Source: Megaustenia siamemsis
Taxonomy: Eukaryota > Mollusca > Gastropoda > Stylommatophora > Ariophantidae
NCBI GenBank assembly: GCA_032433765.1
Contig: JAVIAB010000051.1
Location: forward strand, 154,884,743-154,948,742
DNA length: 64,000 nt
Direction: 5' to 3'
Numbering within the stretch: position 1 is the first letter of the stretch; each line of letters opens with the position of its first letter. The notes beneath the pieces are model-generated. The model worked only from the letters and a program-made list of their open reading frames with translations. It was not told the origin of the DNA and ran no database searches. Positions 1 to 64,000 of this stretch are shown here, in pieces. The translations under genes were made by a program, and so were the position numbers.

Positions 1-263
1 TCCTGAAGGGTATTGTAGCTTTGTCTGTAGTATTGGTTTGAAGAGTTGAGGTGGTTTGTAAGTACTTTTGAAAAGACGTCGTCGACAAACAGTGAATGTC
101 GGTCATTGGGTATAGTAACTTAACTTTATTATAGATTTGATGCCAATATTAATTTGTATTCTAATACTTGGAGTCCACCAAACCTAGTTTAAAATTACTT
201 ATTCATTATTTATCTCGGGATTGTTACATTTCATAAAAGTTTCCCGGAATGTGTTCCGGCTGG
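1..263. other. Unassigned host sequence
   Basis: No coding, RNA or repeat signal recognised. Confidence 0.4.
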
Positions 264-363
264 AAAGGGGCTATTATTATTATCATCATCATCCTCATTA
301 TTAGTATCATCATCATGATTATTATCATCATCATTATTATTATCATCATCAGCATTATTATTA

Positions 364-398
<35 letters not shown>

Positions 399-540
399 GT
401 CATCATTATTATCATTATCATCATTATTATTATCATCATCATCATTATTATTATCTCACCATTATTACTATCATTAATCCTATCATCATCATTATTATTA
501 TTATCATTATTTGTATTATCATTATTATTATGTACGCTAT
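264..540. repeat. ATT/ATC trinucleotide microsatellite
   Basis: A run of interspersed ATT and ATC triplets about 275 bp long, with few interruptions. Both strands read as open low-complexity poly-Ile or poly-Met/Ile frames because of the 3-bp period. These are not genes. Confidence 0.95.
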
Positions 541-844
541 GTCTGTCAAGAGAAAAAGTTATAGAATGCTCAAAAAATAAAAGAAGCGATATGTGTCTAG
601 AAAAGAAAGGACACTAAACATGATGATAGGGGCGTTAATTGACAACGTGATAATTTTGTGTCAGAGCCGGCTAAGCTATAGGCCGCTAGGGGTCATTTAC
701 CGGGGACACATCTAATTACGGATCCAAATCTGAGCTTATCTGCCATTTTCTTTATTTGTAACATCATTAACAGGAAGTGACATAAAGATTATGTCTAGAA
801 TTGAATTTGGAAGAATCTGAATTGAATTTGTTAAAATCATCATC
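541..844. other. Unassigned host sequence
   Basis: No gene or repeat recognised. It ends in the ATC-rich tail of the LINE fragment that follows on the minus strand. Confidence 0.4.
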
Positions 845-1590
845 ATCATCACGTGCCATACCGGTTGGCGTAGGCGATCATGTCCCTCCACAATCTTCTA
901 TCTACAGTGCATCGTATCAGTTCTGTTGTTGACTGTTTTCCATGCCATGACACCAAGCTATCCAGTATTTTCTCTCTTTGTCGTCCGCGATCTCTCTTTC
1001 CTTTTATTTTGCCAGTTGTAACAAAGTATTCCAACTTTCCTCTTCTCATGATGTGCACGAAAAAATGTTGATTGTTTCTTTCTGATGTTTTTTAGGAGCT
1101 GCCTTTTTGTGTTGGCCTCTTTGAGAACTTCCTCATTGGTCGTTTTAGCTGTGCAGGGACCTTTCAACATTCTTCTGAGAAATCACATCTCTCTGGCCTC
1201 TAATCGTCTTTTCATTTGTTTGTCTAATGTCCATGATTCGCTTCTATAGGTCAGAATTGGTTCTATATAGCACCAATGAACTCTCTTTCTCCTTTCTATT
1301 GACATAGATTTGTTGCATAAGATATTTTTCATTTTCTGAAATGCTATTTTGGCCTGAGCTATTCTGCTTTTTATTTCTGTGGTGCATCTTACATCCGATA
1401 TGATTATTGTGCCCAAGTATTTGACGCGTTGCACTTGTTTCAAATTTGTCCTGTTTATTTTTATGCTGCATGCTGGTGATGATTGTTTCTTCGATATGAC
1501 CATTACTTCTGATTTCTTACTATTCAGACTGAGACCTTTCTTGTTGCTTTCTTTTACTATTATGTCTATAATTTTTTGTAGTTAAAATCG
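845..1590 (-). mobile_element. LINE family A, 3' end of reverse transcriptase (decayed)
   Basis: Minus-strand frames encode the C-terminal part of an APE-type non-LTR retrotransposon reverse transcriptase. VKYLGTIIISD, ESWTLDKQMKRR and a distal segment with GKIKGKRDRGRQREK fall in three frames, so it is disrupted. The family's 3' tail is a short (GAT)n, visible on the plus strand as repeated ATC at 837-851. The same 3' end recurs at 6878-7036, 21747-22225, 28410-28873, 33765-34800, 35087-37560 and 37963-38160. The copy at 37963 is especially close. Assignment to an RTE-like clade is inference. Confidence 0.85.
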
Positions 1591-1914
1591 TATCATTTGT
1601 TTTTAATTGTATATATGTGGTGCATACGGCAACTACACACAATGAAATCACAGAATATAATAGAACAAGAAAAACAACAATCTTTACAGTATGACCCCAT
1701 TACTGGGGCTCTGCCGGGGGACATATAAGACCGGAGAATAAATGCCGCTTGTCCGGAGCTGTTGCCGCGAGGTGTTCGGGTGTGAGTTTTTATTTCACCC
1801 GGGACAGAAAAAGCTGACATCTCTCATGATGAGAGAATCAAGGAGGCACCCATTACCCATTTTATTTTCCCCAACCCAGTAAAATGGGTTGATGGCAAGA
1901 AACAGAACGGCTTG
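1591..1914. other. Unassigned sequence
   Basis: A GC-richer stretch (1690-1810) sits between a LINE fragment and a minisatellite. A short open frame on the minus strand has no recognisable family. Confidence 0.35.
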
Positions 1915-2028
1915 GAAAGTGTTTGTTGAAGACTTATGCTCCACAGGGAGCTGAAAGTGTTTGTTGAAGACCTATGCTCCACAGGGAGCTGAAAGTGTTT
2001 GTTGAAGACTTATGCTCCACAGGGAGCT
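1915..2028. repeat. 38-bp minisatellite, three copies
   Basis: Three near-identical 38-bp units begin GAAAGTGTTTGTTGAAGACT and end CCACAGGGAGCT, with one C/T difference in the middle copy. Related sequence occurs in antisense at about 32640-32735. Confidence 0.95.
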
Positions 2029-2613
2029 GAAAGGTAGAAGAAAGAAGGACCCAGTAAAATACATAGGGATCTAAAAATTACAAATTAAAAGAATTAATAC
2101 ACAATTAGTGCAAGGGACTAAAACAACAAATAAAGTGTATTCTATAATTTCACTTGATCCTGAGGCATCATTTGTCCCGGATTTGTTAAAATACATTAAG
2201 GACACACACCTTTACCAATTTTGCCAATAAGGTAAACGTCTCTTCCCCGCTGTTGTGCAGAAAATGTTTAAAAGTTGAACTGGCTGTTAGTTTGGCGAAA
2301 CAGTAACAGTAAAATTCGCTCCAAGTTTTAAATCTTGTATACTGAAACTCAACAAGTAGCATCTTTGCGATCACGACATTTCATACTCTTGTATATTCAT
2401 TGTGTTACTTTCGTTTATCGGCGAACTAATTCTATTTATTGTGTTGTTTAGTGATAGAGGTCATTGCATTCATTCGATTTTATTTACATTGTGCTGTTAT
2501 TCAGTTACTTGACATTTTAGTGTTTAAGAACGTACGCTATGCATATTGTATAGTCATAGAGAATTATTATTTAAACTATAGTTAGTTTGTAAACTTTGTA
2601 ATTGTTGCAACAA
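2029..2613. other. Sequence upstream of hAT fossil
   Basis: AT-rich with no coding signal. It may contain the 5' non-coding end of the adjacent hAT element, but no terminal inverted repeat could be paired by eye. Confidence 0.35.
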
Positions 2614-4533
2614 ATGGCATCAAAACGTAAATGCAGTTTCAATCAAGATTTACAAAAGGGATATCCCTTTCTAAAAAAAAGTCTACATCAGACTTCACTG
2701 TTGGATGCAGTATATGTGCCTCTGAGCGATTAACCATAGGGGACGTGGTGATATTAAGAGTCAACTAAATAGTGTGAAACATAAGAGAGCCGTAGATACA
2801 GCTGCATCAAGCTCGCCGTTAACAACATTTTTTCGAGCTGAACAGATTGTGACAACGAAGAACAATTAGCTGCTACAGAAGGTGCATTTGTTTATCATAC
2901 AGTGATACACAATCATATATTTAGATCTATGGACTGCACATCAAAATTACTTCAGGTTACTTTACAACCAAAATTTGCTTGTGCACGTACGAAAACAGAA
3001 ACCATTATTCGAAATGTGTTCACACCCCATGTTCAAAAGGAGCTGAGATGTGACCTAGAAAACGTAACATTTATTTTCATACTGACAGATACCTCCAACC
3101 ACAAGGAAATCAAGATTTCTCCTTTGCTTGTCAGATACTTTGATCACAATAGGGGGCTGAAAGTTACAATATTAGAATTGAAGTCATTGCCAGGAGACAC
3201 ATCTGATATTGTTAGTAGTTTTATTAATGACTGTCTAACGAAAAAAGGTTTAGAAAGGAAAGTAGTTGCATTATGTGCAGACAACACAAATTCTATTTTT
3301 TGGGGCGCTGAAAGGAAAGGAAAGAACAATGTTATCAAAAAGCTGAAATAAAACCTTGGACATGGTTTGATATGTGTTGGTTGCCATATTTTCCACAACA
3401 CTGTTCGAGCAGCTGCAGACGTATTAATTATTGATGTTGAGATGATTATTGCTAAAATTTATCTGCACTTCAAATCATACACAGTTAGAGTTGAAAGTCT
3501 CAAGGAGTTTTGCCAGTTTGTGGACACAGACTTCCAGATGATTTTAGGCTATGTGCAGACTAGGTGGCTTGCACTGCTGCCTGCTGTTGAAAGGGTTCTT
3601 CACTTGTTCCTGCCTTTAAAATCCTATTTTCAATATCAAGACAGAGCGCTATCAAGACAGATGCCCAGTTTTTATACAGAAATTCTTTGAAAACCCACTG
3701 TCTGAGGCATGGCTTATTTCTGTTCACAGTCAGACGTCTTCCCACGAAGCAGTGCAGAAAATAGAGGGACAGGTGGTCACTGTTTTTTAAGTAATTGACA
3801 ACATCATTGTGTTGAGAATTATCTAGGAGTCCAAAATGGAAGATGGTTTCTTGCCATCAAGAGTTAAGCTAATTCTTGACAAGCTGGAAATGGAAGGAAT
3901 TCCACAGGATGATGTGAACAAGTTTAAAGCCAGTGTTTCTTCATTCTATGAAACAGCTTTAAGTTATTTGAAGAAATGGGCTGCAAATTATTTTCAAAAC
4001 CTAGAGTCTTACAGCTGGGTAATGTTGAACAAAACACCACCATCGGGAAGATATTAAGAAATCTTCATCATCAGCGAATCAAACAGTACCTTCAGTCGAC
4101 TTTCCAGAAAATGAAATGTATGACGAATATGTCTACATGAAGCAGTTTGTTACTTCTCAGAAAATTAATAAGTGAAGTATTAATAAAACATTACCAGGGC
4201 AGGGTTGGATTGAAATGGCTTCCCACTTCAAAAACAGCCATGTGCCAATTTCACATATTCTGAAGCTGGCAGAGTTCTTTTTGTGTCTACCGGGAACAAA
4301 TGCTGCAACAGAAAGATTGTTTTCACTGATGAACAGCTTGTGGACAAATGATAAAACAACATCAACGTGTGGACACTTTCAAGGCCATGTTGATCACCAA
4401 AGTGACAATGAGCAAACATGTGTTGAATTTTTTTAAGATGTTCCAAACAAAGAAAGATCTTTTTAAAAAAAATCTACTCATCAGAACAGTACAGCAACTC
4501 TACTTCACCTTCCATTTAAGTGAGCATCACTAA
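2614..4533 (+). pseudogene. hAT-family transposase, degenerate
   Basis: Reading through several frames gives a transposase-like protein. The start at 2614 has a BED-finger-like N-terminus (MASKRKCSFNQDLQK, then a GCSIC-type cysteine pair in a shifted frame). A central domain spans 2902-3351 (MDCTSKLLQVTLQPKF, ALCADNTNS) and 3367-3690 (QTRWLALLPAVERVL). The C-terminal hAT dimerisation block is at 4215-4533 (NAATERLFSLMN, then TFKAMLITKV). At least five frame changes and several stops show it is inactive in this copy. The architecture matches the C-terminal-dimerisation hAT proteins that resemble ZMYM/DUF4371-type domesticated genes. A real host gene is unlikely, given the breaks and the absence of introns. 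Confidence 0.8.
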
Positions 4534-5227
4534 TGTTTTTTTTTTTATTAGCTTATAATGTTTTGTAAGCTTACATTGTTAGGTGTTTTAATTGGTTTTA
4601 AAATATACGTATTATCCACTTGCAAAAGAAGGAAGAAATGTCATTTTATTGATGGCAAATTTAAGTCAAATTAATCCGTGCAGGATTAGGGTTTCAAAAA
4701 TATGGTCACCTTAGTTTAGTGGTTGTTAACGTCAGTCAATTTTTATTTTAGGACACTCGTACCTTTTATATACCGTTCCTCGCGATCAGTCTCGTAAAAA
4801 AGGTCGAGAAATACGTGCTAAAGATGGCAGACTTGCGCGCAAACGCCGAAGGGCATGTTACTACTGGTTCCTAGTACCCACTTGCCCGCACACCGCAACC
4901 CATCGTGACCCCGGTCTCAGTACAGGTCAACGGAGGACGCCGATCCTAAGGTAGGTAATCGTGGCTACCAGTCAGAAGCAGGTCCTACTATTTCTCTCGC
5001 TAAGGAAAAGTGAATTCTGTAACCCACTTCCTTGTGTTGCTCGAATTTTCCTCAATTCTTATCACTCACATGCTAATCTCCCCTCCCCCCCCCCCACCAA
5101 CCCAGAAATTCTCTTACTGTTCCTCTTTTATCACCTATCAATTCTCCATCTACAGTTCTCTGTGAGTTTTCCGTCCTCAGTCTCTTTTACCTCGTTCTCA
5201 ACCTCAATCTCTAATATATGTGTATCT
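4534..5227. other. Non-coding, pyrimidine-rich sequence
   Basis: Contains T-rich and C-rich runs, including a C9 run near 5086, but no recognisable gene. A phrase at about 4680-4715 (AGGATTAGGGTTTC, then GGTCACC) could be a hAT end, but no partner was seen. Confidence 0.35.
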
Positions 5228-5342
5228 TTACTCCCTAACTCCTGTCGTTATCTTTACTCCCTGACTCCTGTCGTTATCTTTACTCCCTGACTCCTGTCGT
5301 TATCTTTACTCCCCAGCTCCTGTCGTTATCTTTACTCCCCTT
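5228..5342. repeat. 26-bp minisatellite
   Basis: Four to five units of about 26 bp, each carrying CTCCTGTCGTTATCTTTACT. Confidence 0.9.
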
Positions 5343-5420
5343 CTTTATTTTCTTACCCCTCCCCACCTCTCTCTCCATTTTCTCCTTTTCAATTTTAATT
5401 ATTTGAATTTAGCTCATCTT

Positions 5421-6618
5421 TCTAACAACACTAGTTTATTTGTCTACCAACACTAGTTGATATGTCTACCAACACTAGTTTATTTGTCTACCAACACTAG
5501 TTGATATGCCTACCAACACTAGTTGATTTGTCTACCAACACTAGTTGATTTGTCTACCAACACTAGTTTATTTGTCTACCAACACTAGTTGATTTGTCTA
5601 ACAACACTAGTTTATTTGTCTACCAACACTAGTTTATTTGTCTACCAACACTAGTTGATATGTCTAACAACACTAGTTGATTTGTCTAACAACACTAGTT
5701 GATTTGTCCAACAAACTAGTTGGTTTGTCTACCAACACTAGTTTATTTGTCTAACAACACTAGTTGATTTGCCTACCAACACTAGTTGATTTGTCTAACA
5801 ACACTAGTTTATTTGTCTACCAACATTAGTTTATTTGTCTAACAACACTAGTTGATTTGTCTAACAACACTAGTTGATTTGTCTAACAACACTAGTTTAT
5901 TTGTCTACCAACATTAGTTTATTTGTCTACCAACACTAGTTTATTTGTCTAACAACACTAGTTGATTTGTCCAACAAACTAGTTGATTTGTCCAACAAAC
6001 TAGTTGGTTTGTCTACCAACACTAGTTGATATGTCTACCAACACTAGTTTATTTGTCTACCAACACTAGTTGATTTGTCTAACAACACTAGTTTATTTGT
6101 CTACCAACACTAGTTTATTTGTCTACCAACACTAGTTGATATGTCTAACAACACTAGTTGATTTGTCTAACAACACTAGTTGATTTGTCCAACAAACTAG
6201 TTGGTTTGTCTACCAACACTAGTTTATTTGTCTACCAACATTAGTTTATTTGTCTAACAACACTAGTTGATTTGCCTACCAACACTAGTTGATTTGTCTA
6301 ACAACACTAGTTTATTTGTCTACCAACATTAGTTTATTTGTCTAACAACACTAGTTGATTTGCCTACCAACAGTAGTTGATTTGTCTACCAACACTAGTT
6401 TATTTGTCTACCAACATTAGTTTATTTGTCTAACAACACTAGTTGATTTGCCTACCAACACTAGTTGATTTATCTAACAACACTAGTTGATTTGTCTAAC
6501 AACACTAGTTGATTTGTCTACCAACACTAGTTGATTTGTCTAACAACACTAGTTGATTTGTCTAACAACACTAGTTGATTTGTCTACCAACACTAGTTTA
6601 TTTGTCTACCAACACTAG
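5421..6618. repeat. 22-bp satellite (SpeI-type ACTAGT core)
   Basis: About 54 tandem copies of a unit close to AACACTAGTTGATTTGTCTA plus CC or AC. Common variants are TTTATTT for TTGATTT, and a shortened unit with ACAAACTAGTTGG. Blocks of variant units recur, for example near 5700 and 6190, indicating amplification of multi-unit segments. Confidence 0.97.
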
Positions 6619-6877
6619 ACATTAAAACTAACGATTTTGGAAGAATTTAGCTAAGAAATATCGTCTACCACCCTTAACCCCAGCACTTGTGAAGCACAGA
6701 ATAAATTCACGCTGCAAGCATGTGTACACAACCCTATATCCAAACCTTGATACGACTGCGTCAACACAAATCATCGCTAGGGAATGACGGAACAAGAAAT
6801 CCAGCAATAAGACGGTCTTCCATTCCTGGGCAGTAATTGAAGGAGTAGGAGAGGTTCTATGTGGGTGAGATATCATC
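6619..6877. other. Unassigned sequence between satellite and LINE
   Basis: A minus-strand open frame at 6628-6921 has no recognised family and runs into the LINE tail. No gene supported. Confidence 0.35.
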
Positions 6878-7036
6878 ATCAAGTACCATGCCTGCTGGCT
6901 TAGGTGATCATGTCTCCCCACAACTGTCGATCTCGACAGTTATTTATCATTTCTGTTATTGACCTTCTGTCAAACCATTCTCTTTATCTGCCTGGTATCT
7001 TTTCTCTTTGCTTCCCTCTATCTTTTCGTCCTTGCC
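6878..7036 (-). mobile_element. LINE family A, short 3' fragment
   Basis: The plus strand shows the reverse complement of the family A 3' end, with a phrase TAGGTGATCATGTCTC shared with the copies at 21747 and 35087. An ATCATCATC tail lies just before it. It is truncated at the start of the 19-bp satellite. Confidence 0.8.
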
Positions 7037-7040
7037 CTAT

Positions 7041-7640
7041 ACGGCCCGGCATGCTCAATAAGGCCCGGCATGCTCAATAAGGCCTGGCATGCTCAATAAG
7101 GCCCGGCATGCTCAATAAGGCCCGGCATGCTCAATAAGGCCTGGCATGCTCAATAAGGCCCGGCATGCTCAATAAGGCCCGGCATGCTCAATAAGGCCCG
7201 GCATGATCAATAAGGCCCGGCATGCTCAATAAGGCCTGGCATGCTCAATAAGGCCCGGCATGCTCAATAAGGCCCGGCATGCTCAATAAGGCCCGGCATG
7301 CTCAATAAGGCCCGGCGTGCTCAATAAGGCCCGGCGTGCTCAATAAGGCCCGGCATGCTCAATAAGGCCTGGCATGCTCAATACGCTCGGCATGTTCAAT
7401 AAGGCCCGGCATGCTGAACACGGCTCGGCATGCTCAATACGGCCTGGCATGCTCAATAAGGCCCGGCATGCTCAATACGGCTCGGCATGCTCAATACGAC
7501 CTGGCATGCTCAATAAGGCCCGGCATGCTCAATACGGCTCGGCATGCTCAATACGGCCCGGCATGCTCAATAAGGCCTGGCATGCTCAATACGGCTCGGC
7601 ATGCTCAATACGGCCTGGCATGCTCAATAAGGCCTGGCAT
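7041..7640. repeat. 19-bp satellite (SphI-type GCATGC core)
   Basis: About 31 tandem copies of CCCGGCATGCTCAATAAGG. The distal third (from about 7380) mixes AATACGG variants. Open frames across it exist only because the unit lacks stops in some phases. Confidence 0.97.
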
Positions 7641-8240
7641 TCGGTGTACATGACATCTATAACAGAAAACAGCTTGACCTTATTGAGTATCGAACCCTTA
7701 TCATCTGGCTAGCAAGCATGTAAATAATCAACAACAACTATTTTGATTGCACACAGATGTCACCAGTCTAGAGATGTCGAACGCTTGCTTCGAACTCATA
7801 TCGACGTCTAGAGGTGTACGCAGCAGAAGAGATGGGTTTCACACATCAGCACGCAATACAAATTATCAATGTAATTTGGTGAGCGTGAAAACCACACACT
7901 AGCGCATGACCTTCAATGTTTCCTGTGACGTCCGTACCTACCGTCGGTAGACTCTACTTGAATAAGAAGCTATACTTGATTGACACGTGGTTTAGCTTTC
8001 TAACAAAAGAAACAAAAAAAAAACATACCTCTTCCCAGCTAAATCACTTTAAACTACTATTCGTGTTGTTGCGTCCTATAACTGTTGGTCTGCAACGCAA
8101 GTATTCAACCCTACCTTATTCGGGAGATAACGTGTCTTAACAGGATAATACATGTATACATTTTATTCCCCAGTTGTGTTCGCAACCTTAGCGCTACAGT
8201 CACGAGTACACATGCGTGAAAGACAATTATAGCTACTTTT
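7641..8240. other. Unassigned host sequence
   Basis: No gene or repeat family recognised. Confidence 0.35.
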
Positions 8241-8345
8241 TTACGTAGCCTAGTTGGCCGTGTGCTCTAGCGTTTGTCTCTCGTGTAAAGGCTCTGTGTT
8301 GAGGAGCACGGGTTTGATCCTTCTTCGGACTGTCTATTGTTCTTT
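8241..8345 (+). mobile_element. Possible tRNA-derived SINE head
   Basis: TAGCCTAGTTGG at about 8248 matches an RNA polymerase III A box. GGGTTTGATCC about 60 bp downstream resembles a B box. A T-rich segment follows. It does not fold as a clean tRNA by eye. Only one copy was seen in this window. Confidence 0.4.
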
Positions 8346-9962
8346 GTTTTTTTTTTTCTGTTGTTAATTTTTGGTAATTTGTTTCTTCGTGTGTTGTAAA
8401 TATATCTGTTCCCATGAAATGATTCATTGATTGACAAGTCTATTCTCTCTGCTGTCAGCATTTGATATTTTAGTGCGCTGTCTTTTGCTGCTGTGTATTT
8501 TCCTTTTCTTTTCTCTGTCAAGTGATTACCATTCTGTCTGAAAGCCATGGTGAGCATTAATTAACCCACGTTTCAACCAAATCTATCATGCCTTTCATCC
8601 TTCTCTCTCGGATCTACCTCAGGTATTTACTTCGAGAAGAAATCAGTGGTGTCTCTTCACAATATTCCTGTCGGCGGCACCACTTTCGAAAAGTGAAAGC
8701 AAAGCTTCTAACTCTCCAAAGAGTAGTTTTTTTGAAAGTCCCGTATCTCATTTCAAATGAAGCTTTAATGTAAGTTTGCAGAGAGTAGCAAATTGATTTG
8801 GCTGAAACGTTTTTTGTTCAGAATCTCATGTCTAATAACATCTTTGTCAAATTCATAAGCTTTTCTTGTTCTTAATTGTTTGGCGGTAACTTTTTAAAAA
8901 TATATATTCAAAGTCATGATTTATCCAGCAGATAAAAGGTGTTCTATCTACAATCAGAGAGTGGTGTTTTATCTCTTCTAGGTCTTGGACGCTTTTGTAT
9001 AATCGAGCCTCTTATCTTCCCTGCACTGCAGAAGTGGCTCTACAATATTAACGTTACATTTTGCAAATTTATTAAATTATACTTTAAATTTATTATTATT
9101 TAGAAAATTGAGGTAGCTCACTATTTTAGCATTTCAGTAAAATAAACTATATTTTCATATGTGCATTTACTATGAGTATTAACAACCTCATTCACCGAGC
9201 TCTATACTGACGAATCAATAAGGTGCTCAAAAGGTCACTTGTCAAGTTTAGCAGGAAAGTTACGTGTGCCTTGAAGTTTTCCACGCTTGTTTTTTTTTTT
9301 TTCCACTTACAAATTGATAGTGTGTCCTTTAATTTTAATGAACAGAGAAGATGACTGACTGTAAAACCTTTAAATGGCAGTCTTTAAGTGCCTCTTGCGT
9401 TTTCACATAATCTACTATCAAATAAAAATCCTACACTAGATCAGTTTTATAATAAACTTTGACATTTTTATTAAACTCGGAGAAATTCGAAGACTGCATG
9501 CAAAACTGAAAAGCAATAATCAACAAGTTTTCGAGAAAATTGATACGAGTTTGGGCAACAAGCAGAACTGACTACCAGAACCATCAAAGTACACATGGGA
9601 CCAAGTGTTCTGTGAGTAGTTCTCATATATGTACCTTTTTTCATAATGTTTTCTTCCCAGGTCTGTCTGTGTATCTATCTTTTTCTTTATTCTTATTACA
9701 ACAGTTTTCTAGTTTACACTCTTGATTCTTACTACAAATGTTTCCAATTTTAGACTTTTGATTCTTATTACACAAATTTTCTATTTTAGGCTACATTGCT
9801 TCTTAATGAAACTGTTTTCTTTTTGAGACTCTCTTCTAGAAGCCACGATGAAGCAAACGCTTGTTAACAGAACCAGGAGGTCGAGTTCACTCGTCAGGTC
9901 AAGCTTCTTCTTGGTTCTATCAGCCTTAATTTCATTAGCACCGATTATTTTCTTGAAAACAA
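8346..9962. other. Non-coding AT-rich host sequence
   Basis: About 1.6 kb with T-rich runs and no open frame of recognisable family. A mildly repeated phrase (GATTCTTATTACA / GATTCTTACTACA) occurs at 9690-9780. Confidence 0.4.
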
Positions 9963-12346
9963 AGGTGGCTTTGTGCTGTACTGACGACACTGACCCATGG
10001 TAAAGAAAGGTGGCTTTGTGCTGTACTGACGACACTGACCCATTGTAAAGAAAGGTGGCTTTGTGCTGTACTGACGACACTGACCCACTGTAAAGAAAGG
10101 TGGCTTTGTGCTGTACTGACGACACTGACCCATGGTAAAGAAAGGTGGCTTTGTGCGATATTGACGACACTGACCCATGGTAAAGAAATGTGGCTTTGTG
10201 CTGTACTGACGACACTGACCCATGGTAAAGAAAGGTGGCTTTGTGCTGTACTGACGAAACTGATCCATCGTAAAGAAAGGTGACTTTGTGCGGTACTGAC
10301 GACACTGACCCATGGTAAAGAAAGATGGCTTTGTGCTGTACTGACGACACTGACCGATGGAAAAAGAAAGGTGGCTTTGTGCTGTAGACGACACTGACCC
10401 ATGGTAAAGAAATGTGGCTTTATGCTGTACTGACGACACTGACCGATGGAAAAATAAAGGTGGCTTTGTGCTGTACTGACGACACTGACTCATGGTAAAG
10501 AAAGGTGGCTTTGTGCGGTACTGACGACACTGACTCATGGTAAAGAAAGGTGGCTTTGTGCGGTACTGACGACACTGACCCATGGTAAAGAAAGGTGGCT
10601 TTGTGCGGTAATGACGACACTGACCCATGGTAAAGAAATGTGGCTTTGTGCTGTTCTGACGAAATTGACCGATGGAAAAAGAAATGTAGCTTTGTGCGGT
10701 ACTGATGACACTGACCCATGGTAAAGAAAGGTGGCTTTGTGCGATACTGACGACACTGACCCATGGTAAAGAAATGTGGCTTTGTGCGGTACTGACGACA
10801 CTGACCCATGGTAAAGAAAGGTGGCTTTGTGCGGTACTGACGACACTGACCCATGGTAAAGAAAGGTGGCTTTGTGCGGTACTGACGACACTGACCCATG
10901 GTAAAGAAAGGTGGCTTTGTGCGGTACTGACGACACTGACCCATGGTAAAGAAAGGTGGCTTTGTGCGGTACTGACGACACTGACCCATGGTAAAGAAAG
11001 ATGGCTTTGTGCTGTACTGACGACACTGACCGATGGAAAAAGAAAGGTGGCTTTGTGCTGTAGACGACACTGACCCATGGTAAAGAAATGTGGCTTTGTG
11101 CGGTACTGACGACACTGACCCATGGTAAAGAAAGGTGGCTTTGTGCGGTACTGACGACACTGACCCATGGTAAAGAAAGGTGGCTTTGTGCGGTACTGAC
11201 GACACTGACCCATGGTAAAGAAAGATGGCTTTGTGCTGTACTGACGACACTGACCGATGGAAAAAGAAAGGTGGCTTTGTGCTGTAGACGACACTGACCC
11301 ATGGTAAAGAAATGTGGCTTTATGCTGTACTGACGACACTGACCGATGGAAAAATAAAGGTGGCTTTGTGCTGTACTGACGACACTGACCCATGGTAAAG
11401 AAAGGTGGCTTTGTGCGGTACTGACGACATTGACCCATGGTAAAGAAAGGTGACTTTGTGCGGTACTGACGACACTGACCCATGGTAAAGAAAGGTGGCT
11501 TTGTGCGGTACTGACGACACTGACCCATTGTAAAGAAAGGTGGCTTTGTGCGGTACTGACGACACAGACCGATGGTAAAGAAATGTGGCTTTGTGCGGTA
11601 CTGACGACACTGACCCATGGTAAAGAAATGTGGCTTTGTGCTGTACTGACGACACTGACCCATGGTAAAGAAATGTGGCTTTGTGCTGTACTGACGACAC
11701 AGACCCATGGTAAAGAAAGGTGGCTTTGTGTGGTACTGACGACACTGACCCATGGTAAAGAAAGGTGGCTTTGTGCTGTACTGACGACACTGACCCATGG
11801 TAAAGAAATGTGGCTTTGTGCTGTACTGACGACACTGACCCAGGGTAAAGAAATGTGGCTTTGTGCTGTACTGACGACACAGACCCATGGTAAAGAAAGG
11901 TGGCTTTGTGCGATACTGAATACACTGACCCATGGTAAAGAAATGTGGCTTTGTGCTGTACTGACGACACAGACCCATGGTAAAGAAATGTGGCTTTGTG
12001 CGGTACTGACGACACTGACCCATGATAAACAAAGGTGGCTTTGTGCGGTACTGACGACACTGAACCATGGTAAAGAAAGGTGGCTTTGTGCTGTACTGAC
12101 GACACTGACCCATGGTAAAGAATGGTGGCTTTATGCGGTACTGACGACACTGACCCTTGTAAAGAACGGTGGCTTTGTGCGGTACTGACGACACTGACCC
12201 ATGGTAAAGAAATGTGGCTTTGTGCGATACTGACGACACTGACCCATGTTAAGAAAGGTGGCTTTGTGCGGTGCTGACGACACTGAACCATGATAAAGAA
12301 AGGTGGCTTTGTGCGGTACTGACGACACTGACCCGTGGTAAAGAAA
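9963..12346. repeat. 45-bp satellite with higher-order structure (NcoI-type CCATGG core)
   Basis: About 53 copies of a 45-bp unit containing GACGACACTGACCCATGG and AAGGTGGCTTTGTG. Because 45 is a multiple of three, frames stay open for hundreds of codons on both strands; the longest minus-strand frame covers most of the array. These frames are repeat artefacts, since all three phases are open and show no codon constraint. Variant units (GATGGAAAAAGAAAG, and a 3-bp-deleted GCTGTAGACGACAC) recur in the same order 900 bp apart. Confidence 0.97.
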
Positions 12347-13800
12347 AATGTGAACACAAACATCATCGTCATCATCGAGTGCCGTCTCCGCAACGAAGGT
12401 TGGCTGCCATGGAGCGCCATTCTGTTCTGTCTCTTGCTTTGATGGTGCAAGTTGTCATAGGCTGATTTTGTCCATCTTTTGATGTTACTCATCCATGTTA
12501 GTCTTGGTCTGCTTCTGCCTCTTTTACCTTGTATTTTCCCCTCCGGGATTACTTTTAGTAGGCTTTTGTGTCTTTTAACATGGCCCAAAAAAAGCATTTG
12601 TCTTGTTTTAATTGTGCTTAGTAGTTCTCTTTTCATTTTTAGTTGTTTTAAGACTTCATCGTTTGTTTTCTTTTTCTCCTATCCAATTCTATCTATTCTT
12701 GTATATATCCACATTTCAAAGGCTTCAATTCTCTGTTCTGGTTTCTTGTCTAATGTCCATGTTTCTGCACCATATAGGAATGTTGAGAAGACATAATATT
12801 TTGCTATTCTTAGTTTTAGCCCTCGTGTTATTTGTTTTGATGTTAGTATGTTCTTCATGACATTAAAATTACTTTTTGCCATTCCTATTCTTTTGTTTAT
12901 TTCAGTTGTACATTTTCCATCACTGGTTATAGTATGTCCAAGGTAGTTGTTCTGAACTGTCTCTAGGTCTATTCCTTCAATTTTGATATCCACTTGCGGG
13001 TTTTGAGTATTTTCTTTGTTTATGATCAAAGTTTTAGTCTTTTTGATATTCATATCTAGTCCATATTTTTTGCTTGTCATGTTTATTTCATTAAGTAATT
13101 GTTGTAGATCTTTAGGATTTTCTTCTGGTAGTACAGTATCGTCAGCATTTCTTAGGTTATTGATTATCTTTCCATTAATTTGTAGGCCTGGCATCTCTAT
13201 GATGTTTTTAAAGATTTTTTTAATTTCTTTGCTCAGTGTATAGATTGAACAAGCTTGGTGATAGGATGCATCCTTGTCTTACTCCTCTTTTTATATCAAT
13301 GGGTGTAGAGTTCTCTTTGTTATATTTTATTATTGCTGTTTGCTCCCAGTATAGATTACATATTAGTCGTATGTCCATGTCATCTAGATGTATCTGTTTC
13401 AGGCATTCTATAAGTTATTTGTTGTGTACTCCATCAAAATCTTTGGTGTAGTCTATGAAGCAGGCATATATTGGTTTGTTTACTTCTGTGTACTTTTCGA
13501 TTAATGTTCTCATGCAAAATATGGCTTCTTTTGTCCCGCTATTTTTCCTAAATCCAAATTGCTGCTCATCTAATTCAGTACTGATTTTATTCTGAATCCT
13601 TCCCTGTATAACTTTTAGCAAGATTTTTGTTACTTGGCTCATTAGGCTTATTGTTCTAAAGTCACTGCCTTCAACTGCAGCATTCTTTTTAGGCAATGCA
13701 ATGAAAGTTGATGTTTTTAGTTCATTTAGTATGTATCTAGTGTGGTATAGAACACAAACACCAAGTATAATATATTCCTCAAATTGGGGGGGGGGGCCTC
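12347..13800 (-). mobile_element. LINE family B, reverse transcriptase fragment
   Basis: Minus-strand frames read, from 5' to 3': RT N-terminal palm (13415-13800; RTISLMSQVTKILLKV, QQFGFRKNSGTKEAI, ACFIDYTKDFD), RT catalytic region and thumb (12679-13194; LRNADDTVL, ETWTLDKKPEQRIEAFEMW), and a tail (12355-12636; FLGHVKRHKSLLK, GKIQGKRGRSRPR). The motif C tyrosine is replaced by Asn (NADD for YADD), so this copy is probably dead. A (GAT)n-like 3' tail sits at 12360-12378 next to the 45-bp array. The element is 5' truncated at a G-run before 13800. Confidence 0.85.
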
Positions 13801-13825
13801 TTGTTTTTTTTAATGAAGTTCTCTC

Positions 13826-13989
13826 CACAACAACGGTCTACCACAACGGTTTACCACAACGGTTTACCACAATGGTCTACCACAACGGTCTACCACAACG
13901 GTCTACCACAATGGTCTACCACAACGGTCTACCACAATGGTCTACCACAACGGTCTACCAACACGGTCTATCATAACGGTCTACCATAA
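13826..13989. repeat. 13-bp minisatellite
   Basis: About 12 tandem copies of ACGGTCTACCACA with T/C variants. Confidence 0.95.
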
Positions 13990-14101
13990 CAGTCAAATAC
14001 TGTCAGAGACAGCAACTGACGTGACGCGCTGATCTTTGAGTCCCCTCTAATTGACAAGCGTTGAGAAAGTGACCCCAGAACGAAGAAGAAATCTCGCACA
14101 T

Positions 14102-15924
14102 AAGCTGTTATTGATTGCATCTCTCAAAGAGTGTGTGCACAGAAGCTGTTATTGATTGCATCTCTCAAAGAGTGTGTGCACAGAAGATGTTATTGATTGC
14201 ATCTCTCAATGACTGTGTGCACAGAAGCTGTTATTGATTGCATCTCTCAATGACTATGTGCACAGAAGCTGTTATTGATTGCATCTCTCAATGACTGTGT
14301 GCACAGAAGCTGTTATTCATTGCATCTCTCAATGACTGTGTGCACAGAAGCTGTTATTGATTGCATCTCTCAATGACTATGTGCACAGAAGCTGTTATTG
14401 ATTGCATCTCTCAATGACTATGTGCACAGAAGCTGTTATTCATTGCATCTCTCAATGACTATGTGCACAGAAGCTGTTATTGATTGCATCTCTCAATGAC
14501 TGTGTGCACAGAAGCTATTATTGATTGCATCTCTCAATGACTGTGTGCACAGAAGCTGTTATTGATTGCATCTCTCAATGACTGTGTGCACAGAAGCTGT
14601 TATTGATTGCATCTCTCAATGACTGTGTGCACAGAAGCTATTATTGATTGCATCTCTCAATAACTATGTGCACAGAAGCTGTTATTGATTGCATCTCTCA
14701 ATGACTATGTGCACAGAAGCTGTTATTCATTGCATCTCTCAATGACTATGTGCACAGAAGCTGTTATTCATTGCATCTCTCAATGACTATGTGCACAGAA
14801 GCTGTTATTCATTGCATCTCTCAATGACTGTGTGCACAGAAGCTGTTATTCATTGCATCTCTCAATGACTGTGTGCACAGAAGCTATTATTGATTGCATC
14901 TCTCAATGACTGTGTGCACAGAAGCTGTTATTGATTGCATCTCTCAATGACTGTGTGCACAGAAGCTGTTATTGATTGCATCTTTCAATGACTGTGTGCA
15001 CAGAAGCTATTATTGATTGCATCTCTCAATGACTATGTGCACAGAAGCTGTTATTGATTGCATCTCTCAATGACTATGTGCACAGAAGCTATTATTGATT
15101 GCATCTCTCAATGACTATGTGCACAGAAGCTGTTATTGATTGCATCTCTCAATGACTATGTGCACAGAAGCTATTATTGATTGCATCTCTCAATGACTAT
15201 GTGCACAGAAGCTGTTATTGATTGCATCTCTCAATGACTATGTGCACAGAAGCTGTTATTGATTGCATCTCTCAATGACTATGTGCACAGAAGCTGTTAT
15301 TGATTGCATCTCTCAATGACTATGTGCACAGAAGCTATTATTGATTGCATCTCTCAATGACTATGTGCACAGAAGCTGTTATTGATTGCATCTCTCAATG
15401 ACTATGTGCACAGAAGCTATTATTGATTGCATCTCTCAATGACTATGTGCACAGAAGCTATTATTGATTGCATCTCTCAATGACTATGTGCACAGAAGCT
15501 GTTATTGATTGCATCTCTCAATGACTATGTGCACAGAAGCTGTTATTGATTGCATCTCTCAATGACTATGTGCACAGAAGCTGTTATTGATTCATCTCTC
15601 AATGACTATGTGCACAGAAGCTGTTATTGATTGCATCTCTCAATGACTATGTGCACAGAAGCTATTATTGATTGCATCTCTCAATGACTATGTGCACAGA
15701 AGCTGTTATTGATTGCATCTCTCAATGACTATGTGCACAGAAGCTATTATTGATTGCATCTCTCAATGACTATGTGCACAGAAGCTATTATTGATTGCAT
15801 CTCTCAATGACTATGTGCACAGAAGCTATTATTGATTGCATCTTTCAATGACTATGTGCACAGAAGCTATTATTGATTGCATCTCTCAATGACTATGTGC
15901 ACAGAAGCTATTATTGATTGCATA
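14102..15924. repeat. 41-bp satellite (GTGCAC core)
   Basis: About 44 head-to-tail units carrying AAGCTGTTATTGATTGCATC, TCTCAATGACTATG and TGCACAG. Two diagnostic sites vary in clusters: GCTGTTATT versus GCTATTATT, and ACTATGTG versus ACTGTGTG. The first unit differs most (AAAGAGTGTGTG), as expected at an array edge. Confidence 0.97.
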
Positions 15925-16398
15925 ATCGGTTTACGATGGTAACAATATTGTCAATAATTGTGAGGTGCGTGGAAAGAAAATGAACAAATCCGGTTTTGTG
16001 AGTATGTCTCTCAAAGGGGAGCAATCCTCACATCTAGGATTAACTTTTCTTGATCTGTTTCCAAATATTTATATTTTACTGTCAATATCGTGAACGTATC
16101 AGCTGCTGCTGGCTGTATATTCGTTTTGGATAAGAGGATACATTTTTTTTTGAACAAATCAAATGAGTCACAAATATTAGCAAACCGAAATCATGTTATC
16201 AGAATGTAAACAATGTTGACTTTCCTTGGCTCCAACGGTTTATCTCATTCTATTAGAGAATTTGCATGCTATCTGTTACCACAGTGAGTTGGCGGATTTT
16301 TATGAAATGTAATCACTGGTTTGATAATAAATGTGTATACACAGTACGTTAACCATCGCTGTAGATCAAGTCTTTATTCGCTGGCTTCGTTAGCAACC
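15925..16398. other. Sequence upstream of EGF/lectin gene
   Basis: AT-rich with no repeat and no clear promoter. A splice acceptor may lie just before 16399 (TTAG followed by CAACCATGG), but this cannot be confirmed. Confidence 0.35.
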
Positions 16399-17821
16399 AT
16401 GGAAGCTAATGACCTTACTTGTGCCGACGGTTGGTTTGGGGCAAATTGTATGTTACAATGTCACTGCTATAATGGCTTAGTTTGTGACAAAACTACAGGG
16501 ACATGCCCAAACAATGACAGTTGTCAGCACAAAATTTTCGGACCCCAGTGTCAGTACTTGGATTTTATTTGCAAATATGCCCAAAAATCTGGGCCTACTT
16601 TCCTGTTTGATAACAACGACACCTCATGTGGTCCGGACACAGATTCTACATCAGTTGAGACAACTCTCAATCAATCTTTTCCGTGCTCCTGGTTTGGGAT
16701 TTATGCAAATGACTTAAACTATCCGGACAGTTTTACGGTAAAACTGAATGGTTCTGCCTCATGTAACAATGTATCAAGGTTTGTGGTTAGTCCGCACGAG
16801 ATTGATGCCTTCTGCCCTTTGGCTGGTCTGATCGGCGGGTTACGGATTGAAGGGGCGATAGTTGCAAGTGTCTGCTCCATCTGCATTGGCGGGGGTCGGA
16901 AAGTGGCTCTCAAACAGATCACAAACCAGACCGACAAATTTGATGATTGTTATACAGGAGACGGATGTGGACCAGAGGCCGCAGTTGATGGCAAAACAAG
17001 GACCAATCTCTATGACAATGACTGCACACACACACACAATGGAGAAGTGGAACCAATTCTGTTTACTGGTATCTGAACTTTGCAACGCCCCAAAAGACTC
17101 ACATCATTCGAATCTATCATCGAGCTGGCACTATGATTCGGGTGGAGAATGCCACTCTGGGGGCTTTCTCTGACAGTGGCGGAGTGGTGTTCCAGTATAA
17201 TGATATATCATACTCTAATTTATCTGTGAACACTATTGTAGTCAAAACACAAACGTCAATGGCACACATTAAGATTGAGTTCTCGCCGACCGTTTCGCAG
17301 GCCGACAGTGCACTGACGGTATGTGAGGTGCGGGCATTTGCAGACACCTATTGTCTGGACGGGCATTCTTGGTCGTTTTGTGCAGTGTGTAGTGGGTGTA
17401 GTAAAGGCTGCAGTGTCATCATCGGTACTTGTCACGGCTACTGTTCACATGGGATCTATGGACACGACTGTTCCGGGTCTTGTCTCAGTGTCTGTCCTTT
17501 ATTTGAGGAAAAATCTGGAAAATGCCTACAATGTAAACATCTTGGCTATACCTGTAATGACACTTGTCCGATGGTAATTTTGGGCTACAGTGCGAACAGA
17601 TGTGTTCTGATGGCTGTGACATCATATGTACTCTCAAATGTCCGGACAACTGTTTCAACGACACCTGTCAACAGTCGATCGGGAATCTGTACATGCAAGA
17701 GAACGTTCTATGGGTCAGACTGCACTCTCAAATCTCCGAACAACTGTTTAACGAAACCTGTGATTCCCACGATCAGAAGAGTCTGCCGACTACAACAAGC
17801 CCAAGCATATGGGCACTTTAA
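16399..17821 (+). CDS. EGF-repeat protein with lectin-like middle segment, frameshifted
   Basis: A cysteine-rich secreted or surface-type protein. Segment 1 (16399 to about 17045) has EGF-like cysteines (CADGWFGANC, QCHCYNG, FGPQCQ), then a non-EGF region with GPEAAVDGKT. Segment 2 continues in another frame with YWYLNFATPQ and ends CEVRAFADTYC, resembling the galactose-binding/fucolectin-like fold. Segment 3 (17340-17821) returns to EGF/laminin-EGF spacing (CSHGIYGHDC, CPDNCFNDTC, GICTCKRTFYGSDC). Frame changes lie near 17040, 17565, 17680 and 17745. At least two (17040 AA, 17745 TT) are cured by one extra homopolymer base. The 3' end probably reads into an intron, and no signal peptide is visible. 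Similar EGF-lectin mosaics are common in gastropod genomes (family knowledge). Exact function unknown. Confidence 0.7.
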
Positions 17822-18200
17822 TGTGTTTCTGTGCTAGACATGGTTCATTTTTTGGTGTTTTTTAGTGAAGCCATGGCTCATATCTTGCTTTGTTTCTGTC
17901 CTAGCCATGGCTCATATCTTAGCTTGTGTGTGCTAGCCATGGCTCATATCTTGGTGTGTGTCATGTTAGTCATATCTCATATCTCGGTGTGTCCGTGTTA
18001 ATCATGTCTCATATCTTTATGTGTGTCTGTGTTTAGTCATATCTCATATCTTAGTGTGTACCAGTGTTAGTCATATGTCATATCTTTGTGTGTGCATGTC
18101 TGGGTTAGTGATATCTCATATCTTTGTGTGCATGTTTATGTTAGTCATATCTCATATCTTTGTGTGTGCATGTCTGTGTTTGTCACATCTCATATCCTTC
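17822..18200. repeat. Irregular minisatellite, left arm
   Basis: Degenerate repeats of about 35-45 bp carry TTAGTCATATCTCATATC and TTTGTGTGTGCATGTCTG. The first few units read CTAGCCATGGCTCATATCTT. Confidence 0.85.
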
Positions 18201-18424
18201 TTCTTCTTCTTCTTTTCTCTTTCACTGATACCTAAAAGGTGTCGTGGTTTATATCATTTGTCGTTCTTGTGCTGCTCGAATTGTCTGAATTAGTGATTTT
18301 CCTTTGTTGTTACATGTCTCTGTCACTGCATCTATCCATCTTCTTCTGGGTCTTCCTCTTGGTCTTTTTCCATGCATTCTCGAGAAGAACGCCCTTGATG
18401 GTGATAGGTGAGGATTCATTCTGA
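18201..18424 (-). mobile_element. LINE 3' fragment inserted in the minisatellite
   Basis: Read on the minus strand, the block gives a LINE C-terminal tail including RPRGRPRRRWIDAV, a stop, and an (AAG)n-type 3' tail (CTTCTTCTTCTT at 18198-18213 on plus). Identical minisatellite sequence flanks both sides, so it is an insertion. Confidence 0.75.
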
Positions 18425-18795
18425 CCTTGTGTGTGCATATCTATGTTAGTCATATCTCTTATCTTTGTGTGCATGTCTATGTTAGGCATGTGTCATATCT
18501 TTGTGTGTGCATGTCAATGTCAGTTATATCTCATATCTTTATGTGCATGTTTATGTTAGTCATGTGTCATATATCTTGATGTGTGTCAGTGTTAGTCATG
18601 CCTCGTATCGCTGTGTGCATGTCTGTATTAGTCACATCTCATATCTTTGTGTGTGCATGTCTGTGTTAGTCATATCTCACATCTTTGTGTGTGTATGTCT
18701 GTGTTAGTCACATCTCACATCTTTGTGTGTCCGTGTCTGTGTTAGTTACATCTCACATCTTTGTGTGTCCGTGTCTGTGTTAGTCACCTCTAGTA
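18425..18795. repeat. Irregular minisatellite, right arm
   Basis: Continuation of the same degenerate repeat after the inserted LINE tail, ending with two close copies of TTGTGTGTCCGTGTCTGTG. Confidence 0.85.
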
Positions 18796-19118
18796 ACTCG
18801 GGCAGATGGTGCTCGTAAACCTGGGAGGGCCTACCATCTAAGGGCAGAATCCCCCTACAGAAAAGACAATCTGCTGCCTTGCAGGAAGATTGGGGACAAT
18901 CAAAGGCTAGGGAAAGCAAACCCGAATAAAATGCTGGCTGAAATCGGATGCACTGGGCCACTGGCGCAGAACACAGTGCAACGTATTAACGGGTGTTCAG
19001 TCAGAGTGGATCTGACAGACTCTAATTGTGATGTTCTGTCTGTGGGGGCGATCAACACACTTAGCCTGACAGCTGACTTCATATGAGAGTCTGGAATCCT
19101 TACTCTGATTGAGTCCTG
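18796..19118. other. Possible dispersed repeat
   Basis: A GC-balanced block with no open frame of known family. A 40-50 bp stretch around 18940 (TCGGATGCACTGGGCC) resembles 39328-39375 (TCGGATGTGTTGGGCC), suggesting a shared mobile-element 5' region. Weak. Confidence 0.3.
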
Positions 19119-19121
19119 AAC

Positions 19122-19162
<41 letters not shown>
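19119..19162. repeat. (GA)n microsatellite
   Basis: About 20 consecutive GA dinucleotides. Confidence 0.95.
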
Positions 19163-19165
<3 letters not shown>

Positions 19166-19758
19166 TGTTAACAATAATAGCGCTCTCAGCGACAGTTAGT
19201 ACTTCTTCAAAAATTGTCAGTCAAGGTTAGTCACGTGCCGCAATTAAATTAGTATATCAGCATGCCAGCAGGGACACATGCACATCAAGCAATACAAATA
19301 TAAGAGACACGCTACTGTATGGTTAACAAGCAAAGAGCGCTGCAGTAAGCGTGTTGTGATCGCCACTATAACTAGCAGCATACTATCATCCCTAGCTGGG
19401 CACGTCAACACAAACAAATTACGTTATTGATTCACTCAGCGATTATGTTTGTTCACACATACAAGTATATGCTTTCCGCTAGACTGTTGGAATGAAAGGA
19501 AGCCTTGGACTGTAACTATAATGTACAATACATTTACAGTAAAAAAGTACGGCTGACTGACTTCTGTTGGTGGATTCCAACAGATAAAAGAACAATTTAG
19601 AAAATACTACAACCACAAGATCACGATGTAGCAGGAAGTATAAAATGGTTAGAGACAGCGCTTCCCGGCTCTTTCTGTTGAGTTCTTTTATTATATGAGA
19701 CAGTGCACTTACGACACCATTTTGTGATTTAAAAAAGTAACATGCGAGACATTTTACA
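19163..19758. other. Unassigned host sequence
   Basis: No gene or known repeat recognised. Confidence 0.4.
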
Positions 19759-20880
19759 ATAGCAAAATAACAGCGGTAACAGCAAAATAACAGCGGTAAC
19801 AGCAAAATAACAGCGGTAACAGCAAAGTAACAACGGTAACAGCAAAATAACAACTGTAACAGCAAAGTAACAACGGTAACAGCAAAGTAACAGCTGTAAC
19901 AGCAAAGTAACAACTGTAACAGCAAAGTAACAACTGTAACAGCAAAATAACAACGGTAACAGCAAAGTAACAACTGTAACAGCAAAATAACAGCGGTAAC
20001 AGCAAAGTAACAACTGTAACAGCAAAATAACAACGGTAACAGCAAAGTAACAACTGTAACAGCAAAATAACAGCGGTAACAGCAAAGTAACAACGGTAAC
20101 AGCAAAGTAACAACTGTAACAGCAAAGTAACAGCGGTAACAGCAAAGTAACAGCTGTAACAGCAAAATAACAACGGTAACAGCAAAGTAACAACTGTAAC
20201 AGCAAAATAACAACGGTAACAGCAAAGTAACAACTGTAACAGCAAAATAACAACGGTAACAGCAAAGTAACAACTGTAACAGCAAAATAACAACGGTAAC
20301 AGCAAAGTAACAACTGTAACAGCAAAATAACAACGGTAACAGCAAAGTAACAACTGTAACAGCAAAATAACAGCGGTAACAGCAAAGTAACAACGGTAAC
20401 AGCAAAATAACAGCGGTAACAGCAAAGTAACAACGGTAACAGCAAAATAACAGCGGTAACAGCAAAGTAACAACGGTAACAGCAAAGTAACAACTGTAAC
20501 AGCAAAGTAACAACGGTAACAGCAAAATAACAGCGGTAACAGCAAAGTAACAATGGTAACAGCAAAGTAACAACTGTAACAGCAAAATAACAACTGTAAC
20601 AGCAAAGTAACAACGGTAACAGCAAAGTAACAGCTGTAACAGCAAAGTAACAACTGTAACAGCAAAGTAACAACCGTAACAGCAAACTAACTGTAACAGC
20701 ATAGGAACAACTGTAACAGCAAAGTAACAACTGTAACAGCAAAATAACAACTGTAACAGCAAAGTAACTGTAACGGCAATGTAACAATTGTAAAAGCATA
20801 TTAACAATCGTAACAGCAAAGTAACAACCGTAACAGCAAAATAACAACTGTAACAGCGAAGTAACAACTGTAACAGCAAT
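19759..20880. repeat. 20-bp satellite
   Basis: About 56 copies of AGCAAAGTAACAACTGTAAC with G/A, CGG/CTG and CAG/CAA variants. Units alternate in blocks. The right end (20680-20880) is degenerate and irregular. Three minus-strand phases are open for 300-466 codons, reading as Leu/Cys/Tyr/Val repeats. This is a consequence of a unit that has no stops on that strand, not evidence of a gene. Confidence 0.97.
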
Positions 20881-21267
20881 GAATAATGTTCAGGTGTCTT
20901 ATTTCTGTATTAGTACAGATGGACCATTAAAATGAGCTGGATCAGTCTTAGTTTATAGAAGCGAAACCATAAGCTTTAAGGGAGAATCGACAATCTTGGT
21001 TGAAAGCTTCCCCAGTAGAAGGCAAGCAGATCTGAAACCGCCTGCTGCATCGTTGGGCAGACCCTGTTTAGGGTCAAAGGTTATTGGAGTAAACCAAACA
21101 CAAATCTGAGGGCATACAAGGGGAAACCACCATTGTATTTCCCAAGAGAGATGGAAATTCATAATACTTTATGGAAGTAGTGTAACCCATTACTGGGAAA
21201 TGACGTTAACTGGGCACCAGCGGCGTCACCGCTGTCTTGTAGGGATTATCAAGATACCGTATGCAAA
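20881..21267 (+). mobile_element. Probable LINE 5' untranslated region
   Basis: Directly precedes a recognisable endonuclease start in the same orientation. No coding signal of its own. Confidence 0.45.
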
Positions 21268-21600
21268 ATGAAAACTAACAACTTGATAACTTTTGGAATG
21301 TGTAGTGTCAGAAGCACTTAAAGAGTTAGGCAGCTCGGAAAATGTAACACAAGAAGTGGAAAGAATGAAAAACAATGTTTTGGGACTGGCAGAGATGAGG
21401 GGGAGAGGAGCTGAAAGCAGGGACTCTTAGAACATTACAAAATAATTTACTCGGGTAGAAGGGGGGGGGGTGAAATAACTGCGAAAGAGGATTTAGAATT
21501 ATTGTAGACAGAACAACAAACTGTAAATATCATCATTGAGGTAAACAGTGCAAGCCATATTAGGTAGCAGTAGTAATGGGAGATCAACACGTGGATTTGG
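21268..21600 (+). mobile_element. LINE 5' fragment: APE endonuclease start, decayed
   Basis: An ATG at 21268 opens MKTNNLITFG, followed in other frames by the V-R-S and E-M/R pattern of APE-type LINE endonucleases (AEMRGRGAESR) and IIVDRTT near 21500. Multiple stops and frame changes show it is dead. A family A 3' end lies downstream in the opposite orientation, so the two are separate insertions. Confidence 0.55.
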
Positions 21601-21746
21601 ACTAGACGAAGTAACCGCAATAGGAGAATGACAAATATACTGGGCTAGAGAAAACCATCTGATTGTTGGAAATACCTGCTTCTAACAACGGCCAGTAGCT
21701 TGAGGGCGTGCTACAAGGGAGGACTCTCGATGTCAAAACAAAGATC

Positions 21747-22224
21747 AAATAGGTGATCATGTCTCTCCACAACTTTCGATCTCGACTACTATCTATCATT
21801 TCTGTTGTTGACCTTCTGTCAAAACATTCCCTTAGGCTGTCTGATATTTTTTCTCTTTGCTTTCCTCTATCTCTTCGTCGCTCATTTTTCTCAGTTGTCA
21901 CAATATATTACAGCTGTTCCCTTCTCATTACATGGCCAAAAAATTATGAATATTTCTTCCTAATATTGGATATTAGCTTTCTCTTTTTGTTATAGCCTCT
22001 TTCAGAACGTTTTCATTACTCTTCTTAGCTGCCCATGGTATTCTCAACAATCTTCTGTAAAACTAAATTTCTACAACCTCCAGTAATTGTTTGGTCTTGT
22101 TTGTCCTATTGTCCATACCATGATTCACTTCCAAATGTTAAGACTAGCTCTACATAACATTTCAGAAATCTTTTTCTTTGTTTCTACTGTCAAGATAAAT
22201 CAAACAGCTTTATAAGGCATAATG

Positions 22225-22225
<1 letters not shown>
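21747..22225 (-). mobile_element. LINE family A, 3' end
   Basis: The minus strand reads the family A tail (SLRECFDRRSTTEMIDSSRD, RRRDRGKQREKISDSLR) and upstream RT-thumb sequence in shifted frames. Closely related to the copies at 28410 and 35087. Confidence 0.85.
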
Positions 22226-22226
<1 letters not shown>

Positions 22227-22315
<89 letters not shown>

Positions 22316-22318
22316 CAT
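22227..22318. repeat. (TA)n microsatellite
   Basis: About 40 TA dinucleotides, with ACATA interruptions at the right end. Confidence 0.95.
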
Positions 22319-22424
22319 ATCTATCTATTGACCTTTCGAGCCGTAACCGGCCCATAGGGCGTAGACCAAGATACACCTTCTCCTATATGAATTTTTGTTC
22401 TAGCAGTTTTCTTTTAAAGATATT

Positions 22425-22785
22425 TTAAAATCTGTCTCTGTTCTGTGCAAGCAGTTCTATCTCACCGAGGGAGCCGATTCCTGCTTCTCTTGCCTCTCCC
22501 ATCAATGTTCCTCTCAGTGTCTCCCTGGGTCTTCCTCCCTTTCCTTCACCTGTTGTTTCCCACATGAGGGCCTGCCCTGCTATTCGACCACCATCTCTTC
22601 TCATCACATGTCCAACGTATGACCATCGTCTTTTCTTTACCACCGAAGACACTAGTGGTTGACTGGCGATTATCTGCAATCTCCTCGCCTGCCCTGAATT
22701 CGTTCCATTCCACACCAAGCATTTTCCTTAGACATCTATTTTCAAATGCGTTCAACCCGTCTCCATATCTCTTGTATATATACAT
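22425..22785 (-). mobile_element. LINE family C, 3' end
   Basis: The minus strand encodes a different LINE C-terminus: LNAFENRCLRKMLGVEWNEF, then RRWSYVGHVMRRDGGRIA and GEGKGGRPRETLRG in a shifted frame. This is the conserved tail of an APE-type LINE reverse transcriptase. Truncated at 5' and broken by at least one frameshift. Confidence 0.8.
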
Positions 22786-22884
22786 ATATATAAGTCGAAA
22801 AGATTAATTATTAATTCATTGCAGCGACCGTTTGTTATTTTTCCTTAACACCAAACAAATTGTTTCGTTCCACAGTTGATTTAA

Positions 22885-23145
22885 ATAGTAAGTAAAGTAC
22901 CCCCCGTCACGCCAAGTGGCGTATAGGGAAATATGGTGTTAGTGACCCTATATTTTACAGACCTTCAGCACATGATTTTTGGGGTAATGTGGTCGGTATT
23001 ACGCCCGTGCTGCTTTTACTTTCCCAGAAAAAATCCGGTACCCATTTAAGGCTGGGTGAACCCGGAGCCGTCGGTTGGGATCGAACCCTACCCCTTGTCC
23101 GTAGTAGTCCAGTTCACTAACCACTGAGCTATCGCGGCTCCTACT
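22885..23145 (-). mobile_element. SINE family 1, copy 1
   Basis: A tRNA-derived SINE. On the minus strand the head GGAGCCGCGATAGCTCAGTG holds an A box (TAGCTCAGTGG), and a B box (GGGTTCGATCCC) lies about 45 bp on. A shared body follows (GGGTACCGGATT, CCGACCACATTACCCC, CGCCACTTGGCGTGACGG). The same element occurs at 34427-34692 and 42440-42698. The palindromic 3' phrase GCCACTTGGCGTGAC is conserved in all three. Confidence 0.9.
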
Positions 23146-23152
23146 AATTTTT

Positions 23153-23222
23153 AGGGAATTAGTAAAACCAGGTGTCCTCGCCAGGGTACGAACCCCGGCT
23201 GTTGCCGTGGTAAGCCAACCGT
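23153..23222 (-). mobile_element. Second tRNA-like SINE fragment
   Basis: The minus strand contains TTGGCTTACCACGG and GGGGTTCGTACCCTGG, spaced like RNA polymerase III A and B boxes. Short and unlike SINE family 1. Tentative. Confidence 0.4.
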
Positions 23223-24856
23223 TGATTTAAATAAATCTTTTATTTTTATTTCACGAAACAGAACCAAGATGACGCACCGAAACTGCTCTACAACTCCTCA
23301 CCGTAATCACTACGTGCGAGGCTACAATACGTACCAACAACTTCAACATATTTCTACTTACGTGTTTAAGAGTTTCAAACAATCTATACCAAAGAAACAA
23401 AAACGTGAAACCAATGAAAACTGTTGTTTTCTGGGTCGCCATTAATCCTGTTATGTAAGCCATGGTTTCTTATATTTGACAAAACAAGTGCGTGAACTGA
23501 AGGCATGTTGTGCAGGAACGTTATTACTTCTGTGGGTATTTATTTAAAAAGCACGTCTAAATAAACGTGTTAATAGTTCCGACCTTTTCTGAGCGTTATG
23601 TTGATTTGTGATGTTTTTATAAAGGAAGAGAACACCGAGATGGGGGTAGGGGATGACCAAAAATTAACACAGTTATTGATAACCCCCCACCCCCTTCCTA
23701 TCCCCACCTTACGGACAAGTCTTTGGTTGAAACTGCACAATCTAACATCCAGATTAGCAACAAAGCCGTGAGATCAATTTGTAAAATTCCCAAAGAAGAA
23801 AACTGTGATTCTCACAACAGACCTGCCAACCTCTGGTTTGAAAATAATTGGGCAATTAAGAGATTCTAGGCTGGCATAGACTGCCGTTCACTAAGAAAAT
23901 AAAGAGCTTTTCGGGAGGGCGGGATAAACAAAAATTCAATTTCATCGCGTCCTTCCCATCTTTATTATACATTTTTTTTGCGTGTGTGTAATCTGCATGG
24001 ATATCTACGTTTTTTAAAAACTTTCTGTAAAATGTCATAATTATAAACAGATTGACGGGAAATAGTTTTCCTTCTCAAATTGTCACGTGGTGGCGAACTT
24101 TCAATGTATCGGTTAGTGCCTACGATCGGCGCTAGACTTCAACTAAATAGATTAGCCTAACTACAGTCTCTGGCGTACTTTAATAAATATCCGAGCCCAA
24201 AAAAAGAATGGGATAAATCTCTAAAGGATTACCCATTACATAACACAAATAACTAGGACATATAACGAGCTGGTGGTAGTCGGGTTGCAACTAGAAGAAA
24301 GCTGCTCTAAACCATGGTACCGAGTTCTATACTAAGAATAGACGATGGCGAGAAAACGAAACTGGTTTTAGAACTGACATTCACTGCACTAATGCAGCCT
24401 GCCCCTAGAATTTGTCAAGTCGCTTACGGTTAAGTTATTTTTAGACATGTCAACGATGGGAGCCGTCAGTAATTAAGTTACGTCTTGGTGCGATTTCAAA
24501 ATTGTGGTCAACTGGTTAGATACTCATTTAAAACGATAATGTCTGGAGTTTACAGACTGGAATGAGTAATTGTGTTGGCGACACAAGGGAGAATTTCATT
24601 TTAAAAAGAGAAGTAAAGTAGATAGAAATATTTTTTTATTATTGAAAGGTTTAAAAAAGAAGACAAAGAGAGCTGGAAAAAATAACTAAAGATTTAAAAC
24701 CTAAAAAAAACCTAAGAGGCGTGAACGGAAAGATAAATGAATCAATATAAAGAATAAAGTATGGACTAAAACAATGAAGGTACAATACAGGCGTCATGCC
24801 ATAAAATATATTAAATATCAAGAAGAGTGTTGAAACAGAAACAGCCAAAGTTAATG
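23223..24856. other. Unassigned host sequence
   Basis: About 1.6 kb without a recognisable gene or repeat family. Short open frames only. Confidence 0.4.
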
Positions 24857-27632
24857 TGTGAGACCTGCAACCTGCGAGATCTTCAACCTGCGAGATCTTC
24901 AACCTATGAGACCTGCAACCTGCGAGATCTTCAATCTGTGAGATCTTCAACCTGCGAGATCTTCAACCTATGAGACCTGCAACCTGCGAGATCTTCAATC
25001 TGTGAGATCTTCAACCTGTGAGACCTGCAACCTGCGAGATCTTCAATCTGTGAGATCTTCAACCTGTGAGACCTGCAACCTGCGAGATCTTCAACCTGTG
25101 AGATCTTCAACCTATGAGACCTGCAACCTGCGAGATCTTCAACCTGTGAGACCTGCAACCTGCGAGATCTTCAACCCGTGAGACCTGCAACTTGCGAGAT
25201 TTTCAACCTATGAGATCTTCAACCTATGAGACCTGCAACATGCGAGATCTTCAACCCGTGAGACCTGCAACCTGCGAGATCTTCAACCCGTGAGACCTGC
25301 AACTTGCGAGATTTTCAACCTATGAGATCTTCAACCTATGAGACCTGCAACCTGCGAGATCTTCAACCTGCGAGATCTTCAACCTGTGAGATCTTCAACC
25401 TGCGAGATCTTCAACCTGTGAGATCTTCAACCTGTGAGATCTTCAACCTGCGAGATCTTCAACCTGTGAGATCTTCAACCTGTGAGATCTTCAACCTGTG
25501 AGATCTTCAACCTGTGAGATCTTCAACCTGTGAGACCTGCAACCTGCGAGATCTTCAACCCGTGAGACCTGCAACTTGCGAGATTTTCAACCTATGAGAT
25601 CTTCAACCTATGAGACCTGCAACCTGCGAGATCTTCAACCTGCGAGATCTTCAACCTGTGAGATCTTCAACCTGTGAGATCTTCAACCTGCGAGATCTTC
25701 AACCTGTGAGATCTTCAACCTGTGAGATCTTCAACCTGCGAGATCTTCAACCTGTGAGATCTTCAACCTGTGAGATCTTCAACCTGTGAGATCTTCAACC
25801 TGTGAGATCTTCAACCTGTGAGACCTGCAACCTGCGAGATCTTCAACATGTGAGATCTTCAACATGTGAGATCTTCAACATGTGAGATCTTCAACCTGTG
25901 AGATCTTCAACATGTGAGATCTTCAACATGTGAGATCTTCAACCTGTGAGATCTTCAACCTGTGAGATCTTCAACCTGTGAGACCTGCAACCTGCGAGAT
26001 CTTCAACCTGTGAGATCTTCAACCTGTGAGATCTTCAACCTGTGAGACCTGCAACCTGCGAGATTTCAACCTGTGAGATCTTCAACCTGTGAGACCTGCA
26101 ACTTGCGAGATTTTCAACCTGTGAGATCTTCAACCTGTGAGATCTTCAACATGTGAGATCTTCAACCTGTGAGATCTTCAACATGTGAGATCTTCAACCT
26201 GTGAGACCTGCAACTTGCGAGATTTTCAACCTGTGAGATCTTCAACCTGTGAGATCTTCAACATGTGAGATCTTCAACCTGTGAGATCTTCAACCTGTGA
26301 GATCTTCAACCTGTGAGATCTTCAACATGTGAGATCTTCAACCTGTGAGATCTTCAACATGTGAGATCTTCAACATGTGAGATCTTCAACCTGTGAGATC
26401 TTCAACCTGTGAGATCTTCAACCTGTGAGACCTTCAACCTGTGAGATCTTCAACCTGTGAGATCTTCAACCTGTGAGACCTTCAACCTGTGAGATCTTCA
26501 ACCTGTGAGATCTTCAACCTGTGAGATCTTCAACATGTGAGATCTTCAACCTGTGAGATCTTCAACCTGTGAGATCTTCAACCTGTGAGACCTTCAACCT
26601 GTGAGATCTTCAACCTGTGAGATCTTGAACATGTGAGATCTTCAACCTGTGAGACCTGCAACCTGCGAGATCTTCAACCTGTGAGACCTGCAACCTGCGA
26701 GATCTTCAACCTGTGAGACCTTCAACCTATGAGATCTTCAACCTGTGAGACCTTCAACCTGCGAGATCTTCAACCTGTGAGACCTTCAACCTGTGAGACC
26801 TTCAACCTGTGAGACCTTCAACCTGCGAGATCTGCAACCTGCGAGATCTTCAACCTGTGAGACCTTCAACCTGTGAGACCTTCAACCTGCGAGATCTTCA
26901 ACCTGTGAGACCTTCAACCTGTGAGACCTTCAACCTGTGAGACCTTCAACCTGTGAGACCTTCAACCTGCGAGATCTGCAACCTGTGAGACCTTCAACCT
27001 GTGAGACCTTCAACCTATGAGGTCATCAACCTATGAGATCTTCAACCTATGAGACCTGCAACCTGTGAGATCTGCAACCTGCGAGGTCTTCAACCTATGA
27101 GGTCATCAACCTATGAGGTCATCAACCTATGAGATCTTCAACCTATGAGGTCATCAACCTGTGAGACCTTCAACCTGTGAGACCTTCAACCTGCGAGATC
27201 TGCAACCTGCGAGATCTTCAACCTGTGAGACCTTCAACCTGTGAGACCTTCAACCTGCGAGATCTTCAACCTGTGAGACCTTCAACCTGTGAGACCTTCA
27301 ACCTGTGAGACCTTCAACCTGTGAGACCTTCAACCTGCGAGATCTGCAACCTGTGAGACCTTCAACCTGTGAGACCTTCAACCTATGAGGTCATCAACCT
27401 ATGAGATCTTCAACCTATGAGACCTGCAACCTGTGAGATCTGCAACCTGCGAGGTCTTCAACCTATGAGGTCATCAACCTATGAGGTCATCAACCTATGA
27501 GATCTTCAACCTATGAGGTCATCAACCTGTGAGATCTGCAACCTGCGAGATCTTCAACCTGTGAGATCTTAAACCTGTGAGATCTTCAACCTATGAGACC
27601 TGCAACCTGCGAGATCTTCAACCTGTGAGATC
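24857..27632. repeat. 16-bp satellite (BglII-type AGATCT core)
   Basis: About 173 copies of GAGATCTTCAACCTGT and variants (GAGACCTGCAACCTGC, GAGGTCATCAACCTAT, CATGT). Variant composition changes along the array, and a multi-unit block is repeated 368 bp apart (27051 and 27419, exactly 23 units). Open frames across it are artefacts. Confidence 0.97.
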
Positions 27633-27800
27633 GAACCACAAAGATAAAACTAACTCACAATTAATGAACAACAATGTCAACTCTTCCACAGATCGTCATG
27701 GAGTCACCACAAAGATAAAACTAACTCACAATTAATGAACAACAATGCCAACTCTTCCACAGATCATCATGCAGTAACCACAAAGATAAAACTGCTCAAT
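27633..27800. repeat. 72-bp tandem duplication at the array edge
   Basis: Two complete and one partial copy of a unit starting ACCACAAAGATAAAACTAAC, spaced about 72 bp (27636, 27708, 27779), immediately after the 16-bp array. Confidence 0.85.
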
Positions 27801-28409
27801 TTTTGCTTCCCCACCAAATTTCCGGCCGCAAATTGCGGCTAAAGTAAGAAGAAAAAAAATCAACAAAAACGTCGCTTTTGTTGGGATATAAATAAACAAA
27901 CACGGATGTGAGTTGTAGATTGTTTCCATTTGTTGATAGTGTAAACATCTTCAATGAGAAGGATGTATTAAATATGTCTATGAGACAGGTGGGACTCGCT
28001 TACCTGGTCGCCCGATCTATTTTGGTAACATTCCACAGAACATATCTAGGAAGCAGGTCAAATCTGGTTGGTTACCTGTTTTCCGTCATCGAGATATTTC
28101 CACAGGAATGGATCACGGGGTTAAGGGGTACAAGTTAAGGGGAAGTAACAAGTAGATTAGTTATAACCTTCTCTTTCGTAAGTAAAGATTAACCAGGTGG
28201 TTCAACATCTGTGTAAAAGTTACCGCCCTTTATGTGCCGACTTGGAATCTACTATTCAAATTATATGCGCCGATTACGAATTAGTCAGACCACTGCACGT
28301 CATTTCACAATCATGATAAAAATCAATATGTATTGAATATGACCTATAAATGGAACAATTTATGCTGGTTTAGATTTATTGACCATATAATATTATTATG
28401 TATACTGGT
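27801..28409. other. Unassigned host sequence
   Basis: A short open frame at 27908-28138 has no family match by eye. No other signal. Confidence 0.35.
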
Positions 28410-28873
28410 TGTTCTTAAATTAAAAGAGTTCTTAAAAGAGTTCTTAAATGTTATGTAGAGCCAGTCTTAACTTATGGATGCGAATCATGGACAACAGGAC
28501 AACAGACAAGAAAATCACTGGAGTCTGTAGAAATAAGGTTTTACAGAAGAATGTTGAGAATACCATGGACAGCTAAGAAGGGTAATGAAGATTTTCTGAG
28601 AGAGGTCAAAGCAAAAAGAGAGCTGATTTCCAATATTAGGAAGAAATAATCATCATTTTTTGGACATGTAATGAGAAGAGAACAACTGGAATATATTGTA
28701 ACAACTGGAAAAATTGAGGGACGAAGAGACAGAGGGAAGCAAAGAGAAAAAATAACAGACAGCTTACGAGAATGGCTTGGTAGAAGGTCAACAACAGAAA
28801 TGATAAATAGCTGTCGAGATCGAAGGTTGTGGAGAGACATGCTCACCTACGCCAGTAGGCCCGGTGCTTGGTG
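28410..28873 (+). mobile_element. LINE family A, 3' end (plus orientation)
   Basis: Encodes YVEPVLTYGCESWT, RRMLRIPWTAKKGNED, then GHVMRREQLEYIVTTGKIEG and RRSTTEMINSCRDRRLWRDM, ending at a stop near 28873 followed by a GATGAT tail. One stop near 28648 interrupts the frame. It is the best-preserved tail of the family here. Confidence 0.9.
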
Positions 28874-29489
28874 ATGATACTGGTTGTAACCGTGATACAG
28901 CAGCGAAAACTCTGGTACAACATTTACACAGCGTAGTTAGCCCAAAAGAAGACGTTGAAACACTGACAACTGTAACTGTTATCCTGTAAGACCGTGGTTT
29001 AACCACCAGCGAATGCCGAAAAATAGCTCTAAAAATCTTAAAAGTTCAAATCAAGGGCTATAATCAACTACCGACGGTACACTACTTATATTCGACTAAT
29101 TCTTGTACAAGGAGAATCGTTAGAACAAAAGTACAGCACTGAAGTATGCTGTAATTAGAAATCTATACAATTCCAAGAATTCTCGAATGTGTTATAAGTC
29201 TTGTACACTATGTGACATCTGCTCAACAGACCGTGAACGGGTGGCAGTTTTGTCGACAGGTTTACTGCCCAGACAGAACTCCATCAACGTCTTCGTGATG
29301 CTTATTTCCGTGCTTCATTAGTACACAGGAAGTAGTCCCGACAATTTTGGAGGTTAATGCATCTGTTCTGGCATTCTTTTCCTCTTGAGACAATTTGGTT
29401 AGACAGCGTGCAAAGATAAGCGATCTTACGGGGATCATGTCTGAAATTATTCCCGCTTTCTTCGTGTATTTAATCTATGAATTGACTCT
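28874..29489. other. Unassigned host sequence
   Basis: No gene or repeat recognised. Confidence 0.4.
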
Positions 29490-29795
29490 TCACAGTAAGC
29501 TCTGTCCACATTCAGCCCTTTACAAACACTTCACGATTAGCTTTGTCCACATCTAGCCCTTTACAAACACTTCACAGTCAGCTCTGTCCACTTCCAGCCC
29601 CACCCCCTTGATAAACACTTCACAGTCAGCTGTATCCACATCCAACCCAAGAAGCTTCACAGTCAGCTGTATTCGCATCCAGTCATTCACCCTTCACAGT
29701 CAGTTGTCTCCACATCCAGCCCTTCACAAACACTTCACTGTCACCAGAGACCACACCCAGTACTTGACACTTCACAGTCAGCCGTGTCCACATTA
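29490..29795. repeat. Degenerate minisatellite
   Basis: Six to eight imperfect units of 35-50 bp sharing CTTCACAGTCAGCTGT and CCACATCCAGCCC. Confidence 0.8.
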
Positions 29796-30335
29796 ACCGT
29801 CTTCAGGTCCGGTTTGTAGATGTCACTATATCAAGAAGTGACTTCTCTTTATTTCCTTTGCCTGTTGTAAGCTCTCCCCCTATGTGGGCCTCCAAACAGT
29901 TCAACCCTGTGTAACCCAACCATCTTAGCTTGCACCTTACGGTAATTCTGGCACGACCTAACACTATTTTCTAGGTCACTCAAGGCCATCTACAGTTTTA
30001 TCAAGGCTTGCGGGCTAAAAGAAAAATCTTGGAGTCACCCAAAGTTCGTGACATCTTCAGCTATGCGAGCTATAGATTGATGACGTCATTTAACCCATAA
30101 CCGCCGTGCTCGCAAAACTAAAAATGTCACAAGGTTCGGATGATCCCTTTTAGCTTGAGGGCCTTAATAATACTATAGCTGGCTGTGAGGTCACTCCAGA
30201 ATATTGTAGGCAGTCCCAATGGAAATATGTTAATTGTTTTCTCCTGTGATGAATACATTGACACAAAGTGAGACACATTTCACGTTTTGCACACAACAGT
30301 CTTCATTATATTTGTCTACACTCTCCATCAACGTA
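29796..30335. other. Unassigned host sequence
   Basis: No gene or repeat recognised. Confidence 0.4.
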
Positions 30336-30550
30336 CTGTCGGTCTACACTATCCGTTAAGGTGTTGTCGGTCTACAGTCTACACTCTCTGTCAACGTGTG
30401 GTCAATCTACAGTCTACACTCTCTGTCAACGTGTGGTCGATCTACAGTCTGCACTCTCCGTCAACGTGTTGTCTGTCGGTCTACAGTCAACACTCTCCGT
30501 CAACGTGTTGTCTGTCGGTCTACAGTCAACACTCTCCGTCAACGTGTTCA
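30336..30550. repeat. About 39-bp minisatellite
   Basis: Five to six units carrying GTCTACAGTCTACACTCT or GTCAACACTCTCCGTCAACG. The last two units are nearly identical. Confidence 0.9.
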
Positions 30551-30784
30551 CTTCTCACTTTTTCTCGCCTGATCACGTTTAATGGTTGTCAATGAAACAT
30601 CCCATCTCTCACGCTGCGTATCTTCCTCACTTGCGCCGCATGTTTCATGTCTGACAGTTATAACACAAAGATGCCAACATTAGATACCACTAATTATTGT
30701 TGTACATTTTTATGATGTAGCTATGTTGTCACATTGGTAGTGCTTGGGTGTTGAGTCGACTAGCCATTTATTTCAATCATTTTT

Positions 30785-31040
30785 TTTTGGGTCACGTAAT
30801 GACAAGAGAAGAGCTTGGATATACAGTGATAAAATGGGGGGGGGGGGAGAGAGAGAGAGAGAAATAGAAGATAAATTAAAAACTTGGAGAAAAATTTACC
30901 AGATGGTTTAATAAAAATGGTTTAGTGGGATGCCTAGAACAGGAACAATAAACAGAAATATAGAGATGGAAAGTTGTGGGCAAACATGGTCAAAAATGTC
31001 AACAGGCAGAGAAGGCGATGATGATGATAATAAATGATGA
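30785..31040 (+). mobile_element. LINE 3' end, strongly decayed
   Basis: GGTCACGTAATGACAAGAGA followed by gag-rich sequence and a GATGATGATGATAATAAATG tail parallels the LINE family A 3' region. Frames are shattered. Confidence 0.55.
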
Positions 31041-31651
31041 TGGTGATGATGATATGCTACTACCGTAGTTTGTTAACTTCTTGTTTCCATTTTTCCAGAA
31101 ATCTTCCGTCTCTTCAAGAATGCTTCTCGTGAACTTGAATTCTGGGACCTTCCTGAATGTGCTAATTTCCATATCCCATAACTTTATTTCCTATTTTTTC
31201 TCCCATCAATTTATTTCATATTCATTCCCTTTACTGTTTATTTCTTAACGATTTCATATGCACAATAATGACAGGCATGGTTCCATGAAGACGAGACAGG
31301 GGCAGACCAAGAACAAGGATTGTTTCAAGACATCAAAGATACAATTAAACATAAAAACAGAAGAGATTGGCATCAGGCTAGAGACAGATTTTTTTCAGAA
31401 GGGTTGTGATGAGCGCAACGTTCTTCAAAGGACACGCAACCCGATGATGATTATATGTATGTTAAACAGCAACTCTGATGGTCTTTGTTATTTTTTCGCG
31501 CGCTTCGCTTCCGTGAGTGCGCCATTCGACAGTTTAAAATAAAAATGTAAAAAAAAAGCAAAAGTGGTATGGTAACAGCTTTAGGTAGGTGAGTAACAAA
31601 ACTAAAGTGGAACGTCGTTTCAGTCAAAAAAGGCCTTCAGCTGAAACAACA

Positions 31652-31656
<5 letters not shown>
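31041..31656. other. Unassigned host sequence
   Basis: A short plus-strand open frame at 31258-31542 carries a LINE-like end (QDIK.., RDWHQARDRF-like phrase in a shifted frame near 31340-31400), but the call is too weak to annotate separately. Confidence 0.3.

Positions 31657-31714
<58 letters not shown>
31657..31714. repeat. (TA)n microsatellite
   Basis: Nearly 30 uninterrupted TA dinucleotides. Confidence 0.95.
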
Positions 31715-31722
<8 letters not shown>

Positions 31723-31739
31723 GGGATATAAACAGAAAT

Positions 31740-32570
31740 CTAACTACATGGCGATAATATGATAATAAGTCACTTCCCTGTGATCTTGAGCTTGGTCAGG
31801 CACCGACTTGACTGTAATTAATATTGGCCGGTGGACAGGGCAGGGCCCCGGTGTTGTTGACGGATTGCCACGAGTTGATGCGAGCATGTTGCCCTTTGAC
31901 TCATAAGATGTGACAGGTCGTAATGGCTTTCTTGACATTCGCGGCTCTTACTGGAGAGGCTGGATTTCGTCTGTCCCAGGTTATGCTGGGAAACTACTAG
32001 TCCAGCCCAGAGGTACTGCAATACTGGGTCCTCTATATCAGAAACAGTCACCACTACGGGGAACACGGCGATCCTAGCTTCTGTTAGCCACCCTGTTTTG
32101 ACGCAGACTGTTTCCAGGGGAGACCACGAGGAGGTAGAACTGCTAGGTCTTGGTCAGCTGATGGTGCGCCGACCCTGCTATTGCGACTGCAGGTCGCAGG
32201 CGTTTATGCTCCCCCAGGGCCCCGGTGTCAAATGCAGTAGACGGGGAAGGGTTACGCCACGTACACCGTATGAAAGATGGCCGCTTACCAAAAGATATAC
32301 TCTATGGACAACTAGCAGATGGTATAAGAACAAGGGGCGCCCAAAACTTCGATTTGTAGACGTGCCTAAACGTGACATGAAGACCCTGATCACAAACCCT
32401 GCAGCCTAGGAAGACATAGCTGCAGACCGCAATCTTTGGAAACACACTCTAAAGCTCCAACTCAAACAAGAAGCAGACAGGTTCATAGAAAAAGAGAATA
32501 CACGGCGAAAGAAAAGAAAAAAAATATTTCTAGGGGCGCTGTAAAATCCAGTCAACTATGACTGACAGAG
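31740..32570 (+). mobile_element. LINE family D, C-terminal end
   Basis: Plus-strand frames include RWYKNKGRPKLRFVDVPKRD, then after a stop LWKHTLKLQLKQEADRF, IEKENTRRKKRKK and NPVNYD. The copy at 45847-46300 (minus) ends with matching phrases (KIRFIDLRERDMK, RFIEKENTRRQKRKK, SLVNYD), which defines the family and its 3' end. Upstream sequence 31740-32100 probably belongs to it but is not readable. Confidence 0.75.
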
Positions 32571-32755
32571 ACTGCTAAAGTGAAAGTAACGGCTCAGGGC
32601 AATCATGCTGCCTCTTCTTCTTCTACTTCTCCTTCTACTACCTTTCAACTCCCTATGGAGCATACGTGTTCAAGAAACACTATCAAATCCTTGTGGAGTA
32701 TAGGTCTTCAACAAACACTTTCCAAGATGTTCGGTTTCATTCCACCCTTCTAAGA
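32571..32755. repeat. CTT-rich tract and dispersed 38-bp units
   Basis: A CTTCTTCTT tract (32612-32640) is followed by two antisense copies of the 38-bp unit seen tandemly at 1915-2028 (CTTCAACAAACACTTTCC at about 32706, and a more diverged copy before it). Confidence 0.7.
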
Positions 32756-33060
32756 TCATTCCATGTCTTCTCCTTCATCTTCATCTCTGCTTCCATCTGT
32801 CTTCTTCAAGTGGATTCCAAAAAAGGGCATGTCGTGTAATGTATTCTTAGTTAGCTTCCGCAGTGTGTGCCCTATCCAGCGCCATCGTCTTCGTTGTATC
32901 TCTTTATCCTCACAGGTACTTTCACATAATTCTGTTATTGATTTTATCCTGCCATTTCCATCCTTTAATTCAGCGCAAGCATCCATTAATGAAGGTCTGT
33001 ATCTTCGTGATTGTCATTGTTGTTGTTCTCCATGTTTCACAGCCATATAACAGAACTTAT
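32756..33060 (-). mobile_element. LINE family E, 3' end
   Basis: The minus strand reads RRRWRWIGHTLRKLTKNTLH and upstream RYRPSLMDACAELKDGN in adjacent frames, typical of the zinc-knuckle-like tail of another APE LINE family. Confidence 0.65.
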
Positions 33061-33764
33061 TTAACATTGGAGTTTATAATATTTATTTATGTTTTTAACT
33101 AATTTCTTTGTATTTTTAAATTTCCTAGTGCAATGCTGATGACTCTTGCTTTTTGTATCCTTTTTTTGGTATCATTCTCTGTTCCTCCTTCTTTGTCTAT
33201 ATCACTACCTAGATATAAACTTCAAATATGTTAACACTTGTAAAATAATTCAACAAAAGTTTGGACAGGGGAAAACGGATCACCAAAATAAACGCAAATT
33301 GAGACATAAATGATATACAACTAAGCAAGTACATCCTGGGCTGTCAACTTAAAATAAACATACAGTACAAGTATCTAAGTCACGCGATAAACAAGAATTC
33401 TGGTTTTAAACCTCACACCGTGGATATTCATAAACGTGTCATCACTACCCGCCCTACTCACCTAGACAGTCTCCGACATAATCCCGTCCTCAAACTTCCG
33501 TCTTCCCTCCGCTCCCTGTCCGGACCTGAGGCCATTATTTGTCCAACATCTGCAGCGGACGACAGCTCACGTCTGCTCCGGTAATCGCTACATTTCCTCG
33601 TTCTGATTGCTCCAGCTTCTTTGTCTCCTACCTATCAGGCATCCTATGACATTTCTTCAACCAAGCAGCACAGGTTAATATTCGCCGTTCCGTCGAGAAG
33701 AACTACAGTAGATACATAATTTAGGAAAATTGTGCTTCTAAATGCATGTTCTTCTCCACATATT
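33061..33764. other. Unassigned host sequence
   Basis: 33061-33230 may be LINE-derived (T-rich antisense of an RT). The rest shows no recognisable feature. Confidence 0.3.
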
Positions 33765-34800
33765 CATCATCACGTGCCATGTCTGCTGGCGTAGGTGATC
33801 ATGGTCTATCCACATAGTCTCTTTCGATCTCGACATTTATCATTTCTGTTGTTGACCTTCTGCCAAGCCATTCTCTTAAGCTGTCTAGTTTCGTTTCTCT
33901 TTGCTTCCCGCCATCTCTTCGTCCCTCAATTTTTCCAGTTGTCACAATATATTCCAGTTGTTCCCTTCTCATTTCAAAAATGATGATTATTTCTTCCTAA
34001 TATTGTAAATTATCCCTCTTTTACTTTGGCCTCTTCCAGAACGTTTTCATTACTCTTCTTAGCTGTCTATGGTATTCTCAACATTCTTCTGTAAAACCAC
34101 ATTTCTACAGCCTCAATTGATTTTCTTGCATGTTGTCCTATTTTTCCATGATTCACGTCCATAAGACTGGCTCTACATAACATTTAAGAACTCTTTCTTG
34201 TTTCTACTGTCAAAAATAGATTGCACAGTATCTTCTTCAGTTTCTTTAAAGCTGCTTTTGCCAGGGCTATTCTGCATCTCACCTCTGTTGTACATCCACC
34301 ACCTGAGGTTAACATTGTTCCCAGATATATAAATTCCTTTACCTGTTTTTCTACTTGTCTTTATTGTGCATTGCGTGATGTCTTTAGTTTGTTGCCACCA
34401 TTACCTCTGTCTTTTTGCTATTAAGGGAGCCGCCATAGCTCAGTGGTTAGTGAAATGGACTACAAAAGACAAGGGGTAGGGTTCGATCCCAACCGACGGC
34501 TACCGGTTTCACCCAGCCTTAAATGGGTACCGGATTGTTTTCTGGGAAAGTAAAGCAGCACGGGCATAATACCGACCACATTACCCCAAAAATCATGTGC
34601 TGAAGGTCTGTAAAATATAGGGTCCCTAACACCATATTTCCCTATACGCCACTTGGCGTGACAGGGGTACTTTACTTTTTTTTTTTACTTACTTTTGCTA
34701 TTAAGGCTGAGTCCTTTATTATTGCTTTCCTTCACTATAATGTCTAACATTTCTTGGAACTCATTTTCACTCTTAGAGATTTAGACTGGCAATAGTTGCC
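33765..34800 (-). mobile_element. LINE family A copy interrupted by a SINE
   Basis: The antisense of the family A 3' region runs from the ATCATCA tail at 33768 through the RT thumb to about 34412. It is interrupted by SINE family 1 (34427-34692) and resumes at 34693. The uninterrupted equivalent occurs at about 35745-35790 in the neighbouring copy. Confidence 0.85.
34427..34692 (+). mobile_element. SINE family 1, copy 2 with 14-bp target-site duplication
   Basis: The tRNA-like head has an A box (TAGCTCAGTGG) and B box (GGGTTCGATCCC), followed by the family body and a T-rich end. It is flanked by a perfect 14-bp direct repeat TTTTGCTATTAAGG (34413-34426 and 34693-34706), the signature of LINE-mediated insertion. 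Confidence 0.95.
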
Positions 34801-35086
34801 CAGTGCGCCAGCAACCATAGGTGATGCTGTCATTCTTTGTACACCTAGTCTATCAATATCTTTATTGTCCTTTCTAGCCGAAAACAGCACATAATGCAGA
34901 CATTCTGGACTCTTGTGTCCGACGATCTTCAACTGTCAGACCTTGCACAGAATCCGCATTGTGTTTGGCCACACGGCTCTTTTCTGGGCGAGTTGCTTAA
35001 CCTCGGTGAGGGAGCTGATGCCTGCTCACTTTAATGTTCTTACACTTAGTCCAGGCATATTACGCTTTACGGTTAATTAATATTAT
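34801..35086. other. Unassigned sequence
   Basis: Between LINE copies. A short antisense frame shows LINE-like residues but cannot be assigned. Confidence 0.3.
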
Positions 35087-37560
35087 CATCATCAAGTACC
35101 GGGCCTGCTGGCGTAGGTGATCATGTCTCTCCATAACTTTCGACCTCGGCAGCTATTTATAATTTCTGTTGTTGACCTTCTGCCAAGCCATTCTCTTAAG
35201 CTGTCTGTTATTTTTTCTTTGCTTCCCTCTATCTCTTCGTCCCTCAATTTTTCCAGTTGTTACAATATATTCCAGTTGTTCTCTTCTCATTACATGGCCA
35301 AAAATTATTATTGTTTCTTCCGAATATTGGAAATTAGCCCTCTTTTTGCTTTGACATCTCTCAGAACATCTTCGTTACTCTTCTTAGCTGTCCATAGTAC
35401 TCTCAACATTCTTCTGTAAAACCAGATTTCTACGGACAGCTGTGATTTTCTTGTCTGTTGTCCTATTGTCCATGATTCGCATCCATATGTTAAGACTGGC
35501 TCTACGTAACGTTTAAGAACTCTTTTACCTGTTTCTATTGTCAAAAATGGATTGCATAGTATCTTCCTCATTTTTTGGAAAGCTGCTTTTGCCTGAGCCA
35601 TTCTGTATCTCACCTCTTTTGTACATCTACCGTCTGATGTTAACAAAGTTCTCAAATATTTAAATTCATTTACCTGTTTTAATATTATTCCACTTGTCTT
35701 TATTTTTCACTGAGGTGATGTCTTTTTCTTTGTTGTTACCATTACCTATGTCTTTTTGCTATTAAGGCTGAGTCCTTTATTTTTGTTTTCTTTCACGATA
35801 ATGTCCAACATTTCTTGTAACTCATTTTCATTCTTAGCGATTAAGACTGTATCATTAGCATACCTTAGATTATTTATATTATGACCTCCAATTGTTATTC
35901 CAGGCATGTTCCTTATGGATCTTAAAATAATCTCACTATAAATATTAAACAAATCTGGTGACAGCACACAACCTTGTCTAACACCCTGTTTTATTTGTTG
36001 AAACATTCCCAATTGGTTTCCAGTTCTTATGGCTGCTGTTTATTGCCAGTACATGTTCTTTATTATTCTTAGATCTTTGCTGTCTACGTTTATGCTTTCT
36101 ATAATGTTGATTATTTCTTGGTGCTTTACTTTGTCAAATGCCTTGGTGCTATGAAACATAGGTATAGATCTGTTATCACCTCTATGGCTCTTTCTACTAA
36201 AGATCTTATGATATAGATGGCATTGCTTGTTCCTTTATCTCTAAAAAAACCACACTGTTCATCGCTAATTTCTGGACTGATTTTTTTTCGCACTCTTCGC
36301 ATGATGATTCTTAGTAATATCTTAGTCATATGACTCATAAGGCTTATTGTGCGATGATCATCGCATTCAATCGCACCCGATTTCTTTGGTAGGGCTATGA
36401 ATATTGATTTGAGCATGTCGTCTGGTATATATCCGCTGTTGTAGATATCATTCAATATTTTTGTTATTATTTATATTCCCAAATCGCCCATGGCTTCAAT
36501 CTCTTCTTTAGTTATATTATCTGGTCCAGGGGCTTTGCCTGCTTTCATATTGCGCAAGGCGTCTTCCACTTCTTCTCTTAGTATTTCTGGTCCTTCTCCA
36601 TTATCCTTAATATTTACTTCTGTTCGTTCATCATTATAAAGATCTTTAATGTATTCTGTCCATCGTTCCCTTATGTTTTCTTGATCAATCAACAGTTCTC
36701 CTTCCTTTGATCTTAAACATCCAGTTTTTGATTGCGTTTTTCTTCCTGTTAATTCCTCAATTTGTTTGTATATAGCTTTAGCATCTCCTTTTTGTTGCAT
36801 TTCAGTCTCTTTGCATCTCTCTTTTAGCCATGCTTCTTTTGCTTCATTGCATTTTACTACAATTTCTTTATTTAATCTCTTATACTCATCTTTATTTTCT
36901 TTATTTCTTCTTCTTGTATCCATTAGCTGCAAAATGTCATCTGTCATCCATTTCTTTCGTGAATTTGTCCTCACTGGTGGTATGAACTCTTTTGATGTTT
37001 GTTGCATTGATTCTTTTAGCATTTCCCACTGTTCATCAATGCTTTGTATCTTCTCTATTGCATTGTACCGGTTCTGAATTGTGATTTTATATTTGTCTTG
37101 CAGCTTCTTGTCTGATTTTAATAAATCTAAATTTAACTTGATGTTAACTGAGGCTCGCTTTGTTGTTTTTAATTTTACTCTAAGCTTTCCCACAACTGGT
37201 ACATGGTCACTATTGTAATCTGCCCCTGATCTGAGTTTTCACACACACCAGACTGTTTCTAAATCTATTGCTTATCATTATATAATCAATTTGATTACGT
37301 GCGTTGTCCCCTGGGCTTTTCCATGTCCACAGACGTCTTGGATGTTGCTTAAACCAGGTGTTTCCTATCATCATGTTGTGTGTTCTTGCTCAGTCAATAA
37401 GTTTCTCACCTCTTTCATTCCTATCGCCTAAGCCATAATGACCAACTACTTCCTCAAATCTTTCCTTTCCTACTTTTGCATTAAAATCTCCTAGAACTAT
37501 GGTGGTTTCATGTGGTTTGCATTTATGAAGTGCCTCATTTAACCCGTTGTAAAATTTATC
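35087..37560 (-). mobile_element. LINE family A, longest copy (endonuclease end, linker and RT)
   Basis: Minus-strand segments, 5' to 3': APE endonuclease C-terminus (37390-37560; TIVLGDFNAKVGKERFEEVV), linker (36471-37193; ITIQNRYNAIEKIQ, GRKTQSKTGCL, RNMKAGKAPGPDNI), RT palm (36126-36455; FIALPKKSGAIECDDHRTIS, EQCGFFRDKGTSNAI), motif C and RT core (35746-36012; LRYANDTVLIAKNENELQEM), thumb and tail (35090-35655; YVEPVLTYGCESWT). Motif C reads YAND instead of YADD, and frames are broken at several points, so this copy is inactive. The 5' end is truncated at about 37560. Confidence 0.9.
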
Positions 37561-37574
37561 AATTAAAAATGTCG

Positions 37575-37762
37575 AATTTAAGGGGAAAAAGAAGAAGAAG
37601 AAATACAAGGACAATAGTATGTTATGGCACTCGAAAAAATCTATAAACAAACAACAAAAAAGCATATATTATTGTTGTCATCAAGCACTGGTGACAACTA
37701 CACGTGCTGACATCTTCATCTATGCCTATCTGTGTGTGCAGCTCGTACTTGACGACAGGAAA
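37575..37762. repeat. Dispersed 180-bp repeat, copy 1
   Basis: Runs from an AAGAAATACAAGGACAAT phrase through TATGGCACTCGAAAAAATCT to GCAGCTCGTACTTGACGA. It recurs at 38330-38505 at high identity. Confidence 0.85.
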
Positions 37763-37962
37763 TATTAATTAAATTAATTAATATACGGTATTAGTATTAA
37801 AGGTTTATAACAATTTTAATTGATATTTCAGTTATCAAACACGCACAACCTAATACTCGAGATAATGAAACCTATCATGTGCATTAACTAATGCCACGCG
37901 TAGCAGTTTGAACAAGGTCAGTCGAAACTAAAAGGAAAATAACTAAAGCAATTAATAATATG
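37763..37962. other. Unassigned AT-rich sequence
   Basis: No feature recognised. Confidence 0.4.
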
Positions 37963-38160
37963 TTCATCATCATCATCATCATGTGCCAAACCGGTTGGCG
38001 TAGGCGATCATGTCCTTCCATAAACTTCTATCTATCGTGCATCGTATCAGTTCTGTTGTTGACTGTTTTCCATGCCATGACACCAAGCTATCCAGTATTT
38101 TCCCTCTCTGTCGTCCGCGATCTCTCTTTCCCCATATTTTGCCAGTTGTAACCAAGTTAT
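37963..38160 (-). mobile_element. LINE family A, short 3' fragment
   Basis: An ATCATCATCATCATG tail, then antisense sequence nearly identical to 845-1020 (CCGGTTGGCGTAGGCGATCA in both), so these two form a subfamily. Confidence 0.85.
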
Positions 38161-38214
38161 AACCGACAATATGTTAGTAATTAATAAAACATAAAATGAA
38201 TAAACTCCCAACAG

Positions 38215-38345
38215 ACACATGTTATAGGATGAAATCGGAGGAGGATGAAGGGAAGTATGAGGAGTAGATGGAGAAGAAGAAGAAGGAAAAAGAAGAAGAG
38301 AAAGAACAAGTAGAGGAAGAAGAAGGGAAAAAAGAGGAAGAGGAA
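38215..38345. repeat. GAA-rich purine tract
   Basis: About 130 bp of irregular GAA/GGA repeats. Confidence 0.85.
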
Positions 38346-38505
38346 ATACAAGGACAATTGTATTTTTATGGCACTCGAAAAAATCTATAAACAAACAACA
38401 AAAAAGCATATATTATTGTTGTCATGAAGCAGGGGTGACAACTACACGTGTTGGCATCTTCATTTATGTCTATCTGTGTGTGCAGCTCGTACTTGACGAT
38501 AGGAA
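38330..38505. repeat. Dispersed 180-bp repeat, copy 2
   Basis: Second copy of the block at 37575-37762, about 745 bp downstream, same orientation, with scattered substitutions. Confidence 0.85.
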
Positions 38506-38517
38506 ACTCAGTATACG

Positions 38518-38795
38518 ATTGTGTACGCAGAAGAAGAAGATACAAATGTGTACGTAGAAGAAGATACAATAATGTACGCAGAAGAAGAAGATACAATTGT
38601 GTACGCAGCAGAAGAAGATACAATTGTGTACGCAGAAGAAGATACAATTGTGTACGCAGAAAAAGAAAATACTATTGTGTACGCAGAAAAAGAAAATACA
38701 ATTGTGTACACAGAAGAAGAAGATACAATTGTGCATGCAGAAGAAGATACAATTATGTACGCAGAAGAAGAAGATACAATTATGTATATAAAAAT
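38518..38795. repeat. 24-27-bp minisatellite
   Basis: About 11 units built from GTACGCAGAAGAAGAAGATA plus CAATTGT. Lengths are multiples of three, so several frames on both strands stay open. Confidence 0.95.
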
Positions 38796-40180
38796 AATCC
38801 TATATCGGATGTTGCAATTCATGTTCTAGTCACACGACGGTGATGTGCACGAATGACTTATCAGCAAGTTATCCTTTGTGGCAATAACAAGCCGACAGTG
38901 TGCTGCCCTGCATGCCTCTTTAGTGACAAGACGCGGTGTCGATGAACATGGGTTCAAATCCTAGTTCTATGTTTATTGATCTCTGTGTTTACTGTTATTT
39001 GTTTGTAGATTTTATTCCAGTGCCTTAAAAATGCATGTGGCAGTGAACAAATATATTTATCTTTGCACCTCGCCTGAGAAGTTTACTTCTGTAACTAATA
39101 TTCAAATAGTTATTGGGCGCGCCTACCAGCACCAGAGCTGGAATTTGTCAGCGATCCACAGCTGATGGCTTGCGCCAGGATAAGTGAACCAAAACCAGCT
39201 AGACCCTGATCCACCTCTCCGCGGTGCCTCCAGTAACAGACTAACCTGTCTAGTCTGGCCAAGCGTGCAGGGATCGAAGAGGGAAGACAACCCGGTACAA
39301 AAAAATGTCGTGCTAAAGTCGGATGTGTTGGGCCGAAAGGCGTAAATATAACAGTTATACTGCAAACCACAACACAACGCAGACACGTTCACTACGTCCT
39401 TGTAAGGGCGGATGATGAAGAGGAAAATTCTAGTCTACCACGATACTCTAGAATACTTTAGTCATCGGGCGAACGCAACCAACCAACCAACCAACCAAAT
39501 AGTTATTGTCGTTGTTTTTAGAAAACCGAGACGAGTGTGAAGAAAGAAAAGGCTGCGGTGGATATTCAAAGGAGGCAACGGAGGTCACGACTCCTCTAAT
39601 ACTTGATCAGAATACATAACACAATCACAATGCAGCTCAATGAGTTCAATGTCAATGTACAAACAACCACAGTATTTCTTAGTACAGCCGTGACAGTTCA
39701 AGAACTGTAATTAATAAATAGGTTTCAATGTCTATGGAGGTCAAACCTACTACAACAACAACGACATCTATTGACCTTGCAATGTGTATGAGAACTAGGT
39801 AGACCATTCTTGCTTTCAGCTCCTTGTTGTCATTACAACAGAAGAACGACTAATCAGTTTGGTTCCATCTCTTTATCGAAACATATAGACGTAGAGCCAA
39901 TAGAAGGCGACATAGCTAGAGCCTACTTTAGCATTGATGCGTCTTTTATATATTTAAAAAAAAACTGAAACAAAACTGTAAGGGATATTTATTAGCAGCA
40001 AATCCTTATAACGCAAATAACTAAGATATTATATAATTATATCTGTGTTAATTAGGCAAAATTGAAGGAACTATGTACATAGCGTAAATTGCTGTAATAT
40101 CGCAAATTATCGGGATCAAGGTCAACCTAAAGTTCGGTCTCACTTATAGGTCTCAAGTTTCAAACCCACCGTCCGTGAAA
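38796..40180. other. Host sequence with possible SINE trace
   Basis: GGGTTCAAATCCTAG at about 38950 resembles a polymerase III B box. 39113-39400 partly resembles 18796-19080. A CCAA tetranucleotide run lies at 39479-39498. No gene recognised. Confidence 0.35.
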
Positions 40181-40250
40181 ATGTGATTCAAAGACATCAA
40201 AAATGTGATTCAAAGACATCAAAAATGTGATTCAAAGACATCAAGAAGAC
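40181..40250. repeat. Short 22-bp direct repeats
   Basis: Three copies of GTGATTCAAAGACATCAAAA ahead of the 61-bp satellite. Confidence 0.9.
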
Positions 40251-40287
40251 AATGAATTTGACAACAGAGGAAGTGGAAGGTTTGAAA

Positions 40288-41737
40288 CAGATTCCTCTAG
40301 ACTGGCTGTGATGAGAGCTGTGGAAGATCCGACTAGAGATAGAGAAACTTTCAGGCGGGCCGTGATGAGAGCAATGTTCTGTAGGAGATATGGCTAGAGA
40401 TAGAGAATATTTCACACGATCTGTGATGACAGCAATGTTCTGTAGGATTTATGGCTAGAGATAGATTACTCTAGTCTAGACGGCCGTGATGCGAATTATG
40501 CTCTGTGTCAGAAGTGGATAGTGAGAGAATCTTCTTTGGGCTTTGATGAGAATAGCGCTTTTAGGAGAAGTGACTAGAATAGATTTCTCTAGACAAATGT
40601 GATGTTTCATGGGAAATGTGGTTAGCGATAGGGAATCTTTAAGATGGGCAGTGATAAGATCAATGTTCTGTGAGAGATCTGGCTAGAGATAGAGAAACTT
40701 TCAGATAGGCTGTGATGAGACCAACGTACAGTGGGAGATGTGACTAGAGATAGAGAAACTTTCAGATAGGCTGTGATCAGACCAACGTTCTGTGGGAGAT
40801 GTGACTAGAGATAGAGAAACTTTCAGATAGGCTGTGATGAGACCAACGTTCTGTGGGAGATGTGACTAGAGATAGAGAAACTTTCAGATAGGCTGTGATG
40901 AGACCAACGTTCTGTGGGAGATGTGACTAGAGATAGAGAAACTTTCAGATAGGCTGTGATGAGACGAATGTTCTATGGGAGATATGGCTAGAGATAGAGA
41001 AACTTTCAGATAGGTTGTGATGAGACGAATGTTCTATGGGAGATATGGCTAGAGATAGAGAAACTTTCAGACAGGTTGTGATGAGACGAATGTTCTATGG
41101 GAGATATGGCTAGAGATAGAGAAACTTTCAGATAGGTTGTGATGAGACGAATGTTCTATGGGAGATATGGCTAGAGATAGAGAAACTTTCAGATAGGTTG
41201 TGATGAGACGAATGTTCTATGGGAGATATGGCTAGAGATAGAGAAACTTTCAGATAGGCTGTGATGAGATCAACGTACTGTGGGAGATGTGACTAGAGAT
41301 AGATTCCTCTAGACAGGCTGTGATGAGACCAACGTTCTGTGGGAGATGTGACTAGAGATAGATTCCTCTAGACAGGCTGTGATGAGACCAACGTACTGTG
41401 GGAGATGTGACTAGAGATAGATTCCTCTAGACAGGCTGTGATGAGACCAACGTACTGTGGGAGATGTGACTAGAGATAGATTCCTCTAGACAGGCTGTGA
41501 TGAGACCAACGTTCTGTGGGAGATGTGACTAGAGATAGATTCCTCTAGACAGGCTGTGATGAGACCAACGTACTGTGGGAGATGTGACTAGAGATAGATT
41601 CCTCTAGACAGGCTGTGATGAGACCAACGTACTGTGGGAGATGTGACTAGAGATAGATTCCTCTAGACAGGCTGTGATGAGACCAACGTACTGTGGGAGA
41701 TGTGACTAGAGATAGATTCCTCTAGACAGGCTGTGAA
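40288..41737. repeat. 61-bp satellite, two subfamilies
   Basis: About 24 units with TGTGACTAGAGATAGA and GGCTGTGATGAGACCAACGT. The central units carry GAAACTTTCAGATAGG; the right-hand block from about 41290 carries TTCCTCTAGACAGG instead. The left end is strongly diverged, and the homogeneous units lie in the centre and right. Confidence 0.97.
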
Positions 41738-42069
41738 GATAGCAACTGTCTAAAATGACCATAACCCCAGAAAGCATGCGAGTGAAAAAATGTTAATCTG
41801 AAATTCTAATCAGGGATCACCTGATCAGTGACGCGCTCTTTAATCTCCCAGCAACGAGATCTCACAGAAATAGTACCGAATCCGCGTGATTTCATTTGAG
41901 GAAAAATCGATAAATCTGAGTGTTAATCTAGTAGGTCGATTACTTCCAGGTCAGCGAGCTAGTGAAAATTATTTAAACGGGTTATGGAAACACCTAACAG
42001 GCAATGTAATGATATGGAATATTTTCAAGCATCTAGATGGTAATGGTAAGAGTACATTTTTTTTCAATT
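41738..42069. other. Unassigned host sequence
   Basis: No gene or repeat recognised. Confidence 0.4.
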
Positions 42070-43420
42070 CTCATTCTTTTTCTTCTTTCCTCCCTCACCT
42101 GTCTTTCTTTCGGCGTCGAGTGAAGATATTATTGTGCTCTTCAGTTGGTCTTTTATGTTGTTATGTTTCCTAGTGTTTCTAATATTCCATCACTCCATCT
42201 GTTTCGTGGTCAGCCCTTGGGTCTGATGTTCTCGCAACGTTTATTAAAGCCTTCTTGTGCTGTGTTTTGATTTTTCTCTCTTATCATGTGGCCAACCCAT
42301 TTTATATGTTGTTTATTTATATATTCAATGACGGGATTTATTCCTAGGTTTTTTCTCAGCTCTTCACCTATGATCGTTTCTCTTTGACTGCTTCCTGCCA
42401 TGCGTCTAGCACATTTCATTTCGGTAATGGTTATTATTGGGAGCCGCGATAGCTCAGTGGTTAGTGAACTGGACTACAAAGGACAAGGGGTAGGGTTCGA
42501 TCCCAATCGACGGCTTCCGGGTTCACCCAGCCTTTAATGGGTACCGGATTTTTTTCTCGGAAAGTGAAGCAGCACTGGCGTAATACCGACCACATTACCC
42601 CAAAAATCATGTGCCGAAGGTCTGTAAAATTGATGGTCACTAACACCATATTCCCTATACGCCACTTGGCGTGACGGGGGTAAAAGAAGAAGAAAAAGAA
42701 TGATTATTATTGTTATTGTTCTTCCATCTAGGGTCAAGTCTGCCATTGGTAACATCACGTTTAATTGAAGATTGACTTGTGTGTAGCCTGCTGCTGTTCT
42801 GACTGTTCGGCTGCTGTTGATGTATACGTTTACATAGGTTGGTTAAATGTTGGCTAACTCCGTATGTCGATAGTATCACTCATAGTTATTCTCTGTTTAT
42901 TCGATCAAATATTTTTTCTTGGTCTATGAAAGCTATGTACAAGTTTTGATTATGTTCTGTAGTCTTTTCTGATGTGTGTGTTTAGAGTGAATAGTGCGTT
43001 GGCACTTCCTCTATTCTTTCGCAAGCCCATTTGAGAGTTTATTGCCTGTAGCTCTATAACTGACCTTAGTCTTTTCTCTGTCATTTAGGAATATAGTTTT
43101 CCTACGGACTGAGTAGGGAGATACCTTCATATTGGTTGCAGTCACTCTTGCTACCTTTCTTTTTCAACATTGGAACTATGATGGCATTTGTCAGCGATCT
43201 TGAGATTTCTGTTGTTGCCATGTTGCGTTGAATATTCTGTGCAGTTATGTAACTCCTGTTTCGCTTGTTGCTGATATTATTTCTACTGGTATATTGTCTA
43301 TCCCTGGTTCTTTATTTCTAGGTGCATGTTTTATGACTTCTTCGATTTCTTCTATTATGATGTTTGCTTCTGTATTCTTGTCTGGCTTTTGTTACTTTCT
43401 GAAGGTCAAGGTGATTTCAA
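42070..43420 (-). mobile_element. LINE family F, RT to 3' end, interrupted by a SINE
   Basis: The minus strand encodes QMGLRKNRGSANALFTLNT near 43000 (RT palm) and, after a gap, IEYINKQHIKWVGHMIREKN near 42300 (tail). The tail matches the copy at 44640-44990. SINE family 1 copy 3 (42440-42698) sits within it. Multiple stops. Confidence 0.75.
42440..42698 (+). mobile_element. SINE family 1, copy 3
   Basis: The same head, A/B boxes and body as copies 1 and 2. Flanked by AATGGTTATTATTG (42426-42439) and AATGATTATTATTG (42699-42712), a 14-bp target-site duplication with one difference. Confidence 0.92.
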
Positions 43421-43669
43421 CAGCCCTGGACATCCACCCACGATATGAAAACTCCTACGTCAAATAAAATATCCGGCCTACCAAAGACGGAGTGTGTCAG
43501 CCACGGCGCAGAGGAAAATCAGGACACGTACTCTTAAACAAGTACTGATCATATGACCAGTTAGCTCAACGTGTGTTGTGATGTTGTTATCCCTCCATCT
43601 TGAAACAGAACAATGAGTCAAGTTCACATGATCACAAAGGCTTGAACGAAGAAGAAAAAAAGAGCAGCA
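43421..43669. other. Unassigned host sequence
   Basis: No feature recognised. Confidence 0.4.
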
Positions 43670-43720
43670 GGAGAAGTAGTAGAAGTAGTAGTAGTAGTAG
43701 TAGTAGTAAGTAGTAGTAGT

Positions 43721-43756
<36 letters not shown>

Positions 43757-43831
43757 AAGTAGTAATAGTAGTAGTAGTAGTAAGTAGTAGTAGTAAGTAG
43801 TAGTAGTAAGTAGTAGTAGTAGTAGTAGTAA

Positions 43832-43870
<39 letters not shown>

Positions 43871-43880
43871 CAGTAGTAGT

Positions 43881-43936
<56 letters not shown>

Positions 43937-43941
43937 GTAGT

Positions 43942-43979
<38 letters not shown>

Positions 43980-44060
43980 AGTAGTAGTAGTAGTAGTAGT
44001 AGTAAGTAGTAGTAGTAGTAGTAAGTAGTAGTAGTAGTAGTAGTAAGTAGTAGTAGTAGT

Positions 44061-44110
<50 letters not shown>

Positions 44111-44157
44111 AGTAGTAGTAGTAGTAAGTAGTAGTAGTAAGTAGTAGTAGTAGTAGT

Positions 44158-44189
<32 letters not shown>

Positions 44190-44204
44190 AGTAGTAGTAG
44201 TAGT

Positions 44205-44236
<32 letters not shown>

Positions 44237-44350
44237 AGTAGTAGTAATAAGTAGTAGTAGTAGTAAGTAGTAGTAGTAGTAAGTAGTAGTAGTAGTAGTA
44301 AGTAGTAGTAGTAGTAAGTAGTAGTAGTAAGTAGTAGTAGTAGTAGTAGT

Positions 44351-44391
<41 letters not shown>

Positions 44392-44406
44392 AGTAGTAGT
44401 AGTAGT

Positions 44407-44441
<35 letters not shown>

Positions 44442-44493
44442 ATAGTAGTAGTATCAGCAGAATCAGCAGCAGTAGTAGTAGCGGTAGTAGTAG
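43670..44493. repeat. (TAG)n microsatellite punctuated by TAAGTAG
   Basis: More than 800 bp of TAG/AGT triplets. Roughly 25-30 single-base insertions (TAAGTAG) reset the phase. The long minus-strand open frame of Leu/Thr/Tyr runs results from these resets. Confidence 0.97.
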
Positions 44494-44639
44494 TTGTTTA
44501 ATGTGTAGCTGGTGGCATGGCCAATAGGTCTCCGAAATAATTCTTCCCATATCTGTTGCACTATTTTGGCTGTTAATACTGGCCGTCATGGGCCCTAGAT
44601 ACAAGAACAATAAGCAAAATAACCGCTACTGAGATTAAA

Positions 44640-44990
44640 TGTGTCAGACGAATGACATGAAACAGTGTGAGAGATAAGATCAGAAAAGAAAAAGTTAGAA
44701 AAAAGCTAGGAATAGCCACCGCCATAGAATATATAAAGAAACAACAGATAAAATGGTTTGGCCACGTGACACGGCGGAAAGATCAAAACACAACACAACG
44801 ATCCCTCAATAAACGTTGCGAGAATACCAGACCCAAAGGTTGACCACGAACAAGATGGATCGACGGAATACTAGAAGCACTATGAAACATAACAGCAGCA
44901 GAGGCGAACAGAAGACGTCGACGTTGACGACGAGGACAGCAGTCAATTCAGGCTTTCAAAATCTCGTTACATTTGTTCGTGAAAGGTGAT
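44640..44990 (+). mobile_element. LINE family F, 3' end
   Basis: Plus-strand frame: IEYIKKQQIKWFGHVTRRKD, NKRCENTRPKG, RTRWIDGILEAL with stops. Same tail as the minus-strand copy near 42210-42419. Confidence 0.8.
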
Positions 44991-45094
44991 TGGATACTGT
45001 CATGTCACGTGTTGTCTCTGAGGTTTCTGTACCACTAATCTTGTAAACAATGTTAACCCATTATGAGTCGATACTAATCACGCTCCCATCTGTT

Positions 45095-45250
45095 ACGTCA
45101 ATCTGTGGTACAGTTGAGGCAAGACGCCGGCCTCGAGACAGAGAGGTTGTGGGTTCAAATCCCGGTTGGTTGGGATTTTTATTTATGATTTCTCTCTGCG
45201 GCAACCACCACTGGTGTCAGCAGCGAGACCCGGCTTGAAACATCAATTAC
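45095..45250 (+). mobile_element. tRNA-like SINE, another family
   Basis: GGTACAGTTGAGGCAAGACG (A-box-like), then GGTTGTGGGTTCAAATCCCG (B box with flanking stem), and a 100-bp body. Unlike SINE family 1. Confidence 0.6.
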
Positions 45251-45735
45251 TCTATGACGAAAAAATATGAGTGCTATATTTTTTTATATAACCAAAGTCG
45301 GAGTTATCTGCCTGTGCGGCGAGGGACCCCTGTGCACACGACTGCCAGGGAAAAATGGATTAACACGCAAAAATTCAGTTCCTAGTCTCTAGGGACTTCG
45401 TCAGGGTTAAAAGCTGGCAAACGAAAAAAAAGTTGATGTCTCACGCTGGAGGCAGTGACTTGATGCAACCGGAACAGTTGATGATGATCGTTAGTGTTGG
45501 GTGTTCTTGTTCCTTGATCTTAAAGTTGCTTTCATATCTTCTGGACAGAACATTACGATTTAAGATAACGCCATCTGCATGTGCATCAACTATGTCACTT
45601 ATTCTGTGGCTGCCTTAATATCTTCACAACAGAGTAAAAAGATCGAGCCGCCCACACAAAGCGATTTTCTTGTAACATAACAATTCATTCAGAGGCTGAT
45701 GTACTCTGAACAAATAGTTCGCATCTCCCTATTTC

Positions 45736-45737
<2 letters not shown>
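45251..45737. other. Unassigned host sequence
   Basis: Short open frames only. No family recognised. Confidence 0.4.
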
Positions 45738-45803
<66 letters not shown>

Positions 45804-45845
45804 GTAGTAGTATAAGTAGTAGCAGCAGTTGTAGTAGTAGCCTCT
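45738..45845. repeat. (TA)n then TAG-rich microsatellite
   Basis: About 31 TA dinucleotides followed by irregular GTA/GCA triplets. Confidence 0.95.
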
Positions 45846-45846
45846 G

Positions 45847-46308
45847 TCAGTCATAGTTAACTAGGGATTTTGCAGCGCTCCTAGGAAATTTTTTTCTTTT
45901 CTGTCGCCGTGTATTCTCTTTTTCTATGAATCTATGTCCTCCTTGCTTTAGTTGGAGCTGTAAAATGTGTTTCCAAAAATGTCCATCTGCATCTATGACT
46001 TCCTTGGCTGCTAGGTTAATTTTCAGAATTTTCATGTCACGTTCACGCAGGTCAATAAATCGAATTTTTCGACGCGCCCTAGACCTTTTACCAACTTCTA
46101 GTTGTCCATAAAATATATTGTTGGTACGTAACCACCTTTCATGCGGTGTAAGTAACCTGCGTTGTTTGAGCAATGTGTAGATGTTCGGGAGGCCTGTGCG
46201 AGTGAGAACCTCCACATTTAACACTTTGTCATTCCATGTAATATCAAGAATACAGCGCTGAGATCCCCTATGGCATGCATTTAGCCCTCTCCCTTGCGCA
46301 CGCGCGAG
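45847..46308 (-). mobile_element. LINE family D, C-terminal end
   Basis: An unbroken minus-strand frame encodes the LINE tail: CILDITWNDKVLNVEVLTRT, LPNIYTLLKQRRLL, KIRFIDLRERDMKILKIN and the terminal RFIEKENTRRQKRKK. Its 5' end is cut where the 22-bp satellite starts. Confidence 0.8.
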
Positions 46309-48909
46309 TATTGTACTACAACAAGCATCATTGTGTACTAAAACAAGCATCAATGTGTACTTTAACTAGCATCATTGTGTACTACAACAAGCATCATTGT
46401 GTACTACAACTAGCATCATTGCGTACTAGCACAAGCATCAATGTGTACTTTAACTAGCATCATTGTGTACTACAACAAGCATCATTGTGTACTACAACTA
46501 GCATCATTGCGTACTACAAGAAGCATCATTGAGTACTACAACTAGCATCATTGTGTACTACAAGAAGCATCATTGAGTACTACAACTAGCATCATCGTGT
46601 ACTACAAGAAGCATCATTGAGTACTACAAGAAGCATCATTGAGTACTACAACTAGCATCATTGTGTACTACAAGAAGCATCATTGAGTACTACAACTAGC
46701 ATCATTGTGTACTACAAGAAGCATCATTGTGTACTACAAGAAGCATCATTGAGTACTACAACTAGCATCATTGTGTACTACAAGAAGCATCATTGAGTAG
46801 TACAACAAGCATCATTGAGTATTACAAGAAGCATTATTGTGTACTACAAGAAGCATCATTGTGTACTACAATAAGCATTATTGTGTACTACAACTAGCAT
46901 CATTGTATACTACAATAAGCATTATTGTGTACTACAAGAAGCATCATTGAGTACTACAACAAGCAGCATTGAGTACTACAAGAAGCATCATTGAGTACTA
47001 CAACTAGCATCATTGTGTACTACAAGAAGCATCATTGAGTACTACAAATAGCATCATTGTGTACTACAACTAGCATCATCGTGTACTACAAGAAGCATCA
47101 TTGTGTACTACAACTAGCATCATTGTGTACTACAATAAGCATTATTGTGTACTACAATAAGCATTATTGTGTACTACAATAAGCATTATTGTGTACTACA
47201 ACTAGCATCATTGTGTACTACAATAAGCATTATTGAGTACTACAATAAGCATCATTGAGTACTACAACGAGCATCATTGTGTACTACAACGAGCATCATT
47301 GTGTACTACAATAAGCATCATTGAGTACTACAATAAGCATCATTGAGTACTACAATAAGCATCATTGTATACTACAATAAGCATCATTGTGTACAACAAT
47401 AAGCATCATTGTGTACTACAACGAGCATCATTGTGTACTACAATAAGAATTATTGTGTACTACAATAAGCATCATTGAGTACTACAATAAGAATTATTGT
47501 GTACTACAATAAGCATCATTGTGTACTACAATAAGAATTATTGTATATTACAATAAGCATCATTGAGTACTACAATAAGCATCATTGTGTACTACAATAA
47601 GCATCATTGTGTACAACAATAAGCATCATTGTGTACTACAACGAGCATCATTGTGTACTACAATAAGCATCATTGTGTACTACAATAAGCATCATTGTGC
47701 ACTACAATAAGCATTATTGTGTACTACAATAAGCATCATTGTGTACTACAATAAGCATCATTGTGTACTACAATAAGCATCATTGTGTACTACAATAAGC
47801 ATCATTGAGTACTACAATAAGCATCATTGTGTACTACAATAAGCATTATTGTGTACTACAATAAGCATCATTGTGTACTACAATAAGCATCATTGTGTAC
47901 TACAATAAGCATCATTGTGTACTACAATAAGCATTATTGTGTACTACAATAAGCATCATTGTGTACTACAATAAGCATCATTGTGTACTACAATAAGCAT
48001 CATTGTGTACTACAATAAGCATTATTGTGTACTACAATAAGCATCATTGAGTACTACAATAAGCATCATTGTGTACTACAATAAGCATCATTGTGTACTA
48101 CAATAAGCATCATTGTGTACTACAATAAGAATCATTGAGTACTACAATAAGCATCATTGAGTACTACAATAAGCATTATTGTGTGCTACAATAAGCATCA
48201 TTGTGTACTACAATAAGCATCATTGTGTACTACAATAAGCATTATTGAGTATTACAACTAGCATCATTGTGTACTACAACGAGCATCATTGTGTACTACA
48301 ATAAGCATCATTGAGTACTGCAATGAGCATCATTGAGTACTACAATAAGCATAATTTAGCACTACAATAAGCATCATTGTGTACTACAATAAGTATCATT
48401 GTGTACTACAACTAGCATCATCGTGTACTACAACTAGCATCATTGAGTACTACAATAAGCATCATTGAGTACTACAATAAGCATCATTGAGTACTACAAT
48501 AAGCATCATTGAGTACTACAATAAGCATCATCGTGTACTACAACTAGCATCATCGTGTACTACTAGAAGCATCATTGTGTACTACAAAAAGCATCATTGT
48601 GTACTACAATAAGCATCATTGAGTATTACAACTAGCATCATCGTGTACTATAAGAAGCGTCATCGTGTACTACAACTAGCATCATCGTGTACTACAAGAA
48701 GCATCATTGTGTATTACAACTAGCATCATCGTGTACTACAAGAAGCATCATTGTGTATTACAACTAGCATCATCGTGTACTATAAGAAGCGTCATCGTGT
48801 ACTACAACTAGCATCATCGTGTACTACAACTAGCATCATCGTGTACTACAAGAAGCATCATCGTGTACTACAAGAAGCGTCATCGTGTACTACAACTAGC
48901 ATCATCGTG
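46309..48909. repeat. 22-bp satellite (TGTAC-type)
   Basis: About 118 units of CATCATTGTGTACTACAATA plus AG. CTAG, GAAG and CGAG variants cluster at both ends, and AATAAG units dominate the centre. The last unit stops after ATCATCGTG at 48909, exactly where the Polinton begins. Confidence 0.97.
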
Positions 48910-49500
48910 AGTAGTAGGAGGCGCACGTTATGCTCTCGCTTTTTTAGTTGACCAAAGAGTAGGGTATACCCTACGAAGTCCAGTACCCTATGAGTACAGG
49001 AGTTATATAGAGACTACGGCAAGCCGCGGCAAGCTGCGGCAAGCTGCGCCAAGCCAGAGTGATGCAATGATATATATGTATAGTGCATGAAGGGTTGGTG
49101 GTTGAGGGATAATTACTGACTCATGAGTGATGGACATCAGTTTTTCCCGCCAACGTGACTTCCAATAGGAACAAGTGTGTGTGTATGTTGTCCGGCTATA
49201 GACCACGCCCACTCCGGAAGTGAAACTACCATATTAGGGAGTAGTGATACGTTAGTTATTTCATAGTTATGGTGAGTATATATACATATAATAGTAATAA
49301 GTTAATAGTTATTATATCTACGTGGACGTAAATGGGCCCCGTATTTAAGATATGGACCGTAAGTAGGTATATATACATACATATATATTGGTAAATCTTG
49401 CTGGCGGTATTAACGAACAGTCATTTTCTCCTACCGTGGCAGCTCAATATCTCCCACCGTTGCCGCTCTCGCGTGAGTTTATTGATTATTGTCTCCAGCG
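48910..49500. repeat. Polinton left terminal inverted repeat
   Basis: Positions 49287-49500 are the exact reverse complement of 63787-64000, with no mismatch or gap in 214 bp by my reading. The outer 377 bp (48910-49286) is inferred to be part of the repeat because its partner lies beyond the window. It holds a small internal repeat (GCGGCAAGCT, 49023-49050). Confidence 0.9.
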
Positions 49501-49635
49501 AGCGCGGAACGGCAACAAGTGTAAACTAATGAGCGATCTGTCTCGGTACGCGGTTAGCAGACAATAAGACATAGGTTAATAACAATACTTATGGTCTCGA
49601 TACGCGTATAGTGTTATCAAATAAGGCTCGTAAGT

Positions 49636-49642
49636 TATAAAA
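49636..49642 (+). promoter_or_regulatory. TATA-like element before the ATPase gene
   Basis: TATAAAA lies 36 bp before the ATPase start codon, between the inverted repeat and the gene. The short distance leaves room for only a brief leader. Tentative. Confidence 0.35.
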
Positions 49643-49677
49643 TAACGACATACATCTACCTCGCGACAGTCGTAGGT

Positions 49678-50291
49678 ATGGATCCAACCTGGAATCATCC
49701 GTTTACGGCGCTAGTCGCAGGACCGACGGGATGCGGAAAAAGTGTGTTTGTTAGGCGCTTTATCGATCACGTGTCAGAAATGATCAGACCCGCTCCGGAG
49801 GAAATAATCTACTGTTACGGCGAGTGGCAATCGATGTACGATACGATGAAGGGTGTTCAGTTTAACGAAGGGCTACCCGACATGGACCAATGGCGAGGAG
49901 ATAGGACACGTCTGTTGGTCATAGACGATCTGATGAACGAAACCGACGATAGGGTCACGAAACTATTTACCAAGGGAAGTCATCATAGAAATATAAGCGT
50001 CGTGTATATAGTACAGAATCTCTTTAACAAAAACAAGGAACAGCGGACGATAAGTCTCAACAGTCATTACATAGTTATGTTTAAAAACCCGAGAGACGGG
50101 TCTCAGATTACGAATCTGGCCAAACAAATGTACCCGGGCGCGTGTCGTACGTGCAAGAAAGTTTTAAAGACGCGACATCGGCTCCACACGGGTATTTATT
50201 AATTGACCTTCGGCAAGAGACGCCGGATCATCTAAGGCTGCGCACAAATATTTTTCCTAAAGAACAGCAGGTAGTCTACATCCCAAAGTAA
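49678..50291 (+). CDS. Packaging ATPase (FtsK/HerA superfamily), one frameshift
   Basis: Predicted DNA-packaging ATPase of the Polinton/adenovirus-like lineage, which would pump the genome into the capsid. Walker A is at residues 15-22 (GPTGCGKS), and Walker B near 79-84 (LLVIDD) is followed by an acidic/Asn sensor stretch (LMNETDD). About 204 codons, the usual family length. The frame shifts near 50137 after MYPG: the first frame ends early at 50202, while the conserved C-terminal segment (SAPHGYLLIDL, RTNIFPKEQQVVYIP) continues in the next frame to a stop at 50291. One more G in the G-run would restore it. First gene after the inverted repeat; the next gene starts 6 bp downstream. Confidence 0.93.
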
Positions 50292-50296
50292 GGAAC

Positions 50297-50620
50297 ATGG
50301 GCGAATCGGTCAAAAGACACGGAGAGATGTTGCGTTTTCTGTGCTCGGCTAAACCACCAGTTGTAAAGGCCGCGATGAAAACAGCGTCGCCTGATCTCAT
50401 AAGAACCCTGTGCGAATGCTGCCACAACGTGTTAAAAGGTAACGTTCGGCTCACGCCGGCTCAGAAGAGACGGTTGCAGCGCCATAAACACGACCTGAGG
50501 ATTCTCGCACGAAAAAAGACGACCGTGAAAAAGAGAAAACAGATTCTACAAAAGGGTGGTTTTATCGGCGCTCTGATTAAACCAGTTCTGGGTATCCTGA
50601 GCGGTATTCTGGGCATGTGA
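50297..50620 (+). CDS. Small basic protein with hydrophobic C-terminus (Polinton conserved)
   Basis: Intact, 107 residues. The N-terminal half has a Cys pair (LCECCHNVLKG). The middle is strongly basic (QKRRLQRHKHD, RKKTTVKKRKQILQ). The end is Gly-rich and hydrophobic (GGFIGALIKPVLGILSGIL). This layout is widespread in animal Polintons between ATPase and integrase. A role as a DNA-condensing or membrane-active virion peptide, comparable with adenovirus core or pX-type proteins, is inference. The stop at 50618-50620 is followed 3 bp later by the next start, so the genes are tightly packed. Confidence 0.75.
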   Translation: MGESVKRHGEMLRFLCSAKPPVVKAAMKTASPDLIRTLCECCHNVLKGNVRLTPAQKRRLQRHKHDLRILARKKTTVKKRKQILQKGGFIGALIKPVLGILSGILGM

Positions 50621-50623
50621 ACG

Positions 50624-51086
50624 ATGGCCAAGAAAATGATTTTGATAGATCCTCGACTGGTAGAGTCTGTAAATCACCACCAAATCGCGTATACGCCACC
50701 CGAGTCACTAAAAGACACCCTAGGAGATCTGGATACGCAAATGCAACGAGTCCTGGAAAGAGAGGACATGTCACCACGCGACAAAGCCAGACTGTATCAG
50801 CAGACATTGCAACGGTATCTGCAACGTCTCGATCAGTACAGACACAAACCTCTAGGCGTAGTGGACATTAAACAGGCACCCCCATCCCCCGACGCGATTA
50901 CAAACACCACCAACCGCGGTACTTAAAGACGAAGTCGACGAAAAAATTCCTCAGTCAGCGCCAAGCGCGCCTAGGTCGAAAACGAAAGCGGTCACTCACA
51001 AAGAAGTTGTGGGCAAGTACAGGCTCAGGAAAAGAAGAAAAAGTAAAATTCCAAAACCAAACTGGGAGTCATGGCCAAACGAGTAG
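50624..51086 (+). CDS. Conserved Polinton small protein, frameshifted
   Basis: Starts MAKKMILIDPRLVES. The middle is a helical Gln/Arg-rich segment (KARLYQQTLQRYLQRLDQY) that could be a coiled coil. The first frame stops at 50926. A shifted frame continues with a charged tail (VVGKYRLRKRRKSKIPKPNW) to a stop at 51086, giving about 154 codons. Homologous-looking proteins are common upstream of the integrase in animal Polintons, but their function is unknown to me. The 3' end overlaps the integrase start codon at 51071 by 16 bp in another frame. Confidence 0.65.
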
Positions 51087-52063
51087 ATAAGATTTTAAGA
51101 AGCCGTTACTACGATCCGAATCGACGGGTGCCTACGGGGGTGTGGGTGGTTTACAGCGTAGTACAAAACTAAGCTCTGCAAAAATTAAAGAATGGCTGAG
51201 TCTACAGGATGCTTATACGCTACACAAACCCGTTGTTAGAAAATTTAAGAGACGACCCATCATCGTGGGTGGTATGAATCAGCAGTTCCAGGCTGATCTG
51301 ATCGATCTGAGACAATTAAGAAGATACAACGACGCGTTCTCGTATCTCGTTACGTGTATCGACGTTTTTGCGAAGTATGCTTGGGCAGTTCCGATACGGT
51401 CGAAAACCGCAAAAAATCTAGTGGAGGCCGTGAGCGAAATATTGCCGAGCGCAAACCGATACATCTTCAAACGGACAAAGGATCCGAATTCGTCAACAAA
51501 ACTTTCCTAAAGTTTCTCAAGGAAAATGGAGTCCATTTCTTCACTACGGAGAATGAGGATATAAAGGCAGCGATCGTAGAACGATTTAACCGAACGTTAA
51601 AAGAGAAAATGTGGAAATTTTTTACGAAAACGAACAAATTGAGATATGTGGATGCGTTACCCGCCTTACTCAGAAACTACAATAATTCGTATCACAGGAG
51701 CATTAAAATGGCGCCGGTCCACGTAAATTCGGCCAATCAAGAACAAGTCTGGAACATGTTGTATAATAAACTGTCGGGGAGAGACAATAGACAGTCAGTG
51801 GCGATCAATAACCGTTATAAAGAAGGTGATCGAGTTAGGATAGCTCAAGCCAGAGCTAATTTCAAAAAGGGGTATACACCATCGTGGACGGAAGAACTGT
51901 TTACAATCAGTCGTGTAAACAAAAACACTAACCGGTAACCTACGTTGTGAAAGATGATTCTGGTGAGAGTTGAAAGGGTCGTTTTATACAGAAGAGCTTC
52001 AGAAAGTCGGGAAAACGGGTGTATCGAATAGTCTTAGAGAGAGGAAAGTTGATCAGTACTTAG
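51071..52063 (+). CDS. Retroviral-type integrase (rve, DDE), multiple frameshifts
   Basis: Integrates the linear element into host DNA. It begins MAKRVDKILRSRYYDP. A frame change near 51135 (G-run) leads into GGLQRSTKLSSAKIKEWLSL and QDAYTLHKPV. The catalytic core shows D in QADLIDL, D in HLQTDKGSEF after a second frame change near 51440, and E in AAIVERFNRTLKEKMW about 35 residues later, so the D-D-E triad is complete. The C-terminal region has ALLRNYNNSYHRSIKMAP and an SH3/chromo-like end (ELKGSFYTEELQKV, then RVYRIVLERGK) in further shifted frames. At least four frame changes in all. I chose the ATG at 51071 because the family N-terminus begins there; the end is uncertain by about 40 bp. 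Confidence 0.92.
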
Positions 52064-52227
52064 AAAGTAAGCTTACAGCTCGCATTTAACAAGATTTTAC
52101 GAAAGATACGAAAGTATCATGCAAGAGAGGAGATGATAGGATAAAACAGAGTTGGTAGCGCTTACAGCTCGGCATTTAACAATTGGATTTTGAGCGATCA
52201 AGTATCGAGATACAGAGGACTGACGAA
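52064..52227. other. Intergenic with imperfect direct repeat
   Basis: Two similar segments, CTTACAGCTCGCATTTAACA near 52073 and CTTACAGCTCGGCATTTAAC near 52161, lie between integrase and the next small ORF. They may be a duplicated regulatory site or the remnant of a duplicated coding end. Confidence 0.4.
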
Positions 52228-52382
52228 ATGGAGGGGGATGAACACGTGCAACTTTTCTGAGCGCAGTAGTTGAACGAGAAGAAACGAAGAACGACGAAGG
52301 ACCAGTCACGATAGCAGAACCTCATCTGGCCTGTTTCGGTAAACTGCTCCGCGAATGGAAATCGTTTTTCTCTGCCAAATGA
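52228..52382 (+). CDS. Small ORF, frameshifted, unknown function
   Basis: ATG at 52228 opens MEGDEHVQLF, which stops at once. The next frame continues for about 40 codons (EETKNDEGPVTIAEPHL, KLLREWKSFFSAK) to a stop at 52380-52382. One extra T in the CTTTTCTG run would join them. The stop overlaps the start of the next gene (AATGA at 52379), a translational-coupling-like or compact viral arrangement. No family recognised. Confidence 0.45.
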
Positions 52383-52528
52383 TTGTTATATATGCCGTAA
52401 TCGGCGTGGCTTTATTTAATCTGACGGGTGGAAACGATGAGGGTCAGGACGGAAAGATTTGGATCGCGCTCCTGAGCAGTTGTCTGGGATATATGCTTCC
52501 AAATCCCAAGCTAGAGACGAGACGGTGA
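52379..52528 (+). CDS. Two-segment membrane peptide (Polinton conserved)
   Basis: Intact, 49 residues. An N-terminal hydrophobic helix (MIVIYAVIGVALFNLTGG) is followed by a short charged loop, a second hydrophobic segment (KIWIALLSSCLGYMLPNP) and a basic tail. The LYNLTTG-like and LGY-LPNPKL motifs are typical of a small protein found upstream of the penton-type gene in many animal Polintons (recalled, not searched). It may be a virion or host-membrane protein. It starts inside the stop of the preceding ORF. Confidence 0.65.
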   Translation: MIVIYAVIGVALFNLTGGNDEGQDGKIWIALLSSCLGYMLPNPKLETRR

Positions 52529-52538
52529 ATCAAGGAAG

Positions 52539-53286
52539 ATGAGTTTTTACATTACAGCCCCTAGCAACGCGTCGATGCAAATTTATCCTGAAAATAGTCC
52601 TGGAAACTTTTTCGTCAAACTCCCTCAAACTATCGAACTGAACGCAAACTACGAAGTCGGTTTGGCCGAGATACAATTTCCAAACACTCATTTCAACGTC
52701 CTACCGGCGATATCTGGATCCGTTACGAAACCTCCGTAAACAGCAGTAACAATGGAACTGGCGCCGGGTTATACAAGACAGCGGATAACTTTATCGATGC
52801 TTTAAATAAAGTGATTTTGGAAAAATCACCACCCATCAAAATGAGATTTTTTAATAAAAAACACGAAAATAAGGCCATACTTAAACTCTTTGACCAAGGA
52901 CCTCGGTTACCATAAGCGAGGAATTGAAAAGTATCTTAAGCCTCCCATCGAATCGCGTGACAGACGCAACGTGGCCCTGCACGGCGAGAAAGAAATAAAT
53001 TTGGAAACGCAACCAGAAACGTGTACGTCTATTGCGATCTAGTGTCACCCAGAGTGGTGAGGGATGTTCTGGTACCCTTACTGAGGGCAGTTCCTGTTTT
53101 GGAGAAAACCACCACATCCATATTTTGCATCTACGACAAACCGCACTATGTCCCCCTGAGCAGATTCTCCTTCGACAGGTTAGAAATTCTTTTAACTAAC
53201 GACAGGGGAGTTGCGATCCATTTACATCCGGAACGTCGGTACTGACGTTACATTTCAGAGCGCGGAAGCACTTCGATCTGGTATAA
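52539..53286 (+). CDS. Penton-type minor capsid protein candidate, frameshifted
   Basis: Begins MSFYITAPSNASMQIYPEN and continues with ELNANYEVGLAEIQFPNTHF, the N-terminal signature of a conserved Polinton structural protein. Shifted frames carry DIWIRYETSVNSSNN, LKSILSLPSNRVTDATWPC, YVYCDLVSPRVVRDVLVP and the end TSGTSVLTLHFRARK, with a stop at 53284-53286. About 250 codons with at least four frame changes (near 52705, 52905, 52990, 53220). It lies upstream of the capsid genes. Assignment as the vertex or minor capsid protein rests on position and recalled family features and is not proven. Confidence 0.6.
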
Positions 53287-53768
53287 TGGTGAGACACACG
53301 CCGCTTCATCGAAATGCTAAGTTATACGAAGAGTGTTGCTTTAATCAAGCCGGCCACGGCTCCCGGTATTTGTCGGAGGTAGAAGTCAGCGAGGGCGCGG
53401 TATCGGAAGTTTTTTCGGAGGCATCGGAAGAGCAATTTTACCGTGGCTAAAAACAGGAGGTAAGGCATTACTCAGAGAAGGTGTCGGCACGGGGACTACA
53501 AGTCGCGCAAGACGCATTGGCGGGAAGAAACATTGGAGAGTCGTTTAAAGAAAGAGCTAAGGAATCCGGTCAGCGTTTAATTCAGGGAGCCATCAGTCAT
53601 GGCTGGGGGCGATACAGGCCAACAAACGGAAGCGGTAGAAGAAGGAAAAGACGAGCAGCTCCACCTGGGATACCGGCAAGAAGAATAAAAACGACGAAAC
53701 GACGCGATCACTCTCATTCCGCGTCCAAGAAGTCTAAGAGGACAAACTATTCGGACATATTCGGTTAA
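53286..53768 (+). CDS. Gly-rich/basic virion protein candidate (pVI-like position), frameshifted
   Basis: The ATG at 53286 overlaps the preceding stop. The N-terminal part ends FNQAGHGS, the next frame has GRGIGSFFGGIGRAILPWLK, and the third frame has DALAGRNIGESFKERAKESG and a strongly basic tail (GSGRRRKRRAAPPGIPARR, SKKSKRTNYSDIFG) to a stop at 53768. This N-terminal glycine-rich amphipathic region plus basic tail, immediately before the major capsid gene, is characteristic of Polintons. Comparison with adenovirus pVI/core proteins is inference. Frame changes near 53370 (C-run) and 53490 (G-run). Confidence 0.6.
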
Positions 53769-53773
53769 GCGAT

Positions 53774-55085
53774 ATGGCGTTAGTGCATCCCAAGTCTTGC
53801 GAGTGTTTCCATTCTGGACTAGATTTGTTTAGCGTTCCACCGACTCAGACATCTCTTGATTCTGCCCAGTTTGTAGAAGTTTCCCCCTTGGCGTCTCTGG
53901 CATCGGGGGCCCCTATAGAATTTTCCATCAGCGGAAATTCGGACGAATACATCGATTTTTCCAACACGTATCTGCATATGAGAGCAAAAATACGCTGTCC
54001 AACGGTGACAATATACATACCAAATGATGTTGAAGTTGCGCCTGTGAATTATTTTCTGCACAGTCTAATCTCGCAAGTCGACGTATCTCTCAACGATACT
54101 TTGATTTCAGCTTCTGAAAACACCTACCCTTTTCGAGCATACCTAGAAGCCACTCTCAACCATAGCAAGGAATCTAAGAAAAGTTATCTCACGAGCGCGC
54201 TCTACTACACCAATACTCCCAAACACGCGGATGACACCCAAGGTGACTCCAATACGGGTCTTAAAACTCGTCGAAATCTGGCCCGAGGTAGCCATGAGCT
54301 GGATATGGTAGGGCGACTTCACTCTGATATTTTGCTCAGGAGCGTTACATGCTAAACAGGGTTGACGTGAAAATTAAGTTGACCCCCTCAAAGGACGTAT
54401 TTAACATCATAGCTCACGACAAAACTATCGGTTATAAAAGTGTCATCACCTACGCCGCCCTATTGGTGAGGAAAGCCTCAGTTAATCCGGCCATTTCGCT
54501 GGCTCACGAAAAGGCTCTCTTACGAGGCAATGCGCGATACCCCATGAAGAGAGTTATGATTAAAACATTTGCCATTCCTAAAGGCATGTTATCTCATTCC
54601 CAAGACAACCTTTTTCTGACTCAAACACCAACGCGACTAGTCCTCGGCTTACTGGACTCGGCTGCATTTAATGGAAGTTACGACACCAACCCCTTCAATT
54701 TTAAAAACTTTGGCCTTACTTACTTAAACGTCACGGTCGCCGGTCATAATATTTGGGGTAAACCTCTATCTACCGAATTGACCGCGGTCAGTACGCTCGC
54801 GCCTACTTCAAGTCCATGCTGGCGTTGGGTCTTGTGGGAACAGACGCTGGTAACGGAATAGATTATAACGACTTCAAGAACGCCTACACTCTTTTTGCAT
54901 TCGATCTCAGCCCTAGTCTTTTGAACGCCGAACAATTTGAGCTGGCAAAATCAGGGCCCGTCGCCATCGAGCTCAAATTTGCGACGATCACGCCTAATCC
55001 TATACAGGTCCTAGTTTACGCAGAACTGGATTCCGTGCTGGAGATCTCTAAAACGAGACAGATTCTTACAGATTACACAGCGTAA
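53774..55085 (+). CDS. Major capsid protein (double jelly-roll, hexon-like), two frameshifts
   Basis: Forms the capsid shell. The N-terminus GLDLFSVPPTQTSLDSAQFV and the block GAPIEFSISGNSDEYIDFSN are the hallmarks of the Polinton major capsid (often annotated in animal genomes as F54H12.2-like). Continuation in frame 2 begins near RYMLNRVDVKIKLTPSKD, and frame 3 near MLALGLVGTDAGNGIDY, ending LDSVLEISKTRQIL with a stop at 55083-55085. About 437 codons, a normal length. Frame changes near 54335 (T-run) and 54785 (TT); one base in each restores continuity. It is followed 11 bp later by the protease gene. Confidence 0.92.
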
Positions 55086-55096
55086 ACACTTCGACA

Positions 55097-55592
55097 ATGA
55101 ATACGAGAGATATTCTCAAAGTACTTATGTCTGACATTTTTGTGAGACGGTGTTCCATTGTTGGCGTAGTGGCTCGCAATCGGTTACCTCGCTATATCGA
55201 TCCAACTAAAACAGCAGCCTTCGTTATCAATACCGACCCTAGTTGGAGACCGGGCTCTCACTGGGTCGCCCTCTACTACAACGCTATGTGGGCAGTTTGA
55301 GTATTTCGACAGTTTCGGGTTTTCTCCCAGACATACCGAGATCATCGATTTTATCGAGCGGAATTCGAACAGACCTCTCATCTACAACTCGCGTCAGTTA
55401 CAAGATCTTGTTAGTAACGCGTGTGGACTGTACTCTGTGTATTTTCTACTGATTAAAACACGAGGAGGATCAATGCAAAGGGTCTTAATGCCGTTTACCT
55501 CATCCACCAGACAACACATAAACGATCGAATCGTGTATCGACTACTAGCACCGAAGCTTATGGCGCAAAATTTAAAATTTCTAGTGCAATGA
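55097..55592 (+). CDS. Adenain-type cysteine protease, one frameshift
   Basis: Maturation protease of the adenovirus/Polinton C5 family, expected to process virion precursors. Starts MNTRDILKVLMSD. The catalytic His is in GSHWVALYYN, the acidic residue in EYFDSFGF, the Gln in NSRQLQDL and the Cys in SNACGLYSVYFLL, in the canonical order. The frame changes near 55292 between His and Asp (GGG run); the second frame runs to a stop at 55590-55592. About 165 codons. Catalytic residues are all intact despite the break. Confidence 0.92.
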
Positions 55593-55684
55593 CGTCAGTG
55601 GCTAAAAATATCGCAGACAAGTCTGGACACGAATTTTAGTGTTTAAAAATCCGGACTAAACCGGATCTATAATCTGACCTATGC

Positions 55685-55691
55685 TATAAAA
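55685..55691 (+). promoter_or_regulatory. TATA box of the PC4-like gene
   Basis: GCTATAAAAGTCGC; a candidate initiator (CCAGTCAC, A at about 55713) lies 28 bp downstream and the start codon at 55746. Spacing fits a standard RNA polymerase II core promoter. Confidence 0.6.
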
Positions 55692-55745
55692 GTCGCGGGG
55701 TGAGAAAGCGCCAGTCACACATCGCTCAGTGCTGAGATACAGAAG

Positions 55746-56444
55746 ATGCTGACAAACGTCGAGGCTGCACCAATTGTCGATGTACCCACTAGCTGGGTCT
55801 ACGTTACAGCAGATCGTGAAATGGTCAAACCATTGGCTACAGGTCTGAAAGTAGCGTCTGTGTCTTCATACAGAGGGTCGACTATGATCCATATTCGAAA
55901 ATTTTTCGGGACATCGAATTTAAAATATCCCACCAAGTATGGGATCACGTTGAATCGTTCAGAATTTGAACACCTCGTGTCTATGCAGGACGAGTTATTG
56001 GCCGAGTATGAGCGTCTCGAAGCCATTGCAACAACACTCGAGACTCATACAGTGAACGAACCCGACATCAGACTAGATCACACACTTCCAGTATCCACGT
56101 CGCCGAGTAACGAGCCTTATTCGATAAATACTGGCTTTTACATGGCGCCTTTCTACGATACTGACAACTTCGAAAGTAGTCAGCCAGTACCAGCACTATC
56201 TCCGGGTCATCTTAGTAGAAACGAACAGCTCGTGGCTATGCAGGACGAGTTATTGGCCGAGTGTGCTCGTCTCGAGGCTAATACAACAACACTACAGCCT
56301 CTTCCCTCGAACGCGCCGTCAACCACGGCAGATCATAGACTTCCAGTATCTACATCACCATGCAACGAACCTTATTCGATAAATAATGGTTCTTACAGGA
56401 CTCCCGTGTACGATACTGACAACGTTGAAAAGATTCAACAATAA
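55746..56444 (+). CDS. PC4/SUB1-like ssDNA-binding protein with duplicated tail, intact
   Basis: 232 residues with no frameshift. Residues 30-78 match the PC4 (p15/SUB1) C-terminal domain pattern: GLKVASVSSYRGSTMIHIRK (the basic, I-x-I-R strand) and KYPTKYGITLNRSEFEHL (the K-x-G-I-x-L strand and helix). PC4 domains bind single-stranded or melted DNA and act as dimers in transcription and replication (established). The tail is a tandem duplication of about 85 residues starting at SMQDELLAEYERLEA (79) and AMQDELLAECARLEA (164), each ending NEPYSIN and YDTDN. It has its own TATA box and poly(A) signal. A role in element DNA replication or late transcription is inference. Confidence 0.8.
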   Translation: MLTNVEAAPIVDVPTSWVYVTADREMVKPLATGLKVASVSSYRGSTMIHIRKFFGTSNLKYPTKYGITLNRSEFEHLVSMQDELLAEYERLEAIATTLETHTVNEPDIRLDHTLPVSTSPSNEPYSINTGFYMAPFYDTDNFESSQPVPALSPGHLSRNEQLVAMQDELLAECARLEANTTTLQPLPSNAPSTTADHRLPVSTSPCNEPYSINNGSYRTPVYDTDNVEKIQQ

Positions 56445-56561
56445 CAACGATTGCCCCGGTCATCTTAGAAGAAGAAAGAGGCTGAGGCTGAACATTTAGA
56501 TGTTGTGTTTTATGTCGTGTCTAGATGTACTGCATACGCAGTATCGGTGTTGTGCTGTATC

Positions 56562-56567
56562 AATAAA
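56562..56567 (+). promoter_or_regulatory. Polyadenylation signal, plus-strand genes
   Basis: AATAAA about 120 bp after the PC4-like stop, followed by T/GT-rich sequence (TGTGTACGTATATAATGG) suited to cleavage. It probably also terminates read-through from upstream capsid genes. Confidence 0.6.
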
Positions 56568-56899
56568 ATATATATAAATTACAAAACATGCCTCGTGTTA
56601 TTTGTCATTTATGTGTACGTATATAATGGATTGTATAGGTGTGAAAGTCATAGATGTTGTAACTCGTTTTTTTTTTCTGTTTTACACACAGGTATACTGG
56701 TAGTACACCAAGGACACTGAGAGTATCCATATTATTCTTACGAGACAGTACCACGTGACATGTATATACAATAGAAAAAACTGCATACTTTTTTTAATGA
56801 TATATTTTAATACAATATAAACGTGACAACGACACAAAACATATGTTCATTATCACTGGACATAAAACTATCACAGAAGTATCATTGTATATAAATACT
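56568..56899. other. Convergent intergenic region
   Basis: 3' flanks of the plus-strand cluster and the minus-strand polymerase gene. No ORF recognised. Confidence 0.5.
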
Positions 56900-59800
56900 C
56901 TAGATACCTAACGGAAAAGTCGTCACATTGTCGTTGTGCACACGGCGTTTGATGTAGAAATAAGAGAGAGAATTTCTGTGCTGTGTATATGTATAGACAC
57001 TCGATTTATATCGTTTAAAACCAACATTTTTCCCTCCCTGCGCCTGTTGTGTCTTGAGAACCTTCATAAATATATCTTTGTCTAGTTTATTGTGATGTTT
57101 GCTAAGCCCCTTAGTACTAGTTTTTGAGTAATCTCCAAAACAGTGGTATGTTTTACTACATAACGACACCATCCCATCCCCTTCGTACTCTAACTTAAAT
57201 AAACCGGGGTACGTTTATGGTACAATTTTGTTTTTTCGCAGTCTCGACAATCTTCCTTAAATTTACCTTTACTCCTAACAAACTCCTCCCGATGAACGCT
57301 ACAGGTCTCTGAGGGGAACCACTGATCGTACTCGTTATAAAAAGTTTCGAGTAAAGGCGGTCTAACGGCGGCAGCTAAACTAGGTTTACTTAACGCCAAA
57401 TACAGACTGTCAGTGTCCATTTCACACAACTGAAAGTATGATCTCTCTACGAACCGGTCTAAAAAATCGTAATAAAATTGCAACATCCGTAGCTTGGCGT
57501 ATTGATATACAAAGTAGCCGATTTGTAGCGGAAGGTCCCACCTCGTCGTCTTTTTTAACATTTCCACCTCGAATATATTCCCTACTCCTAAATCTGTCAT
57601 ATGTTTAAATAGGGGGTCGTTAACGAGCTTGGAAGCGGACTCACCCTCGCAGTACGCGACGTTCGAGTGTTTCGCTTTATCGGTGAGAGTTTTTCCGTAC
57701 GCCGAATTCCCTAACAACTTCATGGTCTCCCCCGTAATGGACTGCGTCTCATCTACATCCCCTTTTCGTCTGGCGTCGGATACGGTGTCCCCAAATTGTT
57801 TGAAACAACTAACAGGGTGGTATTCGATCACCTGGTAGATGTGGTTACCTCTAGACCGTGATCCAAATACCATTTTAATAAGGGGGTGGCCAAAAGAATT
57901 TTCTTCCCGATATAACTACCTATCAGGGTACGTCTAGGGGTCGTCAATAATTTATTTTTCACGGCGTATTCCTTCATAAGCTCTCCTATATCGTCTCTAC
58001 ACACGTCTACGTTTTTAAATATGGGTGTCATTTCGCTAAAATATTCCTTGAGAGAGTCGGGGACATGAATATCGCATTCTACCAGACCAAACAGCGTTTC
58101 GTCTTTAACAGCTTTCAAGATCTGCGCGACGGTTAGTGGTAATTTTTTCACGGGCATACGATGGTTTTGCTCTGGGGAGGGCTTGTTTAAGAAACGGAAT
58201 AATTGTGCTGTCGGTTTTCTTTAGCTCTTGCCACTCACATTCCCACATCTCAACCACGTCAACTCCAACGTCATTGGTTAAATATTCGCGAATTTCCCGG
58301 GTCTTGTCGTATAGCTCGGACAAGGGTTTTTTGTTTATAGGGTTAACACCTTTGTGTTTTTCAGTGAGGTGACAGATATGCCGTGCGTCAGACAACCATG
58401 ATACTGCCAGACTTTATTATTAGCGGATAGGTTACTCTTTTGACAGAAGCCATCCACTCTAATCCTACGAGGAGTCCCAGTGGTACCTCACCCCGTTGTA
58501 TTGAGTTCGCAACTCAATGTTGTGTTTGTGAGCTACCCACGTTAACCACTCTCTACTCTGCTGATCGTAATAATTAACTTTACGTTGTCTAAACCCGTCC
58601 TCAACTTTTCGTATAATTGGAAAGTCAGTGGGCATTTTCTGCATCAATGCCCAGAGATACAGAGCGTTTGCGTCGTAGCCTTTAAGACTCTCTACTACGT
58701 TTTCAGGATTACCTCTGATTCGAGTCTCGTCCTTCTCGTGGTGGCGATGAAAGATTATGCTCGGGCCACCCACTATATTATCTCTAAGCGTTTTATGAAG
58801 CTCTGCCTCGCGTTTACCGCATAACGAAAAGACTACGTTTTTAGGTATGGTGTTGAAGAGGTATCTTAACGTCACACCGGGACTGAAATGGCGTCCTTAA
58901 ACATATCTACACCTAAGCCCGCGTAAAATTCGATCTGTTTCTCTAATGCGAGTAGGAAGGGCCCGACATCCTTGTTGTTATACCAAACAAGAAGATCTCT
59001 GAGAGTGGACATGTTATTGTCCGCCCATATCTTGTTACAATACTCGTACTCTTCGTTTGAAATATTACAGTTTTTAAGCGTCGAAAAGAAGGCCTCATGA
59101 GGGGGGAGAGAGGTTTCGTCTAACTTTTTTAGATCGGTAATATACTCGTAACAAAATACGCCTTTGGTCTCTTTAATCTTGTACGCCGCCAAGTATTTAC
59201 TATAAGAGAACCCCGGGGCGAGATAATTTATAATATCTAAGAACTTTAGTCGACTGGTGGAGATGCACATAAAATTATTATTGCGCTTAACGATAAACTT
59301 GAAGGGCGAGGTCACCCCTTTTTTAGCTTGTTTTGTTTCGGCTTCTCTCTTCTTCTTCTTCTTCTTCTTCTTCTTTTCTCTTCATCATCTTCTTCTTCAT
59401 CGTCATCATTTTTCAATTCTTCTTCATCGTCAGCATTTTTCAATTCTTCTTCATCGTCATCATTTTTCAATTCTTCTTCAACGTCATCTTCTTCATCTTC
59501 ATCATCTTCTTCGTTCGCTTTTTCTACTTTGTTCGCCGCAGCTACGAAATGTCTTATTAAATAGGGTTGATAACGTTTAAGTCATACTTTCCAGAGTTGA
59601 ACCCTATAACGGGGAGCTCTTTCAAGTATGACTCGAGTTTCCCTATGAGGTCACTACAGTCACCCCTGTCTCTTAAACTGTCAAAAACCTGTTTGAAACT
59701 GCCGCGTAAGATTATATATGCCCGTTTCGCTAATGTCTCTAGATAATCTATCGTTTTACTCACTAGTTTTTGAGAATCACCTTCGCTCACAAAACATACC

Positions 59801-61794
59801 GGTTTCTCATAACCAGGAATATTACTGGCTACGGCACAAGACATTGGAATATGCCTGGCTACATATTCGGTGACATTACTAATGTTTCCATCTGTCGTCG
59901 GTACATTACTAAAGTAACATTCATAATCGTACGTCGCTCTGTAGGATACACGTAATTATTAGGAACTTCTATACCCCTATTAGCTATCGTTTCGAGTATA
60001 CCCTCTTTGTTCCTATAAACTCCTCCGATATACTTGTCTTTTCGCTTATCCCCGGTACATGTCTTCTCGTGTTTATCCATACGCCAACATTCTTTCCACA
60101 ATTTTCCACATTTAGGACAAGAAAAAGCCCGGGCCGCCTTATCTATATCCTCTATATACATAAAATGTTCCTCGTAAAATAGAACTCGTAAGGTGTCGCT
60201 AAAAGTCGTACTACCTCTTAGCATTGGGGACAGGGCTTGTTCTTTGTCAAAAGCGAAGACGTCCACGTTAATACCGAAACACTTTTCTAGAGAGGGAATC
60301 TGAGCTAACGTTACACCCGGAACTCGTCGTCTATATCTAACCCCTGATGGTCTTGCCACTGTTTCAGGAGATCGCTGGTGGGTCTGTGTAAATTACTGAG
60401 ATTAGCACCCATAAATAACGCTACACATCTAAAGAAACAGAGATTATCAGTATAGGCTGATTCCTTGTGTTAGTTTGTAATGTATAAATGAATTTATTGT
60501 TTGTAATGTGTTGTGGCAGGTCGGTGGTTAGACACCCGATAGGATATTCTACGAAATTATAGAAATAGAAAGAAGTGCTGGGAAGGGTTTCGACGCTATA
60601 TTTAGTGCTCGGTCTATTATGATTTGCGTGGTTTAAGGGGTCGCTATCTTGTAGTTGTGTGAGGAACCTATCAAAATCTGCTCTGTTATTGATAACCATC
60701 GGAGTTGAAAGAATTAAACTATTATTGAAACTACTATGGAAAAACCGAAGGTCATTGTTTTCTTTATTCCTCAGGATGAAATTGTGAGAATAATTTATTT
60801 TAAATCTACGTTTTTGGTTATTAAATATGGGATTTAGGATGTTTGCCCAGTTTGGCAGTAGCTGTGAATTTGGTTTATGAAACACCGTGTGGACTGACAG
60901 ATGCCTGTTATTATTACTATGTGACCTTATTGCAGGCCAGTTGTCGACATAGACCTGTCTAACATCTGATGGTAAAACTAGCTAAAACTGTCTAATTCTA
61001 GATCCGTGCGCGCCTTCTTGCTGTGTTGACGCTCTATCGATTGTTCATTATTCCGCTTCCTCTTAATTGTTGGCTCAGCTCTGGACTTTGAACAGGTCGT
61101 CGGTATCGAAGCTGATGAGGTGGCGGAGGAGGTTGACGGTGTTGAGGAGGAGGAGGTTGACACTGCTGTTGTGGAGGTGGTTGATACTGATGAGGTTGAT
61201 GGTCTTGTCGAGGATGTTGAGCTTGTACTTGTTGATATCGGTAGTTGGTGTTTATTTTTAATATGTGTTCTTAGATTGTCCTGTCTGTTAAATTCGCATA
61301 CACATATAGGACACTGGTATGTCTGTTTATTGTGAACAGTGTCTACATGTCGATCTAGATGGTTTGGGTAGTAAATATTTTCCCGCAGTCTTTACACGAG
61401 TATTTAGTATTAATGTGTACAGATGATATGTGCTCTGTACTGTCTCTAGGCTGGTCACCCCCACGAGTGTTATCTACTCGGGGTTTCTTTCTAGAGTGTT
61501 CTTCATCCCCGGTCTCTGCAACATTGTTGTCTGTTGCAGAGAATACTGTCGGGGCCCTTGATGTAGCCGGTGCTGGTGCCGGTGATATAGATGCATATGC
61601 TGCATGTTTCTTCGCCACATGGTTTGTAAGATTGTGGATCTTGTAAAGATGCAGCCGCATATAGGACACGGATATCTCTGTTGGCCGTGCGCACTATCTA
61701 CGTGTCTGGCTAGATCGTGTCGCCGTGTAAAGCTTTTCCCACACGTTTCACACACGTGGCGTGGTCTGCTTACAAGTTCGTTACGTGAGGCCAT
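56900..61794 (-). CDS. Protein-primed DNA polymerase B with N-terminal C2H2 fingers, multiple frameshifts
   Basis: The replicative polymerase, about 1,630 codons. Domains on minus strand: four C2H2 fingers (61230-61750; CETCGKSFTRRHDLARH, CPICGC, CKDCGKIF, CPICVCEFNRQDNLRTH); a Ser/Thr-rich linker with a basic patch (IKRKRNNEQ); a conserved N-terminal block (VDNWPAIRSH, RFFHSSFNNSL, DNLCFFRCVALF); a C2HC knuckle (CPKCGKLWKECWRMDKHEKTC region, about 60100); Exo I YDYECYF (about 59940); Exo II GFNSGKYDLNVI (about 59590); an acidic insertion (59340-59530); FKFIVKRNNNFMCISTSRLK; Exo III WYNNKDVGPF; motif A KGYDANALYLWAL (about 58660); motif B KLLGNSAYGKT (about 57710); motif C EMDTDSLYLAL (about 57410); stop at 56900. 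About 13 frame changes, yet no catalytic residue is lost. Start chosen at 61794 before finger 1. Confidence 0.9.
59340..59530 (-). repeat. GAA/GAT repeat encoding an acidic-then-basic insertion in PolB
   Basis: The minus strand has repeated GATGAAGAAGAATTGAAAAA units (three near copies of about 30 bp), followed by a (GAA)n/(AAG)n run. It codes for DDEEELKN-type repeats and then a Lys/Arg run, between Exo II and the conserved FKFIVKRNNN block. The triplet run is also where the frame changes. Confidence 0.85.
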
Positions 61795-62173
61795 CTGTCA
61801 ACGAGATAAAACCACTCATTTAGTGTGCGTACAAAAATACATTGAAATAGTATACATATATAACATGCGCTCGCACACGCACGCGCGCACACACACATAC
61901 ACACATACACGCGCACACAAACGCATACATGCACGCACACATACTATATGTTACTAGACAGTTATTAGTTATCGACCTCTTCGTTAGCACACATAACCTC
62001 ACCGGTTATCATGTCTTACATCATCCTCGTACAACTTAACACTCATCCGTCGCTCTTACTATCATAAAGCTATAGCCAGATATGACTCATTTCTCCGCTT
62101 TCGCTTGTTTATTATAACTGTCTTTCAGCGTCTACCACCGCTATATCAGACCGTTTCAAATCTTTCTTTTCTT

Positions 62174-62208
<35 letters not shown>

Positions 62209-62459
62209 CTCCCTTATCAATAGTTTAATCTTTCCACTCAAAAACATAACGAACATGATTCTCATTAAATAAAACATGCATCCATTAACACTTACTTTTA
62301 AAAATTATATTTTTATCAGTGAGTGGTTATGTTATAAAGCCCATCTTCCTGATCCTATTATAACTCCTCTAACCGTCAGCCAATACTGTATCAGTATGCT
62401 TCGATTATTTCTTCCTTTATTTCTTTCTTTCTTCTCTCTACCTTTCTTTCTTTTTTCTT

Positions 62460-62501
<42 letters not shown>

Positions 62502-62887
62502 GCGCTCTAGCTCTCCCTTATCAGTACTTTAATCTTTACACTCAAAAACACATTATCAACATCTACGTACTTATTACTTAACTAAAACACGCATCCATTA
62601 ACAGTTTGTTTTAAATATTATATTTTGTCGGTGAGCGGGTATCTAGGTGTTTACTAAAGCTTTTATCGACATATTTGAGTCTCTATCCTATCATGTTCAT
62701 ATCGCTATCGTAACCATACCACTTTTACAATATGTGTTTGTACTAACGCGACTGGAACTATAAGATTCATGAAACTTAACACATCGCTCAGTTTGTGTGA
62801 CTCACGCGTAATGTATAGCCGAACATGTCCAGACATGTTTCACATTATTGATTTCACGTACCACGCGCTCTTCTGACTTTATCTTAT
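61795..62887. other. Divergent intergenic region with microsatellites and duplicated segment
   Basis: Lies between PolB (minus) and the Bcl-2-like gene (plus), and should hold both promoters. Contains a CA-rich run (61866-61945) and two CT runs (62160-62205, 62465-62500). Two diverged copies of a roughly 200-bp segment are about 303 bp apart, sharing CTCTCCCTTATCA, TTTAATCTTT, CACTCAAAAAC and GCATCCATTAACA. No convincing TATA box singled out. Confidence 0.6.
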
Positions 62888-63407
62888 ATGGATTCGAAAA
62901 TGACTAATTATGATTGTGAAATATGTGTGGCTACAATTTCGAACGAATTTGTGGTCTTAGCTGTTGACATTATCCACACTTACGATAACACTAAAAAGAA
63001 GCTTTCCACGTTTTATAAATCAATGGCTAAACAGGTCTATACGGTATCAGGGAGATATGACTCGTTATTCGCTGGTATAACTCTGGGAGTCGGGGATAAG
63101 GATATTTACGCCTCGTTTGCGACCATTGTGGTTTATATGGTTTCAGATGGAATTTTAAACTTTGGGCGCCTCGTGATTATTTATACGCTGGCTTATCGGT
63201 TAATTAAGAACCATGTCAAAGACTTTTACGATTCTGATACAGATATATCTTCTCTGGAAAGAGCTTCGCTTTCTTGCCGGGATGTTTATCGGTGGATTAT
63301 TCGGAGACTGGGTTGTAAAAAACGGAGGTTGGAAAAAGTTCCTAGACTTCTCTAACGAAAAGGATACGACGATGTGGACTCTATTTCGTAACAGCTTTGC
63401 TCTGTGA
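62888..63407 (+). CDS. Bcl-2 family protein (viral-type apoptosis regulator), one frameshift
   Basis: About 173 codons. The first frame from 62888 runs through YASFATIVVYMV and a BH1 motif SDGILNFGRLVII (63143-63180), equivalent to the F/S-D-G-x-N-W-G-R-I/L-V signature of Bcl-2 proteins. A shift near 63225-63265 leads to LWKELRFLAGMFIGGLFG and the BH2 motif DWVVKNGGWKKFLDF (63306-63350), matching W-I-x-x-N-G-G-W-x-x-F. BH1-to-BH2 spacing is about 50-55 residues, close to that of BCL2/BCL-XL. A BH3-like segment may lie around MAKQVYTVSGRYDSLFA but is unconvincing, and no C-terminal membrane anchor is visible. By analogy with adenovirus E1B-19K and herpesvirus Bcl-2 proteins it should inhibit host apoptosis; pro- or anti-apoptotic activity cannot be told from sequence. 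It lies within the element, close to the right inverted repeat. Confidence 0.85.
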
Positions 63408-63461
63408 CCGTTAAGAGATTTACCGAACAAGTTCCTATATGTTACGTAATTCATTTCCATT

Positions 63462-63467
63462 AATAAA
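63462..63467 (+). promoter_or_regulatory. Polyadenylation signal of the Bcl-2-like gene
   Basis: AATAAA 55 bp after the stop codon, with a second overlapping-range AATAAA at 63476. Confidence 0.6.
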
Positions 63468-63786
63468 ACTATGATAATAAACACGCATTGTTATGTATTT
63501 TAAGCAAAATTTCAACTTACCTGTATTCTTATAATGTTGGGTTTAAAGGCTGGTTCTCCTTGCTTCTCCGACGGTGTTCAGTATAACACCTGTGGTTATC
63601 TGCTGTTAGATTTACAGCTCTGGTAGGATAATATCAGTGAGGCTCTGGTGGTAGATTTACAGATATGGAAGCGAATCTGGCAGGTTATCACTGTGGGTAC
63701 CGCGTGACTGACTGACCGACCGACGCTAGTCGAATGAATATATTAAACCGTGTACGCGCCTTTTTTACATGACCTGTTGCGTTTCG
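63468..63786. other. Non-coding sequence before right inverted repeat
   Basis: No ORF recognised. A short imperfect repeat (TTAGATTTACAGCTCTGG / GTAGATTTACAGATATGG) occurs at about 63606 and 63652. Confidence 0.45.
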
Positions 63787-64000
63787 CGCTGGAGACAATA
63801 ATCAATAAACTCACGCGAGAGCGGCAACGGTGGGAGATATTGAGCTGCCACGGTAGGAGAAAATGACTGTTCGTTAATACCGCCAGCAAGATTTACCAAT
63901 ATATATGTATGTATATATACCTACTTACGGTCCATATCTTAAATACGGGGCCCATTTACGTCCACGTAGATATAATAACTATTAACTTATTACTATTATA
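63787..64000. repeat. Polinton right terminal inverted repeat, inner 214 bp
   Basis: Exact reverse complement of 49287-49500. The inner boundary is sharp: CGCTGGAG here pairs with CTCCAGCG at 49493-49500, and identity stops on both sides just beyond. The outer part is cut off by the window end. Confidence 0.97.

Follow-up and report, generated by a model that had tools for sequence, protein, structure and literature searches.

An intronless, probably anti-apoptotic Bcl-2 gene carried by Polintons of the gastropod Megaustenia siamemsis, with a cyclin beside it in two of four groups

Polintons may be transposons, or they may be viruses able to move from cell to cell and from host to host. The question is raised by the right end of a 64,000-nucleotide stretch of the Megaustenia siamemsis genome (hereafter the window), where a first-pass annotation, made from the letters alone, had placed a Bcl-2 family gene inside a Polinton. 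Judging from sequence comparisons, we put at roughly three in four the probability that this Polinton carries an intronless, viral-type, anti-apoptotic Bcl-2 gene, placed in an accessory region and transcribed divergently from DNA polymerase B (PolB), which is joined by a cyclin in two further Polinton-linked groups, F2 and F3. The Bcl-2 and cyclin genes would give the question of transposon versus virus handles that can be assayed.

The end of the window was confirmed as a Polinton, with inverted repeats and with regions for an ATPase, an integrase, a protease, a probable capsid protein and a presumed PolB (Table 1). The arms of the inverted repeat at 49287-49500 and 63787-64000 are complementary at 214 of 214 nucleotides, and the right arm is incomplete because a 100-N assembly gap (64001-64100), directly after the window, cuts it. 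Reverse-complemented right ends of many other copies align from about 48897-48953, those of others only from further in, and the exact start of the left arm (about 48910) was picked by the end motif. A protein-database search with the ATPase gave 1767 relatives (E ≤ 0.001), the best of them 77% identical. The integrase profile rve scores above cut-off (4.6e-11) in L080, an F2 element, and below it in the broken window frames. Two frames of the capsid region were scanned and gave no Pfam match; the region, which we take to be that of the major capsid protein, was labelled from its features and gene order, and window positions 53963-55285 are about 94% identical to the stretch 3' of an F3 Bcl-2 gene (L068). 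The protease frame of locus L071 matches Peptidase_C5 (9.8e-8, above cut-off), and the window frame at 55170-55592, taken alone, has no Pfam match. By tblastx, the PolB region aligns (window about 57746-61811) with a frame of locus L079 that runs unbroken for 1269 aa; Pfam found no polymerase in the region, so that the label rests on recognisable polymerase motifs, and PolB is presumably what the region encodes. The left arm of the window copy begins with the Maverick end motif. At the right end, CTCCTACTACT closes the element in 12 of 48 examined loci and is followed there by differing flanks; it is absent from the fetched piece in the other 36, the window locus included. Ends of the form (AGT)2//(ACT)2 are known from vertebrate Mavericks, together with inverted repeats of a size similar to those found here (main text of PMC8097293), and the ends of the window family fit this motif.

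Table 1. Features of the Polinton at the right end of the window, and the cyclin gene of an F2 element (window positions, except where a locus is named)
Feature	Position	Strand	Remark
Left terminal inverted repeat	48910..49500	+	starts AGTAGTAGG; aligned to right ends of other copies
Packaging ATPase (A32/IVa2-like)	49612..50202	+	Pfam Adeno_IVa2 7.3e-6, above cut-off
Retrovirus-like integrase, two overlapping frames	51091..51938	+	Pfam rve 9.7e-4 and 9.7e-5, both below cut-off
Probable major capsid protein region, three overlapping frames	53738..55085	+	presumed from features and gene order
Adenain-type protease region	55020..55594	+	95% nucleotide identity to L071
DNA polymerase B region (presumed), several broken frames	56900..60392	-	tblastx to L079 frame
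C2H2 zinc-finger start of PolB-side gene	61474..61797	-	Pfam zf-C2H2 1.4e-6
Bcl-2 frame A	62888..63355	+	155 aa, BH1-bearing; Pfam Bcl-2 1.2e-5, below cut-off
BH1 signature SDGILNFGRLV	63143..63175	+	frame A
Bcl-2 frame B	63204..63407	+	67 aa, BH2-bearing, natural C-terminus
BH2 signature DWVVKNGGWKKF	63306..63341	+	frame B
Two poly(A) signals AATAAA	63462..63481	+	at 63462 and 63476
Right terminal inverted repeat, visible part	63787..64000	+	100% complementary to 49287-49500
Cyclin E/A-like gene, F2 element	L080:26-835	+	270-aa frame

The Bcl-2 copy at 62888-63407 is frame-broken. BH1 and BH2 lie where the first-pass annotation had seen them, in two overlapping frames, A and B, and the stretch read in frame B shares its frame with BH1 in intact copies. 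Frame A alone reaches 26.2 bits against a curated Pfam Bcl-2 cut-off of 31.4, and frame B alone has no match in the Pfam scan. In phmmer searches of PDB sequences frame A matched Mcl-1 (E 0.0027), and frame B matched BCL2L10 (E 0.022) and BFL-1 (E 0.091). A single-sequence structure prediction of frame A alone gave an uninformative model (pLDDT 35.5, pTM 0.22). A 5.8-billion-protein database offered 19 candidates for frame A, of which none reached E 1, and 1836 for an alignment of 14 Polinton Bcl-2 frames, of which none reached E 1e-3; IMG/VR yielded no relatives for frame A, the PolB piece, the capsid piece or the ATPase alignment. The poly(A) signal that had been credited to the gene is present twice downstream of it, and two AATAAA also stand 3' of the stop codon in the intact copies L003, L004, L006, L007 and L008.

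Many further copies of this window-type gene (group F1) occur in the 2.59-Gb host genome (155 contigs), where frame A gave at least 150 scored matches among 1618 candidates. We examined 48 loci (L001-L048), picked along the match list with a preference for unusual entries and hence a non-random sample. Twenty-five have an intact frame of 172-175 aa in which BH1 is followed by BH2 in one protein, six match over almost the whole gene but in a frame of a different length, and 17, the window copy among them, are broken. The four intact copies tested all exceed the Pfam cut-off (PF00452, 35.5-36.4 bits, E about 1e-8, against 31.4) and have the two motifs in one frame, which puts the Bcl-2 match beyond chance; for one intact copy, the closest among the best 60 PDB matches were Mcl-1 (2.5e-7) and BFL-1 (6.6e-7). 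The profile search proposed in the first-pass annotation thus bears out a Bcl-2 identity in the intact copies, and the broken frame A of the window matches below the cut-off. The window gene is thus confirmed as a genuine Bcl-2 gene that lies within a Polinton; this copy of it is damaged and most likely makes no full-length Bcl-2. Because 25 of the 48 copies are intact, the frame break is a property of the window copy and of some others, not of the gene family.

A programmed frameshift was considered and set aside as unneeded, since intact copies require none. Close to the 3' end of the Bcl-2 gene, separate loci share frame ends that are identical or much alike: they recur in L015-L017, in L010-L011 and in L023, L035, L039 and L048; these may be damaged copies that multiplied, repeated slips or mis-sequenced short runs.

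The surroundings of the gene are constant. Inverted-repeat sequence lies downstream of Bcl-2 in all 48 loci, mostly beginning about 900 nucleotides from the ATG and at most about 1030; the 3' and the 5' flank are each found in 48 of 48; a zinc-finger region lies upstream in 46 (the exceptions are L019 and L048); and the further PolB side is present in 37 loci, out of 40 for which enough DNA was fetched to show it. These constant flanks, together with the linkage to the repeat and the zinc finger, show Bcl-2 to be a fixed part of the window Polinton family. It had been suggested that the same gene be sought in other Polintons between PolB and the inverted repeat, and in all 48 examined copies it occupies the same place inside the element.

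Codon models were fitted to the 25 intact F1 copies and excluded the other 23, in which the 172-175-aa frame is not intact. Mean pairwise dN/dS is 0.49 (bootstrap 0.30-0.88, 298 pairs), and it declines with distance, the closest pairs having 0.79 and the most distant 0.42. One model gave an omega of 0.449 (lnL -1716.34 versus -1727.26 at omega 1; 2 x delta lnL 21.8) and another, with kappa, an omega of 0.513 (lnL -1710.18 versus -1717.58 at omega 1 and kappa 2; 2 x delta lnL 14.8). The F1 Bcl-2 gene is under purifying selection: neutrality is rejected, with dN/dS at 0.45-0.51, and a value near 0.5 is moderate constraint. Seven further pairs (three deep F1 pairs and four within F2-F4) span 0.39 to 0.96, the highest value being that of one deep pair. 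The first-pass annotation had taken the gene to imply that selection acts on infected cells, in keeping with a viral life cycle. A dN/dS well under 1 agrees with this as far as selection goes, but the level does not follow from it, as selection on a transposon cycle would give the same picture.

A genome search with the Pfam Bcl-2 profile returned at least 150 scored matches of 1061 candidates, all of the scored ones above cut-off. Five loci (L049, L050, L061, L063 and L074) we infer to be host genes from a BH2 splice donor and their single occurrence in the list; in all five, which are the host-like loci that reach BH2, GT stands right after the BH2 tryptophan codon, whereas one copy each of F1, F2, F3 and F4 reads through BH2 without a splice donor. 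The claim that the Polinton gene has neither intron nor anchor holds for F1; the F2 group, however, has a hydrophobic C-terminal tail. The best 17-residue hydropathy within the last 40 residues is 0.19 for F1, 2.51 for F2 and 0.62 for F3, and a C-terminal membrane anchor, common but not universal in the Bcl-2 family, is lacking in F1, and the F2 value would suit one. The L-x-x-x-G-D core of BH3 occurs in killers and in many survivors, not in all Bcl-2 members; it is needed by killers of the BAX/BAK type and is not required of viral pro-survival members. Host-like L049 (102.8 bits) has SLGDEFE as its BH3 core, and none could be read by eye in F1 or F2. As host-like L051 has no clear core either, a missing BH3 core is not special to viruses. 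The many copies form a natural series in which viral-type and host Bcl-2 can be compared for their differences in BH3, intron and anchor.

F2, F3 and F4 are three more repeated Bcl-2 groups without the BH2 intron, and one frame of each scores 55.1, 47.5 and 44.5 bits, respectively, with the Pfam Bcl-2 profile (cut-off 31.4). Neither these groups nor the cyclin figured in the first-pass annotation. F2, with a 192-aa frame in most loci, consists of L052, ten loci that are 97-99.6% identical to L052 over about 3.2-3.3 kb, and the diverged L064. Of the flanks of F2, which come from two different copies, one holds the PolB-side frame of 1269 aa; the other has genes for a cyclin and an ATPase, besides an integrase that carries a chromodomain (L080, Chromo 1.8e-8 after rve); the Pfam scan reported no chromodomain in the broken integrase frames of the window. 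F3 adjoins PolB-side sequence and, in L068, also capsid-like sequence, and F4 sits between PolB-side sequence and an adenain-type protease. Identity between groups is about 22-38% by BLASTP, lowest between F1 and F3 and about 33-37% between F2 and F3, and a motif near Y-(N/D)-S-D after BH1 is common to F1-F4. Among its best 60 PDB matches, F2 is closest to Bcl-xL. F2 and F3 are sister groups in two trees (support 98/97 and 97/98), one tree places host-like L050 with F1-F3, though weakly supported (71/81), and one capture for F1-F4 was not separated from several (AU p 0.188).

The near-identical F2 loci are L052-L060, L062 and L067, and their near-identity at eleven places suggests recent spread. 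The gene order is Bcl-2, cyclin, ATPase in F2; in F1 the inverted repeat comes after Bcl-2. At L064:1934-3312, an RNase H frame (Pfam 4.8e-11) and retroelement-like frames adjoin the diverged F2 Bcl-2. Further Bcl-2-like frames, of 151-202 aa and 21-25% identical to F3, lie at other places, among them C47:56752199/56756381, C103:32271258/32275287 and C51:89713414/89716749; three of these sets are inverted pairs with about 3-4 kb between their members, and they may mark a further element that has a Bcl-2 gene close to each end.

The gene downstream of Bcl-2 in F2 matches Pfam Cyclin_N at 6.3e-27 (94.2 bits against a cut-off of 23). It is nearest to cyclin E1 (6.8e-22) and then to cyclin A2, and viral cyclin structures score far lower (1.2e-7 and 2.5e-7). 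A genome search for the cyclin gave 66 matches among 86 scored candidates, none of the 66 near the window. We took the 40 Bcl-2 matches with E no higher than 1.1e-13, combined adjacent ones into single loci, assigned loci with at least 50% identity to the F3 query to F3 and the rest (34-38%) to F2, and compared them with all 66 cyclin matches; a count with 39 cyclin matches agreed. At 12 of 13 F2 loci (the 13 include the damaged C91:95526402, classed by identity alone) and at 16 of 23 F3 loci, Bcl-2 is followed within 6 kb by a cyclin on its own strand, leaving one F2 and seven F3 loci without it. The first cyclin type is represented by 10 copies that are 99-100% identical and free of stops. 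The second, 41-42% identical to the F2 cyclin, has eight intact copies, every one of which follows an F3 Bcl-2 at a distance of 1.2-1.3 kb. Because Bcl-2 is paired with a downstream cyclin E/A-like gene in two groups that share about 36% identity in Bcl-2 and about 42% in the cyclin, the pair may be an old, selected cassette. We lean slightly towards the view that the elements are small integrating animal viruses of the DNA tumour type, or were so until recently, and that Bcl-2 and cyclin would form such a 'survive and divide' cassette, independent of the gammaherpesviruses.

The Bcl-2 protein is most likely pro-survival, to judge by BH1 and BH2, the lack of a killer-type BH3 core, the likeness to Mcl-1 and BFL-1 or to Bcl-xL, the purifying selection and the company of virion-type genes. 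Such a protein would bind the BH3 helices of host killer proteins, or BAX/BAK-like proteins themselves, and could keep the cell alive during replication, integration or particle formation by the element. The cyclin of F2 and F3 might drive the cell into a DNA-synthesis state, and Bcl-2 might blunt the death signal that this drive provokes. Cyclin-type drive combined with the blunting of death is known from small DNA tumour viruses and gammaherpesviruses. A selected Bcl-2 in four Polinton-linked groups, and a cyclin in two, would point to selection inside living, possibly infected, cells.

A Bcl-2 that protected germ cells from the DNA damage of integration and copying would raise germline copy number without any infection. 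The very high copy number in one genome, with its 150 or more scored matches, and the near-identical F2 copies at eleven places are what such a transposon role would lead one to expect. We nevertheless consider it unlikely, for the element keeps a packaging ATPase, an adenain-type protease and a probable capsid gene, none of which a pure transposon needs, and the pairing with a cyclin looks viral. The protein might instead have the opposite activity, a pro-apoptotic one of the BAX/BAK type, and kill the cell to help release particles. BH1 and BH2 are common to both kinds of Bcl-2, and the hydrophobic tail of F2 is in keeping with a killer, but with no L-x-x-x-G-D core seen in F1 or F2, and with pro-survival proteins making up all of the best 60 PDB matches for F1 and for F2, this reading is most improbable. 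Closeness to Mcl-1 or Bcl-xL is itself weak evidence on the direction of function, because pro-survival members abound among the Bcl-2 proteins of the PDB and the comparison covers the best 60 matches.

Bcl-2 might also be a neutral passenger of an element that is still active. We give this still less credence than a killer protein: omega is 0.45-0.51 and omega = 1 is rejected by both codon models, 25 of the 48 examined copies are intact, and four divergent groups have been kept beside Polinton genes, against which stand the 23 copies without an intact frame and a dN/dS that is only moderate. It is scarcely credible, finally, that the gene is an exon of a host Bcl-2 that lies outside a wrongly mapped element, or that it is an artefact of assembly. 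The window copy does abut an assembly gap, as such an origin would have it, but the same gene occupies the same place in the element at 48 of 48 loci, with the repeat 3' of it in all and the zinc finger 5' of it in 46, and it has no intron where the five host-like loci have their splice donor; the host exon that the first-pass annotation had named as its own possible undoing is thus not what is found. A pro-survival Bcl-2 carried by the Polinton itself is the reading that we prefer.

The Bcl-2 proteins of adenoviruses (E1B-19K), gammaherpesviruses and poxviruses (vBcl-2) are small and intronless, keep BH1 and BH2, and often have an eroded BH3 and no anchor. The Polinton proteins resemble them in these features. 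In gammaherpesviruses a viral cyclin and a vBcl-2 occur in one virus, as cyclin and Bcl-2 occur in one element in the F2 and F3 Polintons. The Polinton cyclin, unlike that of gammaherpesviruses, is nearest to cyclins E1 and A2, with viral structures scoring far lower, and independent acquisition is likely. Among integrating elements, Starrett and co-workers are said to have reported Bcl2 homologs in adintoviruses in 2021.

Anti-apoptotic homologs in adintoviruses are already in print: most mammal-associated adintovirus species are described as having anti-apoptotic homologs and/or candidate oncogenes (main text of PMC11071296, in which neither 'Bcl' nor 'cyclin' appears). PolB, a C-terminal chromodomain of the integrase (here in F2), a packaging ATPase and, in some, zinc-finger genes are common to adintoviruses as described there and to the elements studied here; unlike those adintoviruses, the present host genome has four divergent Bcl-2 groups, two of them with a cyclin. 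Mavericks of vertebrates have accessory regions, and 'Bcl' and 'cyclin' are again both absent from the main text concerned (PMC8097293); in a term search, Bcl was unmentioned in the searched text of PMC8363768 and PMC11071308. Adintovirus matches are listed for a virus fraction of pearl oysters (part of PMC11067908), and the Burro giant LTR retrotransposons of planarians have a BCL2-like motif (part of PMC6431247). Burro is thus, like the elements described here, a mobile element with such a motif, but there the motif belongs to a retroelement polyprotein and not to a DNA virus. A limited literature search, covering the listed titles and starts of abstracts and therefore weak, found no report that joins a Polinton with a cyclin, and the pairing of several Bcl-2 groups with a cyclin might tentatively be counted as the new part.

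Two other parts of the window gave minor observations. A 298-nucleotide inverted repeat (42138-42435 and 44618-44915) has arms that are 78% complementary and 2182 nucleotides apart, and a 333-aa frame inside the pair has no Pfam match; 42138-44915 is possibly another DNA transposon. On the minus strand, 9945-12678 holds long overlapping frames that have only marginal Pfam matches (DUF4813 at 2e-6 in one).
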